Below the pieces are notes generated by a model. The model had not been told where the DNA came from and ran no database searches. It saw nothing but the letters and a program-made list of their open reading frames with translations. This document shows positions 1 to 64,000 of a DNA stretch of 64,000 nucleotides, one piece after another (within the stretch, counting starts at the first letter, position 1; each line of letters starts with the position of its first letter). The stretch lies in the NCBI GenBank assembly GCA_903918755.1, contig CAIXFN010000005.1:62001-126000 (forward strand). The letters are read 5' to 3'. The position numbers and the translations under genes are program-made. This stretch comes from an uncultured Pedosphaera sp. (lineage in GTDB: Bacteria; Verrucomicrobiota; Verrucomicrobiia; Limisphaerales; Pedosphaeraceae).

Positions 1-2
1 CC

Positions 3-1517
3 GGGGCGATCGTGCTGGACCCTGTCCGCCACCAGTTGGACGTGGCCAATATCAAGGGAAGCACGGCTGGCAAAGCGATCCCCCCCGGCGAAAAAATCAA
101 ACACAACTCCCACCAGTATTTTGGCACGCTTTCACTCATGCCCGTTCCGCAGCCGGCCAAACTGGAGCAGCTCACGGCGGCGGTGTTTCGCAATTACCGC
201 CGGGCGGTCGCCCGGGAGGTACTCCTGCCCGCGCGCCCGGATCGCGCCCCCCAGCCGGTTCCCGAACGGACGGGTGAACCATCTCCCATCAAACATGTGG
301 TTTACATTATCAAAGAGAACCGGACCTACGATCAGGTGTTGGGCGACGTCAAGGAAGGGAATGGCGACGCCTCCCTCTGCGTCTTTGGTGAAAAGGAAAG
401 CCCCAACCAGCACAAAATGGTGCGGGAGTTCACATTGCTGGACAACACCTACTGCTCCGGCATTCTGAGCGCGGACGGACATCAGTGGGCGACCACGGCG
501 TTCGCCACGGATTACATGGAGAAGTCCTTCGCCGGTTTTCCCCGGAGCTACCCGGATGGGATGGATGAGGACGGGGTGGATGCGATGGCGTATTCCCCGG
601 CCGGATTCATTTGGGACAACGCCCTCGCCCACGGAAAGACCTTCCGGGATTACGGCGAATTCACCATGCAGGTGACCGGCTGGGTGAACCCGGCTGGAAA
701 ACGGAAACCAAAATTCCTGGATTTCTACCACGATTTCACCCAACAGACCGGGCTGCTCCACCTTGGTTCGGTGCCGGCCATTGAGTCCGTCCGGCCCTAC
801 CTGATGACCAACACCGTCGGTTGGAATTTGGCCGTGCCCGACGTCTTCCGGGCGGCCCAATTCATCAAAGAATTGCACCAGTTTGAAGCCACCGGCAATC
901 TGCCCCAACTCAGCATTATCTGCCTCCCCAACGACCACACTTCGGGGACGAGTGTCGGCTCCCCCACCCCGGCCGCCCAAGTGGCGGATAATGACCTGGC
1001 CTTCGGGCAGATCGTCGAAGCCATCAGTCACAGTGCCTTCTGGAAGGACACCTGCATTTTTGCCATTGAGGATGACCCCCAAGCCGGCTGGGATCATGTC
1101 AGCGGCTACCGCACTACCGCCTATGTGATCAGCCCCTACACCCGGCGCCACGCGGTGGTAAGTGTCAACTACAACCAAACTGGCCTGCTGCGGACCATGG
1201 AGTTGATCCTGGGCCTGCCGCCCATGAATCAATTTGATGCCACCGCCACCCCCTGGTTCGAATGCTTCACGAACCAGCCGGACTTCACCCCCTTCAGCGC
1301 CGTGCCGAACAACATTCCCCTGGACCAGATGAACCCCGACCCGCGGGCCCTCCGGGACCCCATCGAACTACGCTACGCGAAGGCTTCGGCGAATCTCCGC
1401 CTCGACCAACCGGATCAATGCCCGGAGGACGTTTTGAATCATATCATCTGGTTCGCGCAAAAGGGTCGCAGCACGCCGTATCCCAATTGGGCCGTGCAAT
1501 TCAAAGACAGCGATTAA
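3..1517 (+). CDS. Phosphoesterase/alkaline-phosphatase-superfamily protein, 3' part
   Basis: The reading frame is open to the left edge, so only the C-terminal ~505 residues are present. It contains the phosphoesterase-family signature KENRTYDQVLGD (near residue 104), SADGHQW, and the late motif EDDPQAGWDH followed by TTAYVISPY, in the order found in the proteins annotated as bifunctional YncE-type propeller plus alkaline phosphatase. In that family a YVTN beta-propeller precedes this domain, so I expect one upstream of the window. The likely role is hydrolysis of phosphoesters outside the cytoplasm, but the substrate is unknown. The metal-binding Asp/His residues of the N-terminal part of the phosphatase fold appear to be present (NRTYD, SADGHQW, WDH). 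The next gene has its own promoter, so this is probably the last gene of its unit. Confidence 0.88.
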   Translation, partial: GAIVLDPVRHQLDVANIKGSTAGKAIPPGEKIKHNSHQYFGTLSLMPVPQPAKLEQLTAAVFRNYRRAVAREVLLPARPDRAPQPVPERTGEPSPIKHVVYIIKENRTYDQVLGDVKEGNGDASLCVFGEKESPNQHKMVREFTLLDNTYCSGILSADGHQWATTAFATDYMEKSFAGFPRSYPDGMDEDGVDAMAYSPAGFIWDNALAHGKTFRDYGEFTMQVTGWVNPAGKRKPKFLDFYHDFTQQTGLLHLGSVPAIESVRPYLMTNTVGWNLAVPDVFRAAQFIKELHQFEATGNLPQLSIICLPNDHTSGTSVGSPTPAAQVADNDLAFGQIVEAISHSAFWKDTCIFAIEDDPQAGWDHVSGYRTTAYVISPYTRRHAVVSVNYNQTGLLRTMELILGLPPMNQFDATATPWFECFTNQPDFTPFSAVPNNIPLDQMNPDPRALRDPIELRYAKASANLRLDQPDQCPEDVLNHIIWFAQKGRSTPYPNWAVQFKDSD

Positions 1518-1562
1518 GACCGGCCCGGACGGTCACCGCCGTGAATTCCGCGGCGGTTTGCA

Positions 1563-1591
1563 TTGACATCCCCTGCCCGGCACGGTAGTAA
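1563..1591 (+). promoter_or_regulatory. Sigma-70-type promoter of the pseudopilin gene
   Basis: TTGACA at 1563-1568, a 17-nt spacer, and TAGTAA at 1586-1591 give an almost ideal housekeeping promoter. Transcription would start around 1597-1600, only a few bases before the ATG at 1604, so the mRNA would be nearly leaderless. No Shine-Dalgarno sequence precedes the ATG, which fits. Confidence 0.65.
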
Positions 1592-1603
1592 ACCGAGCGC
1601 GAA

Positions 1604-2443
1604 ATGGACATCAAGCTCACAAATAAGCGCGCCGCCTTCACCCTGATCGAATTGCTGGTGGTGATCGCGATCATTGCCATCCTGGCCGGCATGTTGCTAC
1701 CCGCGCTGGCCCGCGCCAAAATCCGGGCGCAGAGCATCCAGTGCATGAACAATCTCCGGCAGTTGCAGATGGTCTTCCTGATCTATCCGGACGATAATCA
1801 GGACCGCCTCACCTCCTCCGGCTACACCTCCCCGGTGGAAGACACCGCCTGGGTGAATGGCTGGGAGGATTTCAATGGTGGCAACCTCGATAACACCGAC
1901 CCCGGCACCTTGACGGACCCGAAACGGGCCAAATTTGCCCCTTACCTGCAAGGAATCGGGGTTTACAAATGTCCTGCAGACCGCAGCAGCGTCATGGTCG
2001 GCGGCAAGCCGGTGGAGCGCATCCGCAGCTTGAGCATGGGGCAGCAATGGGCCGGCCCCGGGGACTGGCTCGACCCGGCCGGCTTCCAGGCCAATACCAC
2101 TTCCAAAAAATACCGGTGCTATTTCAAAAAGGCCCAGATTGATAGTCCGGCCATGCGCTTTGTTTTCCTGGATGAGCATCCGGATGGCCTGAACGCCGGT
2201 GGCTTTGCGAATATGATGGTGGAATCCGCCGCCGCCGCGCGGATTATTGATTTCCCCGCCAGCTCTCATGGTGGGGCTGGCGGCATCTCCTTTTCCGACG
2301 GCCATTCGGAAATCCGGAAGTGGGAGGATGCCCGCACCCGCGCCCCCGTCCACTACAACAACAATTTGGCGCTGAATGTGGGCTCCGCGAATAATCCAGA
2401 CATGATCTGGCTGTCGGCCCGCACCTCCGCCTTAAACAAATAA
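1604..2443 (+). CDS. Pseudopilin-like secreted protein, H-X9-DG type
   Basis: This 279-residue protein begins with a short basic leader, then the type IV prepilin signal [20 protein letters not shown] (residues about 12-31). That signal is cut and methylated before the Phe by a prepilin peptidase and anchors the protein by a hydrophobic helix. The C-terminal half has [12 protein letters not shown] (near residue 225), the H-X9-DG motif typical of the large orphan pseudopilin families of Verrucomicrobiota, Planctomycetota and Lentisphaerota. No secretion ATPase, platform protein or secretin gene lies nearby, so it is an orphan. Its function is unknown; a surface or periplasmic role is inferred. 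The ATG fits the promoter just upstream. Confidence 0.93.
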
Positions 2444-2478
2444 GTGCTGGCGGGCGGCCAGCAGTCTCCCGCTGATTT

Positions 2479-2497
2479 TTCTCCGTCCCGGGGAGAA
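2479..2497 (+). terminator. Possible weak terminator between pseudopilin and LRR genes
   Basis: TTCTCC and GGAGAA form a 6-bp stem around a 7-nt loop, followed by a short T-containing tract (TTTCTT). It lies 36 bp after the pseudopilin stop codon. The stem is short and the T tract interrupted, so this is tentative. Confidence 0.25.
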
Positions 2498-2501
2498 TTT
2501 C

Positions 2502-2531
2502 TTGACGTCCCACCCGGACTTCGCCGACAGT
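2502..2531 (+). promoter_or_regulatory. Candidate promoter of the LRR/NHL gene
   Basis: TTGACG at 2502-2507 is a good -35 element. The -10 is poor: GACAGT at 2526-2531 with an 18-nt spacer is the best candidate. The layout resembles the pseudopilin promoter, with the start codon (GTG 2539) immediately downstream and no Shine-Dalgarno sequence, so another near-leaderless mRNA is possible. Confidence 0.3.
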
Positions 2532-2538
2532 CGGCGGT

Positions 2539-5500
2539 GTGAAAGGTAAACTAATTTTCCTTCTCGGGTGCCTAATAGGCACCACCACCGCCGTCCACGC
2601 CCAGTTTACTTTCACGAACAATCCCACGGGCCTCACGCTCACCGGCTACACCGGCACCAACGGGGATGTCACCATACCGGATTCCGCCAATGGCCAGCCG
2701 GTGACCCAGATCGGCGACCAGGCCTTTGACTCCTGTTACTGGCTGACCAATCTCACTATTTCGGACGGGGTGACCGCGATCGGCGCGAACGCCTTCAACT
2801 ACTGCCACAATCTCACCGGTCTGACCATCCCGGCCAGCGTGCGGAGCATCGGCGCCGGCGCCTTCGAGGCCTGTTCTGGACTCGGGACCATCCTATTGTC
2901 CGACAATGTCACGAACCTGGAACCATGGGCTTTGGCGGAATGCACCGGCCTGACCAACGTCACCCTGCCGGGCAATTTGGTTAGTCTGAATGATGCGCTG
3001 CTTTATGGCTGTTCCAGTCTGGGCTCCCTGACCATCCCCGCGGGGGTGACGAACCTCGGCGTCAGCGTGTTTGCGGGCTGCACGAGCTTGAGCAGTTTGC
3101 TGATTCCCGGCGGAGTGGGGCGCATCGGATCCAGCGCGTTTCAAGACTGTGCCAGCCTGGGTCAAATAACCCTCCCGGAAGGACTCCGCAGTATCGATTC
3201 GGGCACCTTTGCAGGTTGCGTCAATCTGGCCAGTTGTGCGATCCCCGCGACCGTCACCAACATCAGTGGCGGGGCCTTTTACGGCTGCGCCACCCTGACC
3301 AACATTACCCTGCCCGGGAACCTGATGACCCTCGGAGCCGATGTCTTCGCTGGCTGCAACCAACTCGCCAGCCTCGCGATTCCCGGCAGCGTCGCCAGCC
3401 TTGCCACGAATGGATTCGAATATGCGCTCGGGTTGAAGAGTGTGACTTTGGGGGAAGGCATCACCAGCATCGCCGATGGCGGGTTTATCGGGTGTTTGGG
3501 ACTGACGAACCTCGTGCTGCCCGGGAGCTTGACGAATATCGGCGCAGCCGCGTTCGCGGGTTGCTCCGGACTGATCCATCTCACCCTACCGGGGGGCGTC
3601 CGCCAAATGGGGACCAACGCCTTTGCCGATTGCTCGCAATTGTCGGATATCTGGATCAATGAGGGCGCCACGGAGATTGGCGATGCGGCGTTCTTCCGGT
3701 GTACCAACCTGACGACGATTCATCTATCCACCAGCCTCACCAGCATCGGCATCAACGCCTTTGAATACTGCACCAATCTGAGCAGCGTGGCGGTGCCGGG
3801 AGGAATCACCAATTTCGGATGGGGGGCCTTCAGTCTTTGCTATTCTTTGACCAATGCCACCCTGGCCGAAGGACTAACGCAATTGGGGGACGACCTGTTC
3901 GGCGATTGTTCCCGGCTGACCGGGATAACCCTTCCCAATTCGCTGACGAATCTCGGAAACGGAGCTTTCCGCGGTTGCTCCGCTTTGAGCACAATTACCG
4001 TTCCCGCCCATGTCACCAGCGTCGGCTGGGAACCGTTTCTCGGTTGCTCCGGTTTGCAGTCGATCAACGTAGCGCCCCAGAATACCTCTTTCCGCAGCAT
4101 CGATGGCGTACTCTTTGATGGCCCGCAAACCGTCCTCCTCGCTTTTCCCCCCGCTCGCGGCGGCGCCTATGTCATCTCTGCTGGGACCACGCAAATTGCC
4201 GACGGGGCATTTTCTTACGGCCAATTGACGAGCGTGTCCGTTCCCGCGGGATTCACCAATCTGGGTTCCGCCGCTTTTGCCGGGGACTACCGGCTGACGA
4301 ATGTTTTGTTTCTGGGTGATGCGCCCGCCACGGCCTGGACCTCCAGTTTCACCGGGGATACGAACACGACGGTATATTACCTTTATGGCACGGCGGGCTG
4401 GAGTTACGCCTTCGCGGGCCGCCCAACGAGCCTGCTCAACCCGCCGAACCAGGATCCCAGTCTCCCAACCATCATCACCCAACCCCAAAGTCAGACTTTG
4501 GCCGTGGGAGCGAGTTTAACTTTGAGCGTGGGACTGGACCGCCTCGGGCCCTTTGCCTATCAATGGCAGCGCCATGGCAGCAACCTTCCCAATTACCGCA
4601 ACATCACCCGGCTGGCCGGGAATGGCTTTACTGGCTCCAACGGAGATGGTGGCCTGGCAACGCAGGCCGGGTTGAACAATCCGGGCGGTGTGGCCGTGGA
4701 TCCGGCGGGCAATATTTACGTCGCGGATACCGCCAACCACCGCATCCGCAAGGTGGATACTCATGGATTTATCACCACAGTGGCCGGGAACGGCAATGCC
4801 CTCTTCCAAGGCGATGGCGGCCCGGCGATCCAGGCCAGTCTGAACCATCCGGCCGGTCTCCTGGTGGATGGCGTCGGAAATTTACTGATCGCCGATGCGA
4901 ACAACAACCGCATCCGCAAAGTGGATTCCCAGGGAATCATTACCACGATCGCGGGAACCAACTTTGCCGGATTTGCCGGCGATGGCGGTCCCGCCGTCAA
5001 TGCCCGCCTGAGCGTGCCCACGGCCATCGCATCGGACGGCGCCGGCAACCTGTTTATCGCCGACTCGGGAAATGGTCGGGTTCGCAAAGTGGACCCCCAG
5101 GGCATCATCACGACCGTGGCGGGCAAAGGCGGCACCGGCTACTCCCCGGATGGCACCGTCGCCACCAACGCCACCTTCGGAATTCTCCAATCCGTGGCCT
5201 GCGATGCCCAAGGAAGCGTTTTCATTGCCGATTACCAATATAACCGCGTCCGCAAGATCCGCCCGGATGGCACTCTCGCCACCGCTGTGGGAGATGGCTT
5301 CGCCCGTTATGCCGGGGACGGCGGACCAGCCGCTAACGCGAGTTTGGATAGCCCGGCCAGCATCGCGTTCGATGGCCGCGGCAACCTCTATATTGCCGAC
5401 GCGATGAATTTCCGGATCCGCCAGGTGGACACGAATGGAGTGATTACCACGCTGGCGGGTTCCGTCGGGTCCGGTTCTCCCGGTGACGGCGGTCCCGCAG

Positions 5501-5952
5501 CGAACTCCCACCTGGGAATTCTCAGCAGCCTGGCGTGCGATCTGGCAGGAAATCTTTATCTCACGGAACAGAGTTCCCATGAGCTGCGTCAGATCGCCGC
5601 CGCCGGTTCACCCACCCTCACCGTGAGCAATATCTGGGCGCTGCACGCCGGGGATTATCAGGTTGTCATCACCACCCCATCCGGCAGCCTCACAAGTGCG
5701 GTGGCGACGGTTACGGTGACCGGCTTCTCCCCGCCCATTCAAGCGACGCAAATCAAGTATGAACCGCACGCCAACCAGAAGTTCAGCTGCTATTTCAGCG
5801 GACCCTTGGGCCAGACCCTGATCATCGATCGCTCCCCCAATCTGGTCGATTGGACACCCATCTATACGAATACCCTGGGCAATTCCCCGTTTTTCTTCTC
5901 GGACACGGGAACCAATGCGTCCCGGAGATTCTACCGCCCGCGAATTCCGTAG
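2539..5952 (+). CDS. Large secreted protein: BspA-type LRRs, Ig-like domain split by an NHL propeller
   Basis: The 1137-residue product starts at a GTG and has a signal peptide ending VHA-Q (residue ~21). Residues ~30-615 are about two dozen 23-residue LRR_5/BspA repeats of the type 'AFxGCxxLxxixLPxxvtxIg'. Residues ~645-690 begin an Ig-like domain (ending YQWQRHGSNLP). Six NHL-type blades follow (~690-1024), each with GDGGPA-like and 'GNLxIADxxNxRIRKVD' motifs. The Ig fold then resumes at LTVSNIWALHAGDYQVV (~1028-1061). The last ~65 residues are the 'VDWTPIY...RRFYRPR' module seen in other secreted proteins of this window. BspA-type LRRs often mediate adhesion; any such role here is inferred. 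It appears monocistronic. Confidence 0.93.
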   Translation: MKGKLIFLLGCLIGTTTAVHAQFTFTNNPTGLTLTGYTGTNGDVTIPDSANGQPVTQIGDQAFDSCYWLTNLTISDGVTAIGANAFNYCHNLTGLTIPASVRSIGAGAFEACSGLGTILLSDNVTNLEPWALAECTGLTNVTLPGNLVSLNDALLYGCSSLGSLTIPAGVTNLGVSVFAGCTSLSSLLIPGGVGRIGSSAFQDCASLGQITLPEGLRSIDSGTFAGCVNLASCAIPATVTNISGGAFYGCATLTNITLPGNLMTLGADVFAGCNQLASLAIPGSVASLATNGFEYALGLKSVTLGEGITSIADGGFIGCLGLTNLVLPGSLTNIGAAAFAGCSGLIHLTLPGGVRQMGTNAFADCSQLSDIWINEGATEIGDAAFFRCTNLTTIHLSTSLTSIGINAFEYCTNLSSVAVPGGITNFGWGAFSLCYSLTNATLAEGLTQLGDDLFGDCSRLTGITLPNSLTNLGNGAFRGCSALSTITVPAHVTSVGWEPFLGCSGLQSINVAPQNTSFRSIDGVLFDGPQTVLLAFPPARGGAYVISAGTTQIADGAFSYGQLTSVSVPAGFTNLGSAAFAGDYRLTNVLFLGDAPATAWTSSFTGDTNTTVYYLYGTAGWSYAFAGRPTSLLNPPNQDPSLPTIITQPQSQTLAVGASLTLSVGLDRLGPFAYQWQRHGSNLPNYRNITRLAGNGFTGSNGDGGLATQAGLNNPGGVAVDPAGNIYVADTANHRIRKVDTHGFITTVAGNGNALFQGDGGPAIQASLNHPAGLLVDGVGNLLIADANNNRIRKVDSQGIITTIAGTNFAGFAGDGGPAVNARLSVPTAIASDGAGNLFIADSGNGRVRKVDPQGIITTVAGKGGTGYSPDGTVATNATFGILQSVACDAQGSVFIADYQYNRVRKIRPDGTLATAVGDGFARYAGDGGPAANASLDSPASIAFDGRGNLYIADAMNFRIRQVDTNGVITTLAGSVGSGSPGDGGPAANSHLGILSSLACDLAGNLYLTEQSSHELRQIAAAGSPTLTVSNIWALHAGDYQVVITTPSGSLTSAVATVTVTGFSPPIQATQIKYEPHANQKFSCYFSGPLGQTLIIDRSPNLVDWTPIYTNTLGNSPFFFSDTGTNASRRFYRPRIP

Positions 5953-5988
5953 CTGATCAGGGGAGCCAAAATGCTGGGCGCAGTTGGA

Positions 5989-6261
5989 TCAAGCATATTC
6001 AAGGCTAAGCAGACCCAACGAATAAATGGAAGTGCCGAGAGGAATGATGTAGACCCATTTCCTTCTCACGCAAATACCACCAAAACAAACAAAGAAATGC
6101 AAAGGGACTCCAGCCTTTAAGCTTTCACTTATCCAATGCAAACTTTGCCTTCCTTGGGTTGCAAATAGTCCGCCGCGGTCAATCGCGATGAGCAGGGCAA
6201 TCATCACAAATCCAAGCAGCGAAAGAAAAAGAGCCAACCATTTTTCATTTTGACTGTTCAC
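5989..6261 (-). CDS. Small hypothetical membrane protein
   Basis: This 90-residue protein has a GTG start and two likely membrane segments, near residues 8-26 (LALFLSLLGFVMIALLI) and 66-86 (VYIIPLGTSIYSLGLLSL), plus a possible weak hydrophobic stretch around residues 53-63. It starts 9 bp after the stop of the lipoprotein gene upstream, so the two are probably co-transcribed. Its base composition is clearly more AT-rich than neighbouring genes, which suggests a recently acquired pair. I recognise no family and cannot assign a function. Confidence 0.6.
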   Translation of the reverse strand: MNSQNEKWLALFLSLLGFVMIALLIAIDRGGLFATQGRQSLHWISESLKAGVPLHFFVCFGGICVRRKWVYIIPLGTSIYSLGLLSLEYA

Positions 6262-6270
6262 CTGCAGAAT

Positions 6271-6714
6271 TTAATGAACTGGTATAGGTAACTGCTTCCG
6301 CAGCGAAGCAATTCTAGCTCGGCGCTCGGCCATTCTCGTTTCGTATTGATTACGGGCCTCTCTCATAGCCTCCTTCAAGACGTTTGATCCAAATTGCTGT
6401 TGGATCCTCGGAATTACCTCCTCGTTATATCCACGAACCCAAGCTTCCTCCGCCGCAAAACTTTTTGGAAATGAATAGACAACCATGCCAACTCCGTATC
6501 GCATCCGTAAGATCTCCGTGTAATCACCAAAGGTCAAATTGTCTCCCCTGTCGGCGAACGCTACGTTGAGCGTGCCTTTGGCGATGTCCAATTGCGCCTG
6601 CATTTTTCCTCCACCGTATTCACTGTACTCTTGACTGCACCCTGCAAAGACACAAATACACAAGGCCACAGCACTCATACAGCGCGTGAAGCGGTGTGGA
6701 AAAACTAATCGCAT
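6271..6714 (-). CDS. Hypothetical lipoprotein
   Basis: This 147-residue protein has a lipoprotein signal peptide ending in the lipobox FAGC (Cys26), so it should be lipidated and membrane-anchored outside the cytoplasm. The middle contains a predicted mixed alpha/beta segment (FGDYTEILRMRYGVGMVV) and the C-terminal third is a charged helix rich in Arg/Glu, probably coiled coil. It is the first gene of a two-gene minus-strand unit with the small membrane protein downstream. Codon and base use are AT-richer than in the flanking genes. Family and function are unknown. Confidence 0.72.
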   Translation of the reverse strand: MRLVFPHRFTRCMSAVALCICVFAGCSQEYSEYGGGKMQAQLDIAKGTLNVAFADRGDNLTFGDYTEILRMRYGVGMVVYSFPKSFAAEEAWVRGYNEEVIPRIQQQFGSNVLKEAMREARNQYETRMAERRARIASLRKQLPIPVH

Positions 6715-7486
6715 ATTATCATGGTTGGTTCATGGACTGATCGAACGGGACTTCCAATCGCTCTCCGCCCATACAAAAACATGACGGCGGCCCATTGGTT
6801 GGCGTTTTTGCTCTGGCATGTGAAGCTGACTGGCGCGTCGGCCGCCGACACGGAAGCAATGCCCGGCAGGAGGTCCAGGTTATCGTTGCCGTTGGTTGTC
6901 GTCATGTGCGCCATGCCGTTGTTACGGAGATAATCTGCTTCACGAGCGGGAAATTCGCAAAGCGGAATCGCGAGGGGAAATTTGAGGGTATGGGTTCGGC
7001 ACGAAGATGTATCGCAATTTGCCGCCTTCACAAATGTTTGATAATGAATGGGTTGTGCTTCCTGGAATTAGAGTCGGTTCGGGGAACTGCTTTACCGTGG
7101 TTTGCTGATGTGAAATTCTTTCAAAATCCCCGGCTAAATTCCTCCCATAGGAATACGAATCGCCCGATCCCATGCTAAAACCAACCGCGGGCTGGCCTGA
7201 CTTGGCCTCGCTGGCCCGCCAGCCCTTCCCGGACGTGGGCGGACTCGCTCTTTGACATATTGAATGAATTTTATCCCGGCCATCGCCGGGCAACCGCCCG
7301 CCGAATCGAATGCGAACGGCGGCCCCTGCCGCGTGCCGCTGCCCAACTGTACAGTAACCGGCAGCGCGCGCGGCAACCCGCCCTCCACGCCACTGGTCCT
7401 CGAACCAAACGTCCGTGCCTGAACCGAATCTCGAAACACCCGTCCCACCTGGCCAAGGGGGGAAAATCCCTGCTTATTCCTTGCTT

Positions 7487-7523
7487 CTCCGCGCACTCCG
7501 CGTCTCCGCGTCTCCGCGTGAAC
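7487..7523 (+). repeat. Tandem CTCCGCGT-type short repeat
   Basis: Four consecutive units of about 8 bp (CTCCGCGC, ACTCCGCG, TCTCCGCG, TCTCCGCG) followed by TGAAC. Elements of this kind are scattered between genes in many environmental bacterial genomes. No function is evident. Confidence 0.6.
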
Positions 7524-7575
7524 CATTGCCTAATTTTTTCCGCCAACGACCCCGAAAATGAGCCTGTCGATCCGA

Positions 7576-7596
7576 GTCCAGTTTCCGGACAGTTAA
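7576..7596 (+). repeat. TCCAGTTTC repeat unit, single copy
   Basis: GTCCAGTTTCCGGACAGTTAA is the clearest unit of the 20-22 bp family found repeatedly between here and 8394. GTCC and GGAC can pair, giving each unit a small hairpin. A half unit (GTCCAGTTTCC) lies at 7630-7640. Confidence 0.6.
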
Positions 7597-7815
7597 CCTG
7601 CCCGGCGTAGCTGCTCTCAGCGAAGAGGGGTCCAGTTTCCATTTTGACTACTGCGGAATTAACGCCGCAGGTTCTGCAATTGCCAGAATCTGCTTCGAAT
7701 ACCTGGCAAAACAATTCCCTGTTGTGGTTTCCTACAATCCCGACTGAAGCAGTCGAGTTTTCCGCACGAAGATCAATCTGGCATTTCCCGAATCCCAACT
7801 GCCAAAATGCCCGGA

Positions 7816-7897
7816 GTCCAGGTTTAACAAGGTTAGTCCAACTTCGGGACGCTTAAAATCCAGCTTCAGGACGGTTAGTCCAGTTTCAACACCGGTA
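7816..7897 (+). repeat. Tandem array of four 20-22 bp TCCAGTTTC units
   Basis: Four head-to-tail degenerate units begin at 7816, 7836, 7858 and 7878. Each starts RTCCA and ends in GGTTA, CTTAAA or GGTA. The family consensus is about RTCCAGTTTCNGGACGGTTA. The units differ at several positions, so the array is old or selected only for a core. Confidence 0.65.
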
Positions 7898-7925
7898 CAA
7901 AGGCTGGGGAGGTCATGGGGGTTTA

Positions 7926-8055
7926 GACAGGATGGACAGGATTGTCCCCGCGCCGCCCAAAGGGCTATGCAGGGCAGGCAGGATGGCAGGCGGAAGCAGG
8001 CCGCGCCGCTGGGCCTTTATCCGGGTCCATCACGCTCAATCCTGTAAATCCTGTC
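7926..8055 (+). repeat. GACAGGAT inverted-repeat element
   Basis: GACAGGATGGACAGGATT at 7926-7943 is matched at 16 of 18 positions by the reverse complement of AATCCTGTAAATCCTGTC at 8038-8055. Each arm itself contains two ACAGGAT half-units. The 94 bp between the arms code for nothing I can see. This resembles the GACAGGAT-type intergenic repeats common in Verrucomicrobiota-like genomes. Confidence 0.6.
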
Positions 8056-8211
8056 TCATGCCGGGTTTCCTGGTTTCGGCTTCATCGGCGCCTTTTCAAA
8101 GATGGGCTGCGGTTTTGAAAAGCCGCCTTTTCTTCGCGCCCTTCCTGCCCTGCGTGGCTTTCAGCGAAGCATGGGTCGCGGCCTTCTGTGGAGAGGTCCA
8201 TTTCTGTCCGG

Positions 8212-8251
8212 GTCCAGGTTTAACAAGGTTAATCCAGTTTCAGCATTGCTT
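8212..8251 (+). repeat. Two TCCAGTTTC repeat units
   Basis: The 20-bp unit at 8212-8231 is identical to the first unit of the array at 7816. A second unit starting ATCCAGTTTCAG follows directly at 8232. Identity of one unit over 20 bp across ~400 bp supports recent duplication within the region. Confidence 0.6.
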
Positions 8252-8354
8252 CATGATGTTGGCCTGCTTCGGATGAAAAAATCCCGGTGCCTCGTTCCCT
8301 TTTGTGACCTGTGTGAACTATTGTGGCAAATCAATCCCCGGTTTTCCCGCCCGA

Positions 8355-8394
8355 ATCCAACCTCCGGACACTTAATCCAGTTTCGTCCGCCTTT
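8355..8394 (+). repeat. Two TCCAGTTTC repeat units
   Basis: ATCCAACCTCCGGACACTTA is followed head to tail by ATCCAGTTTCGTCCGCCTT. They belong to the same 20-bp family as the array at 7816-7897. Confidence 0.55.
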
Positions 8395-8473
8395 CGTCCC
8401 CGCTTGAACGGTTCGATGGTTGCGGCAGGCCGGACGGGTTCGGGGATGTCGGGTCGTCCCTCATCCGATTAGG

Positions 8474-8547
8474 TCGCACTTTCAGCGCTTGAGGGCTCCG
8501 ATGGGATGGGTTCCTGGGGCGGCGCGATGGACGCTTTGCCCCAGGCT
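8474..8547 (+). repeat. REP-like ~75-bp dispersed element, copy 1
   Basis: It consists of TCGCACTTTCAGCGCTT (8474-8490), a variable ~20-bp middle, and a 37-bp block from TTCCTGGGGC to GCCCCAGGCT (8511-8547). CTGGGGC and GCCCCAG pair into a hairpin. The same arrangement occurs in opposite orientation at 50304-50379, and the 37-bp block alone at 62250-62286. Confidence 0.65.
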
Positions 8548-8782
8548 GTAATAGTTCGCGCCTTTGGCGCTGCGAAACGGAGTCAGGGTCGCGGAATATG
8601 GTGGACAGGTCCGAGGCCAGGGAAGCCGAGCCTGCCCTCCGACCCGTCCGGCATAGCCTTGGCGACGACGGAAGCTTCAGCCAAGGAGGGGACTCCGAAC
8701 CGGGCGGCGGGCTGTGTCATGATTGTCGTTGTCAACGCGGGAGGACGGTGGTAATCAGGCGCCATCAACCACCGAACCAACT

Positions 8783-10240
8783 ATGAAATGCTCCCGGCCT
8801 AACCTTGCTACTCTCGTGGGCAGATCGCTTTTTGGCTTCGGCCTGCTGGCGGCGATTCCGTCGGGTTACGCGGCGGATGGTGCTGTCCAATATTTCCGCT
8901 CGGATCGGGGTGTGGCCGCGCCGGCGGGCGGGGCTTTACCGGCTCAATTGGAGGCCCCCGCCGCTCTCCGTTGGCGCGTGCCACTGGATCCGGGACATTC
9001 CACGCCCATCGTCGATGGGGATCGCATTTTTCTCACGGCTTATCATGCGGAGTCGCGGGAACTCATCACGCTGGCGCTGGATGAACGCACCGGCAAAACC
9101 GTGTGGCGGAATGCTGTTACCGTGCCCAAAGTAGAACGAACCCATTCGATCGGCAGTCCGGCCACAGCCACGCCGGCGACGGACGGAAAGCGGGTGTTCG
9201 CCTTTTTTGGCAGTTACGGTTTGGTGGCCTATGACCGCGAGGGCAAGCCCCTTTGGGAATATCGGGCCGGGCCGTTCCAGGATGAATATGGTGCCGGCAG
9301 CTCGCCGATCTTGGCGGATGGAAAGGTCATTCTGAACCAGGACCATGATATCGACAGTTTCCTGCTAGCGGTGGACGCGGCCACGGGAAAGGTGGCCTGG
9401 CGGACGCCACGTCCCAACGCCGTGCGGAGCTACTCCACTCCAGTGTTGTGGAATCATGAGGGCCATCCGGAGTTGCTGGTGGCGGGGGCCTTGGAACTGG
9501 CCGGGTATGATTTGGCCACCGGCAAGCGGCTGTGGTGGGTCAATGGACTGGCCCGCATTGTCATCCCCACCCCGGTTCCCGTTGGCGATACCATTTATAT
9601 GGCCTCGTGGGCGCCCGGGGGTGATGCCAGCCGACGCATTGGCCTGGATCCCTGGGAGGTGGCGCTGAAGAAGTGGGACACCAATCAAGATGGCAAATTG
9701 TCCCGCGCCGAGATCAAGGATGGCGAGATCCTGGACCGTTTCTTCCGGATCGATATGGACCAAAACGGTCTTTTGGACCAGGCGGAGTGGGAACGCCATG
9801 CCCAGTACTTCAGCCGGGCGCAAAATTCCTTGCTGGCGATCAAACCCACCGGCTCTGGTGAGTTGCCGGAGAGCGCCGTGCAGTGGAAACACCTCAAGGG
9901 CGCGCCGTACGTCGCCACGCCCGTCGTAGACCATGGCCTGCTTTACATGGTGAAGGATGGCGGCATCGTCACCAAAATTGAAACGGCCACGGGCAAACTA
10001 TTGCAGGAGGAACGGGTGCCGGGCATCGGCAATTATTTCGCGTCCCCCGTGGCGGGCGACGGCAAGGTGTATTTCGCCAGCGAAGCCGGAGTCGTGAGCG
10101 TGCTGGCGAATCAACCCGACTGGCAGGTCTTAGGGTCGCATGCGTTTCGCGAGAAGATTTATGCGTCGCCAGCGTTTGGCCCGGGCTCGCTGCTGATTCG
10201 CACGGAAAGCGCGCTCTACTGCTTCCAGACGCCGCCTTAA
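8783..10240 (+). CDS. Secreted PQQ-type beta-propeller protein with EF-hand pair
   Basis: I chose the ATG at 8783 because it starts a clear signal peptide (cleavage near YAADG, residue ~32). An in-frame TTG 60 bp upstream adds an unlikely leader. The 485-residue product has PQQ/BamB-like blades (for example LDERTGKTVW, YDLATGKRLWW, ETATGKLL). Within the propeller, at residues ~298-340, are two EF-hand loops, DTNQDGKLSRAE and DMDQNGLLDQAE, which should bind calcium. No catalytic residues of quinoprotein dehydrogenases are obvious, so a scaffold or binding role is as likely as an enzyme. It has a free-standing position after the repeat region. Confidence 0.92.
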   Translation: MKCSRPNLATLVGRSLFGFGLLAAIPSGYAADGAVQYFRSDRGVAAPAGGALPAQLEAPAALRWRVPLDPGHSTPIVDGDRIFLTAYHAESRELITLALDERTGKTVWRNAVTVPKVERTHSIGSPATATPATDGKRVFAFFGSYGLVAYDREGKPLWEYRAGPFQDEYGAGSSPILADGKVILNQDHDIDSFLLAVDAATGKVAWRTPRPNAVRSYSTPVLWNHEGHPELLVAGALELAGYDLATGKRLWWVNGLARIVIPTPVPVGDTIYMASWAPGGDASRRIGLDPWEVALKKWDTNQDGKLSRAEIKDGEILDRFFRIDMDQNGLLDQAEWERHAQYFSRAQNSLLAIKPTGSGELPESAVQWKHLKGAPYVATPVVDHGLLYMVKDGGIVTKIETATGKLLQEERVPGIGNYFASPVAGDGKVYFASEAGVVSVLANQPDWQVLGSHAFREKIYASPAFGPGSLLIRTESALYCFQTPP

Positions 10241-10317
10241 AAGGTTCCCTCCGGGATTTCTCCGGGTCGGGAATTTTTCATCGCTTCCCGGGCTATGTGC
10301 CGATAATTTTCCAGCCG

Positions 10318-10887
10318 ATGAAAAACGCGCTCAACGCCCATGAAATTGTGTCCGAAGTGATCCAACTGTATCGCGAAAAGGGCGACCAGCACTACGGGGA
10401 ACAGGTTACGGAACGCCAGCACGCCTTGCAGTGCGCCACCTTTGCCCGCGAACGCGGCGAATCCCCTGCCCTGGTCGCCGCCTGCCTGCTGCATGACTAT
10501 GGCCATCTGGTCCATAATCTGGGCCAGGACATCGCGGACAAAGGAGTGGACGCCCGCCATGAAGAAGTGGGGGCCAATCGGCTCCAAAGGTATTTTGTCC
10601 CGGAAGTGGTGGAACCCACCCGCCTGCATGTTGCCGCCAAACGATACCTGTGCTGGAAGGAACCGGAGTATCTCGACGGCCTCTCCGCCGCCTCCCGCAA
10701 AAGCCTCACCCTGCAGGGCGGCCCCATGACCGATGAGGAGGGTCAGGCGTTCGAGCAAAACCCTCATTACCAGGACGCCGTCCGGCTGCGACGGTACGAC
10801 GACATGGGCAAGGTCACCGACATGAAGACCCCGGAAATCGAGGAATTCCGCCCCCTACTGGAGGCTTTCGTGATCCCGCTCCGGTAA
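10318..10887 (+). CDS. PhnZ-like HD-domain mixed-valence di-iron oxygenase
   Basis: This 189-residue protein matches the PhnZ family, HD-domain oxygenases that cleave C-P bonds of 2-hydroxy-phosphonates using an Fe(II)/Fe(III) pair. The likely metal ligands are all present: His35, His59-Asp60 in LLHDYGH, His81, His104 and Asp161. The family residues His63 and Lys108 (HVAAKRY) and the GGPM loop also occur. At the substrate gate, PhnZ has Tyr-x-Gly-Glu; here the segment reads HYGEQ, so the Tyr position is His with a Tyr next to it. No partner hydroxylase (PhnY/TmpA type) is adjacent. The ATG at 10318 is preferred over the GTG at 10297. The substrate is unproven: a phosphonate or a related quaternary-amine phosphonate. 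Confidence 0.88.
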   Translation: MKNALNAHEIVSEVIQLYREKGDQHYGEQVTERQHALQCATFARERGESPALVAACLLHDYGHLVHNLGQDIADKGVDARHEEVGANRLQRYFVPEVVEPTRLHVAAKRYLCWKEPEYLDGLSAASRKSLTLQGGPMTDEEGQAFEQNPHYQDAVRLRRYDDMGKVTDMKTPEIEEFRPLLEAFVIPLR

Positions 10888-10901
10888 GGACGGGAGGCGC
10901 T

Positions 10902-11606
10902 TCAGGAGGCCTTCTTTTTGGCCTCTTCCGGCACCGTAACCTTGGTGGTCCCGACTTCCTTGACTTCCACCAGGCTGGTCCGGTCATTCTCAAAATCATT
11001 GCCATTGAAGCTTACGGTGCCCTTCAGCTTGAACTCATACTTGGCCACGGCCCCGTCCTTGAGCCAGAATTTCACCGAACCCTTGGCGTTGGCGATCGTG
11101 GGGCCGTCGCCGCCACCGAAACGCATCGTCTGCAAGGATTTCGCCCCCTCTTCGGTCAAATCACCGGTTACTGCGTCCCCGTCCTTTTTCAATTCTTTCG
11201 CCAAGCCGGCCAACTGCTTGATCTGATCGGCCGGATTCTTGAAGCTGCGCACCATCCCACCGATAAAGCGGCCCGGGCCTTCGGCATTCTCCAATTCGGA
11301 GAAGCTCTGCCAGCCGCCATCGGGCGTCAGGGCGGCACCTTTGTCCCCCTTCATGATGGCTTCCATGGAGTTGTCGCCAAAGCTCATCTTGACATGGGTG
11401 TACCCGTCCTTTTCCGTCTTGCCTTCGGTCGGACCCGGCTTCCAGCGGGCGTCTTCCGGCACCGTCACCGTGGTTTTCCAGGCGTAATTAGCTTTCTCGC
11501 CCAAGGCTTTGGCAGCGGCAAGAATTTCATCTTTGGGACTGGAATCGGCGGCAAAAACCGATCCCGCGAGCAGCAGGGCCAGACCAAATAAAAGAGTTTT
11601 TTTCAT
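10902..11606 (-). CDS. Secreted hypothetical protein
   Basis: The 234-residue product starts at the ATG at 11606 with a clean signal peptide (MKKTLLFGLALLLAGSVFA, cleavage before ADS). Longer in-frame starts upstream add implausible sequence. The mature part is lysine-rich and predicted soluble, with repeated short beta-type stretches (YTHVKMSF, AKYEFKLKGTVSFNG) and ends in VPEEAKKKAS. I recognise no domain. It is separated by about 245 bp from the next minus-strand gene and by 14 bp from the convergent PhnZ-like gene. Confidence 0.85.
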   Translation of the reverse strand: MKKTLLFGLALLLAGSVFAADSSPKDEILAAAKALGEKANYAWKTTVTVPEDARWKPGPTEGKTEKDGYTHVKMSFGDNSMEAIMKGDKGAALTPDGGWQSFSELENAEGPGRFIGGMVRSFKNPADQIKQLAGLAKELKKDGDAVTGDLTEEGAKSLQTMRFGGGDGPTIANAKGSVKFWLKDGAVAKYEFKLKGTVSFNGNDFENDRTSLVEVKEVGTTKVTVPEEAKKKAS

Positions 11607-11850
11607 GGGACGGATGGAATTGATTAATGGTTTCCGGTTGTTTGTGATGTCGCATGACCCTCCCTTATTCCATCGCCTTTGACAAGTTATTCTGGCACCG
11701 GGCGGATGCGGATCCGGCCAGCCGGTCAGGCAAATCCCCCGGCTGGCCATCGACTCAACAAATTTGCCTGGATCCGGCGCCGCAACTTCACTCAAGCGCC
11801 CGATGGCATACCCCCCGCTCAACCTATCAGCTCCCCGGGGCTCGGGCAGG

Positions 11851-12324
11851 TCACGGGTGACGCAACCGGAAGAACCAGCTCTCCCCCTGCGCGGGCGCCA
11901 CATAACGCTGGTCCGTGGGCGCGGGGGTTACCGGTTGCCAGTCCGCCGCATCACCCAGCACCGGGGAGGATTCGAGCACATAGCCGTCCGTCGTTCCGGT
12001 CCACGTCACCACCACCGTCCCGTTGTCGAGGGCGATAAAGACTTCGACATCGCCGACCACGAGCACCGGGGGCAAGGGAGTGATCGCAACCTGCATGGTA
12101 AAGTCGTCCCCGGCGAGGGACATCGCTCCATCACCAATCACCGGTGACTCGAGGGTGAAATCCTCGCCCGTCATGGCGGTCAATGCCGGCGTGATACTCA
12201 AATCCGACAGTGTGTATTCCGACTGCGCCCGGCTTTGGGCAACCAGGCTGAGCAACGCGACCAGCGCGGCCAGCCAAGTTAATCCAAAGCGGGCCCGGCG
12301 CTGCTTAGGGCAGAATTGTTTCAT
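11851..12324 (-). CDS. Small secreted protein with the C-terminal 'FFR' module
   Basis: The 157-residue protein has a signal peptide ending SRAQ (residue ~34). The middle is a Ser/Thr/Gly-rich stretch with two similar segments (ALTAMTGEDFTLESPVIGD, then AMSLAGDDFTMQVAI). The last ~50 residues (VVVTWTG...YVLESSPVLG...WQPVT...WFFRLR) match the C-terminal module found in three other large secreted proteins of this window. It starts 20 bp after the S74 fibre gene on the same strand, so it is probably co-expressed with it and could be an accessory or cap. That partnership is inferred from position only. Confidence 0.82.
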   Translation of the reverse strand: MKQFCPKQRRARFGLTWLAALVALLSLVAQSRAQSEYTLSDLSITPALTAMTGEDFTLESPVIGDGAMSLAGDDFTMQVAITPLPPVLVVGDVEVFIALDNGTVVVTWTGTTDGYVLESSPVLGDAADWQPVTPAPTDQRYVAPAQGESWFFRLRHP

Positions 12325-12344
12325 AAGTTATCCCGGGATGAACC

Positions 12345-15300
12345 TTAGGGTTGATGCGCGGCCAGTTTGCGGACGATCTCGTCCAAACGGCGAACCTGTT
12401 GTTCCAATTCCCGGATCCGCTCGTCCTTTTCGAGGCCTTCCTGATGCAAACCCTGAATGGCCGCCAGCGCGACCCCGTCGGCATCCACGGTCGCGATTTG
12501 GGTTTCCGTGGCACCGACCCCGAACGCGGCGTGAAAATCCTGCGCCATGGGGCCGACGTGCCGTGAACCTTGCGCATCGTTTTTGAACTGCCATTCGCTG
12601 ATAGGCATCGCAGCGACCTTGGCTAGGACTTCCTTCACATTCACGGGTTTGAATCCGCGCTTGGCATTGCGGTCGCTGGTCTGATTCACGACGGTGGCTG
12701 AGAGTCCGCCATTAGCATCCATGATGACGCGATCCGTTCCGGAGAAAAATCGCAGGGACCCGTCCGGACTGGCCGCGATATCCCAGGCCTTGGCGCCCGT
12801 TTCCAGGCGCACGCGGGCTGCGTCCTGCGGATTTTCCTGGGTAAACCGCGCCTGGGGCAGGTCGAAGCCGCCATGGCCCCGCACGTGGAATTGGGCGAGG
12901 GGTTGCTGGCTGCCGACGCCCACCTCGCCATTGGCGGTGATGACGAACCGGTGCGCGCCATTGTCGCCGGTGGTGTTGGCGGGGCTTTGTCCAGGCACGT
13001 AGAAGGTGAACCAGCCATTGGGTCCGGTGCCCACGGTCCAGAAGGAGCGCGGGGTATTCATCATGAGGCGCACGTAATCGTCCGGGTTCGTTTGTTCCAG
13101 GCGGGCCTGGGGCTGCGTCTGGCCGCCGGCGGTGATGACCGTGAGGGGGACGTTGCCGCTGCTGCCAACGACCGGGACGCCATCGACGAGCAAACCCTGG
13201 CCTCCGGTATCGAGGCGGATGCCCCCGCGCGCGCGCACCGCAAATTCGTTATCCCGGAGACTGGTGAAAGTTCCGCCGCCCGTATCGTTCCAAACAAAGG
13301 CCCCGGCATGCAACGCCCGCGCATCAGTGCCGGCGGCAAAACTTGCCGTGCCTTGGGCATAGTTGTATCGTCCACCGGGAATGACACTGTCCGCGCCCCA
13401 GGATTCATTATTTCGCCCCCCGCTAATCACGGCGCCATCGGCCGCCTCTTGGATGCGATTGGATTGGCCGCCGCCGATGAAGGAGTAGAAGGAGTTGGTA
13501 ATCAGGTTTACCTGCCCGCCCAAAATTCCCGCGTAGTGCGCGTAATTTCTCCATTGGCTGCGGGTTTCGATAATATTGTTCAGGTTTCCCGCCCCGATCA
13601 CGCTGCCGTCGGCATCGACTATATTGGCGAGGCCGCCAAGAATGGAACCAAGACTCCCGGCATAATTCTCATTTCCGCCGCCGATGACGGATAATTTTCC
13701 CGTGGCGTGGTTCCCCAAACCACCGCCAACGAAAGCATCGGTAGACCGGGAATCGCTGGAATCTCCCGCGACATTCAGTCGTCCACCAGCAATTGTGCTG
13801 AAGGAAGATTCCACCCGGTTGCCGTGAATTTGTCCATTGACGGTTCCACCGCCACCCACCATCACACCGGCCAGCGTGGGCGGATTCACGTTATTCACAG
13901 CCGGATTGAAGATCACGTTCATCCCGGTGCGGGTCCCGGGCGGATTGGCGTCAGTGCGTTGTTCGATCCGCAAAGCGGGCGAATTATTGACGCGAAAATT
14001 CAGCGGCTGGGCGTCCGTCGTTCCCAGAAAGGCCGTGGCCGGATCGGTGCCGGCATTGCCGGCCTGGGACCACCCATTGCCACCGCCCCCACCCGGGGTG
14101 ACACTCACACCATCCACCGTGAAGCCGCGCCCGCCGGTCGTAAAGCGGACGCCACCGGGGGCGCTCACCGCAAACTCGCCGTCGCGCGAACTGGAGAACG
14201 GTCCGTTCCCGCCAAAGCCGCTCCAGACGAAGGCCCCGGAATGCAGCGCGCGCGCATTATAGCCAGCCGCGAAACTGGCGACTCCGCTGGCGCGATTCTG
14301 AAAGCCACCCGGAACCGTGGCGTAGCTATTCTCGGTCTTGTTCAGCACGCCACCGGCAACCGTGGAATAGGCGCTCGCCGTGTTGTTCTGGCCGCTCAAA
14401 ACGGTCGCGAGTTCGCCCGCAACCGTATTGCCGCTCCCGCCCCCGATGACGCTGCTGGGTGAATCCGTCGATATGGTGTTGAATTCCCCGCCCGCCAGGG
14501 TCGAGGACCCGGATCGTTCATAAATTACATTCAACTTTCCACCGCCCAGAAAGGAATCGTAATTGGCGTCACTGATCTTGTTGTGTTCCCCGCCGCCGAG
14601 GAATCCATAATAGGCGGAGCCGCCAAAAGTGTTGTCCAAGCCACCCCCGAGGGCATTGCCATGGGGCAGGGCCGGCGTTCCGCCGCCCCCCGTCGCGGTA
14701 ATCGTAATGACACTTCCCTGCCCCCCCAGGGCGATGCCCTGACCGGCCGCCAGCGTCACGTCATCGCGCAAGCCATTGAGCGAGCGCACGACGGTTTGTG
14801 GCGCGATCTTGGCACCGGTCACCCCAAGGTCTTGCAGGGCGCCAGTGCCGATGCTCACCGGCGCGAGCTTGTCCGCCGTGATCGCCGCCGGCGCGATTTT
14901 GGAACTGGTCACTCCGAGGTCTTGCAGGGCGCCGGTGCTGATGCTCACCGGTGCGAGCTTGTCCGCGGTGATCGCTGCCGGCGCGATTTTGGAACCGGTC
15001 ACGCCGAGGTCTTGCAGAGCACCGGTGCTGATGCTCACCGGCGCGAGTTTGTCCGCGGTGATGGCTCCGGGCGCAATGGACCGGTTATCCACGCCGCCTT
15101 CGGTCACGGAACCCGCCACCGCGGCGTGTTCCGCGGAGAAGGCGGTGGACGCGCGGGGCACGGATCCCAGCTTTTGTCGCGGCAACAATGGCACAAAGGT
15201 CGTGGTTCCCTTCCGGCGCACGGAGATTTCCAGCCAATTGCCTTCGATGGCCCGCCAGCTTTGGTGCATCGCCGTGCGGACGGTGTTGTCCAAAAGGGCG

Positions 15301-15677
15301 CGTTCGCCGACGGCGGGGGTAACGGTATTGTCCAAAAGACTCACGGCCTCGTTGGCGGGAATAACTGTATTGTCGAGCAGGCTCTTCTCCCCGCCGAAAC
15401 GGCGCAAATCCAGAGCGGTCTGCCAGTTTCCCGCCGTCACATTTTCGCTGGTGACGATGGTTTGGGTTTTCGGAACAATCGTGTCCCCCGTGGCGCTGGT
15501 GAACAGGCGGAACTGGAATTCGTGCTCCCCCGTCGCGGGCGAACCCGCCTGGTTCAACTTGCCGCTGAGATGCATGGCGGAGGAGTCCGGTGGCCCGGCG
15601 TGCAGCGTGGATAACGTGGGAAAAAGGGCAAGCATGCCCCCGGCAGTCAGGGTTCTAATTAAGCGGGTGATGTTCAT
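12345..15677 (-). CDS. Fibre-like secreted protein with YadA-type head repeats and C-terminal peptidase S74 chaperone
   Basis: The 1110-residue product has a signal peptide (to ~residue 27), three LLDNTV repeats (~98-135), three exact-length 30-residue repeats containing ITADKLAPVSI (~203-293), and long stretches of Gly/Asn repeats such as 'IGGGxxNxI' (~345-480 and ~640-790) like YadA heads. The C-terminus is a peptidase S74 intramolecular chaperone with the Ser-Lys dyad in SDRNAK (Ser1001, Lys1006) and a final helix (~1080-1106) that is predicted coiled coil. S74 domains trimerise the fibre and then cut themselves off. An adhesin or surface fibre is the likely role. It is 55 bp downstream of the Ser/Thr kinase gene and has its own candidate ECF promoter. 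Confidence 0.93.
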   Translation of the reverse strand: MNITRLIRTLTAGGMLALFPTLSTLHAGPPDSSAMHLSGKLNQAGSPATGEHEFQFRLFTSATGDTIVPKTQTIVTSENVTAGNWQTALDLRRFGGEKSLLDNTVIPANEAVSLLDNTVTPAVGERALLDNTVRTAMHQSWRAIEGNWLEISVRRKGTTTFVPLLPRQKLGSVPRASTAFSAEHAAVAGSVTEGGVDNRSIAPGAITADKLAPVSISTGALQDLGVTGSKIAPAAITADKLAPVSISTGALQDLGVTSSKIAPAAITADKLAPVSIGTGALQDLGVTGAKIAPQTVVRSLNGLRDDVTLAAGQGIALGGQGSVITITATGGGGTPALPHGNALGGGLDNTFGGSAYYGFLGGGEHNKISDANYDSFLGGGKLNVIYERSGSSTLAGGEFNTISTDSPSSVIGGGSGNTVAGELATVLSGQNNTASAYSTVAGGVLNKTENSYATVPGGFQNRASGVASFAAGYNARALHSGAFVWSGFGGNGPFSSSRDGEFAVSAPGGVRFTTGGRGFTVDGVSVTPGGGGGNGWSQAGNAGTDPATAFLGTTDAQPLNFRVNNSPALRIEQRTDANPPGTRTGMNVIFNPAVNNVNPPTLAGVMVGGGGTVNGQIHGNRVESSFSTIAGGRLNVAGDSSDSRSTDAFVGGGLGNHATGKLSVIGGGNENYAGSLGSILGGLANIVDADGSVIGAGNLNNIIETRSQWRNYAHYAGILGGQVNLITNSFYSFIGGGQSNRIQEAADGAVISGGRNNESWGADSVIPGGRYNYAQGTASFAAGTDARALHAGAFVWNDTGGGTFTSLRDNEFAVRARGGIRLDTGGQGLLVDGVPVVGSSGNVPLTVITAGGQTQPQARLEQTNPDDYVRLMMNTPRSFWTVGTGPNGWFTFYVPGQSPANTTGDNGAHRFVITANGEVGVGSQQPLAQFHVRGHGGFDLPQARFTQENPQDAARVRLETGAKAWDIAASPDGSLRFFSGTDRVIMDANGGLSATVVNQTSDRNAKRGFKPVNVKEVLAKVAAMPISEWQFKNDAQGSRHVGPMAQDFHAAFGVGATETQIATVDADGVALAAIQGLHQEGLEKDERIRELEQQVRRLDEIVRKLAAHQP
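14801..15070 (-). repeat. Three in-frame 90-bp tandem repeats in the fibre gene
   Basis: Three copies of a 90-bp unit (14801-14890, 14891-14980, 14981-15070) encode 30-residue repeats with the core ITADKLAPVSI-TGALQDLGVT. The copies are nearly identical, so copy number could change by slippage or recombination without breaking the frame, altering fibre length. Confidence 0.8.
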
Positions 15678-15698
15678 ATCACCAAGAGGTAACCACCC

Positions 15699-15717
15699 GG
15701 ACGCGCCAATCTTTCAA
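15699..15717 (-). promoter_or_regulatory. Candidate ECF-sigma promoter of the fibre gene
   Basis: TTGAAAGATT (15717-15708), a 5-nt spacer and GTCC (15702-15699) lie 21 nt before the fibre ATG. The same TTGAAAGATT-N4-GTCC followed by nnnTGnTTA precedes the sigma-factor gene at 19603-19586. Sharing of this motif by the ECF sigma gene and a gene close to it suggests recognition by that sigma factor. This is inferred from two sites only. Confidence 0.5.
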
Positions 15718-15732
15718 AAAGATTTCGGTATT

Positions 15733-18522
15733 TTATTTTTCCGGAGGTGGCGGCGCCGGGAGGGCACCGTCCAACCGCAGGGCGAGGGCCGCCGGAAGGG
15801 CCGCCGGCAGCGTCGGCGCCCCGGACGGTTCCCAATCCAGGCCCAGTGCCCGTAAACGCGAACGCAGGAAAGACAAGTCCCAAACGTGCCCAAAATGATT
15901 CTGGGTCAACACGGCGAGCCGGGCCCCGTCCGGGCTGAAGGCCAGGCTGGAAATCAGACCGGTTTCGAGCGGGCGAAATTGGAGCAACAGGTTGCCGGTT
16001 TTGGCATCCAGCAACGCCGCCTCGCTGGCTCCAATCGTCACCGCCACCAAGGTGCCATCCGAGGAGATGGCCACGGAGGTTCCCGGGGCATCTGGTTTCG
16101 GCGGCTGAAAGCGCCACTCGATTACTCCATCCGCCACCCGCTCCCGATGGACCTCCGCCGCCGAGGCGATGATGAAAGAACGGTTGTCGGGAGTAAACAC
16201 GCCCTGGGCGGACAGCCGGCCAGGGATGTGCCGGATCAGTTTCCAAGGTTCGCATTGCCACAGGTGCAAGCCGCTGTCGAACTGCGCGCCCGAGAGCACC
16301 CACTGGCCGTCCGGACTGGACGTGATGAAGGTGGTAGGCTGTGCGAAAGAGCCGACCCGCCGATAACTGTGCTCGTCCGCCACGACAAAATAATCAGCGG
16401 CAGCGGCGATCACACCCCGATCCGGATGGCGCGCGGCCAGCGACCATTCGCCCGCCATGCCCGTGCGGCACGTATTGGTTCGGATCGTGAGCGTGCCGGG
16501 ATGGCGCTGCCAATCCAGGTCCAAATCGTAGAGCCCACTCGCGGTGCTGGCCCACAGGCGATGTCCCCCGTCAGAGAGCCGCAGCCAACGGGTGGGGCCC
16601 AGCTCCAATAACAGAGATTCGGTTTGGCTTTCCGACCAGAGTCTCACCCCATCATAACTCGCGGCGGCAAAAGCCGAACCTTCGGCCACAAAAGTGCCGT
16701 GCCATGGCCCTTTCTGGATATTTAAGTCAGCTCCGGGCGTTGGTTCCGTCAGCAATTGCACACCGGCAGGCTCAATCATTTCAAATTCGGCCAGCCACCC
16801 GTTGCCTTCGGCGACGACTTCCACCCAGCCGATCCGGTTGTCGCCGGACCAATGCGGCTGCGCGCCCCCGCGGGGAATTTGGGCGAGCATCCGGCCATCG
16901 CGCAGATCCCACAGCCGGGAAGAACCATCCCAGGCGGAAGTCAACACGTAGGGCCGGGTGGGATGAAACACCACGCTGGAAATCTCGGCCGTGTGCCCGG
17001 CCAAACGCACCGGTTTCCGCCCGTCCTCGGGGACCCGTAAATAATAGCCGCAAAAATCGTTGCCGGCGACGAGGATGCCCCGACTGTCGGGCGACCAATA
17101 GGCTTCGATGCCGGAGATTCCACTGGGCAGCCGGATCGGGCCGAGTTTCCGGCCTCCCGCCACGCTGTATCTCTGAATTTCCCGGGCGCCGAACCCGAGC
17201 ATCGCGACTTCGCGGCTGTCCGGACTGAACCAAAAGGATCCGCGTGTGAATCCCATATCGATTTCCGCACCGGGCAAGGCATTCGTGACCAGGTAAAGTT
17301 TGAGGAGATTATCCGGGGCCCGCAACGCCACCCATTCGCCATCGGGGGTCATGTCCACGTTGGCCAGGCCCGGCGCCGTCCTTTCGAAGATGCGCCGTCC
17401 CGTGCGCGAATCCCAGACGAACGCATGATCGCCGGACTGCCCGGCCAACCGGTCACTGGTGGCGGAAAAAGGGTCCAGGAAACAGTTGGTGGACAATAGT
17501 CCGTCGAGCGTGGCCAATTCGCGATCGTCCGCCCAGGAATGAATCCGCACCGACCCGTCCGGATGTGCCGCCGTGTAGCGTTTAAGTTGGGCATCGATGG
17601 CGCACCAATACCCCGAGGGGCCGTGCAGTTCATCCCGCAACCGCCGTCCGGGGGCGGCTTGGCCGGTGGCCGACGGCTCCGGACCGGGAACGGATCCGCG
17701 CGCCACTTCGCGGATGTCCGCCAATGCCAGGGCCGCCACCGTTTCACTGCGCAATTCCGCACGGTTCGTATGGTACGGCGATGCTTCCCGGAGGAGTTCC
17801 AGGGCCCGGTCGCGCAGCCCGGCCCGGCCGGTGCGGCGTTCCATTCCCGCTCCGGCCAATTGGGCTTCGGCCAATTGGGCGCGCGCGTCCTTTTCGGCCG
17901 ATTCTGCCCGGGTCAACAAGCGGGTCGCGGTGCGGACATGTTCGGCCTCCAGGTGTGCGCGATACCCCACGAATACGCCCACCGCGGTGGCCGCCAGGGC
18001 CACGAAACCAGTCACCATCCCAATTGTGCGCAGTTTACGCACCCGCCGCTCCAATTGCCGGGCGCGGCGCACCGATTGACCGCTCTGCATCAATGCGAGA
18101 TCCGCCTGCATCTGGGCCGCATTGCGATAGCGTCGGGCGGGATCATGTTCGCAAGCGCGCAGAATGACTTCATGAAAGTCGAGTGAATCGTGCGGGATGT
18201 CACCGGTCAGCCAGTCCTCCGGCGGGTTGGGGAACTCGTCCGCGGACAAACCGGTCGCGGCCTCATACAGGACTTTGCCCAGGGCAAAGAAATCCGCGCC
18301 CGGAGCGCCCGGCCCCTCCGGCGGGATGTATCCTTCGGTGCCCACGAAAGTGCGCGCTCCCCGGATCTCGCCGACCAGTCCCACATCCGCCAGTTTGGCC
18401 CGGCCCTGGACGAAAACGATGTTGGAGGGTTTGACATCCCGATGGACCAAACCGTGTTTGTGCAACGCGCCGAGCCCCGCCGCAAGCGTCAGCCCGATCT
18501 CCACGCATTCCTCCACCGGCAA
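15733..18522 (-). CDS. Ser/Thr kinase-WD40 protein, main part after an apparent frameshift
   Basis: This 929-residue frame carries the C-lobe of a Hanks-type kinase: HRDVKPSNIV (catalytic loop), DVGLVG in place of DFG, and GTEGYIPPE (activation/APE region). A membrane helix (~residues 172-192), a coiled-coil segment and a long WD40-type propeller follow (~270-920). The N-lobe lies in another frame at 18537-18926. Reading one extra C in a C7 run (plus-strand G7 near 18614-18620) would join the two into one ~1064-residue kinase. The GTG start given here is therefore probably not real. The protein likely senses an extracytoplasmic or membrane signal through its propeller and phosphorylates cytoplasmic targets, possibly acting with the adjacent ECF sigma factor. 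Confidence 0.85.
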   Translation of the reverse strand: MPVEECVEIGLTLAAGLGALHKHGLVHRDVKPSNIVFVQGRAKLADVGLVGEIRGARTFVGTEGYIPPEGPGAPGADFFALGKVLYEAATGLSADEFPNPPEDWLTGDIPHDSLDFHEVILRACEHDPARRYRNAAQMQADLALMQSGQSVRRARQLERRVRKLRTIGMVTGFVALAATAVGVFVGYRAHLEAEHVRTATRLLTRAESAEKDARAQLAEAQLAGAGMERRTGRAGLRDRALELLREASPYHTNRAELRSETVAALALADIREVARGSVPGPEPSATGQAAPGRRLRDELHGPSGYWCAIDAQLKRYTAAHPDGSVRIHSWADDRELATLDGLLSTNCFLDPFSATSDRLAGQSGDHAFVWDSRTGRRIFERTAPGLANVDMTPDGEWVALRAPDNLLKLYLVTNALPGAEIDMGFTRGSFWFSPDSREVAMLGFGAREIQRYSVAGGRKLGPIRLPSGISGIEAYWSPDSRGILVAGNDFCGYYLRVPEDGRKPVRLAGHTAEISSVVFHPTRPYVLTSAWDGSSRLWDLRDGRMLAQIPRGGAQPHWSGDNRIGWVEVVAEGNGWLAEFEMIEPAGVQLLTEPTPGADLNIQKGPWHGTFVAEGSAFAAASYDGVRLWSESQTESLLLELGPTRWLRLSDGGHRLWASTASGLYDLDLDWQRHPGTLTIRTNTCRTGMAGEWSLAARHPDRGVIAAAADYFVVADEHSYRRVGSFAQPTTFITSSPDGQWVLSGAQFDSGLHLWQCEPWKLIRHIPGRLSAQGVFTPDNRSFIIASAAEVHRERVADGVIEWRFQPPKPDAPGTSVAISSDGTLVAVTIGASEAALLDAKTGNLLLQFRPLETGLISSLAFSPDGARLAVLTQNHFGHVWDLSFLRSRLRALGLDWEPSGAPTLPAALPAALALRLDGALPAPPPPEK

Positions 18523-18536
18523 ATGTCCCCGACGTT

Positions 18537-18926
18537 TTAGCTCCGAAAGGAGCGTTTTGGCTTGGTATGTGGCGGCGTCAAAAGCCGGCGACTCCGCTTT
18601 TGGCCCCTGGCCGGGGGGGCGACCGGATCCGCCAACTCCATGACATAATAGAAACTCCGCTTCCCGCCCGGCGAACCCACATGCAGAATCGGCACCAGCC
18701 CCTCACCCGTTCGGCTGATCGGTTCATAGCGTTGAATACCGGCAAATTCGCGCTCAAAAGGGCGGTCCGAATCAAAGTTGGCGCGGGTCACCACCTTGAC
18801 CGCCCGCCAGACGCCCATGATGTTGCGCGCCAGCCAGACTTCGCCGTAACTACCCCGGCCAATCGGCCGGATGAGTTCATGATCGGGTATCCAGGGCGGT
18901 CCCGCAGATGGCTTGAGGGGCACCAT
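18537..18926 (-). CDS. Ser/Thr kinase N-lobe fragment, separated from its gene by a frameshift
   Basis: The 129-residue frame has the kinase ATP-binding loop GRGSYGEVWLA (residues ~23-33), the ATP-binding Lys in WRAVKVV (~41-44) and YYVMEL at the hinge, then runs into out-of-frame sequence (PVAPPARGQKR...) and stops. In the -1 frame the expected kinase sequence continues (PKAESPAFDAATYQAKTLL) into the main part downstream. The ATG at 18926 is 4 nt after the sigma-factor stop, so translation is probably coupled. The break is in a C7 homopolymer, so a sequencing error is as likely as a real mutation or programmed slippage. Confidence 0.8.
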   Translation of the reverse strand: MVPLKPSAGPPWIPDHELIRPIGRGSYGEVWLARNIMGVWRAVKVVTRANFDSDRPFEREFAGIQRYEPISRTGEGLVPILHVGSPGGKRSFYYVMELADPVAPPARGQKRSRRLLTPPHTKPKRSFRS

Positions 18927-18930
18927 TCAG

Positions 18931-19566
18931 TCACGAAGCTTCGCGATGCAATCGCTCCAACTCGGACTTGAACAGTCGTCCGACCCGCAATTTAGCGAGA
19001 TAAATTTGGGTCCGGCTGGCCTCATAACGTTCCCGGATCACGTGGGTGGGCACCTCTTTGAGGGTGGCAAGGCTGAACAGCAGATACTGGCGCGGACTGA
19101 CCTTGGCCTGCACCCGGCGCAACGCAGCGGCTATCAGATTCTGTTCCCACTCCGCCTGCCAAATGCCCTCAAATTCCGGCGGCGCCGCCAGTTCGCCGGT
19201 TGATTCGCCGGCTTCCTCCGTGGTTCCATCCTCGGCGGTGGCGATCCTTTCCGCCCCGCGAGCCGATTTACGCCAATGCCGGCATAATCGCCCCCGGATC
19301 ACCGTGTGCAGCCACGTTTTGAAAGAGCCCCGGGCGGGATCATAATGGAAGCCGGGCATTTGCTTGGCGACAATCACGAGCGTTTCTTGGACGACATCCT
19401 GGGCCTCCGCTTCGCCCAGTCCGGCCCGGCGAGCCACGCTGTAAATCAAGCGCCAATAGAGGTCAAAAAATTCCCGCCACGCCTCCTGATCGTCCCAGTT
19501 TTTCAAACGGGTCAATAGGCTGCGCCGCGTGGGCAGAAAAGAATCGGTCGGAGATTCCAATGTCAT
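18931..19566 (-). CDS. RNA polymerase ECF sigma factor
   Basis: The 211-residue protein has sigma region 2 (WREFFDLYWRLIYSVARRAGLGEAEAQ DVVQE pattern, residues ~29-60, and the FKTWLHTVIRGRL stretch ~82-94) and a region 4 helix-turn-helix at ~150-195 (VSPRQYLLFSLATLKEVPTHVI...YLAKLRVG). A charged insertion (~103-130) separates the regions. The kinase gene follows after 4 nt, a pairing known for several ECF groups in Verrucomicrobiota and Planctomycetota, in which the kinase is thought to control the sigma factor. No anti-sigma gene is present. The motif upstream suggests it transcribes its own operon. Confidence 0.93.
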   Translation of the reverse strand: MTLESPTDSFLPTRRSLLTRLKNWDDQEAWREFFDLYWRLIYSVARRAGLGEAEAQDVVQETLVIVAKQMPGFHYDPARGSFKTWLHTVIRGRLCRHWRKSARGAERIATAEDGTTEEAGESTGELAAPPEFEGIWQAEWEQNLIAAALRRVQAKVSPRQYLLFSLATLKEVPTHVIRERYEASRTQIYLAKLRVGRLFKSELERLHREAS

Positions 19567-19585
19567 CCTCTTGGATAATCATTCT

Positions 19586-19603
19586 GGACGGTGAATCTTT
19601 CAA
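19586..19603 (-). promoter_or_regulatory. Candidate autoregulated ECF promoter of the sigma-kinase operon
   Basis: TTGAAAGATT (19603-19594), a 4-nt spacer and GTCC (19589-19586) sit 19 nt before the sigma ATG. The same motif precedes the fibre gene (15717-15699). ECF promoters commonly have a -35 with GAA and a -10 with GTC, which this resembles. Confidence 0.5.
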
Positions 19604-19858
19604 GAAATCGCTCGCGATTTATACCCTGCCCTCAATGGGTCTCATCTCGCGCCGGCGGAGGGCGCGGTCTTTTTGCCATCCTCGAAATTCCAGTCTTGAT
19701 AACCCCGCCCCTTCCGGCATGATCTCGCGCCAATGAAACAGCAAATCGCGACGGATTTTTCGCGTCCACCCGGGTACCCCCGCGCGGGGAATCATCCCGG
19801 GCGTCAACCCCGGTAAGGCTCCGAGATTGTCATCGCGATCCGCAACCGCAAATCCTCC

Positions 19859-20983
19859 ATGAAACTCCAACTGATTCTTCCCCTGCTGACCTTGCTGCCG
19901 GTCCTCCCAACGATCGCGCACGAGGACCATGGCACTAACACTGACAACCTGGTTTCCGCCATCGCGGTGGTCCCGGAAACCAAGCCCCCCATCAAACCGA
20001 AAACCACGGTGGCCAAATCCAGTGGCGCCCACCTCAGCGGTCAGGGGGCGTGGACCTTCATGGCCAACACGAACCTGGTACCGGTGCCGGCCGAAGCACT
20101 AAAAGCGGTCCCGGGTGCCCACGGCACCATCATCACCGATCCGGAGCGGGATACGGTTTATTGGGGCCTGCAGGGGGTGGGTTGGATTGGTTTCTCCAAT
20201 AACCTGACCCAAAGCTGGGTGGTCAAGGGTGACCCGAAACTCGCCGAGGGCAATCTGCATGGCGCGGAATTGATCAAACGTCCCAAGGGTCAACTGCCTT
20301 TGGTGGTCGCGGCCGATAACGTCAAAAACCGGGTCTATGTCAGCGACACCTCGTTCATGGATGTCCAGACGCTGGGCTATCCCGCCGATTCCGGGAAATA
20401 CAAGGATGGCAATCAATTTCATCCCACCGACGCCACGTGGGTCGATCCCGGTCATTTCTGGGTCACCGACGGTTACGGACTAGGTTGGGTGGCGGAAGCC
20501 ACCACTTCCCCGTTGGCGTATACGGGGCAAATCTTCGGGGGACGGACCATGTCCGGAACCCCGCACGGTGTTTCTTATGATGCGAAGGCCAAAGAGTTGA
20601 TTGTCAGCGCCCGTCCCGAAGGTCAACTCGTGCGCTGGAACTTGCGAAGCAGCGCCGTGGTCAAAACCCATAACCTGCCGAGCACGGAAACCAACGGCCG
20701 GAAATCGGTGCCCACGGTTTGCGATCTCGAACTTTGGGGAGATTACGCGGTCGCTCCCTGCCTCGATGGCCCAGGGGGAATTCCCGGACCGATTTATGTG
20801 GTCAACCGCAAGAAATGGGAAATCGTGAGCATTGTGGCGCCCAAGACCGAACTGGGCTATCCCCTCGCCCAGCACATACATGATGCGGCGCTTTACGCCC
20901 ACGACGGCCGGCTCTGGCTCATCTTCACGAATTGGAATCCGGGCGGCATTGGGGCGGCGGAGTTGGTCCGTGTGACGGACTAA
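19859..20983 (+). CDS. Secreted hypothetical protein, propeller-like
   Basis: The 374-residue product has a signal peptide ending TIA-HEDHG (residue ~20). The mature protein begins with a His/Asp-rich tip and a Lys/Pro-rich linker, then a domain with repeated short motifs (DTVYWGLQGVGW, KNRVYVSDTSF, HFWVTDGYGLGW, LIVSARPEGQLVRW, LWLIFTNWNPGG) spaced like blades of a beta-propeller. I recognise no named family. The HEDH start could bind metal. It stands alone between the divergent sigma operon and a DUF1801 gene; its function is unknown. Confidence 0.87.
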   Translation: MKLQLILPLLTLLPVLPTIAHEDHGTNTDNLVSAIAVVPETKPPIKPKTTVAKSSGAHLSGQGAWTFMANTNLVPVPAEALKAVPGAHGTIITDPERDTVYWGLQGVGWIGFSNNLTQSWVVKGDPKLAEGNLHGAELIKRPKGQLPLVVAADNVKNRVYVSDTSFMDVQTLGYPADSGKYKDGNQFHPTDATWVDPGHFWVTDGYGLGWVAEATTSPLAYTGQIFGGRTMSGTPHGVSYDAKAKELIVSARPEGQLVRWNLRSSAVVKTHNLPSTETNGRKSVPTVCDLELWGDYAVAPCLDGPGGIPGPIYVVNRKKWEIVSIVAPKTELGYPLAQHIHDAALYAHDGRLWLIFTNWNPGGIGAAELVRVTD

Positions 20984-21027
20984 CATTGCGGAACCGAATC
21001 GCAACTCCGGCGGCTTGACTTAAAACC

Positions 21028-21062
21028 GGGCGTAGCGACAGCACCACGCTGTTGCTACGCCC
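21028..21062 (+). repeat. Long hairpin just before the DUF1801 gene
   Basis: GGGCGTAGCGACAGC (21028-21042) and GCTGTTGCTACGCCC (21048-21062) pair over 15 bp with one mismatch around a 5-nt loop. It ends 16 nt before the ATG at 21079. No T tract follows on the plus strand, so it is not a standard terminator; it may be a small dispersed palindrome or a translational control element. Confidence 0.6.
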
Positions 21063-21078
21063 AAAACTTTGTCGAAAA

Positions 21079-21504
21079 ATGACGGACAAGAAATCCAAAC
21101 TGGCGGACAACAAAATTAAACCCACCAAGGCCAGCGTGGCGGATTTCCTCAATGGCATTACCCCGGTGCAAAAGCGCGCCGATTGCTTGGTATTGCTGGA
21201 AATGATGAAACAGGCCAGCCAGGAAGAGCCGGTGCTTTGGAGCAATTCCTTCGTCGGTTTTGGCATGAAAAGACACAAAAGCACCGCCACCGGCCGCGAA
21301 TCCGACTGGATGCGGATCGGCTTCGCGCCGCGCAAAGCGGACCTTTCGTTGTATTTTGGCACCCCGGTGAGCGAACATGCGGCGGCGCTGGAAAAACTCG
21401 GAAAGCACCGGGTGGCCGTGGCTTGCTTGTATATAAAAAAGCTGGCCGATATTGATCTCAAAGTGCTGCAGGGGATGATCGAAGCGGCGTTGCAGCGGAA
21501 GTAA
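21079..21504 (+). CDS. DUF1801 domain protein
   Basis: The 141-residue protein matches the DUF1801 (YdhG-like) fold. After a Lys-rich start come SVADFLNGITPVQKRADCLVL, then LWSNSFVGFG, MRIGFAPRKADLSLYF and a final helix VACLYIKKLADIDLKVLQGMI. Members are small cytoplasmic proteins of unknown biochemical role; a similarity to frataxin-like folds has been proposed for some. The ATG at 21079 is preferred to an in-frame alternative start codon at 21052, which would lie inside the hairpin. Confidence 0.9.
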   Translation: MTDKKSKLADNKIKPTKASVADFLNGITPVQKRADCLVLLEMMKQASQEEPVLWSNSFVGFGMKRHKSTATGRESDWMRIGFAPRKADLSLYFGTPVSEHAAALEKLGKHRVAVACLYIKKLADIDLKVLQGMIEAALQRK

Positions 21505-21746
21505 ATTGCTGAACCCCCGTTCGGGGCGACATGTTTAAAGTCCAAGGCCAGTTAGAATGCAAGCTCCGGAGGAGCGACGTAAGTCCGGTATCCGTAGGCG
21601 GAGTGGGACGCGAATTCACCCCCCTCTGAACAATCCCGGTTCCGAGTTTTCAGTTTGCCGCGGATCCCCGTGCCGCCCCTCTGGGGCTCCGGGCCTTCTT
21701 GGGGCACGGTTGCTCTAAAGGTGTCACGCCTCTGGCGCTGGGAGAC
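21505..21746 (+). repeat. Intergenic stretch with palindromic dispersed motifs
   Basis: Between the DUF1801 stop and the convergent membrane-protein gene are several short palindromes: CCCCGTTCGGGG (21515-21526), CTCCGGAG (21564-21571, within GCTCCGGAGGAGCGAC) and GCCCCTCTGGGGC (21674-21686). Motifs of this type recur between genes in related genomes, and GCCCCGAACGGGG also occurs at 31363-31376. No gene seen. Confidence 0.45.
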
Positions 21747-22004
21747 TTACCGGCGGCCAGAATGCCATCGGCCGAGGAAGATTTTACCCATCTCCCAGAG
21801 CGTGAGGAAAAGGACGGTGCCAAAGAAAACCGCCACGAAGGCCGCACCGAAGGCGAAGCCAAAGGATTTCTGCTGCCAGGCGGCCCAGGCCACAAGTGGC
21901 ACAATGGAAACCACACTGACGAACATCAACAACAACACCAAACCCACGCCGATGAGTCTGCCCGTGGGCCACTGCGCCAGTGGAATCTTGCTGCCTCCGA
22001 TCAT
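21747..22004 (-). CDS. Small two-helix membrane protein
   Basis: The 85-residue product starts at the ATG at 22004, overlapping the GNAT stop by 4 bp (ATGA), so it is translationally coupled to that gene. It has two hydrophobic helices (LIGVGLVLLLMFVSVVSIV, about 17-35, and FAFGAAFVAVFFGTVLFLTL, about 50-69) and a basic tail (LGRWHSGRR). No family recognised. The coupling suggests a shared regulation with the acetyltransferase rather than any known complex. Confidence 0.72.
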   Translation of the reverse strand: MIGGSKIPLAQWPTGRLIGVGLVLLLMFVSVVSIVPLVAWAAWQQKSFGFAFGAAFVAVFFGTVLFLTLWEMGKIFLGRWHSGRR

Positions 22005-22804
22005 AGCGCCTTGGTCACCAGAGGGTCCCCATTCCCCCGCCCGAAACTTCCGATAAGGATATGTGCAAAAGGCACAAAACCGGCCTTTTGGAGGGTCTGC
22101 CGCGACGCCACGTTCGCCGTGTTGCAACGAGCGGAGGGAATGGCCCCGAGTTGCCAGGCTTCCCGCTTCAATTCCTGAACCAGGTAGGAGCCCAGGCCAC
22201 GCCGACGATATGGCTCCGCCACCTCCATATAAATGTCGCCGTAGGGCACGTTGTAATGGAACAGGATTCCGCCCTTGGCAACTTCCTTCCCGGCCATTTC
22301 GAGAATCCATTCCCCTCCCCCCTGACGTCGCACGAAGGCCTGCTGAATTTCTTCCATTGGTGTGAGACACCGTAAACTTGCGCCCGGCACCGCGATTGCC
22401 GTCGTGAACCGGTCGTGAAAAACGATTTTTTCACTTTCCATCTCACCGCCCCAAGTCAGCACCATGGCCAGCAATACCGCGTCGTTGGTTTGCGCTTCAA
22501 AAAATCGCGCCCCGCTTCCCGCCAGCAGAACCGTGAAGATCTCAAACGCCCGTCCGCGATGTTCCGGCAGAACATAGAACTCAAAAAGGGTCGGCTTATC
22601 CTTCCAGGGACCGGCGATGGCAATCGAACCAAAACCCAGGACGATTCCTCCCCCTTCCAGCAGGTAGGACAAAGTCCAACCCGGCCGCCGATGAAGGGAA
22701 TCGTGGACTATCTGGCAGTTTAATTCCTCCCGCTGGCGCACGCGCATCGGCAGCACTGCGGACTCGGGCGACAATCGGCACTTGATCTGGAGGGGAGAAC
22801 TCAC
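22001..22804 (-). CDS. Tandem GNAT-family N-acetyltransferase
   Basis: The 267-residue protein has two GNAT halves. The C-terminal half carries the acetyl-CoA loop in YRRRGLGSYLVQEL (residues ~198-211) and the following NVASRQTLQKAGFVP motif, so it should bind acetyl-CoA. The N-terminal half has FYVLPEHRGRAFEIF where the loop would be and looks degenerate. The start given is a GTG 18 bp after the preceding gene; the ATG at 22747 is an alternative that removes 19 residues. The substrate is unknown. The small membrane protein overlaps its 3' end. Confidence 0.85.
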   Translation of the reverse strand: MSSPLQIKCRLSPESAVLPMRVRQREELNCQIVHDSLHRRPGWTLSYLLEGGGIVLGFGSIAIAGPWKDKPTLFEFYVLPEHRGRAFEIFTVLLAGSGARFFEAQTNDAVLLAMVLTWGGEMESEKIVFHDRFTTAIAVPGASLRCLTPMEEIQQAFVRRQGGGEWILEMAGKEVAKGGILFHYNVPYGDIYMEVAEPYRRRGLGSYLVQELKREAWQLGAIPSARCNTANVASRQTLQKAGFVPFAHILIGSFGRGNGDPLVTKAL

Positions 22805-22822
22805 ACCGTGCGGCTTGGGCGT

Positions 22823-25800
22823 TCAGTTGACGAAAGTCAGTTCGTTGGTTTCCAGTAGCACCTGCGCAAATTTCTCCCAAATCGTCAGGCGCCGAATGGG
22901 TGTCTCGCCGGAAAAATCCTTCTGCGTATCCCAATCCAGAACCGACTCCGCGGAAGTGCTGGCCGCAGTTTCCATTTTGACGTGCGCGGGCCAGGTGAAA
23001 TTGTCGCCCTTCGGATTATCGCGGCAATCCGTGACAAAGTCGATTTGGTCACCGAGCTTGACTTGCAGGCGGGCGACCTTCAACGGCGCCTGAGAACGGA
23101 TGGCATTTGCCGTCGTCACTTCGCCCAAGCGGCTGGAAACAATGCGCGCCCGCACGCCATCGCCCTCGGTCGAACCGTGCGTCAAAGTGCTATCGATGGA
23201 AATGAAGCCGTCCCGGGGAGCGGTCCAGCGGCGGATGACGGCAAACATCTGTCCCGGCAGGCCATTATTCCCGCCCAAATAAAGCCCCTTTACCCGCAGG
23301 TCAGTGATTTTCGAATCCGGCTGCCACGTGCCATTGGCAAAGGTGGTCATGGGGATGAAAAGCTTGGTTCGATGGTTGACGGAATCGAATTCCCCGTACC
23401 CGTAACTCCATGCCGCCTGGGGCGTGGTCTGCCATTCGGTCGTGCTGGCGGAACGCATGAAATTTTGGGCCAGTTTCGTCTCCACATCGGTGGGGCGGCG
23501 TTGGTAAATCAGTTGGTAAAGCAGTTGCAGCCGCGCGTCAAAATCCTGATGGGATTTGACATCGACCCGCTTGCAGATGTTCCGCGCCTGTTCGACCACC
23601 AACTGGCTGTTCATCATGAAGAGCGCCTGCTGGGGCACCACCGTGCTCTCGCGCTTGCCGGTGGTCAAATCCGGGTTGGCGAAATCGAAGGCCGCAAACA
23701 TGCTGGGCACGCTCTTGCGATCCACAAATCCGTAAATCGTCCGGCGCTGGGAATATGGCTCGGAATCCAGCCGCACCGGGCGCCCGCCCATCGTCAAATC
23801 GAGGTCGCCCCCAATCGACAGGATCGTGTCCCGCAGCGCTTCAAAATCCAGTCGCCGCCGGTTCATCCGCCACAGCCAGCGATTGTCCGGATCAATCTGC
23901 TCAAAACGCGGAATCTCCTCACTGCTCTGCTGGTAAACACTCGAAAGCATCAAAAGCCGGTGGAGGTTTTTGACCGACCAGCCGTCCTCCATAAAGCGAG
24001 TCGCCAGGTAGTCGAGCAACTCCGGGTGCGACGGCGTATCGCCCCGCAGCCCGAAATCATCCGGGGAACGCACCAAACCCTCCCCGAAATGGTGCAACCA
24101 GACCCGATTCACGAAAACCCGGGCGGTGAGCGGGTTATCCTTGCTGGCGATGGCGCGCGCCAATTCCAAACGACCGCTGCCGGTCTTGTAAACCGGCGGT
24201 GAATCGCCCGCCAAAATCGAGAGAAAATGGCGCTCGACGACCGGTCCGCGATTGCCGGCATTCCCCTTGATCAGGATCGCGGAATTCTGGCCGTTCCCGT
24301 TGTCCTCCAATGCGGGAGCCCGTTGCGGGGATCCAGGATGCGAAATGACGAGATCTTCCAATGATCGCTCCAGTTCCAGGAGCTTGTTCCGCATTTTGTT
24401 GTCCCGGTCAATGTATTGGTTCACCCGGCCCGCATCCACGGCCAGGGGCGAGCCATTGGCGTACATCAGCCGCCGGATTTCTTCCTGGCCCGCATCGGGA
24501 AGCACGGTCAGGACCGGCGGGGAGTTGGAGGCGGAACGTGCTTTGGCTTCCGACTCCGCCAGCGCCTCGCGCCAGCGGGTTTCCACATCAGCAAAGACCG
24601 AGCCATAACGCCCGGCCACCTGCGCCAGGGAGTTGGGCGCGCTGGCGAACATGCGCGCAATCATGGGATTGATCGGCTTGGTTTTGTCCGCATTGGCGTA
24701 GAACTTGGCCGCCAGCGCGGGGGCCTGCGCGGCAAAGGAAGCTTCCGGCAGTCTGGCGAAAGCAAACCAGGGCGCGAACACCGGGTGATGCCGCCCCTCC
24801 CAGTTCCGGAGGGAATTCTCCCAGGCGTCCGCGATCTGGTTATTCAATCCCCGCTTCCCGATGAAAACATACCGGGCCATTCCGTTGGTCACCCGTTTGA
24901 ACTCCTGCAGGGCGATCAGGTAGTTCGCGGCCTTCGAAAGCATCTCCCCTTTCAAGGCCGCCCCCGCCTCCGTTCGGAAAGTATCAATCTTTGCCTTGCG
25001 ATTGTGGAATTCCGCCTGAAACGCTTGGTACGCCACCTTGTTGGTGGGAATCTCAACCAAAGGCTCTTCCCGGGGTTCGCCCGAACTGGCGAAAATTCCA
25101 TGCAGCGCGTAATAGTCCTTTTGGGGAATCGGGTCGAACTTGTGATCGTGGCAGCGCGCGCAGGTGATGCCCATGGCCATCGTGCCCTTGCCGATGATAT
25201 CCAGGCGGTCATCAATCACGTCGTTCATCCGGTTGCCCAGGGTCAGGAAACCCATCGCCGCCAGGGTGTGTTTGTCCCCGGCGGTGGGGAGCTTGTCCGC
25301 CGCGATTTGCTGCATCAGAAACTGGTCGTAGGGCAAATCGTCATTGAAGGCGCGAATGACATAGTCCCGGTAAACATAGGAATAGGGATAGCGGTCATCG
25401 CGTTGGTTACCCTGGATGCCCTTGGTATCACCATAGTGGGCGACATCCAGCCAATGTCGTCCCCAGCGTTCCCCGTAATGAGGCGAGGCCAGGAGCCGGT
25501 CCACCACTTTGGCGTAGGCCTCGTCCGAATCATCCGCTAAAAACGCATCCAGTTCCCGTCCGGTGGGAGGAATCCCGATCAGATCAAAGGTCGCCCGGCG
25601 CAGCAAAGTGACCTTGTTCGCGCGACGCGATGGGGCCAACCCTTTCGGCTGCAGCGCCGCGAGAATAAACTTGTCCACCTCCGTACGGGCCCAATGGTCC
25701 GGGTCCGCCGGTTCCGGGACCACGGGTTTGACCACCGGTTGAAAAGCCCAATGTTTCTTCGCCTTCTCCGCATCGACCCGGTACTCGTGGCCACTGGGGG

Positions 25801-26251
25801 CCGCGTTGGTGCGGGTGTCCGGGGCGCCCATTTTCACCCAAGCTTCGAGGTCGGCAATGAGGTTGGAGGACAACTGCCGGTCATTCGGCGGCATCTGCAA
25901 ATCCTTGTCCTTATACCGGACCGCCTTGATGAGCAGACTCTTCTCCACATCGCCCGGGACGAGACCGGGACCCGTGTCGCCCCCTTTGAGCAAGCCCGCC
26001 CGCGTGTCCAGCAAGAGTCCGCCCTTCACCTTCTCACTGTCCTGAGCATGGCACTTGTAGCAATTATCCGCCAGGATCGGCCGGATCTTGCGCTCGAAGA
26101 AATCCACTTGCTCCGGAGTGAATTGAGCCGCCGCAGCCGAAACCGCCAGCACGGCGTTGCTCAGCGCCAGGAGCAGAACCGGGGCTGATTTCCCGGGGAG
26201 ATACTGCCAAAGCCTTGTCACAATGTTTGCGAATTTACAATTTCCCACCAC
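22823..26251 (-). CDS. PSCyt1-DUF1549-DUF1553 secreted cytochrome-like protein
   Basis: The 1142-residue product starts with a signal segment (residues ~22-42). A PSCyt1 cytochrome domain follows with the haem motif CYKCH (Cys64-His68). DUF1549/PSCyt2 comes next, with HYGERWGRHWLDVAHYGD and a second CARCH motif (~residue 363), then DUF1553/PSD1 (FVNRVWLHHFGEGLV, RRRLDFEALRDTIL). Such proteins are extremely common in Planctomycetota and Verrucomicrobiota, usually next to a DUF1501 gene, and are thought to take part in extracytoplasmic oxidation of complex substrates; the reaction is not established. The GTG start follows the DUF1501 stop by 4 nt, so the pair is translationally coupled. Confidence 0.93.
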   Translation of the reverse strand: MVGNCKFANIVTRLWQYLPGKSAPVLLLALSNAVLAVSAAAAQFTPEQVDFFERKIRPILADNCYKCHAQDSEKVKGGLLLDTRAGLLKGGDTGPGLVPGDVEKSLLIKAVRYKDKDLQMPPNDRQLSSNLIADLEAWVKMGAPDTRTNAAPSGHEYRVDAEKAKKHWAFQPVVKPVVPEPADPDHWARTEVDKFILAALQPKGLAPSRRANKVTLLRRATFDLIGIPPTGRELDAFLADDSDEAYAKVVDRLLASPHYGERWGRHWLDVAHYGDTKGIQGNQRDDRYPYSYVYRDYVIRAFNDDLPYDQFLMQQIAADKLPTAGDKHTLAAMGFLTLGNRMNDVIDDRLDIIGKGTMAMGITCARCHDHKFDPIPQKDYYALHGIFASSGEPREEPLVEIPTNKVAYQAFQAEFHNRKAKIDTFRTEAGAALKGEMLSKAANYLIALQEFKRVTNGMARYVFIGKRGLNNQIADAWENSLRNWEGRHHPVFAPWFAFARLPEASFAAQAPALAAKFYANADKTKPINPMIARMFASAPNSLAQVAGRYGSVFADVETRWREALAESEAKARSASNSPPVLTVLPDAGQEEIRRLMYANGSPLAVDAGRVNQYIDRDNKMRNKLLELERSLEDLVISHPGSPQRAPALEDNGNGQNSAILIKGNAGNRGPVVERHFLSILAGDSPPVYKTGSGRLELARAIASKDNPLTARVFVNRVWLHHFGEGLVRSPDDFGLRGDTPSHPELLDYLATRFMEDGWSVKNLHRLLMLSSVYQQSSEEIPRFEQIDPDNRWLWRMNRRRLDFEALRDTILSIGGDLDLTMGGRPVRLDSEPYSQRRTIYGFVDRKSVPSMFAAFDFANPDLTTGKRESTVVPQQALFMMNSQLVVEQARNICKRVDVKSHQDFDARLQLLYQLIYQRRPTDVETKLAQNFMRSASTTEWQTTPQAAWSYGYGEFDSVNHRTKLFIPMTTFANGTWQPDSKITDLRVKGLYLGGNNGLPGQMFAVIRRWTAPRDGFISIDSTLTHGSTEGDGVRARIVSSRLGEVTTANAIRSQAPLKVARLQVKLGDQIDFVTDCRDNPKGDNFTWPAHVKMETAASTSAESVLDWDTQKDFSGETPIRRLTIWEKFAQVLLETNELTFVN

Positions 26252-26255
26252 CCGC

Positions 26256-27677
26256 TCAGGCCAAAACCCCCTTCACCACCTTGCCGTACACATCCGTCAA
26301 CCGGAAGTCCCGTCCGTTGTAGCGGTAGGTGAGTTTCTCGTGATCGAAGCCCAATACTTTCAAAATCGTCGCGTGCAGGTCGTGGATATGCACCTTGTCC
26401 TCAATCGCGCGCGCGCCAAATTCATCGGTGGCTCCGTAGGTCACACCGCCCCGGATTCCGCCGCCCGCCAGCCACATGCTGAAGGCCTTGTTGTTGTGGG
26501 TTCGCCCGGGATTGCCCCCGGCCATGTTCCCGTCCGCCGTGGGGGAACGGCCGAATTCACCGCCCCAAATCACCAAGGTGTCTTTCAACATCCCCTTTTG
26601 CTTGAGGTCGGTAAGCAGGGCATCAATGGGCTTGTCAATTTCGCCAGCCGTCCGGGTCATGGAATTTTGGAGGTTGCTGTGATGGTCCCAACCGCCATGC
26701 CAGACCTGGACAAACCGCACGCCTTTCTCCAGCAAACGGCGGGCGATGAGCATCTGCCGTCCCGCCTGGGTGTTGTCCCCATACATGGCGCGGGTTTCGG
26801 CGGTTTCCTTGCTGATGTCAAACGCGTCGGTGGCTTCCATCTGCATCTGGTAGGCCAGTTCGTAGGCCTGCAAACGGGCTTCTAATTGGGCGTCCTTGCG
26901 CAAATTTTGACTGTGCACCTCGTTCAACTGGTGGAGCAAGTCCAACTGTTGCCGCTGCTCGGGCAGCGAGGTGTACTTGTTCTTGATGTTCTCGATCAGC
27001 TTTTCGATGGAAGTATTCTGGGTGTTGACCGCGGTGCCCTGGTAGGCTCCGGGCAGGAAGGCGGAGCGCACATTTTGGGCGGAGACTCCCCCCGGGGACA
27101 GGGCGATGAAGGCCGGCAGATTCTGGTTCTCACTGCCCAACCCGTAGGTCACCCATGAGCCCACACTGGGTTTCGGCAAGCGGATCGAACCCGTGTTCAT
27201 CATCAGGCTCGCCGCGGCATGATCCGGAATGTCCGTGTACATCGAACGAATCACCGCCAGGTCGTCCACGTGTTTGCCGGTCAGGGGAAAAACTTCGCTG
27301 ACCTCCGTGCCGCTCTGACCCATTTTTTGAAATTTGAAGGGCGACGCGAACACCGTGCCGTTCTTGTCATCGGGCATCGGCTTCTCATGATACTTCGCCA
27401 TGCCCGGTTTGGGATCCCAGGTGTCCAGATGCGAAGGAGCCCCCGCGGCAAAAATATGGATCACCCGTTTGGCTTTGGGGGCAAAATGCGGGGCTTTCGG
27501 CGCAAACGGAGAAAATTGGTCGGCCCGGGCGTCCGGCGCCTCCAGCAATCCCATGCCCACCAGGCTGGTCAGACTCAGCGCCCCAAATCCCATCCCCAGC
27601 CGGTTTAAAAACTGGCGCCGGGTGAAGATGGAATCCTCGGGCCGGTGTTCACGATCCTGACACGTCGGTTGAATCAT
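26256..27677 (-). CDS. DUF1501 Tat-exported protein
   Basis: The 473-residue protein has a twin-arginine signal (TRRQFLNRLGMGFGA, residues ~19-33), so it is exported folded. DUF1501 motifs follow: KRVIHIFAAGAPSHLDTWDPKP, SMYTDIPDHAAA, and near the end WHGGWDHHSNL and VIWGGEFGRSP, which carry His/Asp/Glu residues of the sulfatase/alkaline-phosphatase-like fold. It is the first gene of the pair with the PSCyt1-DUF1549-DUF1553 protein downstream, the standard arrangement in this phylum. The pair probably acts on an extracytoplasmic substrate, but no reaction is known. Confidence 0.93.
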   Translation of the reverse strand: MIQPTCQDREHRPEDSIFTRRQFLNRLGMGFGALSLTSLVGMGLLEAPDARADQFSPFAPKAPHFAPKAKRVIHIFAAGAPSHLDTWDPKPGMAKYHEKPMPDDKNGTVFASPFKFQKMGQSGTEVSEVFPLTGKHVDDLAVIRSMYTDIPDHAAASLMMNTGSIRLPKPSVGSWVTYGLGSENQNLPAFIALSPGGVSAQNVRSAFLPGAYQGTAVNTQNTSIEKLIENIKNKYTSLPEQRQQLDLLHQLNEVHSQNLRKDAQLEARLQAYELAYQMQMEATDAFDISKETAETRAMYGDNTQAGRQMLIARRLLEKGVRFVQVWHGGWDHHSNLQNSMTRTAGEIDKPIDALLTDLKQKGMLKDTLVIWGGEFGRSPTADGNMAGGNPGRTHNNKAFSMWLAGGGIRGGVTYGATDEFGARAIEDKVHIHDLHATILKVLGFDHEKLTYRYNGRDFRLTDVYGKVVKGVLA

Positions 27678-27805
27678 AGGTCATTATGCGGGGCAGACCG
27701 CGTTGCGCAGCGAATTTGGTTTCGCGCAATGTGCCATACCAGGGTCAAAACGCAAGCCATTATGACCTTTTTGGGCCCGTCACCGGGCAACCAATGGCCA
27801 GGCGA

Positions 27806-29758
27806 TCACTTCAAAACCAGGACGTCCACTCGCGTGCCCTTGCTCCCGCCCCGATACACCCGCTCCACCGCCTTTTGGAAGTCCCCGGCGCCTGCCGTGG
27901 AGATGTCCATGAATCGTTGGGGGTTCCGATCAGTCAGCGGAAACCAGGAACTTTGAATCTGGACCATGATCCGGTGCCCGGCGCGAAAAGTGTGCAGAAC
28001 ATCCGGCATGGCAAATTCAATATGCGCCGGCACGCCTGGTCGGAACGGCTCCGGCTGGGCCCGGTTGTTGCGGTACTTGCCGCGAAACGGTTCGCCCCGA
28101 ACCATCTGCTGGTAGCCGGGCATATGCCCCCCCGCCGAAAGCGATTCCAATTCCGGGTAGTCGTTCGGGAACACGTCGATCAGTTTCACATCGAAATCCG
28201 AGTCGGTGCCGGAAGTCGAAACCTGCAGCACGGGAGTGACCGGTCCGGCGATGGTAATATCCTCCTCCAGCGGCTCGGTCTGGTAGGTCAGCACATCGGT
28301 GCGGTGCGATGCAAAGCGTTGATCATGGGTCATGTAATCTCCCGGCATGCCGGCGCCGATCTCACCCATGACGGGTACCGGATGGGCCGGATCGCTGGTA
28401 TATTCGTCAAATTCAACCGCCTGGCCTTGGGTGGGGGTAAAGGAAAGTCCGCCCCCGGGGCCCAGATACAGGGAACGCCGTTCCGCCTCTTGCGGGGGCC
28501 AACTCGCAAATCGCTTCCATTCCCCGGTGCCCGTCTCAAACAACCAGGCCTTCGGGACATGCTCATCCCCCGCCACCTTTAACCCCTCCCCCTTGGATTT
28601 GAGATGGTTGAGGAAGAAAGGCAATTCGATGTGCTCCCGGAAAAATTCGCCGGTTTTGGAGGCAAACATCAGGTTGCCCAATCGGTCGCCATCACCCCGG
28701 GACCAGCCCCCGTGCGACCACGGACCCATGATCAGGGTATTCGCTGGCGCATGCCCATCCCGATCGACCGCCCGGAACAATTTCAACGGGCCGGCCAGAT
28801 CCTCGGCGTCATACCACCCCCCTACGAAAAGCACCGCCGGCTTGACGTTCTTCATGTGCGGCGCCAGGGCGCGCGACGACCAAAACTCGTCGTAAGCTGG
28901 ATGCCGCACGATATCGGTCCAGTACTCGTTCTCATAATTCAAATACTTGTCATCCGCATTGGCCAGCGGTCCCATGCGCAGGTAGAAATCGTATTGGTCG
29001 GGCGTGCCGAATTCGAACCGATCCCGCGGGGAAGAACGCTCGGGGACCGGACCGCGCGGTTTGAAACTCGTGAAAAAGCCGAAATTGGCGGCCAGAAACA
29101 GTGCGCCGTTGTGGTAGGAATCATCGCCATCCCCCACATCACCCATCGGAGCCTGCGGAGAAACCGCCTTCAGGGCCGGATGCGAATGAATGAGACTGAA
29201 TGCGGCGTAAAATCCCGGGTAAGAAATTCCCCACATCCCCACCTTGCCATTATTGCGGGGCAAATTTTTAACCAGCCATTCGATAGTGTCGTAGGTGTCC
29301 GTGCTCTCGTCGAAATCCCGCGGCCCGGTCAGGTTTGCCTTGTGCACCGGCACATCCACGAAGGTGCCCTCCGATAGATAACGCCCCCGCACATCCTGAT
29401 AAACGAAGATGAATCCCTCCGTCGCGAATCCGTCCGAAGGCCCCAGGCTGGGCCGATAATTATCGATGCCATAGGGCCCCACGGAGTATGGGGTCCGTTG
29501 CATCATGATGGGATACGTCTTGCTGGTGTCTTTGGGCAGATAGACAGAGGTGAACAATTTCGTGCCATCCCGCATCGGAATGCGATAATCGTGCTTGGTG
29601 TAACGGGAGCGCACGGAATCGGCGGACGCCCCGGCTCCGCCGGGCCGTGGTTGGGCGGGGGCGTCCGCCGGATGCAGGACCAAAAGTCCGGCGGAAAAGA
29701 GGGCGAAGAGGGTCCGTAACCGTGGGCTGGAACAGGCGGGTCGGGTGATCCGATTCAT
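27806..29758 (-). CDS. CocE/NonD-family secreted alpha/beta hydrolase
   Basis: The 650-residue protein has a signal peptide (cleavage near PAQPR, residue ~36), an alpha/beta-hydrolase domain of the X-Pro dipeptidyl-peptidase/CocE type and a C-terminal jelly-roll. Visible catalytic elements are the nucleophile in WGISYPG (Ser near 177), an Asp in GGWYDAEDL and a His in GPWSHGG. The oxyanion Tyr of the family would be in RTPYS. CocE relatives hydrolyse esters or amides such as cocaine, glutaryl-7-ACA or peptides; the substrate here is unknown. It is probably monocistronic, 128 bp upstream of the DUF1501 gene on the same strand. Confidence 0.92.
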   Translation of the reverse strand: MNRITRPACSSPRLRTLFALFSAGLLVLHPADAPAQPRPGGAGASADSVRSRYTKHDYRIPMRDGTKLFTSVYLPKDTSKTYPIMMQRTPYSVGPYGIDNYRPSLGPSDGFATEGFIFVYQDVRGRYLSEGTFVDVPVHKANLTGPRDFDESTDTYDTIEWLVKNLPRNNGKVGMWGISYPGFYAAFSLIHSHPALKAVSPQAPMGDVGDGDDSYHNGALFLAANFGFFTSFKPRGPVPERSSPRDRFEFGTPDQYDFYLRMGPLANADDKYLNYENEYWTDIVRHPAYDEFWSSRALAPHMKNVKPAVLFVGGWYDAEDLAGPLKLFRAVDRDGHAPANTLIMGPWSHGGWSRGDGDRLGNLMFASKTGEFFREHIELPFFLNHLKSKGEGLKVAGDEHVPKAWLFETGTGEWKRFASWPPQEAERRSLYLGPGGGLSFTPTQGQAVEFDEYTSDPAHPVPVMGEIGAGMPGDYMTHDQRFASHRTDVLTYQTEPLEEDITIAGPVTPVLQVSTSGTDSDFDVKLIDVFPNDYPELESLSAGGHMPGYQQMVRGEPFRGKYRNNRAQPEPFRPGVPAHIEFAMPDVLHTFRAGHRIMVQIQSSWFPLTDRNPQRFMDISTAGAGDFQKAVERVYRGGSKGTRVDVLVLK

Positions 29759-30006
29759 GGGCGCAAGCCTACGCTGATGGAGCGATGCGTCAAGCCCGCC
29801 CGCACGCGGAATTTTGGGCGGAGGTTCCCGCCGGAAAGCGCTCTTGGGCCGTGGCCCAGTCCATCGGTTTCCGGGCGGAACTTTGATTGCCGGAAGGGCT
29901 CCGCTCGGGCGAAGCTGAAAACGAATTATTGTTGACCAAATCCCAAGACCTGTGGAACATTAGGGTTATAAGCATGCAACGCCGTCTAAACTGGCATAAT
30001 TATTCC

Positions 30007-30837
30007 ATGAATAAAGTCCCTGAAAATCAGTCTAAATCCTCCTTCAGCGCCCGGGCGGCAAGTGACCCTGGCGCTACTTCGGCCCCGGGGCAGCGCGGAT
30101 TTACGTTGATCGAATTGTTGGTCGTGATCGCGATCATCGCCATCCTGGCGGGTATGCTCCTGCCCGCGCTGGCCGCTGCGAAAGCCAAAGCCCAGACGAC
30201 CACCTGCCTCAACAACATGCATCAGTTTGGGCTGACGGTGAACATGTACGCCAACGATAATTCGGACTATCTGCCCGGACCGAATTGGGGCAACACCCCC
30301 GGCTGGCTTTACAATGGGGATCCCACGGTTGTCCAACCCTGGCAGGCGCAGTTTGTGAACAATGACAATGCCTGGCACGGCGGAGAGTTTTGGTCCTACA
30401 TGAAGAAATCCGAGTCCTACCTTTGCCCGGTGGATTTGAAGAGCAAATATTACAAGCAGCGCGCGAACGGGCTTTCCAGCTACATCATGAATGGTGCGGT
30501 TTGCCGCTATGGCGGATTGACCGGCCCACCGGGGCAATGGTCGGACAAAATCACCTCCGCCCGGCCGACTTCCATGCTGATGTGGGAACCTGATGAAAAG
30601 TTGCTCAAAAATGGCGTGCCGATTGGAGCTTTCGCCTTTAACGATGCTTCCAGTTTTCCCGATAGCGGTCCGAGCGAGGCGGAAGGTCTTGGGCCATTGC
30701 ACAATAACAAGGGTGCCTCAGTCCTGGCGCTGGCGGGTCACACGCAATACATGCTGTTGACGACTTTCAATTCCTTGTCCAAGGATCCCAACAAAAATGA
30801 TCTCTGGTGGTCAAACGGCAGCGTGAACGGCCATTGA
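30007..30837 (+). CDS. Pseudopilin-like secreted protein, second copy
   Basis: With the ATG at 30007 the product has 276 residues; an ATG at 29974 would add 11. A ~30-residue leader precedes the prepilin signal [20 protein letters not shown], which anchors the protein after cleavage before Phe. The body has the short [10 protein letters not shown] helix and [13 protein letters not shown] typical of the family. The tail reads [14 protein letters not shown], so the Asp of the usual H-X9-DG motif is replaced. It shares its N-terminal signal with the pseudopilin at 1604-2443 but little else. A lipoprotein gene follows after 23 bp and may be co-transcribed. Confidence 0.92.
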
Positions 30838-30860
30838 TCTAAAAGATTTGGAGCTGCACC

Positions 30861-31256
30861 ATGAGCATCCGATTACTCCAACCACTCTTTAGCCGGTTCG
30901 CCGTGCGTGGTCCGGTTTTGGTAGTGCTTGCGATTGCTGGGCTGTCGCTGGCGGGTTGTGGCAGGAGTAGCTCGGGCAGTCTAGCGTCCTCCCACGAAAA
31001 AGAATTCAAATCCGCAACCGGTGAAGTCAAGGCGGGTTGGGATACCGTGGTGGCGGGGGTAAAGGCCAAAGATTATGCCGCCACCTTGACCGCCGTCGCC
31101 AAATTGGCGGGTAATCCCGCGCTCACGCCGGAACAAAGCAAGGCCTTGTCGGAAACCGGCACCGCCGTCAGCGATGAGATGTACGACAAGGCCAACAAGG
31201 GCGATGAAGCGGCCAAGCAGGCCCTTCAGACCCTCAAAGCCGCCAACGCGCGCTGA
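30861..31256 (+). CDS. Small lipoprotein
   Basis: The 131-residue product has a lipoprotein signal ending in the lipobox LAGC (Cys33), followed by a Ser-rich linker and a mostly helical Ala/Lys-rich domain (EKEFKSATGEVKAGW, then DYAATLTAVAKLAG, then EAAKQALQTLKAANAR). No named family recognised. It lies 23 bp downstream of a pseudopilin gene and is followed by a strong terminator, so the two probably form an operon. Membrane anchoring outside the cytoplasm is predicted; its function is unknown. Confidence 0.85.
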   Translation: MSIRLLQPLFSRFAVRGPVLVVLAIAGLSLAGCGRSSSGSLASSHEKEFKSATGEVKAGWDTVVAGVKAKDYAATLTAVAKLAGNPALTPEQSKALSETGTAVSDEMYDKANKGDEAAKQALQTLKAANAR

Positions 31257-31302
31257 ACTTTCTGGTTCGGCGGGTCGAAGCTGGTCCGTCCGTTCCTTTT
31301 CC

Positions 31303-31337
31303 AAAACCCCGTCGCGGCCAACCGCCTCGGGGTTTTT
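31303..31337 (+). terminator. Bidirectional rho-independent terminator
   Basis: AAAACCCCG (31303-31311) and CGGGGTTTTT (31328-31337) form a GC stem with a T tract on the plus strand and, from the AAAA, a T tract on the minus strand. It lies between the lipoprotein gene and the convergent PQQ-propeller gene and could stop both. Confidence 0.75.
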
Positions 31338-31383
31338 GCTTGCCACTGGTTATGGAGAAGCCGCCCCGAACGGGGCTTCGGAA

Positions 31384-32775
31384 TCATCGCGCCAAATCCA
31401 GACAAACGAGATGATCTTCGCTGCGGAGGTAGAGCCGCTTCCGCGCCAGAACCGGGGCCGCCCAGCAGGGATAGTGCAATTGGGGAATCTGTGAACGGCT
31501 GACCTCCACGGGATGCTCCGGATTGAGCTGGAACAAACCAAGCAAGCCACCCTCTCCCAGAACAATCAGTTTTCCGTCCGCCTTGATCCCCGACCCGCGA
31601 CCGTATACCCCCGGTGTGGGTGTGCTGTGAGGCACCCAATGTTCATCCCGGTCCCATTTGACGATTCCGGTCTTGAATTCCACGCAACGAAACCGGGCGT
31701 CCGGTTCGTTGCGCCCGCTGAAGGCATACAAATTTCCGTCGTGATAAACCGGGGTATTCCAATGAATTTCTAATGCCGTCCCCCGCCAAACCTCTTTCAC
31801 GCTCTTGCCCCCGGGTTGCACCTGCAGCAATACCGAACCCACCCGGTAATACGCCCCGGAAATAAGAATGAGATCATCCACCACTACGGGGGTCATGGCG
31901 TTCACCGAGTCCGTCGCCACGGACCGGAACCAAAAGCTAAAATTCACTTCCCCGGTTCGCGGATCCAGCGAAACCAGACCCTGGCGGGTCAGGCAGAGTA
32001 CCTGCCGCCGTCCCTGAATCGTCACCGCCAGGGGTGTCGAATAGCTGGCCTGCTTTTCCCAGGACTGCCACTGCACCTTGCGTTCCCCCGGCCAGCCGGT
32101 CATCGGGACGCCTTCCCAATTCTTCCGTCCCACACTTTCCCACACGGTCTTGCCGGTGGCTGCGTCGAACGCCACCATCCCTGAATCCGGTTGCCCGCCG
32201 ACCATTGCCAACACCATTTCCCCTTCCAGGATCGGCGTGCTGCCCACCCCGAAAAAAGCATTCGGCACGTTGAAATCAATGCCGTTGCCCGTGTCGCGCT
32301 GCCAGATCAACTTGCCGGTGGCCAGTTCCAAACAGGTTAATTTGCCCTCTGCACCAAAGGTGTAACACCGGTTCGAAGTCAGCAGGGGCGTGCAGCGGGG
32401 ACCATTATTGTAGCCGTAGGGATCCTGGTATTTGCTGGGATTCGAAAATTGCCAGAGCGACTTCCCGGTGGCTGCCTCCAGACATTCCACAATTTCCTCA
32501 TCGCCCCGGCGGTGATGAAAAACCAAACGGTTTTCCCGGATGGAAGGGGCGCCGTAGCCGGTGCCAATCGCCTTCTCCCAAAGGACGACCGGACCGTTCG
32601 TGGGCCAGGCGTCCAGCAAACCGGTTTCGGCGGAGGTTCCGTTGGCTTGGGGTCCTAAAAAGCGCGGCCAATCCTCCGGCGAATCCTGGCTCATCGCCAA
32701 AGCAGGAAGGAGGAGGCAAAAAACGGTGACCGCAAGCGTGAACCGGACCCGCTTCGGGTCCGGGAATATCATCAT
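31384..32775 (-). CDS. Secreted PQQ-type beta-propeller protein
   Basis: I chose the ATG at 32775 (another follows at 32772) because it begins a signal peptide ending ALAMSQ (residue ~29); the longer frame upstream looks non-coding. The ~463-residue product starts with DWPRFLGPQANGTS, the entry motif of the verrucomicrobial/planctomycetal PQQ-binding-like repeat proteins, and has blades such as CLEAATGKSLWQF, CLELATGKLIW, AFDAATGKTVW and SLDPRTGEV. No dehydrogenase active-site motif is seen. It is a paralogue in fold of the propeller at 8783-10240 but lacks EF hands. A binding or scaffold role is plausible. Confidence 0.91.
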   Translation of the reverse strand: MMIFPDPKRVRFTLAVTVFCLLLPALAMSQDSPEDWPRFLGPQANGTSAETGLLDAWPTNGPVVLWEKAIGTGYGAPSIRENRLVFHHRRGDEEIVECLEAATGKSLWQFSNPSKYQDPYGYNNGPRCTPLLTSNRCYTFGAEGKLTCLELATGKLIWQRDTGNGIDFNVPNAFFGVGSTPILEGEMVLAMVGGQPDSGMVAFDAATGKTVWESVGRKNWEGVPMTGWPGERKVQWQSWEKQASYSTPLAVTIQGRRQVLCLTRQGLVSLDPRTGEVNFSFWFRSVATDSVNAMTPVVVDDLILISGAYYRVGSVLLQVQPGGKSVKEVWRGTALEIHWNTPVYHDGNLYAFSGRNEPDARFRCVEFKTGIVKWDRDEHWVPHSTPTPGVYGRGSGIKADGKLIVLGEGGLLGLFQLNPEHPVEVSRSQIPQLHYPCWAAPVLARKRLYLRSEDHLVCLDLAR

Positions 32776-32999
32776 GGTGCGCACTCCCGCAGTTTGGAAG
32801 AATTGGGTGGCCCGCACAAGCCCCAAGCGGGGAGGCGCGGACCTTGTTGCCCCACGCAACCAGTCCCGCCCCCTCCCCGCACAAACCCAAGATGCGCACT
32901 GGCGCATCGCCGTTGCGGTTACCACCTTCCCTGGCACCCCGTCGGCGCATTGAAGCTGCCCACGGGTAAATTGTTACCCTGTCCCGACCCTACCACGGC

Positions 33000-33404
33000 T
33001 CAACCACCCCGCCGCAGATCGCCGTTAATCTCAATCAGGTTCCCGTCCGGGTCCTGAAAATGGGCGGTTCGCACGGTCCATTCGGGACGATTTGTCGGTG
33101 GCGTCAAAAACACCACCCCTTTGGCCTGCAAGTCCCGCCAAAGCGCATCCACATCGGCCACGAAAAAAGTCAGCACCGGTCGGCCCAATGGACTCCCCGT
33201 GACAATTTCATCCGCCGATCCCAGCGCCAGCGCCATCTTCCGACGGTCAAACAACGCCAGGGATACCGTGCCCGTATCGAACTCGCCGTAACCGCCGGCC
33301 ACATCGGAAAAACGCGCCGGCAAGCCCAGCGTCCCGCTGTAAAAGGCGAAGGCCGTCGCATAATCAGCGACCAGCAACCGCACATGACTCAACTTTAAAT
33401 GCAT
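33000..33404 (-). CDS. VOC-family (glyoxalase-like) protein
   Basis: The 134-residue protein has the vicinal-oxygen-chelate fold: HVRLLVADYATAFAFYSGTLGL at the start and FQDPDGNLIEIN at the end, with His7, Glu in YGEF and Glu in LIEIN as possible metal ligands. The fold includes glyoxalase I, dioxygenases and antibiotic-binding proteins, so the specific reaction cannot be read from the sequence. The ATG at 33404 fits the family's start. It lies downstream of the tRNA on the same strand but is ~315 bp away. Confidence 0.92.
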   Translation of the reverse strand: MHLKLSHVRLLVADYATAFAFYSGTLGLPARFSDVAGGYGEFDTGTVSLALFDRRKMALALGSADEIVTGSPLGRPVLTFFVADVDALWRDLQAKGVVFLTPPTNRPEWTVRTAHFQDPDGNLIEINGDLRRGG

Positions 33405-33719
33405 CTATTTCCGATCCTGCCAGGAGATCAAAATTGAACTTTTCCCAAAGCGGGCTCTGGGAACTGGTCCCTATTTTGACACAAGCCGGCGAATCCTGCT
33501 TAAAAAATAATAAAATATTTTTCGGACATCTGTTTCCCTGCTTTAGCACCGGTAATTATCGGGCTCGTCGGGGAGTTCACCAAAGCGAATCGCGCAGCCG
33601 CAGTCGAAAAAAGGAGAATTGGGAGAACCGCAGGAAGGGACGGCAAAGGAGGAAATCATCCGCGGAGCAAACCACCCCGCAGAACTGTCTTTTGCCAGCT
33701 CAAAATGAGCAAAATCAAA
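33405..33719 (-). other. Intergenic region between tRNA-Pro and the VOC gene
   Basis: About 315 bp with no recognised gene. It includes an AT-rich patch near 33500-33525 (TTAAAAAATAATAAAATATTTTT on the plus strand) that could hold the VOC promoter or a tRNA terminator on the minus strand. No repeat family of the window was seen here. Confidence 0.5.
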
Positions 33720-33796
33720 TGGTCGGGGCGGTGAGATTTGAACTCACGACCTTCTGAACCCCATTCAGACGCGCTACCAAGCTACGCTACGCCCCG
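33720..33796 (-). tRNA. tRNA-Pro(GGG)
   Basis: On the minus strand the sequence folds into a full cloverleaf: acceptor CGGGGCG (33796-33790) with CGCCCCG (33730-33724), a D arm containing AGCTTGGTAGCGC, an anticodon stem TCTGA/TCAGA with loop ATGGGGT giving anticodon GGG, and a T arm with GTTCAAATC. The discriminator A at 33723 is followed by an encoded CCA (33722-33720). It decodes CCC and CCU proline codons. Confidence 0.95.
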
Positions 33797-33822
33797 AACC
33801 ATTCCGCCCCGTCTTGCGACCA

Positions 33823-33849
33823 GGCAGGACGGACATACTACGTCCTGCC
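33823..33849 (-). repeat. Perfect 9-bp palindrome upstream of the tRNA
   Basis: GGCAGGACG (33823-33831) and CGTCCTGCC (33841-33849) pair perfectly around a 9-nt loop. It lies between the end of the TIG-repeat gene and the tRNA, so it might help end the former transcript, but no T tract follows. The tRNA -10 candidate falls in its loop. Confidence 0.55.
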
Positions 33850-33862
33850 AGACCGAATTCAA
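33835..33862 (-). promoter_or_regulatory. Candidate promoter of tRNA-Pro
   Basis: On the minus strand TTGAAT (33862-33857), a 16-nt spacer and TAGTAT (33840-33835) resemble a sigma-70 promoter. It would give a 5' leader of roughly 30 nt before the mature tRNA. The -10 lies in the loop of a 9-bp palindrome, which could be an operator, but this is speculative. Confidence 0.45.
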
Positions 33863-33970
33863 CCCTTTTTCCGGAATTTTTTTACCCGTTGCTTCTCCCC
33901 CTGCCCGGGAGCGATGGGGCCAAACAATCATGCCCGCGCCCCGCTGCTCGCGCCGCCCCAGGACGCCAAG

Positions 33971-36900
33971 TCACGGACGATTGGCCAGGCACTTTTCCCA
34001 CATGCGGATGTAATCCTCCGCCGAGTGGAACAGGGGCGCCATCTTGTCCCGATTGACCCCCACATTGCTCAGGTCCTGGAGAAAATCCGGGAGCATTCCG
34101 TAATGGGCAAAGCCATCCAAATTGATATCCCAATCGCGGGTGATGACATGGTTGCCGGGATCATTGGCGATGGCCACCGGGGGCATGGTGTAACGCTGGA
34201 GCGGAGCGTTCGTGCCGGCCATCGCTTTCCAACGATCCGCGACTTTTTTGATCTTGAGCACGGCCGGATCCGTGATCACCGCCCCCGAAGGATCGCCGTA
34301 ATAAGCCAGGTAGGCAGCGCGCGAATCGTCATCCCCCACCTGACCGGCAAATCCCCAGGCCCGCGAGGAAATCTTGCCGGCCGGGCCCACCAGCGGGGCA
34401 AACGGCAGAAAAGCGTCAAACAATCCCGGCTGCCACGCGGTGTCGGGCGTTTCCCCGGTGACGGGCAGCGAGGCGGCGATCGCCAGGGCGTTCCAAGTAT
34501 CCCGGTCGTCCCCGTCATAATAGTTGCCGCCATGCACGGCCTGGAAACGATAGGCCCGGTAGTCCGAGACCGGCCGGTCATAGGCCACGCCATTAACCTG
34601 GGCATCCGCAAAACCGCCATAGAGGGGAGCCCGGAGGTGATCTTGTTGGCTTTGCTCCGCGTTATTGAGCGCGAAGGCGGTATTCACCCCGAAACGCGGC
34701 CCGGAATTGTTCACCAGTTGGAAGTCCGTCGCCAGCGAGACATTTTGCCCGTCCAAATGCTCCACGGCATACAAATACTGCTGCGCCCAACTCTTGGCGC
34801 TGCCCGGTGAATCGTTGGGCACCAGATCCCCCCAGGATTGGTTGTCTTTCGCCACGGTGATCACCCCCACCATGCCGCCGAGGGCGCGGATGCGCTCAAT
34901 CAGATCCGGGGTGGTGTCCGCTTCGTGGGCCAGTTTCCCGGTGGCCGCTGTCTGCCCCCGCCGCCAGGCCATTTCCGTGAAGGTGCAATGCCCATCAATG
35001 ACCGGGTAGTTTTGCGCTTCAGCCAGGGAAAGAGCGGCATTTCGCGTGACATAGCCCATGTGGTCCACATCAATAATCATTCCGCGGTGCATCAATTCGT
35101 GGAGAAAGTTCGTCCCCCGCTGGGTGAGTCCGCGGGCATTCATGTGGCCCGGGAAGTAACCGGTCTCCGGCAGCGGATCCCGGAAGAGCGCGTTGTAGTC
35201 CGGCGGATAGTAGCCGAACAATAACCCGCTGATCGCCCCAATGTTGAGCGGGGCGTCCTCCCCCATCCGGAATTGGATGGTGGGCGGCGCTGGCAATACT
35301 TGCACCGGGTTCTGGTGCAGATAATAATTGTTCAATCCCCATTGATCTTCATAGAGCCCGCAACCACCGAAAGCATTATTGGCCACGTGAATGGGAAAGA
35401 CATGCCGCACGCCCATGTCATAAACCTGTTGCACATAGTCCGCCACTTGCTGGTCGGTGCATTGCGCTTCATCCTTGAAACCGCCGAACGAATCCTCCTC
35501 GATCCCCAGAATGACCGCCAGCCGGTTGCCGCGGATGATCGCCCGCGCCTCCGCCGGGGAATGGGCGATCTCCATGAAGTCGGAATGGGCGGCCACAAAG
35601 TTCGTCATCGCCTGGATTTGGACCAACGCCTGGCCCGGATCATCGTTGGGTTGCGGCCGCAAGCCTCCGAAGGTCGAGCCCAGCAACTCGGTGTTGACAG
35701 CATGCGCCACCATGAGCCGCAACCCTCCCTGGTAGGCGCGCCGGATGAACTCAACATGCATCTGCTCATGACTCTTCGATACGAACGAGGGCCAGCCATC
35801 ATAGGCCGACTGGGCGCCACTCGTGCGATGGCCTAAGTTGACCGACATGAACAGACCCGCGCCCAAGTCCACCGTCGCGTCAAAGAGGACGAACAACGGG
35901 GCGGCCGCGGGATTGCGGAATAGTTCCGCCGCCTGTAGCAGGGGAACATCCGGTCCAAAGAGCCCCGGCATGCTGGTCTCAAATAAGGCGTAAAGCGGAT
36001 TGTTGACGCTCGTCTCTTGCACGAACGGATTCGCCAGGTAGCCGATCCCACCATCGCCATGATGGCTCTCGCAACTGGCCAGCGCCGTTTCAAAGGGACC
36101 GTCCGGCTGCCCGGCTATGAGCGTGCCGCCATACGCCAGATGCACCATCGGGTGCGTATGCGTATCCGAGAAGCCCCACACCGGTGCATCGGGATCCACC
36201 AGGTCGCCCCAGGCCATGGCCGACAATCCCGGCGTGGGGTCATCGGTGAGGAACCGGAAATCATCCACGCTAATATGCCGCGTCACGGAATTATCGAGGA
36301 TCCGGATCCGCGCCATGCGGCCCTGGTAGGCCGTGGCATCCCAGACTTCGCGCCGCAGTTGTTCGTGATCCGTGCCCGTAAACACCGAGACGATCGCAAA
36401 ATCACCATCCGTCCCCCAGATTCCGCCCAGGTTTCGCCGCAAATTGGGGTCCGGCTCCAGGATTTGGAACTCCACCCGCAAATTGATGATGTCCCGTCCG
36501 CCCCCAATCAGAAAACTGATGAAATTGGCGGACAACCGGAATTCACGCGACGTGAGCGACCCTATCAAGGCGTCGAGCGAGGCATCCAACCGGGCGGGTG
36601 TCGGCGAGTCATCCATGTGGTTTATGCCAGTGCAGATCCAGGAACTGCCATGGTGTCCCACCGGAAACGGCACGTTCCAATAGTCGCCGCCCAGCACGCC
36701 GCCGGCCCCGGCGACCGAGGCCGTCGGGATGCAATCACCAAAAGCCGGTTGGTTCGTAAACGCATCCCCGCTGGCCGTCCATTGGCTCAGGCCATATTCA
36801 AAGTCCCAATTCCTCAATTCCAGGGCCGGTGAGTCGGTCACCACCTGGTAGAACGCCGATCCTTGCGGCCGGATGGCATCGGACACGGTGATCATCCCGC

Positions 36901-39694
36901 CCGCGGACTGCGGGGGAATGACCCGTTTGACCCGCCAGGAATTCGGATTCAAGCTGGTGGAAAACTGCACCCGATAGCCGTGGTTGGGCTCCGTGGGAAA
37001 AGTGAATTGAATGAACCCCGGCAAACTCAGATCCGGAACCATCGCCGCCGCCAGCGCGTCGGGATGCGCCAATGGCGCCTGCAAGGCGGTAAACTCCGCA
37101 TCGCTATAAATGGCCCCTTGCGGTGTGCTCAGCCGGATAAATCCGCCGAAACCGCCGGGGGGAACGGTCAGCGAGAGTTCGCTTCCTGAGACCAGTTGAA
37201 ACGGCACGTCTTGTCCCCCGATCGCCACCCCGGTGACCGCTCCCATCCCGGTGCCCAGGACCCGCAACAGATCACCCGGATGTCCCGCCAGTGGCAGGAA
37301 GGAGGTGATGGCCGGAAGCAGTGTCCCGTCAATCACGAACGGCGCCGGCGTGGCGACTGAATAACCGCCCGCCAGCACGGTGATGTAACCCGTGTCTGCC
37401 GTCGCCGGGACCGTGGTTTGGATTTCCCCATCCGAAATTACGGAGAAGTTCGCCGCAGCCGATCCATTCACCGCATCAAAGAAAGCAACCCCGGTAGCCC
37501 CCGAAAGACCACTGCCATACAGGCTGATCGAATCCCCGGCCACGCCGTTGCTCACCGACATCGCGGTGATCACGGGCCCGCTTCCCGTCCCCAGGACGGT
37601 AAAGATATCCGCACTGGTCGCCCCGCCTTGGGCGCTCGTCACGGACAGATTACCCGTGGTCGCCGTTTGGGGAACGGTCGCGGAAATCAAGGCATCGGAC
37701 ACAATGGAGAACGCTGCCGGCACCCCGTTGAAAGCCACACTGCTCACCGCCGCGAGTGAACTGCCCTGGATCTGGACCGTGTCCCCGGGAAATCCGCTCG
37801 CGGGCATAAATCCCGAAATTTGCGGTGCGTAAGTGACGGGCGTCACCACCACGAACGCATTCGCACTGGAGTCCGCGCCATTCGGCGTCACCACGGTAAT
37901 CACCCCGGAAACCGCACCGAACGGAACATAAGCGGCAATCTGGCTGGAAGAATTGACGTAAAAGGCGGTCGGCACGCCACCGAAGCTCAACGTGGTGGCG
38001 CCGGTAAAATTGGCCCCGGAGATGGTCACCACCGCCCCCACCTGGCCACTCGTGGGAAAGAAGGAAATAATCGCGGGCGGGTTCGGCGGGGTCAACACCG
38101 TAAAATTAACTCCGGAAGATCCGGTGCCTCCCGGCGTCGTCACATAGACCGGCCCCGTCGTGGCTCCCGCGGGTACCGTGGCGCTGATATCGGCATCATC
38201 CAACAAGCGGAAAGTGGCGGCCGCTCCGTTGAAAGTAACCAGAGTTGCGCCGGTAAAGTGAACTCCTTCCACCTTGATCGTCATGCCCGGCAGTCCGCTA
38301 TTCGGATTGATGAACTGGACGACGGGAGCCGGCGGCGGAAGATTGACCGTGAAGTTGCCGGAACTGGTTCCCGTGCCTACCGCCGTGGTGACTGCGATCG
38401 GCCCGGTTCCCGCGCCTGCGGGCGCCTGGGCGGAGATCTGGGTGGCGGAATCAACGGTGAATGGCGCCGTTACCCCGTTGAAGCGGACGCTGGTGACGCC
38501 CACAAAGCCGGAACCCTGGATCACCACGGTGATACCCGCCAATCCGCTGGCCGGCGAAAAGCCCCCGACCGTGGGCGGCACACTCGGCGGAATGACTGTG
38601 AAATTACCCAAGGTGGTAGCCGTCCCGCCCGGTGTCGTCACCGTAATCGGCCCGGTGGTCGCGGCCTGGGGCACGGTCACCTGAATGTGCGATCCATCGG
38701 GCACCGTGAAGGACGCCGGCACGCCGTTGAACGTGACGCTGGTGGTGTTCCCAAAATTCTGTCCCGTCAGGGTCACCGCCGCCCCCGGCTGACTGCTTGC
38801 GGGTGACACCAGCGAAATGGACGGCGGTGGAATGACGACAATCACCGTGAAATTCGCCGTGGAAACCCCGGTCCCGGAAGGCGTCACCACCTTGATGGGT
38901 CCGGTCGTGGCCGTCGAAGGAACGTAGGCAGTGATTTGCGTGTCCGAATTCACGGTGAAATAACCGGAAGACACCCCGTTAAACCGAACCTCCGAGGCGC
39001 CGGAAAAGTAAGCGCCCGAAATGGTCACGGCCGTGTTGCCGGAGCCACTTGTGGGATTAAAAGAACTGATGACCGGGGCGGCGGTCACCACCGAGAAACC
39101 GCCCACGGTGGTGGCCGTACCCCCCGGAGTGGTGACGCTCAGCGGCCCCGTGGTGGCCCCGGCCGGGACCGTGGCGCTGATTTGGGTGGCGGAGTTCACC
39201 GTGAAGGCCGCGCTCACACCATTGAAGCGAACGACGGTTGTGCCGGTAAAATTCTCCCCCGAAATAGTCACCCCCGAACCCACGGGACCACTCCCCGGAG
39301 TGAACGAAATGATCTTGGGACCGGGCGGCGGCGGCGCGGTAATCGTGAAGCTGGCCGCGCTCACCGGGTTGTATTGCGCAGCCAGCAGGTGGGCCACAAT
39401 CGCGATGGGGCCCGTCGTCGCGTTGGGCGGCACCACGACCTGGATCTGGCTGTCGGAAAGCAGGCTGTAACCCCCGGTAGCCACTCCATTAAAACTGATG
39501 GTAAACAGCGAAAAATTCTGATTAAACCCCGCGCCGTTGATGGTCACGGTCGTGCCGGGTGGTCCGCTGGCCGGGCTGAAACTGTTGATCAACACCGGCG
39601 AGGCCAGGCCCGGAATCGCGGCGAAGAGAAACAACGCCGGCGCGAGGAGACGGGTCCAAAACGTGCCACCAAGGAGATTTCTGATCATAAGCAT
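33971..39694 (-). CDS. Giant secreted protein: ten TIG/IPT repeats fused to an M19 dipeptidase-like domain
   Basis: The 1907-residue product has a signal peptide ending GLAS (residue ~32). Ten ~85-residue IPT/TIG repeats follow (~33-870), each starting like 'PxIxSFxPxSGxxGtxVtIxGxxF'. Next come a short 'HGYRVQFSTSLNPNSW...FYQVV' module (~905-950) and a jelly-roll-like segment (~955-1150). The C-terminus (~1175-1900) resembles membrane dipeptidase (peptidase M19, amidohydrolase fold), with DTHTHP as the metal HxH motif (~1185), GIEED (~1398), IIDVDHMG (~1543) and VIDGHCTF (~1565). M19 enzymes cut dipeptides using two zinc ions; this one would act outside the cell. Substrate and cleavage are not established. 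Confidence 0.92.
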   Translation of the reverse strand: MLMIRNLLGGTFWTRLLAPALFLFAAIPGLASPVLINSFSPASGPPGTTVTINGAGFNQNFSLFTISFNGVATGGYSLLSDSQIQVVVPPNATTGPIAIVAHLLAAQYNPVSAASFTITAPPPPGPKIISFTPGSGPVGSGVTISGENFTGTTVVRFNGVSAAFTVNSATQISATVPAGATTGPLSVTTPGGTATTVGGFSVVTAAPVISSFNPTSGSGNTAVTISGAYFSGASEVRFNGVSSGYFTVNSDTQITAYVPSTATTGPIKVVTPSGTGVSTANFTVIVVIPPPSISLVSPASSQPGAAVTLTGQNFGNTTSVTFNGVPASFTVPDGSHIQVTVPQAATTGPITVTTPGGTATTLGNFTVIPPSVPPTVGGFSPASGLAGITVVIQGSGFVGVTSVRFNGVTAPFTVDSATQISAQAPAGAGTGPIAVTTAVGTGTSSGNFTVNLPPPAPVVQFINPNSGLPGMTIKVEGVHFTGATLVTFNGAAATFRLLDDADISATVPAGATTGPVYVTTPGGTGSSGVNFTVLTPPNPPAIISFFPTSGQVGAVVTISGANFTGATTLSFGGVPTAFYVNSSSQIAAYVPFGAVSGVITVVTPNGADSSANAFVVVTPVTYAPQISGFMPASGFPGDTVQIQGSSLAAVSSVAFNGVPAAFSIVSDALISATVPQTATTGNLSVTSAQGGATSADIFTVLGTGSGPVITAMSVSNGVAGDSISLYGSGLSGATGVAFFDAVNGSAAANFSVISDGEIQTTVPATADTGYITVLAGGYSVATPAPFVIDGTLLPAITSFLPLAGHPGDLLRVLGTGMGAVTGVAIGGQDVPFQLVSGSELSLTVPPGGFGGFIRLSTPQGAIYSDAEFTALQAPLAHPDALAAAMVPDLSLPGFIQFTFPTEPNHGYRVQFSTSLNPNSWRVKRVIPPQSAGGMITVSDAIRPQGSAFYQVVTDSPALELRNWDFEYGLSQWTASGDAFTNQPAFGDCIPTASVAGAGGVLGGDYWNVPFPVGHHGSSWICTGINHMDDSPTPARLDASLDALIGSLTSREFRLSANFISFLIGGGRDIINLRVEFQILEPDPNLRRNLGGIWGTDGDFAIVSVFTGTDHEQLRREVWDATAYQGRMARIRILDNSVTRHISVDDFRFLTDDPTPGLSAMAWGDLVDPDAPVWGFSDTHTHPMVHLAYGGTLIAGQPDGPFETALASCESHHGDGGIGYLANPFVQETSVNNPLYALFETSMPGLFGPDVPLLQAAELFRNPAAAPLFVLFDATVDLGAGLFMSVNLGHRTSGAQSAYDGWPSFVSKSHEQMHVEFIRRAYQGGLRLMVAHAVNTELLGSTFGGLRPQPNDDPGQALVQIQAMTNFVAAHSDFMEIAHSPAEARAIIRGNRLAVILGIEEDSFGGFKDEAQCTDQQVADYVQQVYDMGVRHVFPIHVANNAFGGCGLYEDQWGLNNYYLHQNPVQVLPAPPTIQFRMGEDAPLNIGAISGLLFGYYPPDYNALFRDPLPETGYFPGHMNARGLTQRGTNFLHELMHRGMIIDVDHMGYVTRNAALSLAEAQNYPVIDGHCTFTEMAWRRGQTAATGKLAHEADTTPDLIERIRALGGMVGVITVAKDNQSWGDLVPNDSPGSAKSWAQQYLYAVEHLDGQNVSLATDFQLVNNSGPRFGVNTAFALNNAEQSQQDHLRAPLYGGFADAQVNGVAYDRPVSDYRAYRFQAVHGGNYYDGDDRDTWNALAIAASLPVTGETPDTAWQPGLFDAFLPFAPLVGPAGKISSRAWGFAGQVGDDDSRAAYLAYYGDPSGAVITDPAVLKIKKVADRWKAMAGTNAPLQRYTMPPVAIANDPGNHVITRDWDINLDGFAHYGMLPDFLQDLSNVGVNRDKMAPLFHSAEDYIRMWEKCLANRP

Positions 39695-39758
39695 TCAGGT
39701 AAGTGGTCAACTGTTGCTGTCATGGGCGCAGTATCCTTCGTTGGCCCGCGTTGGAAAA

Positions 39759-39797
39759 TGGGCGAGACGCGCCCAGGGGGTGGGCGAGTCGCGCCCA
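39759..39797 (+). repeat. Two TGGGCGAGNCGCGCCCA hairpins
   Basis: TGGGCGAGACGCGCCCA (39759-39775) and TGGGCGAGTCGCGCCCA (39781-39797) are 17-bp units with a perfect 6-bp stem and 5-nt loop. They sit just after the response-regulator gene. A third identical-stem copy lies just before that gene at 40549-40565. Confidence 0.7.
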
Positions 39798-39851
39798 CCC
39801 GGGCGCCGAAATCTTCCGGGAGGGGAAAAGCCGAGTGTCGGCGCGCCTGCG

Positions 39852-40511
39852 TCAATCTTCGTCCGGCTCGGAATCCGCCGCTTCGGGATACACGGCGGAA
39901 TCAAGCTGTCCGCGTTGAATCAAATCACTCAAATCGCGCCGGATGGTTTTGCGCGAAACCTGGAAATCCCGAGCCAGTTGCGAGACGCTGGGCTTGGCCG
40001 TGGCCTCGCGCAACCGCTTGATGATCTCATGCTGTCGGGCGAGGCGCTCCGTGAACCGCCGCTCCGGTTCCGTGCAGTCAATCTTCTCCGCCTTTTCCAG
40101 CGCCTGCAACATCTGCACCGTTTCCCCCACCCCGCATTCCGCCAGCGCCCGTTGTACGGTGGCATCCAGTTCATCCAGATCCACCGGTTTTTCCAGCACG
40201 TAATGCGCCGCCAACGGCCCTTGCAACGCCGCCAGTTGCCCCCGGATCTCCAGGGTGCCCGAAATGATGAGAATCGGCACATGGGCGGCGATGGCCTTGA
40301 GCCGCGGGACGAAATCCGTGCCGTATTCCCCCCCGGCGAGCACATGGTCCAGGATGATCAGATCGGGGATGTGCCGGCTCATGGCGGCGAGCGCCGCGGT
40401 CCCGTTCGGGACACAGGTCAACTGGTAGCGCCCCAGCGTCTTGGTGTAATACCGCAATTGCCGGGCTTCATCCTCTACAATCAATATGGATGCCGTCGCC
40501 GTCGATTTCAT
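39852..40511 (-). CDS. Response regulator: REC domain plus DeoR-type HTH
   Basis: The 219-residue protein has a receiver domain (~8-125) with the acidic pair VEDE, the phosphate-accepting Asp55 in LIILDHVL, a Ser/Thr in IISGT (~84-86) and the conserved Lys108 in LEKPVD. After a helical linker with a coiled-coil-like stretch (~130-170), the C-terminus (~172-205) is a winged-helix HTH of DeoR type (SVSQLARDFQVSRKTIRRDL). REC plus DeoR-type HTH is unusual compared with OmpR, NarL or NtrC outputs. It follows the WD40-histidine kinase gene on the same strand after 84 bp and is almost certainly its partner. Hairpin repeats flank it on both sides. Confidence 0.9.
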   Translation of the reverse strand: MKSTATASILIVEDEARQLRYYTKTLGRYQLTCVPNGTAALAAMSRHIPDLIILDHVLAGGEYGTDFVPRLKAIAAHVPILIISGTLEIRGQLAALQGPLAAHYVLEKPVDLDELDATVQRALAECGVGETVQMLQALEKAEKIDCTEPERRFTERLARQHEIIKRLREATAKPSVSQLARDFQVSRKTIRRDLSDLIQRGQLDSAVYPEAADSEPDED

Positions 40512-40548
40512 AACTTCAAATCTATCCGGAATTTCCCGTTGTCGCCTA

Positions 40549-40565
40549 TGGGCGAGTCGCGCCCA
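40549..40565 (-). repeat. TGGGCGAGTCGCGCCCA hairpin
   Basis: One 17-bp unit in the 84-bp gap between the WD40-histidine kinase and the response regulator, identical to the copy at 39781-39797. In this position it could weaken or shape transcription between the two genes. Confidence 0.7.
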
Positions 40566-40595
40566 CCTGCCCGCCGGCAGCCTCGCTACCGGGGT

Positions 40596-43500
40596 TCATA
40601 CCAGCGGAATGATCAACCGGAAACGGGTGCCCCGGCCCACTTCCGAATGCAGCGCGATCCCGATTCCCTCCTGCTGCGCCATCGCGTACACCACTGACAA
40701 TCCCAGGCCGGTCCCCCGCGTGGCCCCGGTCTGCTTCGTGGTAAAAAACGGCTCGAAGATCCGCTCCAGATTCGCCGGCGCAATGCCCGGCCCGGTGTCC
40801 GCCACCTCCAGTTCGAGGTACCGGGACGACGCGCGCGGACGCAACACCCCCGGGCTCCCCTCCGCCCCGGTTTGCCTCTGCACCACCACCCGGAGCTGGC
40901 CGTGTCCTGCCATGGCCTCGGCCGCGTTGACGATCAGGTTCAGCAAGATCTGTCCCAACCGCGCCCGGGACACCGGCGCGGGCGGCAGCGTACGATCCAG
41001 TTCCAGTTGCAAATCAATGCCGGCCAGGAACGGTTTGCTCAGTAGATTGATTGTGTCCTGGACTACCTCCGCAACGGCACACACGGCCGTCTCGTCCCCC
41101 GCTTCCCGGCTGTAACCCAGCATGGAGCGGACGATGTTCTTGCCCTGCAACACCGTTTCCTCGATATCCGCCAGGTCCGCTTCGATTTCCGGGGTCCGCT
41201 GCACCTGCCGCGCGATCGACTTGTTCGCCATCCGGATGACGGAAAGCAGGTTGTTGAAATCATGCGCGATCCCCGCCGCCAATGTTCCCAGCGCGCGCAT
41301 TTTGTGACTGAGGAACACCTCCGTTTGCGCCGCCACCAGGGCCCGCCCCCGCTCCGCCGCGGTGGCTTCAATCTCTCCGTAGCGATTGATCAACTGGCGG
41401 TGTCGCTGAAAGACCGCGGCCAGCAGCACCAAGGCCAGCGCGCAACTGAGGAAGGCCAGGACGAACAGGGCGGGACTGGGCGTGGTCCGGTCCGCCCGCG
41501 CCAGGAGCGGAGCCGGTCGCCCGCCGTCTCCCCAATCCAATCCCAACCGCGCCAGTTCACCCCGCACTTCGCCCAGATTCCAAAGCTGGATATCGCGGTT
41601 GGCGGTTGCCACCGCCAATTGCGTGCCCGCCTCATTCAAGCTCAGCGACCGGATCTGTTGGGGTACCGGTGCCGGCAAAATGGTCAGGGGCTGGCCGGTC
41701 CCCGGCAAAACCAGTTCCACCTGCGAAGAAGTCCCTGCGATGGCCGCGAAATCGCCCCGGGGGGAAACTCCCACTGGCCCGGTGTTGATCCCCGCCGCGA
41801 TTCGAGCCCGACGCCAGCGGACACTCCAGTTATCGGTGTTGTAACACGTGTTGTCCGTTCCGGTCCCCACCACGAGTCCCTGCCCCTCCGGGGTAAAGGC
41901 TACAAACGCATCGCGATCGATTTGCCGCTCGAATCGCCCGGTTTTCGCGTCCCAGATCTGGGTCCCCTCCCCCAGCCAGGTGCTCGTCGCCAACCACCGC
42001 CCCCCCGGGTCCAGGCACCCATCATTGAAGTACCCGTTTCCCGCCACCCGCCAGCGCGCCGCCGCCCCGTTGCGCTCCTGCCACCGCACCGTCGCCCGCG
42101 TCAGCAGCAACCAACTGCGTCCCCCTTCCTGCCAATGCGCCCGCACCGGCAGGGATCCATCTTCCAGGGTGATCCTGCGCGGTTGTCCCAGTTGGTTGGT
42201 CCCGGTGGGGTTTCCGCCGGCGATTCCGACCGACCAGACCTGCACCCCACCCTGCCCCGCCGTCAACAGTTCGCCGGTCCCGGGCGCAAACTCCACCGAA
42301 TAGGTGGACCCGACGCGGGCCTCCGCCACCTGGGTGCCCCGCGCCAGATCCCATAATTCCAATCCCCGCTCCGTGCCGGCCGCCAGCCAATGGCCATCGC
42401 CACTGAAACTGGTGGACCAAATGTCTCTGGCGCCTGCCAACCCCCCGCGCAAGGTGCGGTACCCGGTGCCCAATTGCACTCGCCAGACCGCCAATCTTGC
42501 GCCCCCCTCCTCCCCCACGATTACTTTTTGGCCGGCCGCGCCGAACCCCAGCGGCACCCCTTCCGCCATCGTAAACAAAGTCGCCCCCGAACCTGCATCC
42601 CAGAACCGCGCGGTCCCATCCCAGGAGGCCGAAACCAGCAGTTCGCCCCCCGGATGAAAACCCACGAAGGCGACCGTCGCGGTATGGCCGGACAATTCCC
42701 GCCGCAGGCCCGAGCGGGGTTCCACCACGTAAACGCTCGCATTCACACAGCCCACCGCCAGCCGGACCCCATCGGGATGCCACCCCAGCGAACTCGGTTC
42801 GGCGGGCAGATCCAATTCGCTTACCAGCAACCCCGCCTGCCAATCCCAGAGCTGGATCTTTCGGCTGCTATAAAAAGTCACCGCCAAGGTCCGCCCCGTG
42901 GGATCAAAGCTGATCTCGCACGGCTCTTCCCGCAGCACCAGGGGCGCCTGATACTCCCATCCATTGGTCACCGAGCAAAATCGGATTCTATTGGCCCCCA
43001 CCCGGAAGGCCAGAACTTGCGCATCGGGCGTGAAGCTGATCGTGTGCCCCCAAAAGGTCTCCGCCCTTTCGGGCGCCTTGAGCGCCCGACGGGAGCGGGC
43101 GGCCAAATCCCAGAGCTGCATTTCCCCGGCCGGGGAACGCACCGCCAGATGGCGACCGTCCGGACTGAAAAAGGCCGTGCCCCGCCCCGGCAATCCCGTC
43201 GCGAGCTGGAACCGGCCCGCGTCGCCGCCCACCGGGCCGACAATCATATCTCCATCGCCGGCCTGGGCGGCAAACCAACGGCATTGCCCATCCACCGCCA
43301 GGAGCACGGAATTCGTGGGCAACTCCTGGCGGACGGGTGGCCCTTCGAGATCGGTCAGTGCCATCACTCCCACCGCCTCATTCCGCAATTCCAGCGAGGA
43401 TTGCCAGGCCGCCGCCGCCTGGATGGCCGCCCAACTCTCCTGCCGCCGCCCCACCCGGCCGCTGCCCCGCCCCGATTGCGCCTGCAGCAGGCGCGAATGC

Positions 43501-43712
43501 CACAATTCCTGTTCCGCCCGCCGCGAGGCCCGGGTGGCCTCCTGGGTTTTTTGTTCCGCCCGCCAGGCCTGCAGCAGGGCCGCCGTGGCCAGCACGATCA
43601 CCAGCACCAGCACCAGCGCCGCCGCCGTTTGCAACCGCTGCAATCCCCGCCGCACGGACGCCCGGCGGCTTTGCAATTCGGCATCCGACAAATTGGACGG
43701 CACTGGTTCCAT
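40596..43712 (-). CDS. Membrane histidine kinase with a WD40-propeller sensor
   Basis: The 1038-residue protein has a membrane helix at ~28-48, a coiled-coil segment (~50-100), a long WD40-type propeller (~130-720), a second membrane helix (~745-768), then a histidine kinase: dimerisation/phospho-acceptor LAAGIAHDFNNLLS with His817, N-box LNLIVNAAEAM, DTGPGI, GTGLGLS. The propeller thus lies between the two helices, outside the cytoplasm. The N-terminal helix, coiled coil and 'LRNEAVGVMALTDLEG' bridge resemble the same part of the Ser/Thr kinase at 15733-18926. The cognate regulator follows after 84 bp. The signal sensed is unknown. Confidence 0.93.
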   Translation of the reverse strand: MEPVPSNLSDAELQSRRASVRRGLQRLQTAAALVLVLVIVLATAALLQAWRAEQKTQEATRASRRAEQELWHSRLLQAQSGRGSGRVGRRQESWAAIQAAAAWQSSLELRNEAVGVMALTDLEGPPVRQELPTNSVLLAVDGQCRWFAAQAGDGDMIVGPVGGDAGRFQLATGLPGRGTAFFSPDGRHLAVRSPAGEMQLWDLAARSRRALKAPERAETFWGHTISFTPDAQVLAFRVGANRIRFCSVTNGWEYQAPLVLREEPCEISFDPTGRTLAVTFYSSRKIQLWDWQAGLLVSELDLPAEPSSLGWHPDGVRLAVGCVNASVYVVEPRSGLRRELSGHTATVAFVGFHPGGELLVSASWDGTARFWDAGSGATLFTMAEGVPLGFGAAGQKVIVGEEGGARLAVWRVQLGTGYRTLRGGLAGARDIWSTSFSGDGHWLAAGTERGLELWDLARGTQVAEARVGSTYSVEFAPGTGELLTAGQGGVQVWSVGIAGGNPTGTNQLGQPRRITLEDGSLPVRAHWQEGGRSWLLLTRATVRWQERNGAAARWRVAGNGYFNDGCLDPGGRWLATSTWLGEGTQIWDAKTGRFERQIDRDAFVAFTPEGQGLVVGTGTDNTCYNTDNWSVRWRRARIAAGINTGPVGVSPRGDFAAIAGTSSQVELVLPGTGQPLTILPAPVPQQIRSLSLNEAGTQLAVATANRDIQLWNLGEVRGELARLGLDWGDGGRPAPLLARADRTTPSPALFVLAFLSCALALVLLAAVFQRHRQLINRYGEIEATAAERGRALVAAQTEVFLSHKMRALGTLAAGIAHDFNNLLSVIRMANKSIARQVQRTPEIEADLADIEETVLQGKNIVRSMLGYSREAGDETAVCAVAEVVQDTINLLSKPFLAGIDLQLELDRTLPPAPVSRARLGQILLNLIVNAAEAMAGHGQLRVVVQRQTGAEGSPGVLRPRASSRYLELEVADTGPGIAPANLERIFEPFFTTKQTGATRGTGLGLSVVYAMAQQEGIGIALHSEVGRGTRFRLIIPLV

Positions 43713-43883
43713 TGATTCAGCGGTCGCACTCTAGGAAAGACCGTTGCCCCGGGCAAGCGGCATCCCCATCCGACTCCCCAACTCACCTTACAAACTTGTA
43801 ATGCTCCCGAAAGGTTCCTGTCACTGCCCCATGCGAGCTTGTTCTCGGTAACAGAAAAATCGTTTAACGAATTAACCAGACAT

Positions 43884-45407
43884 ATGAAACAACCATTCTC
43901 CCGCACTTCCGCCCGGATCCGGGTTGGCTTCCTGGCGGCCACCGCGCTGGTCGCCGCGACCACCCTTTCCGTCAGTCACTTGGTCTTCGCCAAGGAACCG
44001 CCGAGCCATTCCCGCAAAGTCAACGTCGTGGTCAGCGATTCCCCGCTGGCCCGGGACGGCAAACATGTCGCCAGCTTCGCCCCCGTCGTCAAACGGGTCG
44101 CCGCCAGCGTCGTCAAAGTCAATGTCTCCACCAAGGCTAAAATTGTGCCTATGGCCCAATCACCATTCGGTGATAATGAGATGTTCCGCCGGTTCTTTGG
44201 CGAACAAGGGGGGCCGGGCGGCATGCGCACCCCGGCCCAGCACGGTCTCGGCTCCGGCGTCATCATCACCGAGGACGGCTACATCCTCACCAACAACCAC
44301 GTCGTGGATGGCGCGGACGAAATCAAGGTCGCCTTGAACGACGGCCGCGAATTCACCGCCAAAGTCGTCGGACGCGATCCCCGGACGGAAGTCGCCGTCA
44401 TCAAGATCGAAGCCAAGAATCTGCCCGTCGTGACCCTCGCGGACAGTGATAAAATTGAAGTCGGAGATGTTTGCCTCGCCATCGGCAACCCGTTCGGTGT
44501 GGGCCAGACGGTGACCATGGGCATCGTCAGCGCGACGGGCCGGGTGGGTGTGGGGCTTGATTACGAGGACTTCATTCAAACCGACGCCGCCATCAATCCC
44601 GGCAACTCCGGCGGCGCCCTCATCGATGCGGAAGGCCGGCTCATCGGCATCAACACCCTCATCCTCAGCCGCAGTGGCGGTTATCAGGGCATCGGCTTCG
44701 CCATCCCCAGCAATCTGGCGCGCTCGGTCATGACCAGCCTCATCGACAACGGCACCGTGGTACGCGGTTACCTCGGCGTCGGCTTGCAGGAAATCAACGC
44801 CGCGCTCGTCAAGAAGTTCAAACTGGAGAATGACGAGGGCGTTCTCATCCGCCAGGTCGAACCCCGCAGCCCCGCCGACAAGGCCGGCATCAAGGACGGC
44901 GATGTCGTCCTGTCCTTCAATGACAAGAAGGTGAAAGATCCCAGCCATCTCAAGCTGCTGGTGGCCGAAACCGCCCCCGGCACCAAAGTTCCTGTCGATC
45001 TCCTGCGCGATGGCGAACGCATCACCTTGAAAGTCACCGTCAAGGAACAGCCCGGCGCCAAAGAAAACGCATCCGCCCAAACCACGGATGAGAATTCCAA
45101 TGAATCCCTCAAGGGTGTCGGCGTCGCCGACCTCGATTCCGCCACCCGGTCCCAGTATGGCGTTCCCGCCAATATCCACGGCGCGGTGGTGACCACGGTG
45201 GAACAAGATTCCGTGGCGTTCGAATCCGGCCTGCGCCCGGGTGATGTCATCCTGGAAATCAACCGCAAGGCCGTCAAAGGCGCTGAGGACGCTGTCCATC
45301 TCACGGAAAACCTGAAGGACAAGACCATTCTTCTGAAAGTCTGGTCGCGCCAAAACGGCAATGCGGGCACGCATTTCCTGGTCGTGGACGAAAGCAAGGC
45401 CGGTTGA
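43884..45407 (+). CDS. htrA: HtrA/Do-type periplasmic serine protease
   Basis: With the ATG at 43884 the 507-residue product has a signal sequence (to ~residue 45), a trypsin-like protease domain and two PDZ domains (~290-380 and ~400-490). His139 (TNNHVVDG) and Ser242 (NPGNSGGAL) are present. At the position of the catalytic Asp in the DPxxD-A motif the sequence reads DPRTEVAVIK, that is Glu169. HtrA proteases degrade or chaperone misfolded envelope proteins; with Glu for Asp the activity may be weaker or altered. It is followed by a two-component pair, an arrangement that fits envelope-stress control. Confidence 0.93.
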   Translation: MKQPFSRTSARIRVGFLAATALVAATTLSVSHLVFAKEPPSHSRKVNVVVSDSPLARDGKHVASFAPVVKRVAASVVKVNVSTKAKIVPMAQSPFGDNEMFRRFFGEQGGPGGMRTPAQHGLGSGVIITEDGYILTNNHVVDGADEIKVALNDGREFTAKVVGRDPRTEVAVIKIEAKNLPVVTLADSDKIEVGDVCLAIGNPFGVGQTVTMGIVSATGRVGVGLDYEDFIQTDAAINPGNSGGALIDAEGRLIGINTLILSRSGGYQGIGFAIPSNLARSVMTSLIDNGTVVRGYLGVGLQEINAALVKKFKLENDEGVLIRQVEPRSPADKAGIKDGDVVLSFNDKKVKDPSHLKLLVAETAPGTKVPVDLLRDGERITLKVTVKEQPGAKENASAQTTDENSNESLKGVGVADLDSATRSQYGVPANIHGAVVTTVEQDSVAFESGLRPGDVILEINRKAVKGAEDAVHLTENLKDKTILLKVWSRQNGNAGTHFLVVDESKAG

Positions 45408-45555
45408 GTCGGTGGTGGCAACGCCGGGCCGCGGCTACGCGGTCCGGCGTTTTCCTTTTTCCGGACGCACTCTTTCCCCTTCCACTCTGCCCCCCATTTT
45501 TCATTCTCTTTTGCCTTCAGCGCCCTTTTCCATTATGTCATTGGACGGAACAACT

Positions 45556-46224
45556 ATGCGAATCTTGGTGGTCGAGGATGATGCGAAAATCGCTTCGTTC
45601 GTCGTGAAGGGCTTGAAGCAGAATGGCTTTGCTGTGGACCGCTGTGCGGACGGCGAGGAGGCGGAGCTGCTGGCCACCACCACGGCGTATGACGGCGCGA
45701 TCATCGACATCATGCTGCCCAAGCTCGACGGCTTGTCCCTGGTCCAACGCCTCCGCCAGGCGGGCTCCAAGATGCCGATTATTTTCTTGAGCGCCAAAGC
45801 CACGGTGGAAGACCGGGTACGTGGTTTGCAGGCGGGGGCGGATGATTACCTCACCAAGCCGTTCGCCTTCTCCGAACTCCTGGCGCGCGTCCAGGCGCTG
45901 ATCCGCCGCGCGAGCCACGTCAGCGAACCCACGCGCCTGATGGTGGGCGATCTCAGCCTGGATCTCCTCACTCGCGCAGTCACCCGGGGAGGCGAGACGA
46001 TTGAATTGCAGGCCCGCGAATTCGCCCTCCTGGAATACCTCATGCGCCACGCCGGTCGGGTGGTGACCAAGACCATGATTTTGGAACATATTTGGGACTA
46101 CAGTTTTGACCCCCAGACGAACGTGGTGGATGTGCTCGTCCACCGGTTGCGCCATAAAATCGACCAGGGCCGGGAAATGCTCCATACCATTCGCGGCGTT
46201 GGTTATGTCATCAAACCTGCTTGA
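45556..46224 (+). CDS. OmpR-family response regulator
   Basis: The 222-residue protein starts at ATG 45556, preceded by GGACGGA at a suitable distance; an ATG at 45535 would add 7 residues. The receiver domain has VVEDD, Asp51 in [11 protein letters not shown], the FLSAK switch and LTKPF. The C-terminal OmpR-type winged helix (~125-220) includes [32 protein letters not shown] and the [15 protein letters not shown] recognition helix. It resembles CusR/CopR-type regulators in length and order. The kinase gene overlaps its 3' end by 20 bp. The target genes are unknown; the adjacent htrA is a candidate. Confidence 0.95.
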
Positions 46225-47644
46225 CCGCTTCGGCCGCACCATCAGCTTCCGGCTGAACCTCTGGTACGCCCTGATTTTTACCCTCAGCGCCTGCGCCCTC
46301 GCCGGCGTGCTCTACCTCCTGCTCAGCGTCACCATCGAATGGAAGGACAAGGAAGTCATCGAAGCCAAGCTGAAGGAGTTCTCCACCGTCTATGAGGCGG
46401 GCGGATTGTCCCTGCTGCAAAACCAACTCGGCGGCGCCATGACCTCCGGCCGGCAGAAGCCGTTCTACGTCCGTTGGGTTACTCCCCGCCGCAGCCTGGT
46501 TCTCTCCGTCCCGGCGGATTGGATCGAATTCACCCCGGGCGATCCCAAAAATCCGGAAATGCTCGCCCCCCGCGCCTTCATCCGCGTGCCCAAGGATGAG
46601 CAAAAGGACTTCACGCTCACCTCCGCCTTGCTCTTTGACGGCTCCCTCCTCCAGGTCGGTCGCAGCACCAACAGCCGGGAAGCGGTGTTGCAACCCTTCC
46701 GCAAGGTGTTCGTGGCCGTCATGACCCCCATCCTGCTGCTCGGATTTCTGGCAGGTGCCTTCCTTTCCCACCGGGCCATGAAACCCGTCCGCGAAATCGT
46801 CCGCACCGCCCGTTCCATCATCGACACTGGCAAACTCGACGCCCGCGTGCCCGTCCGCCAGTCCAACGATGAATTGGACGAATTGGCCCAACTCTTCAAC
46901 CGCATGCTGGACAAGAACCAGGCGCTGATCCGCGGCATGCGCGAATCCCTGGACAACGTAGCCCACGACCTCCGCACGCCGCTCACCCGTCTGCGCGGTA
47001 CCGCTGAGGCCGCCTTGCGCGCCGGGACCGACGCCGAAAGCACTCAGGAAGCCCTCGCCGATTGCGTCGAGGAATCCGATCGCGTTCTTACCATGCTCCA
47101 GACCCTCATGGACGTCGCCGAAGCCGAGGCCGGCACCATGCGCCTCGTCCCGCAGCGGGTCAACGTCGGCTCCCTCCTGAACGAAGTCATCGAACTCTAC
47201 GAGTACGTGGCCGAGGAAAAGCAAATCACCGTCACCCCGGACTTCCACGAGCCTTGCACCGCCGTGGTGGACCCTGCCCGACTGCGCCAGGTCTTTGCCA
47301 ATTTGCTGGACAACGCCATCAAATACACCCCCGCCGGCGGCGAGGTGCGTATCCAGGCCCAAACAGAAACGGGCAATCTCGTCGTACGCTTCCGCGACAA
47401 CGGCATGGGCATTCCGCTGGCCGAGCAGGGACGCATCTGGGAACGCCTGTATCGCGGCGACAAAAGCCGCTCGCAACGCGGCCTCGGCCTCGGCTTAAGC
47501 CTCGTCCGCGCCATCGTTCAGGCCCACGGCGGCCGGGTCACCGTTGTCAGTGAACCTGAGAAAGGCGCGGAATTCACCGTCCTGCTCCCCGTGAATGGCG
47601 CCGAGTCAGCCGTTGCAAAAATCACTTCCGCGCCGGCACGTTAG
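46205..47644 (+). CDS. HAMP-type sensor histidine kinase
   Basis: The 479-residue protein starts at the ATG at 46205 inside the last codons of the response regulator. It has two membrane helices (~20-42 and ~172-195) around a ~130-residue sensor region, a HAMP domain (~196-245), the phospho-acceptor [13 protein letters not shown] with His254, and an ATPase domain with [18 protein letters not shown] and GLGLGLSLV. The layout matches CusS/heavy-metal-type and envelope-stress kinases. It is translationally coupled to its regulator and downstream of htrA. The signal sensed cannot be read from sequence; a periplasmic input is likely. Confidence 0.95.
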
Positions 47645-47675
47645 CCCGAGCCCAAACCTCACGCCAGTCCGCGCC

Positions 47676-49967
47676 TCATCTCATCATCTCCGCCAGCACT
47701 GGGTCCATCGTCTCCGCCCAAACACGATAACCTTCCGCCGTGAGATGAATTTTATCCCCGACATAAAATTTCATCTCCAATTCGCGATCGGCTTTGAGCA
47801 ATGCCTCGCCGACCGCCAGCAACCGAACCTTCCGTCCATCCGCGAACTCCTTGAGGGCAGCGTTGATGGAATCCACCCGCCGACGCGTACCGCCGTCGCC
47901 TTTGTCGAAGAAGTGCCAATTGGAAACCAGCAGGACTTTAGAATTCGGAGCCTTCCGCTGGATCGCCGCTACCACCGCCTGAATACCCTTGACCGTGTCC
48001 GCCGCATCAAAGCTTGGCCAGACGTTGTTGACGCCCACCGACAGCACCACCACCTTGGGGTTCAGACCGTCGAGGATGCCTTTATCGATGCGATAGAGAA
48101 GTTGCGCCGTGCCATCCCCGCCCACGCCAAAATTCACCGCGCCCAGCTTGGCGTAATGCTCCTTCCAATGCGGTTGCTCGTTCCAGCCTTGCACCAGCGA
48201 ATCGCCGAGAAAGACAATCGCGGCCGGACCTTCCTTCGCGCGCTTGACCTGACCCTCCAGAAACTGCCGCCACGCCTGCGGATAATCTGGATAAAAACCC
48301 TCGACCGGGTCGCAGGAATGCCTGGGCTTGGCCGGGCCTTCCACTTTGGGCAAGGCCACCGCTTTCGGCTGGGCGCCTGCACCTGGGTCGCGGCCGTCGG
48401 CGCTCACATCGTCGAGCCAAGCCGTACCGGCGCCTTGCAGCATCAGCACGACCGCGGCCCGGGCCGCATTGGCGGGTAAAGTGATTTCACCCTCGGCTTT
48501 CCGCCAACCCACGCCGGTGCCAGCATTACCCACCACTTTCAAATCAATGGCCTTCCAATCGGCGGTGAAGCTCTGCAACGCCAGCATCGCGTTGGCGCCA
48601 CCGTCCGCGCGCACCCAGCCCGAGAGCTTGACGCGTTCGCCGCCCTTGACGTCGCACATCTGGGACACCTGCGCTTGCGCCGCGCCTCCCACCGCTGCAA
48701 TCGCCAAAGCGGCGGGCGCGGAGTGATAGGTCGCCGTGTCGCGGAACACCTTGATCTTGCCGCTGCCCACCCACTCGTTACTCCAATGGTCGGGCTTGTC
48801 CTTGCCAACCGTCATGCTGGGGTTTTGCAGGGCAAGTCCGGTGAACCCGCCGCCGGTTGGTTTGGTCGGGGAGACAACGCCCGATGCCGGGCTCGCCACT
48901 GACGGCACGTTTTTGGGTGCCGGCGCTGCCGGAGCCTCGGCGAGCGGCGGTGCGGGTGGCGCGCGCCGTATTCCCCCGCCGCCGATCCGATCCGGGGCGT
49001 TATTGTCCACGACGGCCAACAGCGGCAGCAGCGTGTGCAGGTCGTCCCGCAATTCCGTCCACTCGCCCAGTTTATGGCCCCACGCTTTTTCCGCTTCTTC
49101 CTCCACCCCGCGCTCCGCGCATAGGTAAAAAACATCGTGCGCCGCATCGTCCACGATATAACAACCGTAGTCGCGCAGGGCGGCCGCGAGCTTCTTCGCC
49201 ACCGGCGTCTTCAGCCGCGAAATATCCACCTGCGGCGGCAGCGCCAGGAGGCTGCCCATTGCCATGGCCCGATTGTCGCTGCCGTAGCTCTCCTTGTTCG
49301 CATAACTGTCCGCCACGGCGGCCGGCCAACGAAAGCCCTTCCGGTCGTCCCCGAAGTAGCAGTAGGGTTTGGCATACAAACAGCATTTGATGGCGTGGTG
49401 CAAAGGCGCCTCGCCCGTGAGCTCGCCCAACCGCACACTGCCCCCGAGCGCGGACATCCGGGACCCGCCATGGCCGCCGGTAATGCCGTCGCCCCGGATC
49501 TCGCTTTCCCCGAAATGATAGCCAAACACCGGACCGCCCGGCTCCGGCCGGCACATGGGCGCCAGGTGACGCACCGTGTGGTTGTCCGGCATGAGGAGCG
49601 CCGCGCAGAAATTCGGTGTCCAATACTGCCGTGCGTCAGGCACGGTGTCCTGATCATTGATGCGCACCGGGGGCAAATGCATCGTCCCACCTGCCCGATG
49701 GTCCCACGACTTGGGCGCGAACAAGGGACGCTGCGGGGCGTCCGGCGCCACTCGCAAAAGAATCTCCGTGTCGATGGAGAATCCACCCTGGGGCTTCAAT
49801 CCGGCCGGAACATAGCGCGCCTCGCTGCCGATGGCCTGGTTCCAAATGCTGGTGGTCGCAAACGGCCAGAGCCAGGGATCCCGCAGCCCGGAAGGCAACA
49901 CCGGATTCGGATTGCCCAACGCGGCCAGGGCCAGACCCAGTCCGCAAAAAGTGAACAAGAATTTCAT
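47676..49967 (-). CDS. Secreted SGNH-hydrolase with a large unknown N-terminal domain
   Basis: The 763-residue product has a signal peptide (to ~residue 18) and three parts. Residues ~20-330 form an unrecognised domain with several conserved-looking stretches (LPPVRINDQDTVPDARQYW, GGHGGSRMSALGG, CYIVDDAAHDVFYLC). After a Pro/Ala-rich linker (~330-375), residues ~380-530 look like a beta-sandwich carbohydrate-binding module. The C-terminal SGNH/GDSL domain has the nucleophile Ser590 (FLGDSLVQGW), the block II Gly (GVGGDGTAQ), the block III Asn (VGVNN) and the Asp738/His741 pair (DKIHLTAEGY). The enzyme probably removes acyl groups from a polysaccharide. The gene is alone, convergent with the two-component pair. 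Confidence 0.9.
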   Translation of the reverse strand: MKFLFTFCGLGLALAALGNPNPVLPSGLRDPWLWPFATTSIWNQAIGSEARYVPAGLKPQGGFSIDTEILLRVAPDAPQRPLFAPKSWDHRAGGTMHLPPVRINDQDTVPDARQYWTPNFCAALLMPDNHTVRHLAPMCRPEPGGPVFGYHFGESEIRGDGITGGHGGSRMSALGGSVRLGELTGEAPLHHAIKCCLYAKPYCYFGDDRKGFRWPAAVADSYANKESYGSDNRAMAMGSLLALPPQVDISRLKTPVAKKLAAALRDYGCYIVDDAAHDVFYLCAERGVEEEAEKAWGHKLGEWTELRDDLHTLLPLLAVVDNNAPDRIGGGGIRRAPPAPPLAEAPAAPAPKNVPSVASPASGVVSPTKPTGGGFTGLALQNPSMTVGKDKPDHWSNEWVGSGKIKVFRDTATYHSAPAALAIAAVGGAAQAQVSQMCDVKGGERVKLSGWVRADGGANAMLALQSFTADWKAIDLKVVGNAGTGVGWRKAEGEITLPANAARAAVVLMLQGAGTAWLDDVSADGRDPGAGAQPKAVALPKVEGPAKPRHSCDPVEGFYPDYPQAWRQFLEGQVKRAKEGPAAIVFLGDSLVQGWNEQPHWKEHYAKLGAVNFGVGGDGTAQLLYRIDKGILDGLNPKVVVLSVGVNNVWPSFDAADTVKGIQAVVAAIQRKAPNSKVLLVSNWHFFDKGDGGTRRRVDSINAALKEFADGRKVRLLAVGEALLKADRELEMKFYVGDKIHLTAEGYRVWAETMDPVLAEMMR

Positions 49968-50698
49968 ACGTCAAAAATTTCAGCCTTCTGTGATCCTAAT
50001 GTGACCAACGGGGCGAGTGAAAGGTTGGAAAATCCCGTTCCTTCAAACTTTCGTCCGGTTCGCAAAAACCTTCACCAAACCCGTTTGGTTCCGACAGTCA
50101 CGCAGCAGGGCAGAACCAGCACGCAAACCCGCCGCCAGGTTCGGAGTCCCGCATTTATGCGGCCGGCGCATCTGCGCGCACCCCCGCGCCCGCTTTGCCT
50201 ACCGCACTCTTCCTTGGCAGGAAATGCTAACGCTCGGGAAGCCCAGGAACCTCCAAATCGATCCCCCCCCAACTCCCCCGGGCCAAAGGCCCACGCCAAA
50301 AACAGCCTGGGGCAGAGCGTCCCGCGCGTCGCCCCAGAAGCCCATCATCCGCAAAATTCCCCAAGCGCTGAAAGTGCGATTTTATGATCCAATCACCAAC
50401 CCACCTGCTCTTTATGCCCGGACATCTGACTGCCATACGACGACCTGAACGGTGTGACGAACTCGCTTGACGCCGTCGGCACTAAAGTTTAGCATTATGA
50501 CATTGCGGGTCACCTGCTAAGCGAAGCAGGCCCCTGAAAAAAGTTGGAGGCCCAGTTCGTCCGCTACCGGGAGAATGCGAAGCAAAAAACATTGAAAAGA
50601 TTGCTTTGGAAGAAAACGCAATTCCACTAATCGCCCGGCGGCAATCTTCGCCAAGCGGACAGCACTTTGAAGCGCAGGTAAACTGATGACGCAAACAC
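49968..50698 (+). other. Intergenic region between SGNH gene and the AT-richer islet
   Basis: About 730 bp without a convincing gene. It contains one full REP-like element (50304-50379) and a small stem (CCTGCT/AGCAGG, 50513-50530). Base composition falls towards 50450-50698, where the AT-richer islet begins. Short frames here look non-coding. Confidence 0.6.
50304..50379 (-). repeat. REP-like ~75-bp dispersed element, copy 2
   Basis: The 37-bp block 50304-50340 (AGCCTGGGGC...GCCCCAG) and AAGCGCTGAAAGTGCGA (50363-50379) are the reverse-complement equivalents of the two parts of the element at 8474-8547, with the same overall length (76 against 74 bp). Confidence 0.65.
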
Positions 50699-51538
50699 AT
50701 GAAACACGTGAAACACATTTGGTTTATTTCGGTGTTGCTGCTGAGTCTTCAACCGCTGCAAGGCCAGGGCAGCATCGTCTATTGCAACGGCCCCGCCTTT
50801 CAACTACCCGTGATCGAAGACTACGCCAACGGCGTGGCCTTGGCTGGCAACAACGCTTTCGACTGCTCCTTTTCGACCAGCGGGATACGATGTACAACTG
50901 ACATGCCAATCAGCTTTTGCTCCCAGTCTTATTACGCTGCGGCCACCGGCACCAATGCCTTGCTGTGGCAGGACGGTCAAATCTGCGTTATGCCCGCCGG
51001 AAATGTGATTGGCTGCGTCGTTTACTCCAACACCGTTTGGGGCGACCCCGGAAAAGGCGGAATTTTAACCAGTTTTAATTCCAGCCCGCGCGATGGCGCC
51101 TCGTCCTGGACGCCGCCCTTGCAAACGCTGACCAACGGTTACCTCGGTGTCCGCTTTTGCGCGGCGGACGGAGCGCACTATGGCTGGATTCACGCCCGCT
51201 TACCGGATCAAAGTCTGGGCACGAATGGCTTTCCATCGGAATTTTCACCGGTGATCGTAGATTGGGCTTATGAAACCCGCGTGAACTCGGCCATTATGGC
51301 TGGAGCAAGAACCGTGACGGTCCTGCAAGCCACGCCGCAGGTGATTCGCCAAGGCTACGTACGGCTGAACTGGCAGACTGAGATCGGCAAAACGTATCAG
51401 ATCCAAAGCAAAGAAGACCTGAGCCTGCCGGCCTGGAGAAACTTGGATTTTATGATTGTGGCGACGGCTACCAACGCCATGACGGATATTCCCATGACCA
51501 GTGGGGCAACTTTTTACCGGATCGTTGAAGCCAACTAA
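50699..51538 (+). CDS. Secreted protein with C-terminal 'FYR' module
   Basis: The 279-residue product has a signal peptide ending LQGQG (residue ~22). The middle (~23-215) is Cys- and Asn-rich with aromatic beta-type stretches (ALLWQDGQICVMPAG, YLGVRFCAADGAHYGWIHARL) and several Cys that could form disulfides. The last ~55 residues (IGKTYQIQSKEDL...WRNLDF...ATFYRIVEAN) match the module found in three other secreted proteins of the window. No enzyme domain recognised. An Imm50-like gene follows after 14 bp on the same strand. Confidence 0.85.
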   Translation: MKHVKHIWFISVLLLSLQPLQGQGSIVYCNGPAFQLPVIEDYANGVALAGNNAFDCSFSTSGIRCTTDMPISFCSQSYYAAATGTNALLWQDGQICVMPAGNVIGCVVYSNTVWGDPGKGGILTSFNSSPRDGASSWTPPLQTLTNGYLGVRFCAADGAHYGWIHARLPDQSLGTNGFPSEFSPVIVDWAYETRVNSAIMAGARTVTVLQATPQVIRQGYVRLNWQTEIGKTYQIQSKEDLSLPAWRNLDFMIVATATNAMTDIPMTSGATFYRIVEAN

Positions 51539-51552
51539 ATTTCGCTTCCTGT

Positions 51553-52044
51553 ATGATTATGAACTCTTCCTACACTGCCATTCGCAATCACGAAGCACTT
51601 GTTAAGTTCCTGGGCAAATGGCCTTCGTTCGACGACTTTGAAGTCGATTCAATGCTCCTCGAGCGAATCGATGTCGATGAATTATTGGGCCCCGCATTCA
51701 AGTGGTCCACACTCACCATCAGGTTTTTTGGCTTTCGCCATGACGTCGCCGTGGAAAGCCCGGATCGAAACAACTGCCTCATAATCATGCAATTTGGCGG
51801 GCTGGAGAATATGACGTTGAATGGATGGAATAACCAGAACGCTATTAACGGCTTCACCGTGAATTCGAATTGGTCGGAACGCCGCAAACGCCAGCTGTTT
51901 ACGGTTGAACTCATCCAGGGGTTTGGGGTTGGCACCAAATTCGACTGTTGCGAAATGGACTTGATATCCGTCACTCCAACAACGCCGGGGCCGACGATGG
52001 CACCCGGAAGCGACGCCATCAATCGCGCAGCCATTTCAACATGA
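51553..52044 (+). CDS. Imm50-like immunity protein
   Basis: The 163-residue cytoplasmic protein matches the Imm50 immunity family in spacing of key elements: KFLGKWPSFDDFEV near the start (Imm50 has FGxWPSFHDAEV), then a beta-rich core with LTIRFFGF, MQFGGLENMTLNGWNNQNAI and the final CCEMDLISV. Imm50 proteins usually neutralise toxins of polymorphic toxin systems. No toxin gene is seen beside it; the protein upstream has no toxin domain I recognise. It is in an AT-richer islet and overlaps the convergent HEAGH gene by 26 bp, so it may be a transferred orphan. Confidence 0.75.
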   Translation: MIMNSSYTAIRNHEALVKFLGKWPSFDDFEVDSMLLERIDVDELLGPAFKWSTLTIRFFGFRHDVAVESPDRNNCLIIMQFGGLENMTLNGWNNQNAINGFTVNSNWSERRKRQLFTVELIQGFGVGTKFDCCEMDLISVTPTTPGPTMAPGSDAINRAAIST

Positions 52045-52510
52045 TCGGGTAAGCGGGCAAGCCCGCCTGCCGGGCGTTTTTATCATCAAGCGCCAGGCCC
52101 AACCATTGGACCATGGGCAATCCGATATAGTACCCGGAGTTAAAATTCTCCAGCAAAGAGGCCCCGCCGTCGCGATAACCGGCAGCATGGAAGACCACGG
52201 CCGGGTCCAAATTCAAGTGCCGAGCGGCAGCGTAGGACCAGGCGATCGCCGCCATCTCCTCCGCCGGTCCCTGGCCGACGTCACCGTTCAGCCTGGCCCG
52301 TTCGTCCGCCGACGTGACCGCCAAATGCCCGGCCTCATGCAGCAAATCCCCCGGGTAAAGCAATTTGAGATCATCGACCACCAACCCTCCGGCGGCGATT
52401 TGAATTCCCGGCAACACCGTGGGTTCATGAATGATCCCGGCGCGCACCTCCAAACCAATTTCGCCAAGAAAGGCGACTATCTGGCTGGTGATGGGATTCG
52501 AAATCGTCAT
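52019..52510 (-). CDS. HEAGH-motif protein of unknown function
   Basis: I chose the ATG at 52510 (163 residues); an upstream TTG would add 14. After TSQIVAFLGEIGLEV the protein has TVLPGIQIAAGGLVVD, then LLHEAGHLAV with a zinc-protease-like HExxH (His70, Glu71, His74), then EEMAAIAWSYAAA, VVFHAAGY and YYIGLPMVQWLGL. This order is found in a widespread family of uncharacterised bacterial proteins. The HExxH and following Glu (EEMAA) could bind zinc, but protease activity is unproven. It is convergent with the Imm50-like gene, overlapping its stop. Confidence 0.78.
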   Translation of the reverse strand: MTISNPITSQIVAFLGEIGLEVRAGIIHEPTVLPGIQIAAGGLVVDDLKLLYPGDLLHEAGHLAVTSADERARLNGDVGQGPAEEMAAIAWSYAAARHLNLDPAVVFHAAGYRDGGASLLENFNSGYYIGLPMVQWLGLALDDKNARQAGLPAYPIMLKWLRD

Positions 52511-52759
52511 TAAGCTGACGGCCAGTTTATCGGCCGGTTTCGTCCCCGGCAAGAACGCTCCTCCGGTCCCTGATTCGCCGCCATTCGCCCCGGAAATCGC
52601 GCAGGCTGTCCCAATAGTATTTATAATCGCAAGGCATTAGATATTTTTTTCCAACATTGCTCATGGATTAGCGCCGCTCATTACCATGCTTAGGTAACGC
52701 GGTGCTTTTTGAGCGGCCCGACGGATTGCCCAATTCCGGCGGGTCGCACGCAGTGACAT

Positions 52760-54496
52760 ATGAAGCAGCAGGGTTTTTCCCGCCTGTTTGGGGGTATATT
52801 TTTAATCGGATTGATACTGGTATTGGGCGTCATGGTGGGCAAATGGCGGGGCCCAGGCTCCAACTCCGCGACCTCAACCGCCTTGGCGGCGGCACCGACG
52901 GGCACCACCACCAGTCCCCTCTCCGCCGGCCCGGAGGATTTGTTCGAAGATGTCACGGCCCGGGCGGGCATTCATTTCGTTCATCAATTTTGCGATGCTA
53001 AAATCGCCAATATTCTGGAATCGAACGGGGCGGGCGGTTGCTGGTTGGATTTCGATGGCGATGGGCTGATGGATCTGTTCCTCGTGAATTCAGGTCCCCT
53101 CGACGGCGTCACGCATCACGCTCCCGGCACTTTGCGGCAACCAAACCGCCTCTACCGCAATCGCGGTGACGGCACGTTTGCAGATGTCACCGAAAAGGCG
53201 CGACTCGGTGGAGCCGGCTATGGCACTGCGGCGGTGGCCGCGGATTACGATAACGACGGCCATACGGACCTCTTCGTGGTGGGCGTGGGGCGGAGTCATT
53301 TGTATCACAATCGGGGCGATGGCACGTTTGCGGAGGTGACCGATCAGGCCGGGGTCGCGAATGCCGGCGGCACGGGGCTGGGGGCCGTGTTCTTCGATGC
53401 GGACAACGACGGGCATCTCGATCTGTTCGTGGCAAACTATCTGGCGTTCGATCCCAATTACCGGCTTTATTATAATCCCGACGCTTACCCCGGTCCGCTC
53501 GCCTACAAACCGCAGTTCAACAAGCTTTATCACAACCGCGGGGACGGGACTTTTGTGGACATCAGTAAATCCGCGGGTGTGGAAATTCCCGGTCATCGGG
53601 CCATGTCCGTGGCGGTCTTGGATTACAATCACGACGGCGCGCCGGACCTCTATATTTCCAATGACGGCACCCAGAACCTGCTCCTGGTCAATGATGGCCG
53701 GGGCCATTTCAAGGACCAGGGAACGATTGCCGGTGTGGCCTTCAATGCGATGGGTGAGGCGGCCGGTTCGATGGCCGCCGCCATCGGCGATTGCAACAAT
53801 GACGGTTACGAAGACCTGCTGGTGACGAGGTTGGGTTACGGCTCGCTCTACCTGGGCACCGCCAAGGGTTGGTTTGACGATCGGATGATGGCGTCGGGCC
53901 TCGGGGCGCTGACTGCGCAATTTGTGGGCTGGGGAGGGTGCTTTCTGGATTACGACAACCGCGGTCAACTCGACATTTTTATCGCCAACGGGGATCCGCA
54001 TTACCTCGTGGGCTGGGAAAGCTTGCTCCTGGAAAACCGGGGCGATGGCACCTTTGGCGACGCGGCAGCCAAGGGCGGCGTCTATTTCAAAACCAAAATT
54101 CGCGCCCGCGGGAGTGCGGTCGCCGATTACGACAACGACGGTCGGATGGACTTGATCGTCACTACCATTGGCGACCGGCCGTTCCTGCTCCACAACCGGG
54201 ACAAATCCGGCAATCATTGGCTGACCCTCGATCTCGAAGGGACCCTAAGCAATCGGGACGGGTTCGGCGCCTGGGTCAAGGTCACGGCGAGTGGTCGAAC
54301 CCAGGTGGCGGCGGCGCGTTGCGCGTCCGGGTTTCTGATGCAAAGCGATCGGCGACTGCACTTCGGCCTGGGCCGGGCAAGCCAGGTGGAAGTGATCGAA
54401 ATTACCTGGCCGAGCAAGCAGGTCCAACAACTGCGGGATGTGAGTGTGGACCAGATTCTGAAAGTGCGGGAACCGGGTCAGCGGAAGAAGTCATGA
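52760..54496 (+). CDS. CRTAC1/UnbV protein with seven FG-GAP calcium repeats
   Basis: The 578-residue protein has an N-terminal membrane helix (~10-27) that could be a signal anchor, then a Ser/Thr/Ala linker. Seven FG-GAP/VCBS-type blades follow, each with a calcium loop such as DFDGDGLMD, DYDNDGHTD, DADNDGHLD, DYNHDGAPD, DCNNDGYED, DYDNRGQLD and DYDNDGRMD (~85-470). The C-terminal ASPIC/UnbV domain (~490-575) includes DGFGAWVKV and ITWPSKQVQQL. This is the first gene of a seven-gene operon. The UnbV domain is of unknown biochemical role, and the family is often found near electron-transfer proteins. The ATGA at 54493 couples it to the next gene. Confidence 0.93.
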   Translation: MKQQGFSRLFGGIFLIGLILVLGVMVGKWRGPGSNSATSTALAAAPTGTTTSPLSAGPEDLFEDVTARAGIHFVHQFCDAKIANILESNGAGGCWLDFDGDGLMDLFLVNSGPLDGVTHHAPGTLRQPNRLYRNRGDGTFADVTEKARLGGAGYGTAAVAADYDNDGHTDLFVVGVGRSHLYHNRGDGTFAEVTDQAGVANAGGTGLGAVFFDADNDGHLDLFVANYLAFDPNYRLYYNPDAYPGPLAYKPQFNKLYHNRGDGTFVDISKSAGVEIPGHRAMSVAVLDYNHDGAPDLYISNDGTQNLLLVNDGRGHFKDQGTIAGVAFNAMGEAAGSMAAAIGDCNNDGYEDLLVTRLGYGSLYLGTAKGWFDDRMMASGLGALTAQFVGWGGCFLDYDNRGQLDIFIANGDPHYLVGWESLLLENRGDGTFGDAAAKGGVYFKTKIRARGSAVADYDNDGRMDLIVTTIGDRPFLLHNRDKSGNHWLTLDLEGTLSNRDGFGAWVKVTASGRTQVAAARCASGFLMQSDRRLHFGLGRASQVEVIEITWPSKQVQQLRDVSVDQILKVREPGQRKKS

Positions 54497-55959
54497 GGCG
54501 CCAACTCCATGTATTCCTCGGCCTGACCGCGGTCTGGCTCGGCTTGCTGACGGGCGCCGGCTGCCGGGAATCCCGGCCCCAGGGTACGCTGGTCGTCACG
54601 GAAGTGCCGCCGCAAGCAGGCTTCCAGACATCGACCAATGACTGGGATCGCCTTTATCCCACTGGCAGCCGGATCGTCCTGCTGTTCCCGCCGTTCCGCA
54701 CCGGCCCAGTTCGGGTATTGTCCGAAAGCCTGGTGGCGGCCGGTGGGCCAATCGTTTCCCCCGACGGACAAAAAGTCTTTTTTGCAGGGCGGTCCACCAT
54801 CACGAGCGACTGGCAGATCTATGAAGGCTTCCCTGGTGGGGGACGACCGCAGGCGAGGACGGCCATGCCGGGCGGGGCAATCAGTCCAGCGCTACTTCCC
54901 GACGGCGGACTGGTATTTGTCTCCCCTGCAGTCGGTATCCGCGGAACCAATTCCGGGAAACAAGCTTCCGCGCTTTACGTGCAACCCCTGTCGGGCACAC
55001 CACAGCGTTTGACCTTCAGCTCGCGCAACGTGGCCGATCCCGAAATGATGGCGGATGGGCGGATCCTTTTTGTGGCTTCGCCGCAACCGGCCGACGGTGT
55101 CCCCGGCTCCGGAACGGGATTGTTTACGATCAACAATGATGGCACGGAAGTGACCGCCTTTGCCCGGCCCGCGCCGGCTGGGTCCGTCATTGAAAGGCCG
55201 CGGCTCCTGCCCGGCGGCCGGATCGCTATTGTTGTCGCTGCAGCCGGTGCCGCCTCGCCCGAAGGAGCCGCGGAATCGATCCGTCTGGCGCAGCCCTTCC
55301 ACGCCGGAAGCCCTTTGTTTCCGGACGCGCCTGCGCGCATCCGCTCCGTTGCGTCAACGGCCAATGGCGACCTGTTGCTCTGTGCCCGCGTCCCCGCGAA
55401 TCCGCGCTCCACGCTGGCGCTCTACCGCGTCCCACCCGGGCAGACCACGCCGGACGCGCCCTTGCTGGCGGATCCGACTTGGGACATTGCGGAGGCCGTC
55501 GAATTGGCGGCCCATCGCCGACCCATGGGCCGGCTTTCGAGTGTGGATCCCACCAAACACACCGGGCAGATTTTATGTCTCGATGCCAACTATTTGGCGA
55601 ACAGGAATGAGGCCGCCCCGCCCAAGTTGGCGACGGTCCGGGTCCGGATCCTGGCGGAATTTGCACCCGGCACCACCCGGGCACTGGGCGTGGTGGCCGT
55701 GCAAACCGACGGCTCATTCATGGCGGAAGTGCCGGCCGAGGTGCCGCTCGGATTCGAAGCCTTGGACGAGCAGGATCGCGTGGTGGGGCGTCAGGCACCG
55801 ATGCTCTGGCTGCGACCAGGCGAGAACCGCTCCTGCATCGGCTGCCATGAACCGCCCAACCGTTCCCCGCATAACCAACGCCCGCTGGCGGTGAATGTGC
55901 CCGTGCCGCGGTTCGATTTGCCCGTCGGCGGTGTCGCGACCGGAAAGGCGGAACGATGA
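54493..55959 (+). CDS. Haem-containing lipoprotein of the hydrazine-synthase alpha-like family
   Basis: The 488-residue product overlaps the stop of the UnbV gene by 4 bp. A lipoprotein signal ends in the lipobox TGAGC (Cys24). The body is propeller-like (SPDGQKVFFAG, LLPDGGLVFVSP, MMADGRILFVAS, LFTINNDGTEV). The tail has VAVQTDGSFMAEVPAEVP, FEALDEQDR and a single haem motif CIGCH (Cys448-His452), the order found in proteins with the hydrazine synthase alpha middle-domain similarity. Such proteins occur in many bacteria that do not make hydrazine, so the name does not imply that reaction. It should be anchored in a membrane facing the periplasm and could pass electrons to the di- or tri-haem protein encoded next. 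Confidence 0.9.
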   Translation: MRRQLHVFLGLTAVWLGLLTGAGCRESRPQGTLVVTEVPPQAGFQTSTNDWDRLYPTGSRIVLLFPPFRTGPVRVLSESLVAAGGPIVSPDGQKVFFAGRSTITSDWQIYEGFPGGGRPQARTAMPGGAISPALLPDGGLVFVSPAVGIRGTNSGKQASALYVQPLSGTPQRLTFSSRNVADPEMMADGRILFVASPQPADGVPGSGTGLFTINNDGTEVTAFARPAPAGSVIERPRLLPGGRIAIVVAAAGAASPEGAAESIRLAQPFHAGSPLFPDAPARIRSVASTANGDLLLCARVPANPRSTLALYRVPPGQTTPDAPLLADPTWDIAEAVELAAHRRPMGRLSSVDPTKHTGQILCLDANYLANRNEAAPPKLATVRVRILAEFAPGTTRALGVVAVQTDGSFMAEVPAEVPLGFEALDEQDRVVGRQAPMLWLRPGENRSCIGCHEPPNRSPHNQRPLAVNVPVPRFDLPVGGVATGKAER

Positions 55960-57923
55960 GGAAGCTATCCTTGATCCTGCTGCTGGCGTTGGCGAGTTTG
56001 GTGGGCCTGACGCTGTGGGTGCGCCAGACTTACTGGGGCGATCACCGTCGCCGCATGTCCGGACAAACGGATCTCGCCAAAGTGGGCTGCTTGAACTGCC
56101 ACCTGGTTTCCACGGCCAGCCTCCGTTGGTCGCAACCCCGCCCCCACCACGACACTCCGGCGGGCCTCGCGGTTTCCCCCGATGGCGCAATGCTTTATAT
56201 CGCCCTCGACGACCGGGATGAAATCGCCGTGGCCGATACCGCCTCGCGGCAGGTGTTGCGGCGTTGGAAGATCACCGGACGACCCTGGGGACTGGCGTTG
56301 GATAATTTGGGCAAAAGGCTGTTCGTCACCTGCCGTGAGGGCGATCGACTGGCGGTGCTGGATACCGGCGACGGGCATGAGCTGGCGTCGGTGCCCACAG
56401 GCCGCGGACCGGTCGCCGTGGCATTCTGCCGCACGCTGAACGGCGAACGTCTCGTGGTGGCCAATTCTTTGTCCGATGACATCTCGGTCCTCGCGGATTC
56501 GCCCTGGCGGGAACTGGGACGACCGGCGGCCGGACGCGAGCCCTTCGCCGTGGCTGGCTCGCCGGATGGGAGCCGGGCATTCGTGGCGAATCGCATGGTG
56601 GAACTGGCTTCGGTCAAAACCAGCCCGGCTTCTGAACTGACGGAAATCGATACACTAAGCGGTCGCGCGGTGCGCCGCGAGGCGCTAGCTTCGGCGCACC
56701 TCTCCGAGTCCGTCTGCGCGGTCCCCTCCCGGTCCTGGATGCTGACCCCCGTTGTGAAGATTCGGAACCAGGTGCCAATCACCCAGGCGGCGAATGGCTG
56801 GGTGATGTCGGGCGGCTTGGCCATCACGGATGTCAATACCGGCGAGATGCTGCAAATGCCGCTGGATGAGGCCAATGACTATTTTGCGGATCCCGCCGGT
56901 CTGGTGGTGGATCCCGCTGGTGGCCGGGCGTTCATCGCCTCGGGGGGCAGTGACGTGATTACGGTCGTGGACCTCGAGCGGATGGCGGCTTGGCTGGCGA
57001 AGGCGAGCCCGGCGGAGCGCCGGGAAGCCATTTATGACCTGGCGCTCGCGCCGGAATATGTGGTCGCGCGCCTTCCCACCGGGCGCAATCCCCGGCAACT
57101 GGCCCTCAGCCCGGAAGGGAGCACGCTGTTCGTGGCGGAACGACTGGAGGATGACATCCTGCTCTTGGATGCCAACCAACTCACCGTGCGGGGACGGATC
57201 CGCCTGGGCGACGGCGGATCCGACGATCCCATCCGCCGCGGAGAAAGGGTCTTTACTTCGTCGGCCTATACTTTCCAGCACCAGTTTTCCTGTCGTTCTT
57301 GTCATCCCGACGGCCACATGGACGGACTGAGCTACGACTTCGACGGCGACGGCATCGGCGACAACCTGCTCGATAATCGCAGCCTCCTCGGAGTGGCGGG
57401 CACGGAACCGTTCAAATGGAATGGTAAGAATCCCAGCCTTGATGTACAATGCGGTCCGCGCTTTGCCAAGGTGCTGATGCGCACCGAACCTTTTCCGCCC
57501 GGCCCCTTGCAGGACCTGACGACCTTTATCAAATCCCTGCCGCCCGCGCGGTCGGCACGGAGAGGGGATGGCAAACTGACCACGGCGCAGGCCCGGGGCA
57601 AAGCCATTTTCTTTGCCACGAGGACCGCTTCCGGAAAGGAGATCCCGCATGAGCGGCGTTGTTCGACGTGTCATCGGCCACCACTCTATTCCGTGCGGTT
57701 ACCCTTCGACGTGGGCACGCAGGGAACATCGGATACCACCAAGGCGTTTGACACTCCGCACTTATTGGGCGTCGGCGGCACCGCGCCATATCTCCACGAT
57801 GGCCGGGCGCAATCGCTCGAAGAGATCTGGACTCTTTACAATCCCGATGACCGGCATGGAGTGACCAGCGACATGAACAAGATCCAACTCAACGATTTGG
57901 TGGAGTTTCTAAAAACCCTGTGA
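55956..57923 (+). CDS. YVTN-propeller cytochrome with three CxxCH motifs
   Basis: The 655-residue protein has an N-terminal membrane helix (~5-22) and a CLNCH motif (Cys45-His49). A YVTN-type propeller follows (~55-430, with AVSPDGAMLYIAL, KRLFVTCREGDRLAVLD, LSPEGSTLFVAERL). The C-terminal part is like cytochrome c peroxidase/MauG, with CRSCH (~446-450, in SCRSCHPDGHMDG) and CSTCH (~569-573). The final FDTPHLLGVGGTAPYLHDGR is typical of those di-haem enzymes. It is coupled by a 4-bp ATGA overlap to the lipoprotein upstream. A periplasmic electron-transfer or peroxidase-like role is likely; the electron acceptor is unknown. Confidence 0.93.
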   Translation: MRKLSLILLLALASLVGLTLWVRQTYWGDHRRRMSGQTDLAKVGCLNCHLVSTASLRWSQPRPHHDTPAGLAVSPDGAMLYIALDDRDEIAVADTASRQVLRRWKITGRPWGLALDNLGKRLFVTCREGDRLAVLDTGDGHELASVPTGRGPVAVAFCRTLNGERLVVANSLSDDISVLADSPWRELGRPAAGREPFAVAGSPDGSRAFVANRMVELASVKTSPASELTEIDTLSGRAVRREALASAHLSESVCAVPSRSWMLTPVVKIRNQVPITQAANGWVMSGGLAITDVNTGEMLQMPLDEANDYFADPAGLVVDPAGGRAFIASGGSDVITVVDLERMAAWLAKASPAERREAIYDLALAPEYVVARLPTGRNPRQLALSPEGSTLFVAERLEDDILLLDANQLTVRGRIRLGDGGSDDPIRRGERVFTSSAYTFQHQFSCRSCHPDGHMDGLSYDFDGDGIGDNLLDNRSLLGVAGTEPFKWNGKNPSLDVQCGPRFAKVLMRTEPFPPGPLQDLTTFIKSLPPARSARRGDGKLTTAQARGKAIFFATRTASGKEIPHERRCSTCHRPPLYSVRLPFDVGTQGTSDTTKAFDTPHLLGVGGTAPYLHDGRAQSLEEIWTLYNPDDRHGVTSDMNKIQLNDLVEFLKTL

Positions 57924-57957
57924 AGTCCCACCGCTAATCCTCAACTTAAACCCTCGC

Positions 57958-59115
57958 TTGAAACTCTGGAGAATCATCACCGGTGTCGTGCTAGGACTGC
58001 AACTCGCTGGCGGTCCCCGCGTCCGTTCTGCAGAAACGGCGGGACCTGACCTGCCGTTCCCCCTGATCGAGCGCTTCGAGACCTATGGAGCCGCGGAGGG
58101 TTTGCCCGGCCACAAGATACAATGCGTGACGCGCGCGAGCGATGGCCGACTATGGGTGGGAACTTACGAAGGCGCTGCCGTGCGCGAGAATGGGAGGTTT
58201 CACCTCATCAGTACGAACGCGGGACTGAGCCATCGCATGGTGATGTGCCTGGTGGAGGATCCCCGGCGCGGCGACCTGTGGCTCGGCACCATGCGCGGGC
58301 TCAACCGTTATAGTGCCGGCCGGATCACGACCTATACGCAGACCGACAGCGGCTTGCCCAACAACGTGATCTACGGCCTCGCGATCATGAATGACTCGCT
58401 CTGGGTGGCCACGGCGGCCGGGTTGGGGATGTTGGAACTCAAAACCGGGTCCTGGAAGATCTACGACCACAACAACACGGTGATGCATGAGCCGTGGGTT
58501 TACGCGGTGAAATCCGCCGGGGATCGGCTGTTCGTGGGGGTCTGGGGTGGCGGTATTTTGGAATTCGAACCGGCCAATGGCATTTTCAAGGAGCACCGCG
58601 ACCCGGACCGGGATATGCACTTCGACCTCACCCCGGATGATGGTCCCGTGTCGGACGTCACCTCCTGGATCGCGTGGGATGCGGGGATTCTCTGGCAGTC
58701 CACCTACTTCGGCCTTTCCCGTTACGATGGCTCCCGGTGGCGCACCTGGCAGGAGAAGAAATCGCCGCTCCCTTCCAATTTTGTGAATTTTGTTTGGGCG
58801 CGCGGCCCGGTGGCCTGGGTCGGCACCGACCGGGGATTGGCCGTCACGGATGGCAGCATTTGGGCGAATTATCGCACCACTGATCAGGGGACCGGGATGT
58901 TGGAAATCGCGGCTCCCGGTCGCCCCGTGGAAAACCGCCGGATGACCACCGCCCTGCCCAACAATTTTATCCACGGCATCTGGGTGGATGACCATGAGGC
59001 TTGGCTCGCCACCGCCGACGGTTTAGCGCATGCCTTTTTGGCCGCGCCCCGCACCGCGGGCAAAGCTGGCGATGCCAAAACGAATCCCGCAACCCCGTCC
59101 TTTGGGCGGAATTGA
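57958..59115 (+). CDS. Stand-alone two-component-regulator propeller protein
   Basis: The 385-residue product begins at a TTG and has a signal peptide (to ~residue 25). It is made of Reg_prop repeats: YGAAEGLPGHKIQCV, DGRLWVGTYEGAAV, GDLWLGTMRGLNRY, DSGLPNNVIYGLAI, LWVATAAGLGML, VWGGGILEFE, ILWQSTYFGLSRY, VAWVGTDRGLAV, AWLATADGLAHAF. These repeats usually form the sensor of hybrid histidine kinases, but here no kinase or Y_Y_Y domain is attached, so it works as a separate secreted protein. It is 34 bp after the cytochrome gene and 4 bp before the next gene. Confidence 0.9.
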   Translation: MKLWRIITGVVLGLQLAGGPRVRSAETAGPDLPFPLIERFETYGAAEGLPGHKIQCVTRASDGRLWVGTYEGAAVRENGRFHLISTNAGLSHRMVMCLVEDPRRGDLWLGTMRGLNRYSAGRITTYTQTDSGLPNNVIYGLAIMNDSLWVATAAGLGMLELKTGSWKIYDHNNTVMHEPWVYAVKSAGDRLFVGVWGGGILEFEPANGIFKEHRDPDRDMHFDLTPDDGPVSDVTSWIAWDAGILWQSTYFGLSRYDGSRWRTWQEKKSPLPSNFVNFVWARGPVAWVGTDRGLAVTDGSIWANYRTTDQGTGMLEIAAPGRPVENRRMTTALPNNFIHGIWVDDHEAWLATADGLAHAFLAAPRTAGKAGDAKTNPATPSFGRN

Positions 59116-59119
59116 AGCC

Positions 59120-60511
59120 ATGACCCGTCTCGTGAAGCCGCCCGAGCGCATGAAGAAACCGTTCCTGATCTTTGCCGCGTTGTGGCTTGCCGCCGCGGTG
59201 GGCTGGTGCGATGGATACCCCGAAAAGCTGGACTCGAATACCAACCACCTCCTGGAACCAATCCTGCCTGCGGGCGCGGGCGCCAATTTACTCGTGGAAG
59301 GGGACTACCCCTATTATGGCAATGTGCCGGTGGAAATGCGGCCGTACCGGAATATCGTTCCGCATTTCCGCTATTGGCTCACCCGGCTCCCGTTTCGCGG
59401 GCCGGGTCGTGATTATCCCGATCCGCCGGGTTTGTCCTCGCTCAAGATCGGTTTGCTCAGTCCCCCGAACTATGGGACGGAAGCGAAACGCGGGGAGCTT
59501 TCCCGGCAGGGAGTGCAATTGGCGATTGAGGAAGCCAACGCGGCGCGCCGTCCCGGCGAGTTGCCCTTCGAGTTGGTGGAACGGGCCGATTCACCCCAAT
59601 GGGGCAGCGCGGCCAACATCGCCGTCGATTTCGCGGATGCAAATGTCCTGGCGTTTATCGGCACGATTGATGGCGACGCCACTCACGTCGCCCTCCGGGT
59701 GGCTTTGAAGACGGAGACGTTTATCGTGAACTGCTCGGATCCCGATCCCTCCCTGACCGAAACGCAAATCCCCTGGTTGCTGCGCAATTTTCCGGATAAC
59801 CGCCAGCACGGGTATCTCCTCGCCCGGTTGATCGTCGAGGAACGCGGCCTGACCAACATCGTCGTCCTTCGCGCCAACAACCGCCCGGGACGAATGGGGG
59901 TCCGGCCGTTTGTGGATGCCGTCCGCCGCCTCGGCCATCCGGTGCTCCAGGAAATTAACTTCAAGGAAGGCGAGCGGACGTTTGAAACGTCGATCACGGT
60001 GCTGAAGCAGGCCCAACCCGACGCCATCGTCCTCTGGGGCAATCCCGCCGAAACCGGCCTGGTAGCCGCCCAACTGCGGTCGGCTGGCGTCAAGGCCGCG
60101 CTCTTCGGTTTTGACCGCCTCGTCGATCCGGAGTTCGTTCGTCTAGCCGGCCTTGCGGCGGAAGGTGTAACGGCCGCCTTTTTCTTTGATCCGGAGCGCA
60201 CGGACCCGGTCTGGCTGGGGTTTGTCGCCCGGTATGAAAAGCGCTTCGGTCAGCGTCCGGAGCACTATGCCGCCTATGGTTACGACGGGACCAAAATGCT
60301 CCTGGCGGCCATCCGTAAGGTCGGACCGAACCGCTATCGCATCCACGACGCCATGACGTCGATCGATGAATACCAGGGTGTGTCCGGCTACATGCGGTTT
60401 GACGGCCGCTGGGACAACATCGCCCCGATCGTTTACGCCCAATACTTGGGCGGGAAATGGCACTACCTTCCCGCACCCCCGGCCAAATCCACCCAAGCCG
60501 CCCGGAACTGA
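59120..60511 (+). CDS. Leu/Ile/Val-type periplasmic binding protein (first)
   Basis: The 463-residue product starts at ATG 59120, or at ATG 59150, which directly begins the signal MKKPFLIFAALWLAAAVG. After an unusual ~80-residue segment (with YPYYGNVPVEMRPYRN), the binding domain has LKIGLLSPPNYGTEAKRGEL, QLAIEEANAARRPGELPFE, AFIGTIDGDATHVA, HGYLLARLIVEE and YGYDGTKMLLAAIRKV, typical of Peripla_BP_6 proteins. No permease or ATPase gene is present in the operon. Residues that bind the amino acid's charged groups are not clearly conserved, so another ligand or a sensing role is possible. Confidence 0.91.
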   Translation: MTRLVKPPERMKKPFLIFAALWLAAAVGWCDGYPEKLDSNTNHLLEPILPAGAGANLLVEGDYPYYGNVPVEMRPYRNIVPHFRYWLTRLPFRGPGRDYPDPPGLSSLKIGLLSPPNYGTEAKRGELSRQGVQLAIEEANAARRPGELPFELVERADSPQWGSAANIAVDFADANVLAFIGTIDGDATHVALRVALKTETFIVNCSDPDPSLTETQIPWLLRNFPDNRQHGYLLARLIVEERGLTNIVVLRANNRPGRMGVRPFVDAVRRLGHPVLQEINFKEGERTFETSITVLKQAQPDAIVLWGNPAETGLVAAQLRSAGVKAALFGFDRLVDPEFVRLAGLAAEGVTAAFFFDPERTDPVWLGFVARYEKRFGQRPEHYAAYGYDGTKMLLAAIRKVGPNRYRIHDAMTSIDEYQGVSGYMRFDGRWDNIAPIVYAQYLGGKWHYLPAPPAKSTQAARN

Positions 60512-60514
60512 AAC

Positions 60515-61669
60515 GTGCCAATTAAAGTCCATTTCCTCCCGGTCCTCCTCGTCGCCCTCGCTTGGATGCCGACGCCCCTGGCGGCAAGTCCGCCTACCTT
60601 CGGCACAAACATGGTGATGGGCCTGTTGCTACCCCCGGAAAGCGACGCCGCGGTAAGTCTGAAAAACGGCGCCGGATTGGGCGTGGAACTGGCAAATCAG
60701 GCTTGGGGAGTGAACGCTCGACTCGTCATTCGCGGTCGCACGGGACAATGGGGTGCGGATGGCATGGAAGCCGCGCGGATGATATTGGACGATGGCGCGC
60801 AAGGTTTGATCGCGCCTCCCGATGGAGCCGCGTGCCACCTGGTGCTCCAGGTGGCCGGCCGCACGGCGGTGCCCGTGGTTTCTCTTTGCGGCGACTCTTC
60901 CGTGACCCAGACCGGTGTTCCGTGGCTCGCGCGGGTAGTGCCCCGCACCATTGAAGAGGCCGAAGCCTTGTTCACTGGACTGCGGTGCGATCACTGGGTG
61001 GCCGTGACGCCGAATGGGCGGGCGGGTCGGGAGGTCCGTCGTGACCTCCAGGCAGCGGCGAGGAACCGTGCTGGCACCAACGGGCAATTCTTCGAAGTAA
61101 ACCGCCCCGGCACGAATCCGGCACGATTGGCTCGTCAGATCATCGCCGGGCACCCCGATTCGGTTCTGTTGTGGCTGGATCCCGCCGTCGCCGGGACCAT
61201 GGCGCAGGCCCTGCGCAAAGCAGGATTTGCTGGCGAGTTGGCTGGACCAGGGCGACTGCATTCGCCCGACTTTGTGGCGGCCGCTGGCCGGGGCGCGGAG
61301 GGGTTGCTGGCGCCGGGACTGAGGCAGTCCTTCGTCCGCATCGGTCCGCCCCAGCGCACAGAATTCGCCGCTGCGTATCGTGAACGGTTCGGTACGTCCC
61401 CGGATGCCACTGCAGTCATGGCCGGTGATGCGGCCTGGCTCTTGGTTCAGGTCTTGCAATCGGCCGGCTCCCATCCGGCATACAGGGTTTTTCCCCTGGT
61501 TGGATCGTTCTCCGGCGCTTCAGGAGTTCTGACCTTTGATCGCTCGGGTAATCTCATCTCCAACTTGGGCTTGCTACGACTGCGCGGCGGGCAGTGGATT
61601 CCAGAAGCTTCACAGATACCGTCGGGAAGTTCGAATAAAGTCGCTGGCAGGCAATTCCCCCAACCATGA
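60515..61669 (+). CDS. Leu/Ile/Val-type periplasmic binding protein (second)
   Basis: The 384-residue product has a GTG start 3 nt after the previous stop and a signal peptide ending LAASP (residue ~24). The Peripla_BP_6-type body has MGLLLPPESDAAVSLKNGA, GAQGLIAPPDGAACHLVLQV, VSLCGDSSVTQTGVPWLARV and VMAGDAAWLLVQVLQ. It is related in fold to the preceding binding protein but only distantly in sequence, so it is not a recent duplicate. It may recognise a different ligand. The ATGA at 61666 couples it to the membrane protein downstream. Confidence 0.88.
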   Translation: MPIKVHFLPVLLVALAWMPTPLAASPPTFGTNMVMGLLLPPESDAAVSLKNGAGLGVELANQAWGVNARLVIRGRTGQWGADGMEAARMILDDGAQGLIAPPDGAACHLVLQVAGRTAVPVVSLCGDSSVTQTGVPWLARVVPRTIEEAEALFTGLRCDHWVAVTPNGRAGREVRRDLQAAARNRAGTNGQFFEVNRPGTNPARLARQIIAGHPDSVLLWLDPAVAGTMAQALRKAGFAGELAGPGRLHSPDFVAAAGRGAEGLLAPGLRQSFVRIGPPQRTEFAAAYRERFGTSPDATAVMAGDAAWLLVQVLQSAGSHPAYRVFPLVGSFSGASGVLTFDRSGNLISNLGLLRLRGGQWIPEASQIPSGSSNKVAGRQFPQP

Positions 61670-62130
61670 ACCCGATCACCAGTGCCCACCTGCACCTCGT
61701 TTTGTGTCATGCCCCGATCCTGACGCTCCTTCTTGGCGCCCTTTGGTTGCTGGTCGGATGGTGGCGCGGACTGCGCGAGATTCAGCAAGCGGCGTTACTC
61801 ATGTTTGTCCTGACCGGAGTCTTGGCTACGCCTCTCTACTTGACCGGCAAACCAACTGCGGGCGCGGTCAAAGCCCTGCCGGAATTCTCTGACCGCTATC
61901 TGGAGCACCATGAAGCGGCCGCCGGGGTAGCGCTGGCGGGGTGCGTCGCCCTCAGCCTGGCGGCTTTGGTAGGCATCCTGTATTTCCGCGACCGGCCTTT
62001 CGCTCCCAACTTCATGTTGCTCATGCTGGTGGGCGCTCTCGCTGTAAGCGGCATGTTGGTCTGGGCCGGCAACGCCGGCGGCCAAATCCGACATTCAGAA
62101 ATCCGCCCCGATCCCCCGGCGACGGAGTAA
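61666..62130 (+). CDS. Four-helix membrane protein with conserved-looking histidines (DUF2231-like)
   Basis: The 154-residue protein has four hydrophobic helices (~15-33, ~42-60, ~84-106, ~112-132). His8, His10 and His15 (AHLHLVLCHAP) lie before the first helix, and His81-His82 (LEHHEAA) before the third. This resembles DUF2231-type membrane proteins, in which such His may bind haem b. It is the last gene of the operon and overlaps the previous stop by 4 bp. It could be the membrane electron entry or anchor for the periplasmic cytochromes, but this is inferred from its position and His content. Confidence 0.85.
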   Translation: MNPITSAHLHLVLCHAPILTLLLGALWLLVGWWRGLREIQQAALLMFVLTGVLATPLYLTGKPTAGAVKALPEFSDRYLEHHEAAAGVALAGCVALSLAALVGILYFRDRPFAPNFMLLMLVGALAVSGMLVWAGNAGGQIRHSEIRPDPPATE

Positions 62131-62167
62131 ACGCTCCAAAGCATCCCCAGTACCTCCATCCCACATT

Positions 62168-62212
62168 CGTCCATGACGTCCACGCCGTCCACCTCGTCCA
62201 CCTCGTCCACCA
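62168..62212 (+). repeat. Five 9-bp CGTCCACCT-type tandem units
   Basis: CGTCCATGA, CGTCCACGC, CGTCCACCT, CGTCCACCT and CGTCCACCA follow head to tail. The array lies just after the seven-gene operon and is probably a dispersed simple repeat of the genome. Confidence 0.6.
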
Positions 62213-62249
62213 AGCTTGCCTTCCCAGCACCAGAGGCGCGCCCGATAAG

Positions 62250-62286
62250 AGCCTGGGGCAAAGCGTCCCTCGCGACGCCCCAGGAA
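62250..62286 (-). repeat. REP-like element block, copy 3
   Basis: The 37-bp block AGCCTGGGGC...GCCCCAGGAA matches 50304-50340 at about 32 of 37 positions and the reverse complement of 8511-8547. CTGGGGC and GCCCCAG pair. The other part of the element (AAGCGCTGAAAGTGCGA) is missing here. Located between the operon end and the convergent isomerase gene, it could act in 3'-end formation. Confidence 0.6.
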
Positions 62287-62309
62287 TCGAAGCCCCCAGT
62301 TCCTCCCCA

Positions 62310-63137
62310 TCAATGAATCCATTTCGATAAATGGATGATGGAGCGCTCCGCTTGTTCCACCGTGCCGCATTCCACCGAGAAGACGATGTCACGGCTGGAG
62401 CGCCGGCAAATTTCGACCACGCGCTGCCAATCGATGACCCCTTCGCCGCAGGCGCAACCCACGGGGGTGCCGGTGACTTTGCCGCGGTCGCTCGCGGATT
62501 GGCGCACGGAAATATCCTTGGCATGCAGGTGGACGAGGCGGTCCAGGACACGCTCCAGCCACTCGTACGGATCGTGACCACACAAGTAGCTGTTGCCGGT
62601 GTCGAAATTGATCCCGATGGCCGGGCTCTTGACGAGGGCGTAGATACGGTCGAGTCCCGCGGGATTGCGGCTGTACTGTTGATGCGGTTCCAGGCCAAGC
62701 AGGATGCCGCGCGGTTCGGCGACTCTCGCCGCCTCCATAAGCGTGTAGCGCATGAGCACATGATCCTCCTCCTCCGTGGTCCAGACCGGCTTGGGGCCTT
62801 CGTCGGTGTTCACCACCGGGGCGCCGCATTCCGCAGCGAAGCGAATGGCTTGTTTGAGATATTCGACGCCGATCTCCGGTTTGCAAAGGGGCGTGTGGGC
62901 GGAGAAGCCGGATAATTTGACTCCGCTCTGGTCACAGGCGCGTTTAATCCGGAGTGGGTCGTCCAACATGGAGACACTGTGGAAGTAGCCGGCTTCACTA
63001 AGGAGTTCGCGGCCCCAGTGGACCATGGGCTCCACGTATTCGTAACCGAGCTCCGCCGCCTTGGCGACGCCCCATTCGAAGTTCTTGTCCTCGTGACGAA
63101 CGAATTCCATGTTGACGCCGAGTTTGATGTTTCCCAT
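62310..63137 (-). CDS. Sugar-phosphate isomerase/epimerase-type protein
   Basis: The 275-residue protein has the xylose-isomerase-like TIM barrel: KLGVNMEFV at the start, YEYVEPMVHWG, the metal ligands in LLGLEPHQQ, INFDTGNSYLCG, HLHAKDI and FSVECG. This set (Glu, Asp, His, Glu) holds a divalent metal in the family, whose members isomerise or epimerise sugars and related compounds. The exact substrate is unknown. The start ATG is preceded by a strong Shine-Dalgarno AGAGGAGAT, rare in this window. The PmoA-like gene is 29 bp upstream on the same strand, so they are probably an operon for sugar use. Confidence 0.93.
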   Translation of the reverse strand: MGNIKLGVNMEFVRHEDKNFEWGVAKAAELGYEYVEPMVHWGRELLSEAGYFHSVSMLDDPLRIKRACDQSGVKLSGFSAHTPLCKPEIGVEYLKQAIRFAAECGAPVVNTDEGPKPVWTTEEEDHVLMRYTLMEAARVAEPRGILLGLEPHQQYSRNPAGLDRIYALVKSPAIGINFDTGNSYLCGHDPYEWLERVLDRLVHLHAKDISVRQSASDRGKVTGTPVGCACGEGVIDWQRVVEICRRSSRDIVFSVECGTVEQAERSIIHLSKWIH

Positions 63138-63166
63138 GGCTTATCTCCTCTTGCGGCAGGGTTAAA

Positions 63167-64000
63167 CTATTTGGCCCCGCCTGGTGTGGCTGGTTGGTTT
63201 TCCGCGTAATGCATTGTCGCCGCCCGCAATTGCGCCGAACTCCACCGCCCGGGATGGATCACCACCCGGTAGCGCAGAGTGAAGCTCTGGCCGGCCTTGA
63301 GCGTGTACGGATGATCCTGCACGACCGCCGGGCTGAAATAATGCATGGAACTGTCGCTGATGGCGTACCAGGGCGAAGGGCTGTTGACATTGCCGGGCGC
63401 ATCGAGAATCGCGATCCCCGCCTCATGGCCCTCCATCAGGCCGGTGTAGTCCACCGCCGTTGCCTTGCCCCGAAACTTGCCATCGGCAAAACCAATCATG
63501 CCGAGCGGGGTCATGGCCTGGACTTCCTTGATCTCCTTGGGGAAGCGGACAGACAACCCAGCGTAACCGCCCCAGGGTTTTCCCCCCGGCTCACCGGGCA
63601 AGGGGGTGCGGTCAATCACCACATCCTGGCCCGCCGCGGTAAAGGTCATGGTCCAATCCTGATGGTAGGTGTCATCCTCGTCCGGCGGAGAAATGGCCAC
63701 GTCCCGGTGTTCGGTCATCACCGGTTGCCCATTCGTGGGCTGGTACGTGATATCCATGCCAATCTTCGCCGAGAAATCCGGCGCCAATTGGATTTGCGGT
63801 TCCGTCCAGTGCGTGAGTCCCCTGCCCCCTTCGCCGCCGGCCTCGGTTTCCCAATAATTGATTTGGTTCAGGTATTTACAGGAAAACCACAGCGCGTGAT
63901 GCCATTGGTGGTCCGGCGGCGCGTTCCATGTGACCACCGGTCCGTCGGGCACCGCCACGGGGTGAAAAAACGGCTTGGTATTGGTGGCCGCGTAGTTGAA
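63167..64000 (-). CDS. PmoA-like (DUF6807) protein, 3' part
   Basis: The frame is open to the right edge, so only the C-terminal ~277 residues are present. It contains TKPFFHPV, PDGPVVTW and HQWHHALWFSCKYLN, followed by the beta-rich core (GFADGKFRGKATAVDYTG, MEGHEAGIAILDAP, WYAISDSSMHYFSP). This is the DUF6807 family, often labelled methane oxygenase PmoA although it lacks any similarity to methane monooxygenase subunits. Many members are secreted in Planctomycetota and Verrucomicrobiota near sugar-metabolism genes, which fits the isomerase downstream. The His pair in HQWHH may bind metal. The true start is outside the window. Confidence 0.88.
   Translation of the reverse strand, partial: FNYAATNTKPFFHPVAVPDGPVVTWNAPPDHQWHHALWFSCKYLNQINYWETEAGGEGGRGLTHWTEPQIQLAPDFSAKIGMDITYQPTNGQPVMTEHRDVAISPPDEDDTYHQDWTMTFTAAGQDVVIDRTPLPGEPGGKPWGGYAGLSVRFPKEIKEVQAMTPLGMIGFADGKFRGKATAVDYTGLMEGHEAGIAILDAPGNVNSPSPWYAISDSSMHYFSPAVVQDHPYTLKAGQSFTLRYRVVIHPGRWSSAQLRAATMHYAENQPATPGGAK

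Follow-up and report, generated by a model that had tools for sequence, protein, structure and literature searches.

What kind of assembly is encoded by seven tightly packed genes in a 64,000-nucleotide stretch of DNA from an uncultured Pedosphaera sp. (contig CAIXFN010000005.1; the whole stretch is hereafter the window)? The seven plus-strand ORFs (Table 1) overlap by 4 bp at 54493, 55956 and 61666 and are otherwise separated by gaps of 34, 4 and 3 nt. On an ORF check, the positions, overlaps and gaps listed in an earlier sequence-only reading were all correct, and the haem motifs it had reported, one CxxCH in g2 and three in g3, were recovered by sequence. Pfam agrees with its assignment of a Reg_prop protein and two binding proteins (Reg_prop and two Peripla_BP_6 matches) and with the FG-GAP/UnbV identity of g1, where six FG-GAP_3 stretches were found in place of the seven repeats that had been counted. 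Hydrophobic N-terminal segments were judged by eye to be present in g1 to g6. The next ORF 3′ of the unit (62310-63137, minus strand) encodes a sugar-isomerase-like TIM barrel. The upstream border is less sure because the nearest ORF (52019-52552, minus strand) is without a Pfam match; the nearest upstream plus-strand ORF with a Pfam match, among the ORFs scanned there, ends at 52044. An uninformative promoter scan found none, with 2.1 expected by chance.

Table 1. Genes of the unit and haem-related features of g2 and g3 (window positions).
Feature	Position	Strand	Description	Match or residues
g1	52760..54496	+	FG-GAP/ASPIC-UnbV (CRTAC1-type), 578 aa	Pfam FG-GAP_3 1.5e-55, UnbV_ASPIC 2.2e-19
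g2	54493..55959	+	HZS-alpha-like, 488 aa	PF18582 HZS_alpha 7.9e-17
g3	55956..57923	+	fused HZS beta-gamma-like, 655 aa	NF052342 hydrazine_BC 2.2e-50
g4	57958..59115	+	stand-alone Reg_prop propeller, 385 aa, TTG start	PF07494 1.3e-11
g5	59120..60511	+	substrate-binding protein 1 (Peripla_BP_6), alternative ATG start 59150	Pfam 5.9e-40
g6	60515..61669	+	substrate-binding protein 2 (Peripla_BP_6), GTG start	Pfam 4.6e-25
g7	61666..62130	+	small His-bearing membrane protein, DUF2231-like (weak), accessory	
CIGCH haem c motif of g2	55834..55848	+		g2 448-452
Extra N-terminal haem motif CLNCH	56088..56102	+		g3 45-49
gammaI-type haem motif CRSCH	57291..57305	+	H450 aligns with gammaHis106	g3 446-450
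C499	57450..57452	+	aligns with gammaCys165, third covalent haem cysteine of HZS	g3 499
gammaII-type haem motif CSTCH	57660..57674	+		g3 569-573

The sequence-only reading took g2 and g3 to be haem proteins and missed their homology to hydrazine synthase (HZS), an enzyme of the nitrogen cycle, whose haem ligands and reaction scheme we use as outlined in PMC12607021. As judged from sequence and a structural model, g2 is a short homologue of the HZS alpha subunit and, by eye, a probable lipoprotein. It matches PDB 5c2v_A in sequence (9.7e-8), and its AF2 model (pLDDT 89.7) has 5c2v_A as the top fold match (E 3.7e-22, TMq 0.75), the next unrelated match being TolB (1.3e-9). Against the NCBIfam HZS alpha cut-off of 800 bits, it scores 37.1. 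The architecture comprises a propeller and a haem alphaI-type middle domain, and the alphaII domain with its haem is absent: there is a single CxxCH, and the protein ends 36 residues after the motif. CxGCH is kept in 58/58 aligned alpha homologues. No Tyr follows CIGCH in g2, leaving alphaTyr591 without a match, and 53 of the 58 homologues lack Tyr in the 8 residues after the motif; loss of a Tyr ligand is not universal, since five type III alphas in the alignment have Tyr at +3 from the haem His. The g2 propeller aligns too weakly to HZS alpha to place the alphaCys303 zinc site, a residue described in PMC12758564 as conserved neither in HZS homologues nor in all anammox bacteria.

For g3, sequence and model together indicate a fused HZS beta-gamma homologue. 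Its match to NF052342 reaches 171.6 bits, below the cut-off of 1250, and in the PDB it matches 5c2v_B (9.3e-33) and 5c2v_C (5.5e-18). The top fold for its AlphaFold model is 5c2v_B (Z 42.6, next 36.3; 341 residues, rmsd 2.0), in a comparison that covers mainly residues 63-408; the gamma half is absent from the fold lists, and its kinship to HZS is seen in sequence. As aligned, the gammaI-type haem site retains its three cysteines and proximal His, with C446, C449, H450 and C499 opposite gamma Cys102, Cys105, His106 and Cys165. The first three are kept in 60/60 homologues each and C499 in 57/60, the exceptions (L094, L097 and L101) having Asp there. Both gammaI- and gammaII-type motifs, as well as C45 and H49 of the extra N-terminal motif, occur in 60/60. 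Two HZS residues are not matched: the gammaHis144 position is Trp (W488) in 60/60 homologues, and the gammaAsp168 position is Phe in 32/60, g3 included, and Leu in 28/60. Among the parts measured, conservation is highest in the gammaI haem segment, whose mean top-residue fraction is 0.76 versus 0.56 for the propeller; the blade-6 loop, at 0.64 against 0.56 for the propeller overall, is not clearly more conserved. We rejected an identity as lactonase-type nitrous oxide reductase, L-NosZ (NF052460, 30.3 of 700 bits, propeller only).

The window therefore co-encodes homologues of HZS alpha, beta and gamma. Like anammox HZS (5C2V), they comprise an alpha N-terminal propeller and middle haem domain, a seven-bladed beta and a di-haem gamma with a third haem cysteine; unlike it, they lack the alphaII domain and Tyr591, have Trp and Phe where HZS has gammaHis144 and gammaAsp168, fuse beta to gamma (as in Scalindua), place the alpha gene first and add an N-terminal haem and further partner genes. 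HZS was once thought to have no homologues (abstract of PMC12758564), and the sequence-only reading knew of no described system with such a composition. That view is overtaken by the literature: the unit fits a kind already published, the "clade III" HZS homologues of PMC12758564 (Hagglund et al. 2025), where alpha is described as preceded by an FG-GAP gene, beta-gamma as fused and bearing one extra haem motif, and two ABC substrate-binding genes as lying downstream; "hzs-like" genes had been named in Phycisphaerae MAGs in 2023 (PMC10732223). Set against that clade III description, the window shares the order FG-GAP, alpha, beta-gamma and then two substrate-binding genes, the short alpha without haem alphaII, the single extra haem motif of beta-gamma, Trp at gammaHis144 and the absence of Tyr591. 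It differs in its Reg_prop gene, which is unnamed in the main text of PMC12758564; likewise, no mention was seen there of g7 or of a Tll0287-like gene of related loci. Two findings are new: Reg_prop is more constant than any other extra partner, and the third haem cysteine, reported in that text for clade I, is kept in nearly all homologues of three layouts. Among the titles listed in a literature search, none beyond the HZS-homologue papers concerned such an operon.

The genes had been proposed to form one unit, and a conservation check set beforehand bears this out, with the order kept across relatives. Because it recurs in dozens of loci, a chance arrangement is excluded. Counting was by aligned coordinates, with profiles built from the same counted loci, which inflates bit scores, and after dropping L061, L062, L063 and L080 as copies of L083, L105, L107 and L092. 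The set of UnbV, alpha, beta-gamma, Reg_prop and a pair of binding proteins is present in 37 of the 44 type I/III loci that have sequence on both sides, the window among them. Alpha lies upstream of beta-gamma in 59/59 loci and a Reg_prop homologue downstream of it in 73/76, while UnbV is upstream in 26 of the 27 type III loci with at least 4.5 kb of upstream sequence (window included) and two substrate-binding genes are found in 51 of the 56 type I/III loci with at least 5 kb downstream. Eight hand-chosen loci with distant g3 paralogues (26-32% identity) had no UnbV, Reg_prop or substrate-binding neighbours above 45 bits within 14-20 kb. Seven genes overstate the core, since g7 occurs in no more than 5 of the 26 other type III loci whose downstream sequence is long enough; six is the usual number, and the minimal set consists of alpha, beta-gamma and Reg_prop. 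Six-haem loci, which include several of the PMC10732223 Phycisphaerae MAGs (OFTM), differ from the window in having UnbV in 0/7 and substrate-binding genes in 0/9 loci with enough flank, with Reg_prop downstream. Pfam confirmed Reg_prop in one type III locus and in two six-haem loci, the latter from MAGs other than OFTM. That Reg_prop accompanies alpha and beta-gamma even without UnbV and binding proteins sharpens the published picture.

In the tree, the window falls within type III with three relatives (SH-aLRT 99), where types I, III and six-haem are named from layout and from the PMC12758564 description and the published clade III sequences lie outside the tree; the tree is also without the four dropped copies, L106, L108, L109, L113, L131, L133 and L145, rows <600 residues, and the paralogue row L041. 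HZS-like gene sets occur in Verrucomicrobiota, Acidobacteriota, Planctomycetota and Elusimicrobiota. Distribution of the unit is patchy, also within the window's family: among 384 genomes sampled across the class, a g3 match >400 bits was found in 8, and the beta-gamma matches in the 7 other sampled genomes of the family (one of the same genus) were weak, none better than E 6.0e-15. Uncultured bacteria carrying it have record titles that include bog, fen, palsa and groundwater. A six-gene HZS-like unit outside anammox makes the origin of HZS and its ancestral reaction testable, and HZS-family matches in a genome annotation are not in themselves evidence for anammox.

Among the partners, g4 matches PDB 4a2l (2.3e-34), g5 matches PDB 3hut (4.9e-25), and g6 is a paralogue of g5. 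Both binding proteins keep their family signature; a link to a periplasmic ligand, as the sequence-only reading proposed, is possible. By eye in PDB alignments, they appear to have lost the LIV-type Ser/Thr positions, which we take to be the amino-acid-binding residues of LIV-binding protein, and in g5 D184-G185 and H189 are conserved instead. The match of g7 to PF09990 is marginal (E 0.5; 4.4e-5 for its relative in L090). Sequence fragments of the listed ORF clusters that neighbour at least 4 loci, inspected by eye, showed no recognisable permease, and an uptake system was rejected on this basis; most of the clusters were antisense ORFs of core genes, which we ignored. Binding proteins without a permease in the cluster are odd for simple uptake.

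The homology of g2 and g3 to HZS and the conservation of the gene unit are plain, and we consider with moderate confidence that the genes specify a periplasmic haem enzyme complex on the HZS plan, tethered to the membrane, with g2 as alpha and g3 as beta-gamma, acting on a small substrate other than that of HZS. The redox assembly suggested by the sequence-only reading is backed by the HZS-like haem domains of both proteins; since several HZS site residues differ, that it is an enzyme is something we infer. In such a complex, g2 and g3 would assemble with the propellers g1 (UnbV) and g4 (Reg_prop), the binding proteins g5 and g6 and the membrane protein g7. Electrons from the membrane or a periplasmic carrier would reach the gammaI-type haem by way of the extra N-terminal haem and the gammaII-type haem, and conversion of a small molecule would take place there; its product would then travel on, following the beta propeller, and undergo a second step at the alphaI-type haem, with the binding proteins capturing or presenting a small ligand. 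We infer this electron path and two-step channelling by analogy, borrowing both from HZS. The substrate pair is probably not NO and ammonium, since the alphaTyr591, gammaHis144 and gammaAsp168 positions differ and the genome has no HAO/HDH match.

The di-haem domain with its invariant inter-haem Trp also resembles MauG and di-haem cytochrome c peroxidases, and a modifier of this type would oxidise a residue in a partner such as the UnbV or Reg_prop protein, using peroxide or a high-valent haem of the gamma domain together with the Trp. We consider this unlikely, even though g3 matches the CCP_MauG domain of Pfam (1.1e-8), the Trp sits where PMC12758564 places that of MauG/CCP, and the co-encoded propeller proteins are possible substrates. 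The CCP_MauG match covers part of the domain only, 5c2v_C is the sole di-haem match of g3 among PDB chains at E<=1e-3, and hydrazine_gamma outscores TTQ_mauG in NCBIfam (78.0 vs 26.2 bits). The window further differs from MauG/CCP in its fused propeller, its third haem cysteine, an HZS trait called unique in PMC12758564, and its conserved alpha haem subunit, which such a modifier would not need.

Were the binding proteins and Reg_prop instead to detect a ligand while the haems sensed redox or NO, the cluster would be a periplasmic sensor with no net catalysis, a role that we find improbable. A Tll0287-like gene, encoding a fold known from sensors, is present in 15 type III loci (CxxCH in 14/15; Pfam-checked in four) and would suit it, as would the occurrence of Reg_prop domains in hybrid two-component sensors (PDB 4a2l). 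Against this, no kinase or regulator is a shared adjoining gene of the unit, the one kinase-like cluster seen by eye lying ∼7 to 10 kb off at scattered positions in 4 loci including the window, and conservation peaks, among the parts measured, in the gammaI haem segment, which a catalytic site would lead one to expect.

A bolder version of the HZS-plan enzyme complex, to which we give little credence, is that the three-cysteine gammaI haem performs nitrogen chemistry (NO or hydroxylamine) in all types. The family would couple a nitrogen substrate with a second nitrogen (or a carbon) one, the paired binding proteins would present the second, Reg_prop would be an overlooked core subunit, and anammox HZS would be one specialised branch. 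Carbon-nitrogen hydrolase genes lie near six type I loci, so the second substrate might be an amide or nitrile. If this were true, the HZS-like complexes of the four phyla would constitute an unrecognised periplasmic enzyme family.

Neither the HAO/HDH family (PF13447), to which hydrazine dehydrogenase belongs, nor NirK over its cut-off (a 25-bit match only) was found in the window's genome (G000, 96.92% complete). HAO-family genes occur in 7/20 operon-bearing and 4/46 other genomes (Fisher p 0.014), an excess that is suggestive only, the genomes being hand-picked and phylogeny and genome size not controlled. NirK in the same comparison gave no association (2/20 versus 9/46 over cut-off), and a nitrite-reduction link through it was rejected. 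A true hydrazine (or hydroxylamine) former, which outside anammox bacteria would reduce NO at the gammaI-type haem and then join it to an amine at the alpha haem, has in its favour the same subunits, the third haem cysteine, the HAO-family excess and the possible anammox proposed in PMC10732223 for Phycisphaerae with hzs-like genes, but it is very improbable, and we reject an anammox or hydrazine-forming locus, because alphaTyr591, haem alphaII, gammaHis144 and gammaAsp168 are unmatched in the window, g2 and g3 score far below the HZS cut-offs and the genome holds no HAO/HDH match and no NirK over cut-off, and PMC12758564 also argues against it for these HZS homologues.

Other neighbours of the loci include a TPR-repeat iron-sulfur membrane protein, confirmed in L158, and an ABC ATPase whose position varies, confirmed in L105; a DAHP-synthase-like gene near five loci was identified by eye only.

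The second and third genes of the cluster (g2 and g3) encode homologues of hydrazine synthase (HZS) subunits. The g2 protein matches the middle domain of HZS alpha in Pfam (PF18582, 7.9e-17) and the solved alpha chain 5c2v_A by sequence (9.7e-8), and g3 matches the NCBIfam model of fused beta-gamma HZS (2.2e-50) along with the solved beta (9.3e-33) and gamma (5.5e-18) chains; the NCBIfam scores lie well below the family cut-offs (37.1 of 800 bits for g2, 171.6 of 1250 for g3). With AlphaFold2 models (pLDDT 89.7 and 85.8), the top fold match for g2 was 5c2v_A (E 3.7e-22; next unrelated fold 1.3e-9). For g3 it was 5c2v_B, at Z 42.6 over 341 residues with an rmsd of 2.0 Å (runner-up Z 36.3), the gamma half falling outside the coverage of the g3 fold list. 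Homologues of both proteins have already been described (PMC10732223, 2023; PMC12758564, 2025).

The sequence-only reading had described seven closely packed genes, and rereading the ORFs reproduced every overlap and gap. The seven genes very probably form a single predicted transcription unit. The gene directly downstream is on the opposite strand, and the upstream border is less certain because the nearest ORF there has no Pfam match.

Ten aligned g3 proteins served as the query for a scan of named genomes, and the best 80 of 92 relatives were profile-mapped together with seven loci of further relatives and the window (88 in total). Type III, the layout of the window and 40 other loci, runs UnbV, alpha, beta-gamma, Reg_prop and two substrate-binding proteins (SBPs); its beta-gamma protein carries three haem motifs in 36 of 41 loci, the gene being split or starting at a contig end in the other five. 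Type I (35 loci) begins with alpha and then UnbV, followed by the same four genes, with ten haem motifs in 32 and six in 3. The six-haem type (12 loci, Planctomycetota) has solely alpha, beta-gamma and Reg_prop, the last Pfam-confirmed in two loci. Among loci with sufficient flank, window included, and in the order type III, type I and six-haem, alpha was present in 27/27, 25/25 and 7/7, UnbV in 26/27, 25/25 and 0/7, Reg_prop in 31/34, 31/31 and 11/11, two SBPs in 29/31, 22/25 and 0/9, and the complete six-gene set in 18/22, 19/22 and 0/7. All six genes were seen together in records labelled Verrucomicrobiota, Acidobacteriota and Planctomycetota, and partial sets in Elusimicrobiota (L114, L115) and one 'Deltaproteobacteria' MAG (L144), two of these three loci being on cut contigs. 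Type I hosts include a cultured species, Aquisphaera insulae (L138). Around distant g3 paralogues (26-32% identity; 8 chosen loci), no UnbV, Reg_prop or SBP neighbour exceeded 45 bits, though 5 of these loci do have an alpha-like gene. From gene presence across layouts and paralogue loci, the smallest core is therefore alpha, beta-gamma and Reg_prop.

The distribution of the unit is patchy: of 384 genomes sampled from the window's class, 8 have a g3 match above 400 bits, and in seven other genomes of its family, one of them of its genus, the beta-gamma matches are no better than weak (E 6.0e-15 at most significant). A quick-method beta-gamma tree (89 rows, rooted with paralogues) placed the window inside type III with three relatives (SH-aLRT 99), including one 'Verrucomicrobia subdivision 3' and one Limisphaerales MAG, and joined type I and the six-haem type in one clade (100). 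Type III requires two changes on this tree and is thus not shown as a single clade. Among type III Verrucomicrobiota, a 'Candidatus Solibacter' MAG (L084, Acidobacteriota) pairs with a Limisphaerales locus (L085) at a support of 94. This pairing points to a transfer across phyla or else to misbinning of the MAG. The window fits clade III of PMC12758564 in testable points, compared by description rather than sequences; the main text of that paper does not name Reg_prop.

Accessory genes vary among loci. Of the 26 other type III loci compared, 5 have a homologue of g7, the small membrane protein. A Tll0287-like haem protein gene, absent from the window, lies on the same strand as the unit in 14 of those 26; counted by position after the second SBP gene, it is present at 15 loci of this type, where 14 copies have CxxCH and one lies on the opposite strand. 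Six type I loci have a nitrilase-type carbon-nitrogen hydrolase gene ~5 to 9 kb away, mostly on the opposite strand (call Pfam-checked in three), a weak hint of an amide or nitrile substrate. ORFs resembling the 4Fe-4S/TPR protein found near a six-haem locus (L158) lie near six loci of type I and six-haem layouts.

Positions of individual features in the window and in homologous loci
Locus	Position	Strand	Feature
Window	39852-40511	-	Response regulator with HTH domain
Window	40596-43712	-	WD40-repeat protein with HisKA and HATPase domains
Window	51553-52044	+	Imm50 family immunity-like protein
Window	52019-52552	-	Nearest ORF upstream of cluster
L068 (G000:C72:74001-94000)	2799-14648	-	Second HZS-like locus of the window's genome
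L069 (G000:C101:62000-80000)	7030-9747	+	HZS_alpha-domain protein, 905 aa, one CxxCH
L074	7141-13569	-	g3-like gene and adjoining 1213-aa protein
L158	4077-6194	-	Membrane protein with 4Fe-4S domains and TPR repeats
L082	12748-13500		Tll0287-like (PF11845)
L106	5887-6675		Tll0287-like (PF11845)
L078	1494-2789		Carbon-nitrogen hydrolase
L079	16321-17001		Carbon-nitrogen hydrolase
L119	15502-16560		Carbon-nitrogen hydrolase
L120	15932-16951		Carbon-nitrogen hydrolase
L127	10412-11500		Carbon-nitrogen hydrolase
L135	15328-16389		Carbon-nitrogen hydrolase

In HZS, haem gammaI has three bound cysteines, plus His and hydroxide/water, and haem alphaI is ligated by Tyr591 (PMC12607021; PMC12758564). 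Aligned with the solved gamma chain, whose residue numbers were derived by counting along the chain, g3 residues C446, C449 and H450 correspond to gammaCys102, Cys105 and His106 and C499 to gammaCys165, with W488 at gammaHis144 and F503 at gammaAsp168. Across 60 homologues, the His at the gammaHis106 position and the Trp at that of gammaHis144 are invariant, the third haem cysteine is kept in 57 (Asp in L094, L097 and L101), and the gammaAsp168 position holds Phe (32) or Leu (28). PMC12758564 reported the third cysteine for clade I; type III and six-haem proteins keep it too. The alpha CxGCH motif is present in 58/58 homologues, the eight residues after it include no Tyr in 53, and five type III rows have a Tyr three residues past the haem His.

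The analysis thus establishes homology to HZS, a conserved unit and the identity of the haem-site residues; g2, g3 and their partners would form a complex with an electron path and channelling, acting on a putative substrate. Among the papers listed by full-text searches, none was an experimental study of the cluster. We hypothesize that the cluster probably encodes a redox enzyme that acts on small molecules and is distinct from hydrazine synthase. A MauG-like modifier, for which one may cite the likening of the Trp at the gammaHis144 position to a MauG/CCP residue in PMC12758564, seems unlikely, and we regard a sensor as equally improbable. Hydrazine formation itself is very doubtful; in the window's genome, 7.19 Mb long and 96.9% complete, there is neither an HAO/HDH-family match nor a NirK above cut-off. 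HAO-family genes occurred in 7/20 operon-bearing versus 4/46 other genomes (p 0.014, a statistic that ignores relatedness).

The same genome encodes four further HZS-alpha domains. Three are clustered with a second beta-gamma gene (L068), where three alpha-type proteins, one of which carries an F5/8 type C domain, come after a beta-gamma protein with two haem motifs, and no UnbV, Reg_prop or SBP was matched; the fifth alpha-domain protein of the genome (L069) has no beta-gamma match nearby. Elsewhere, small nearly complete genomes (2.7-3.5 Mb) of one genus (g110, family f64) carry g3-like genes at 26-29% identity, and at the one locus read (L074) the adjoining protein has a 72-bit g2 match. 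Within the window, no toxin domain was found among the few neighbours scanned around the Imm50 family gene upstream of the operon, and the WD40/HisKA/HATPase gene adjoins that of the response regulator.
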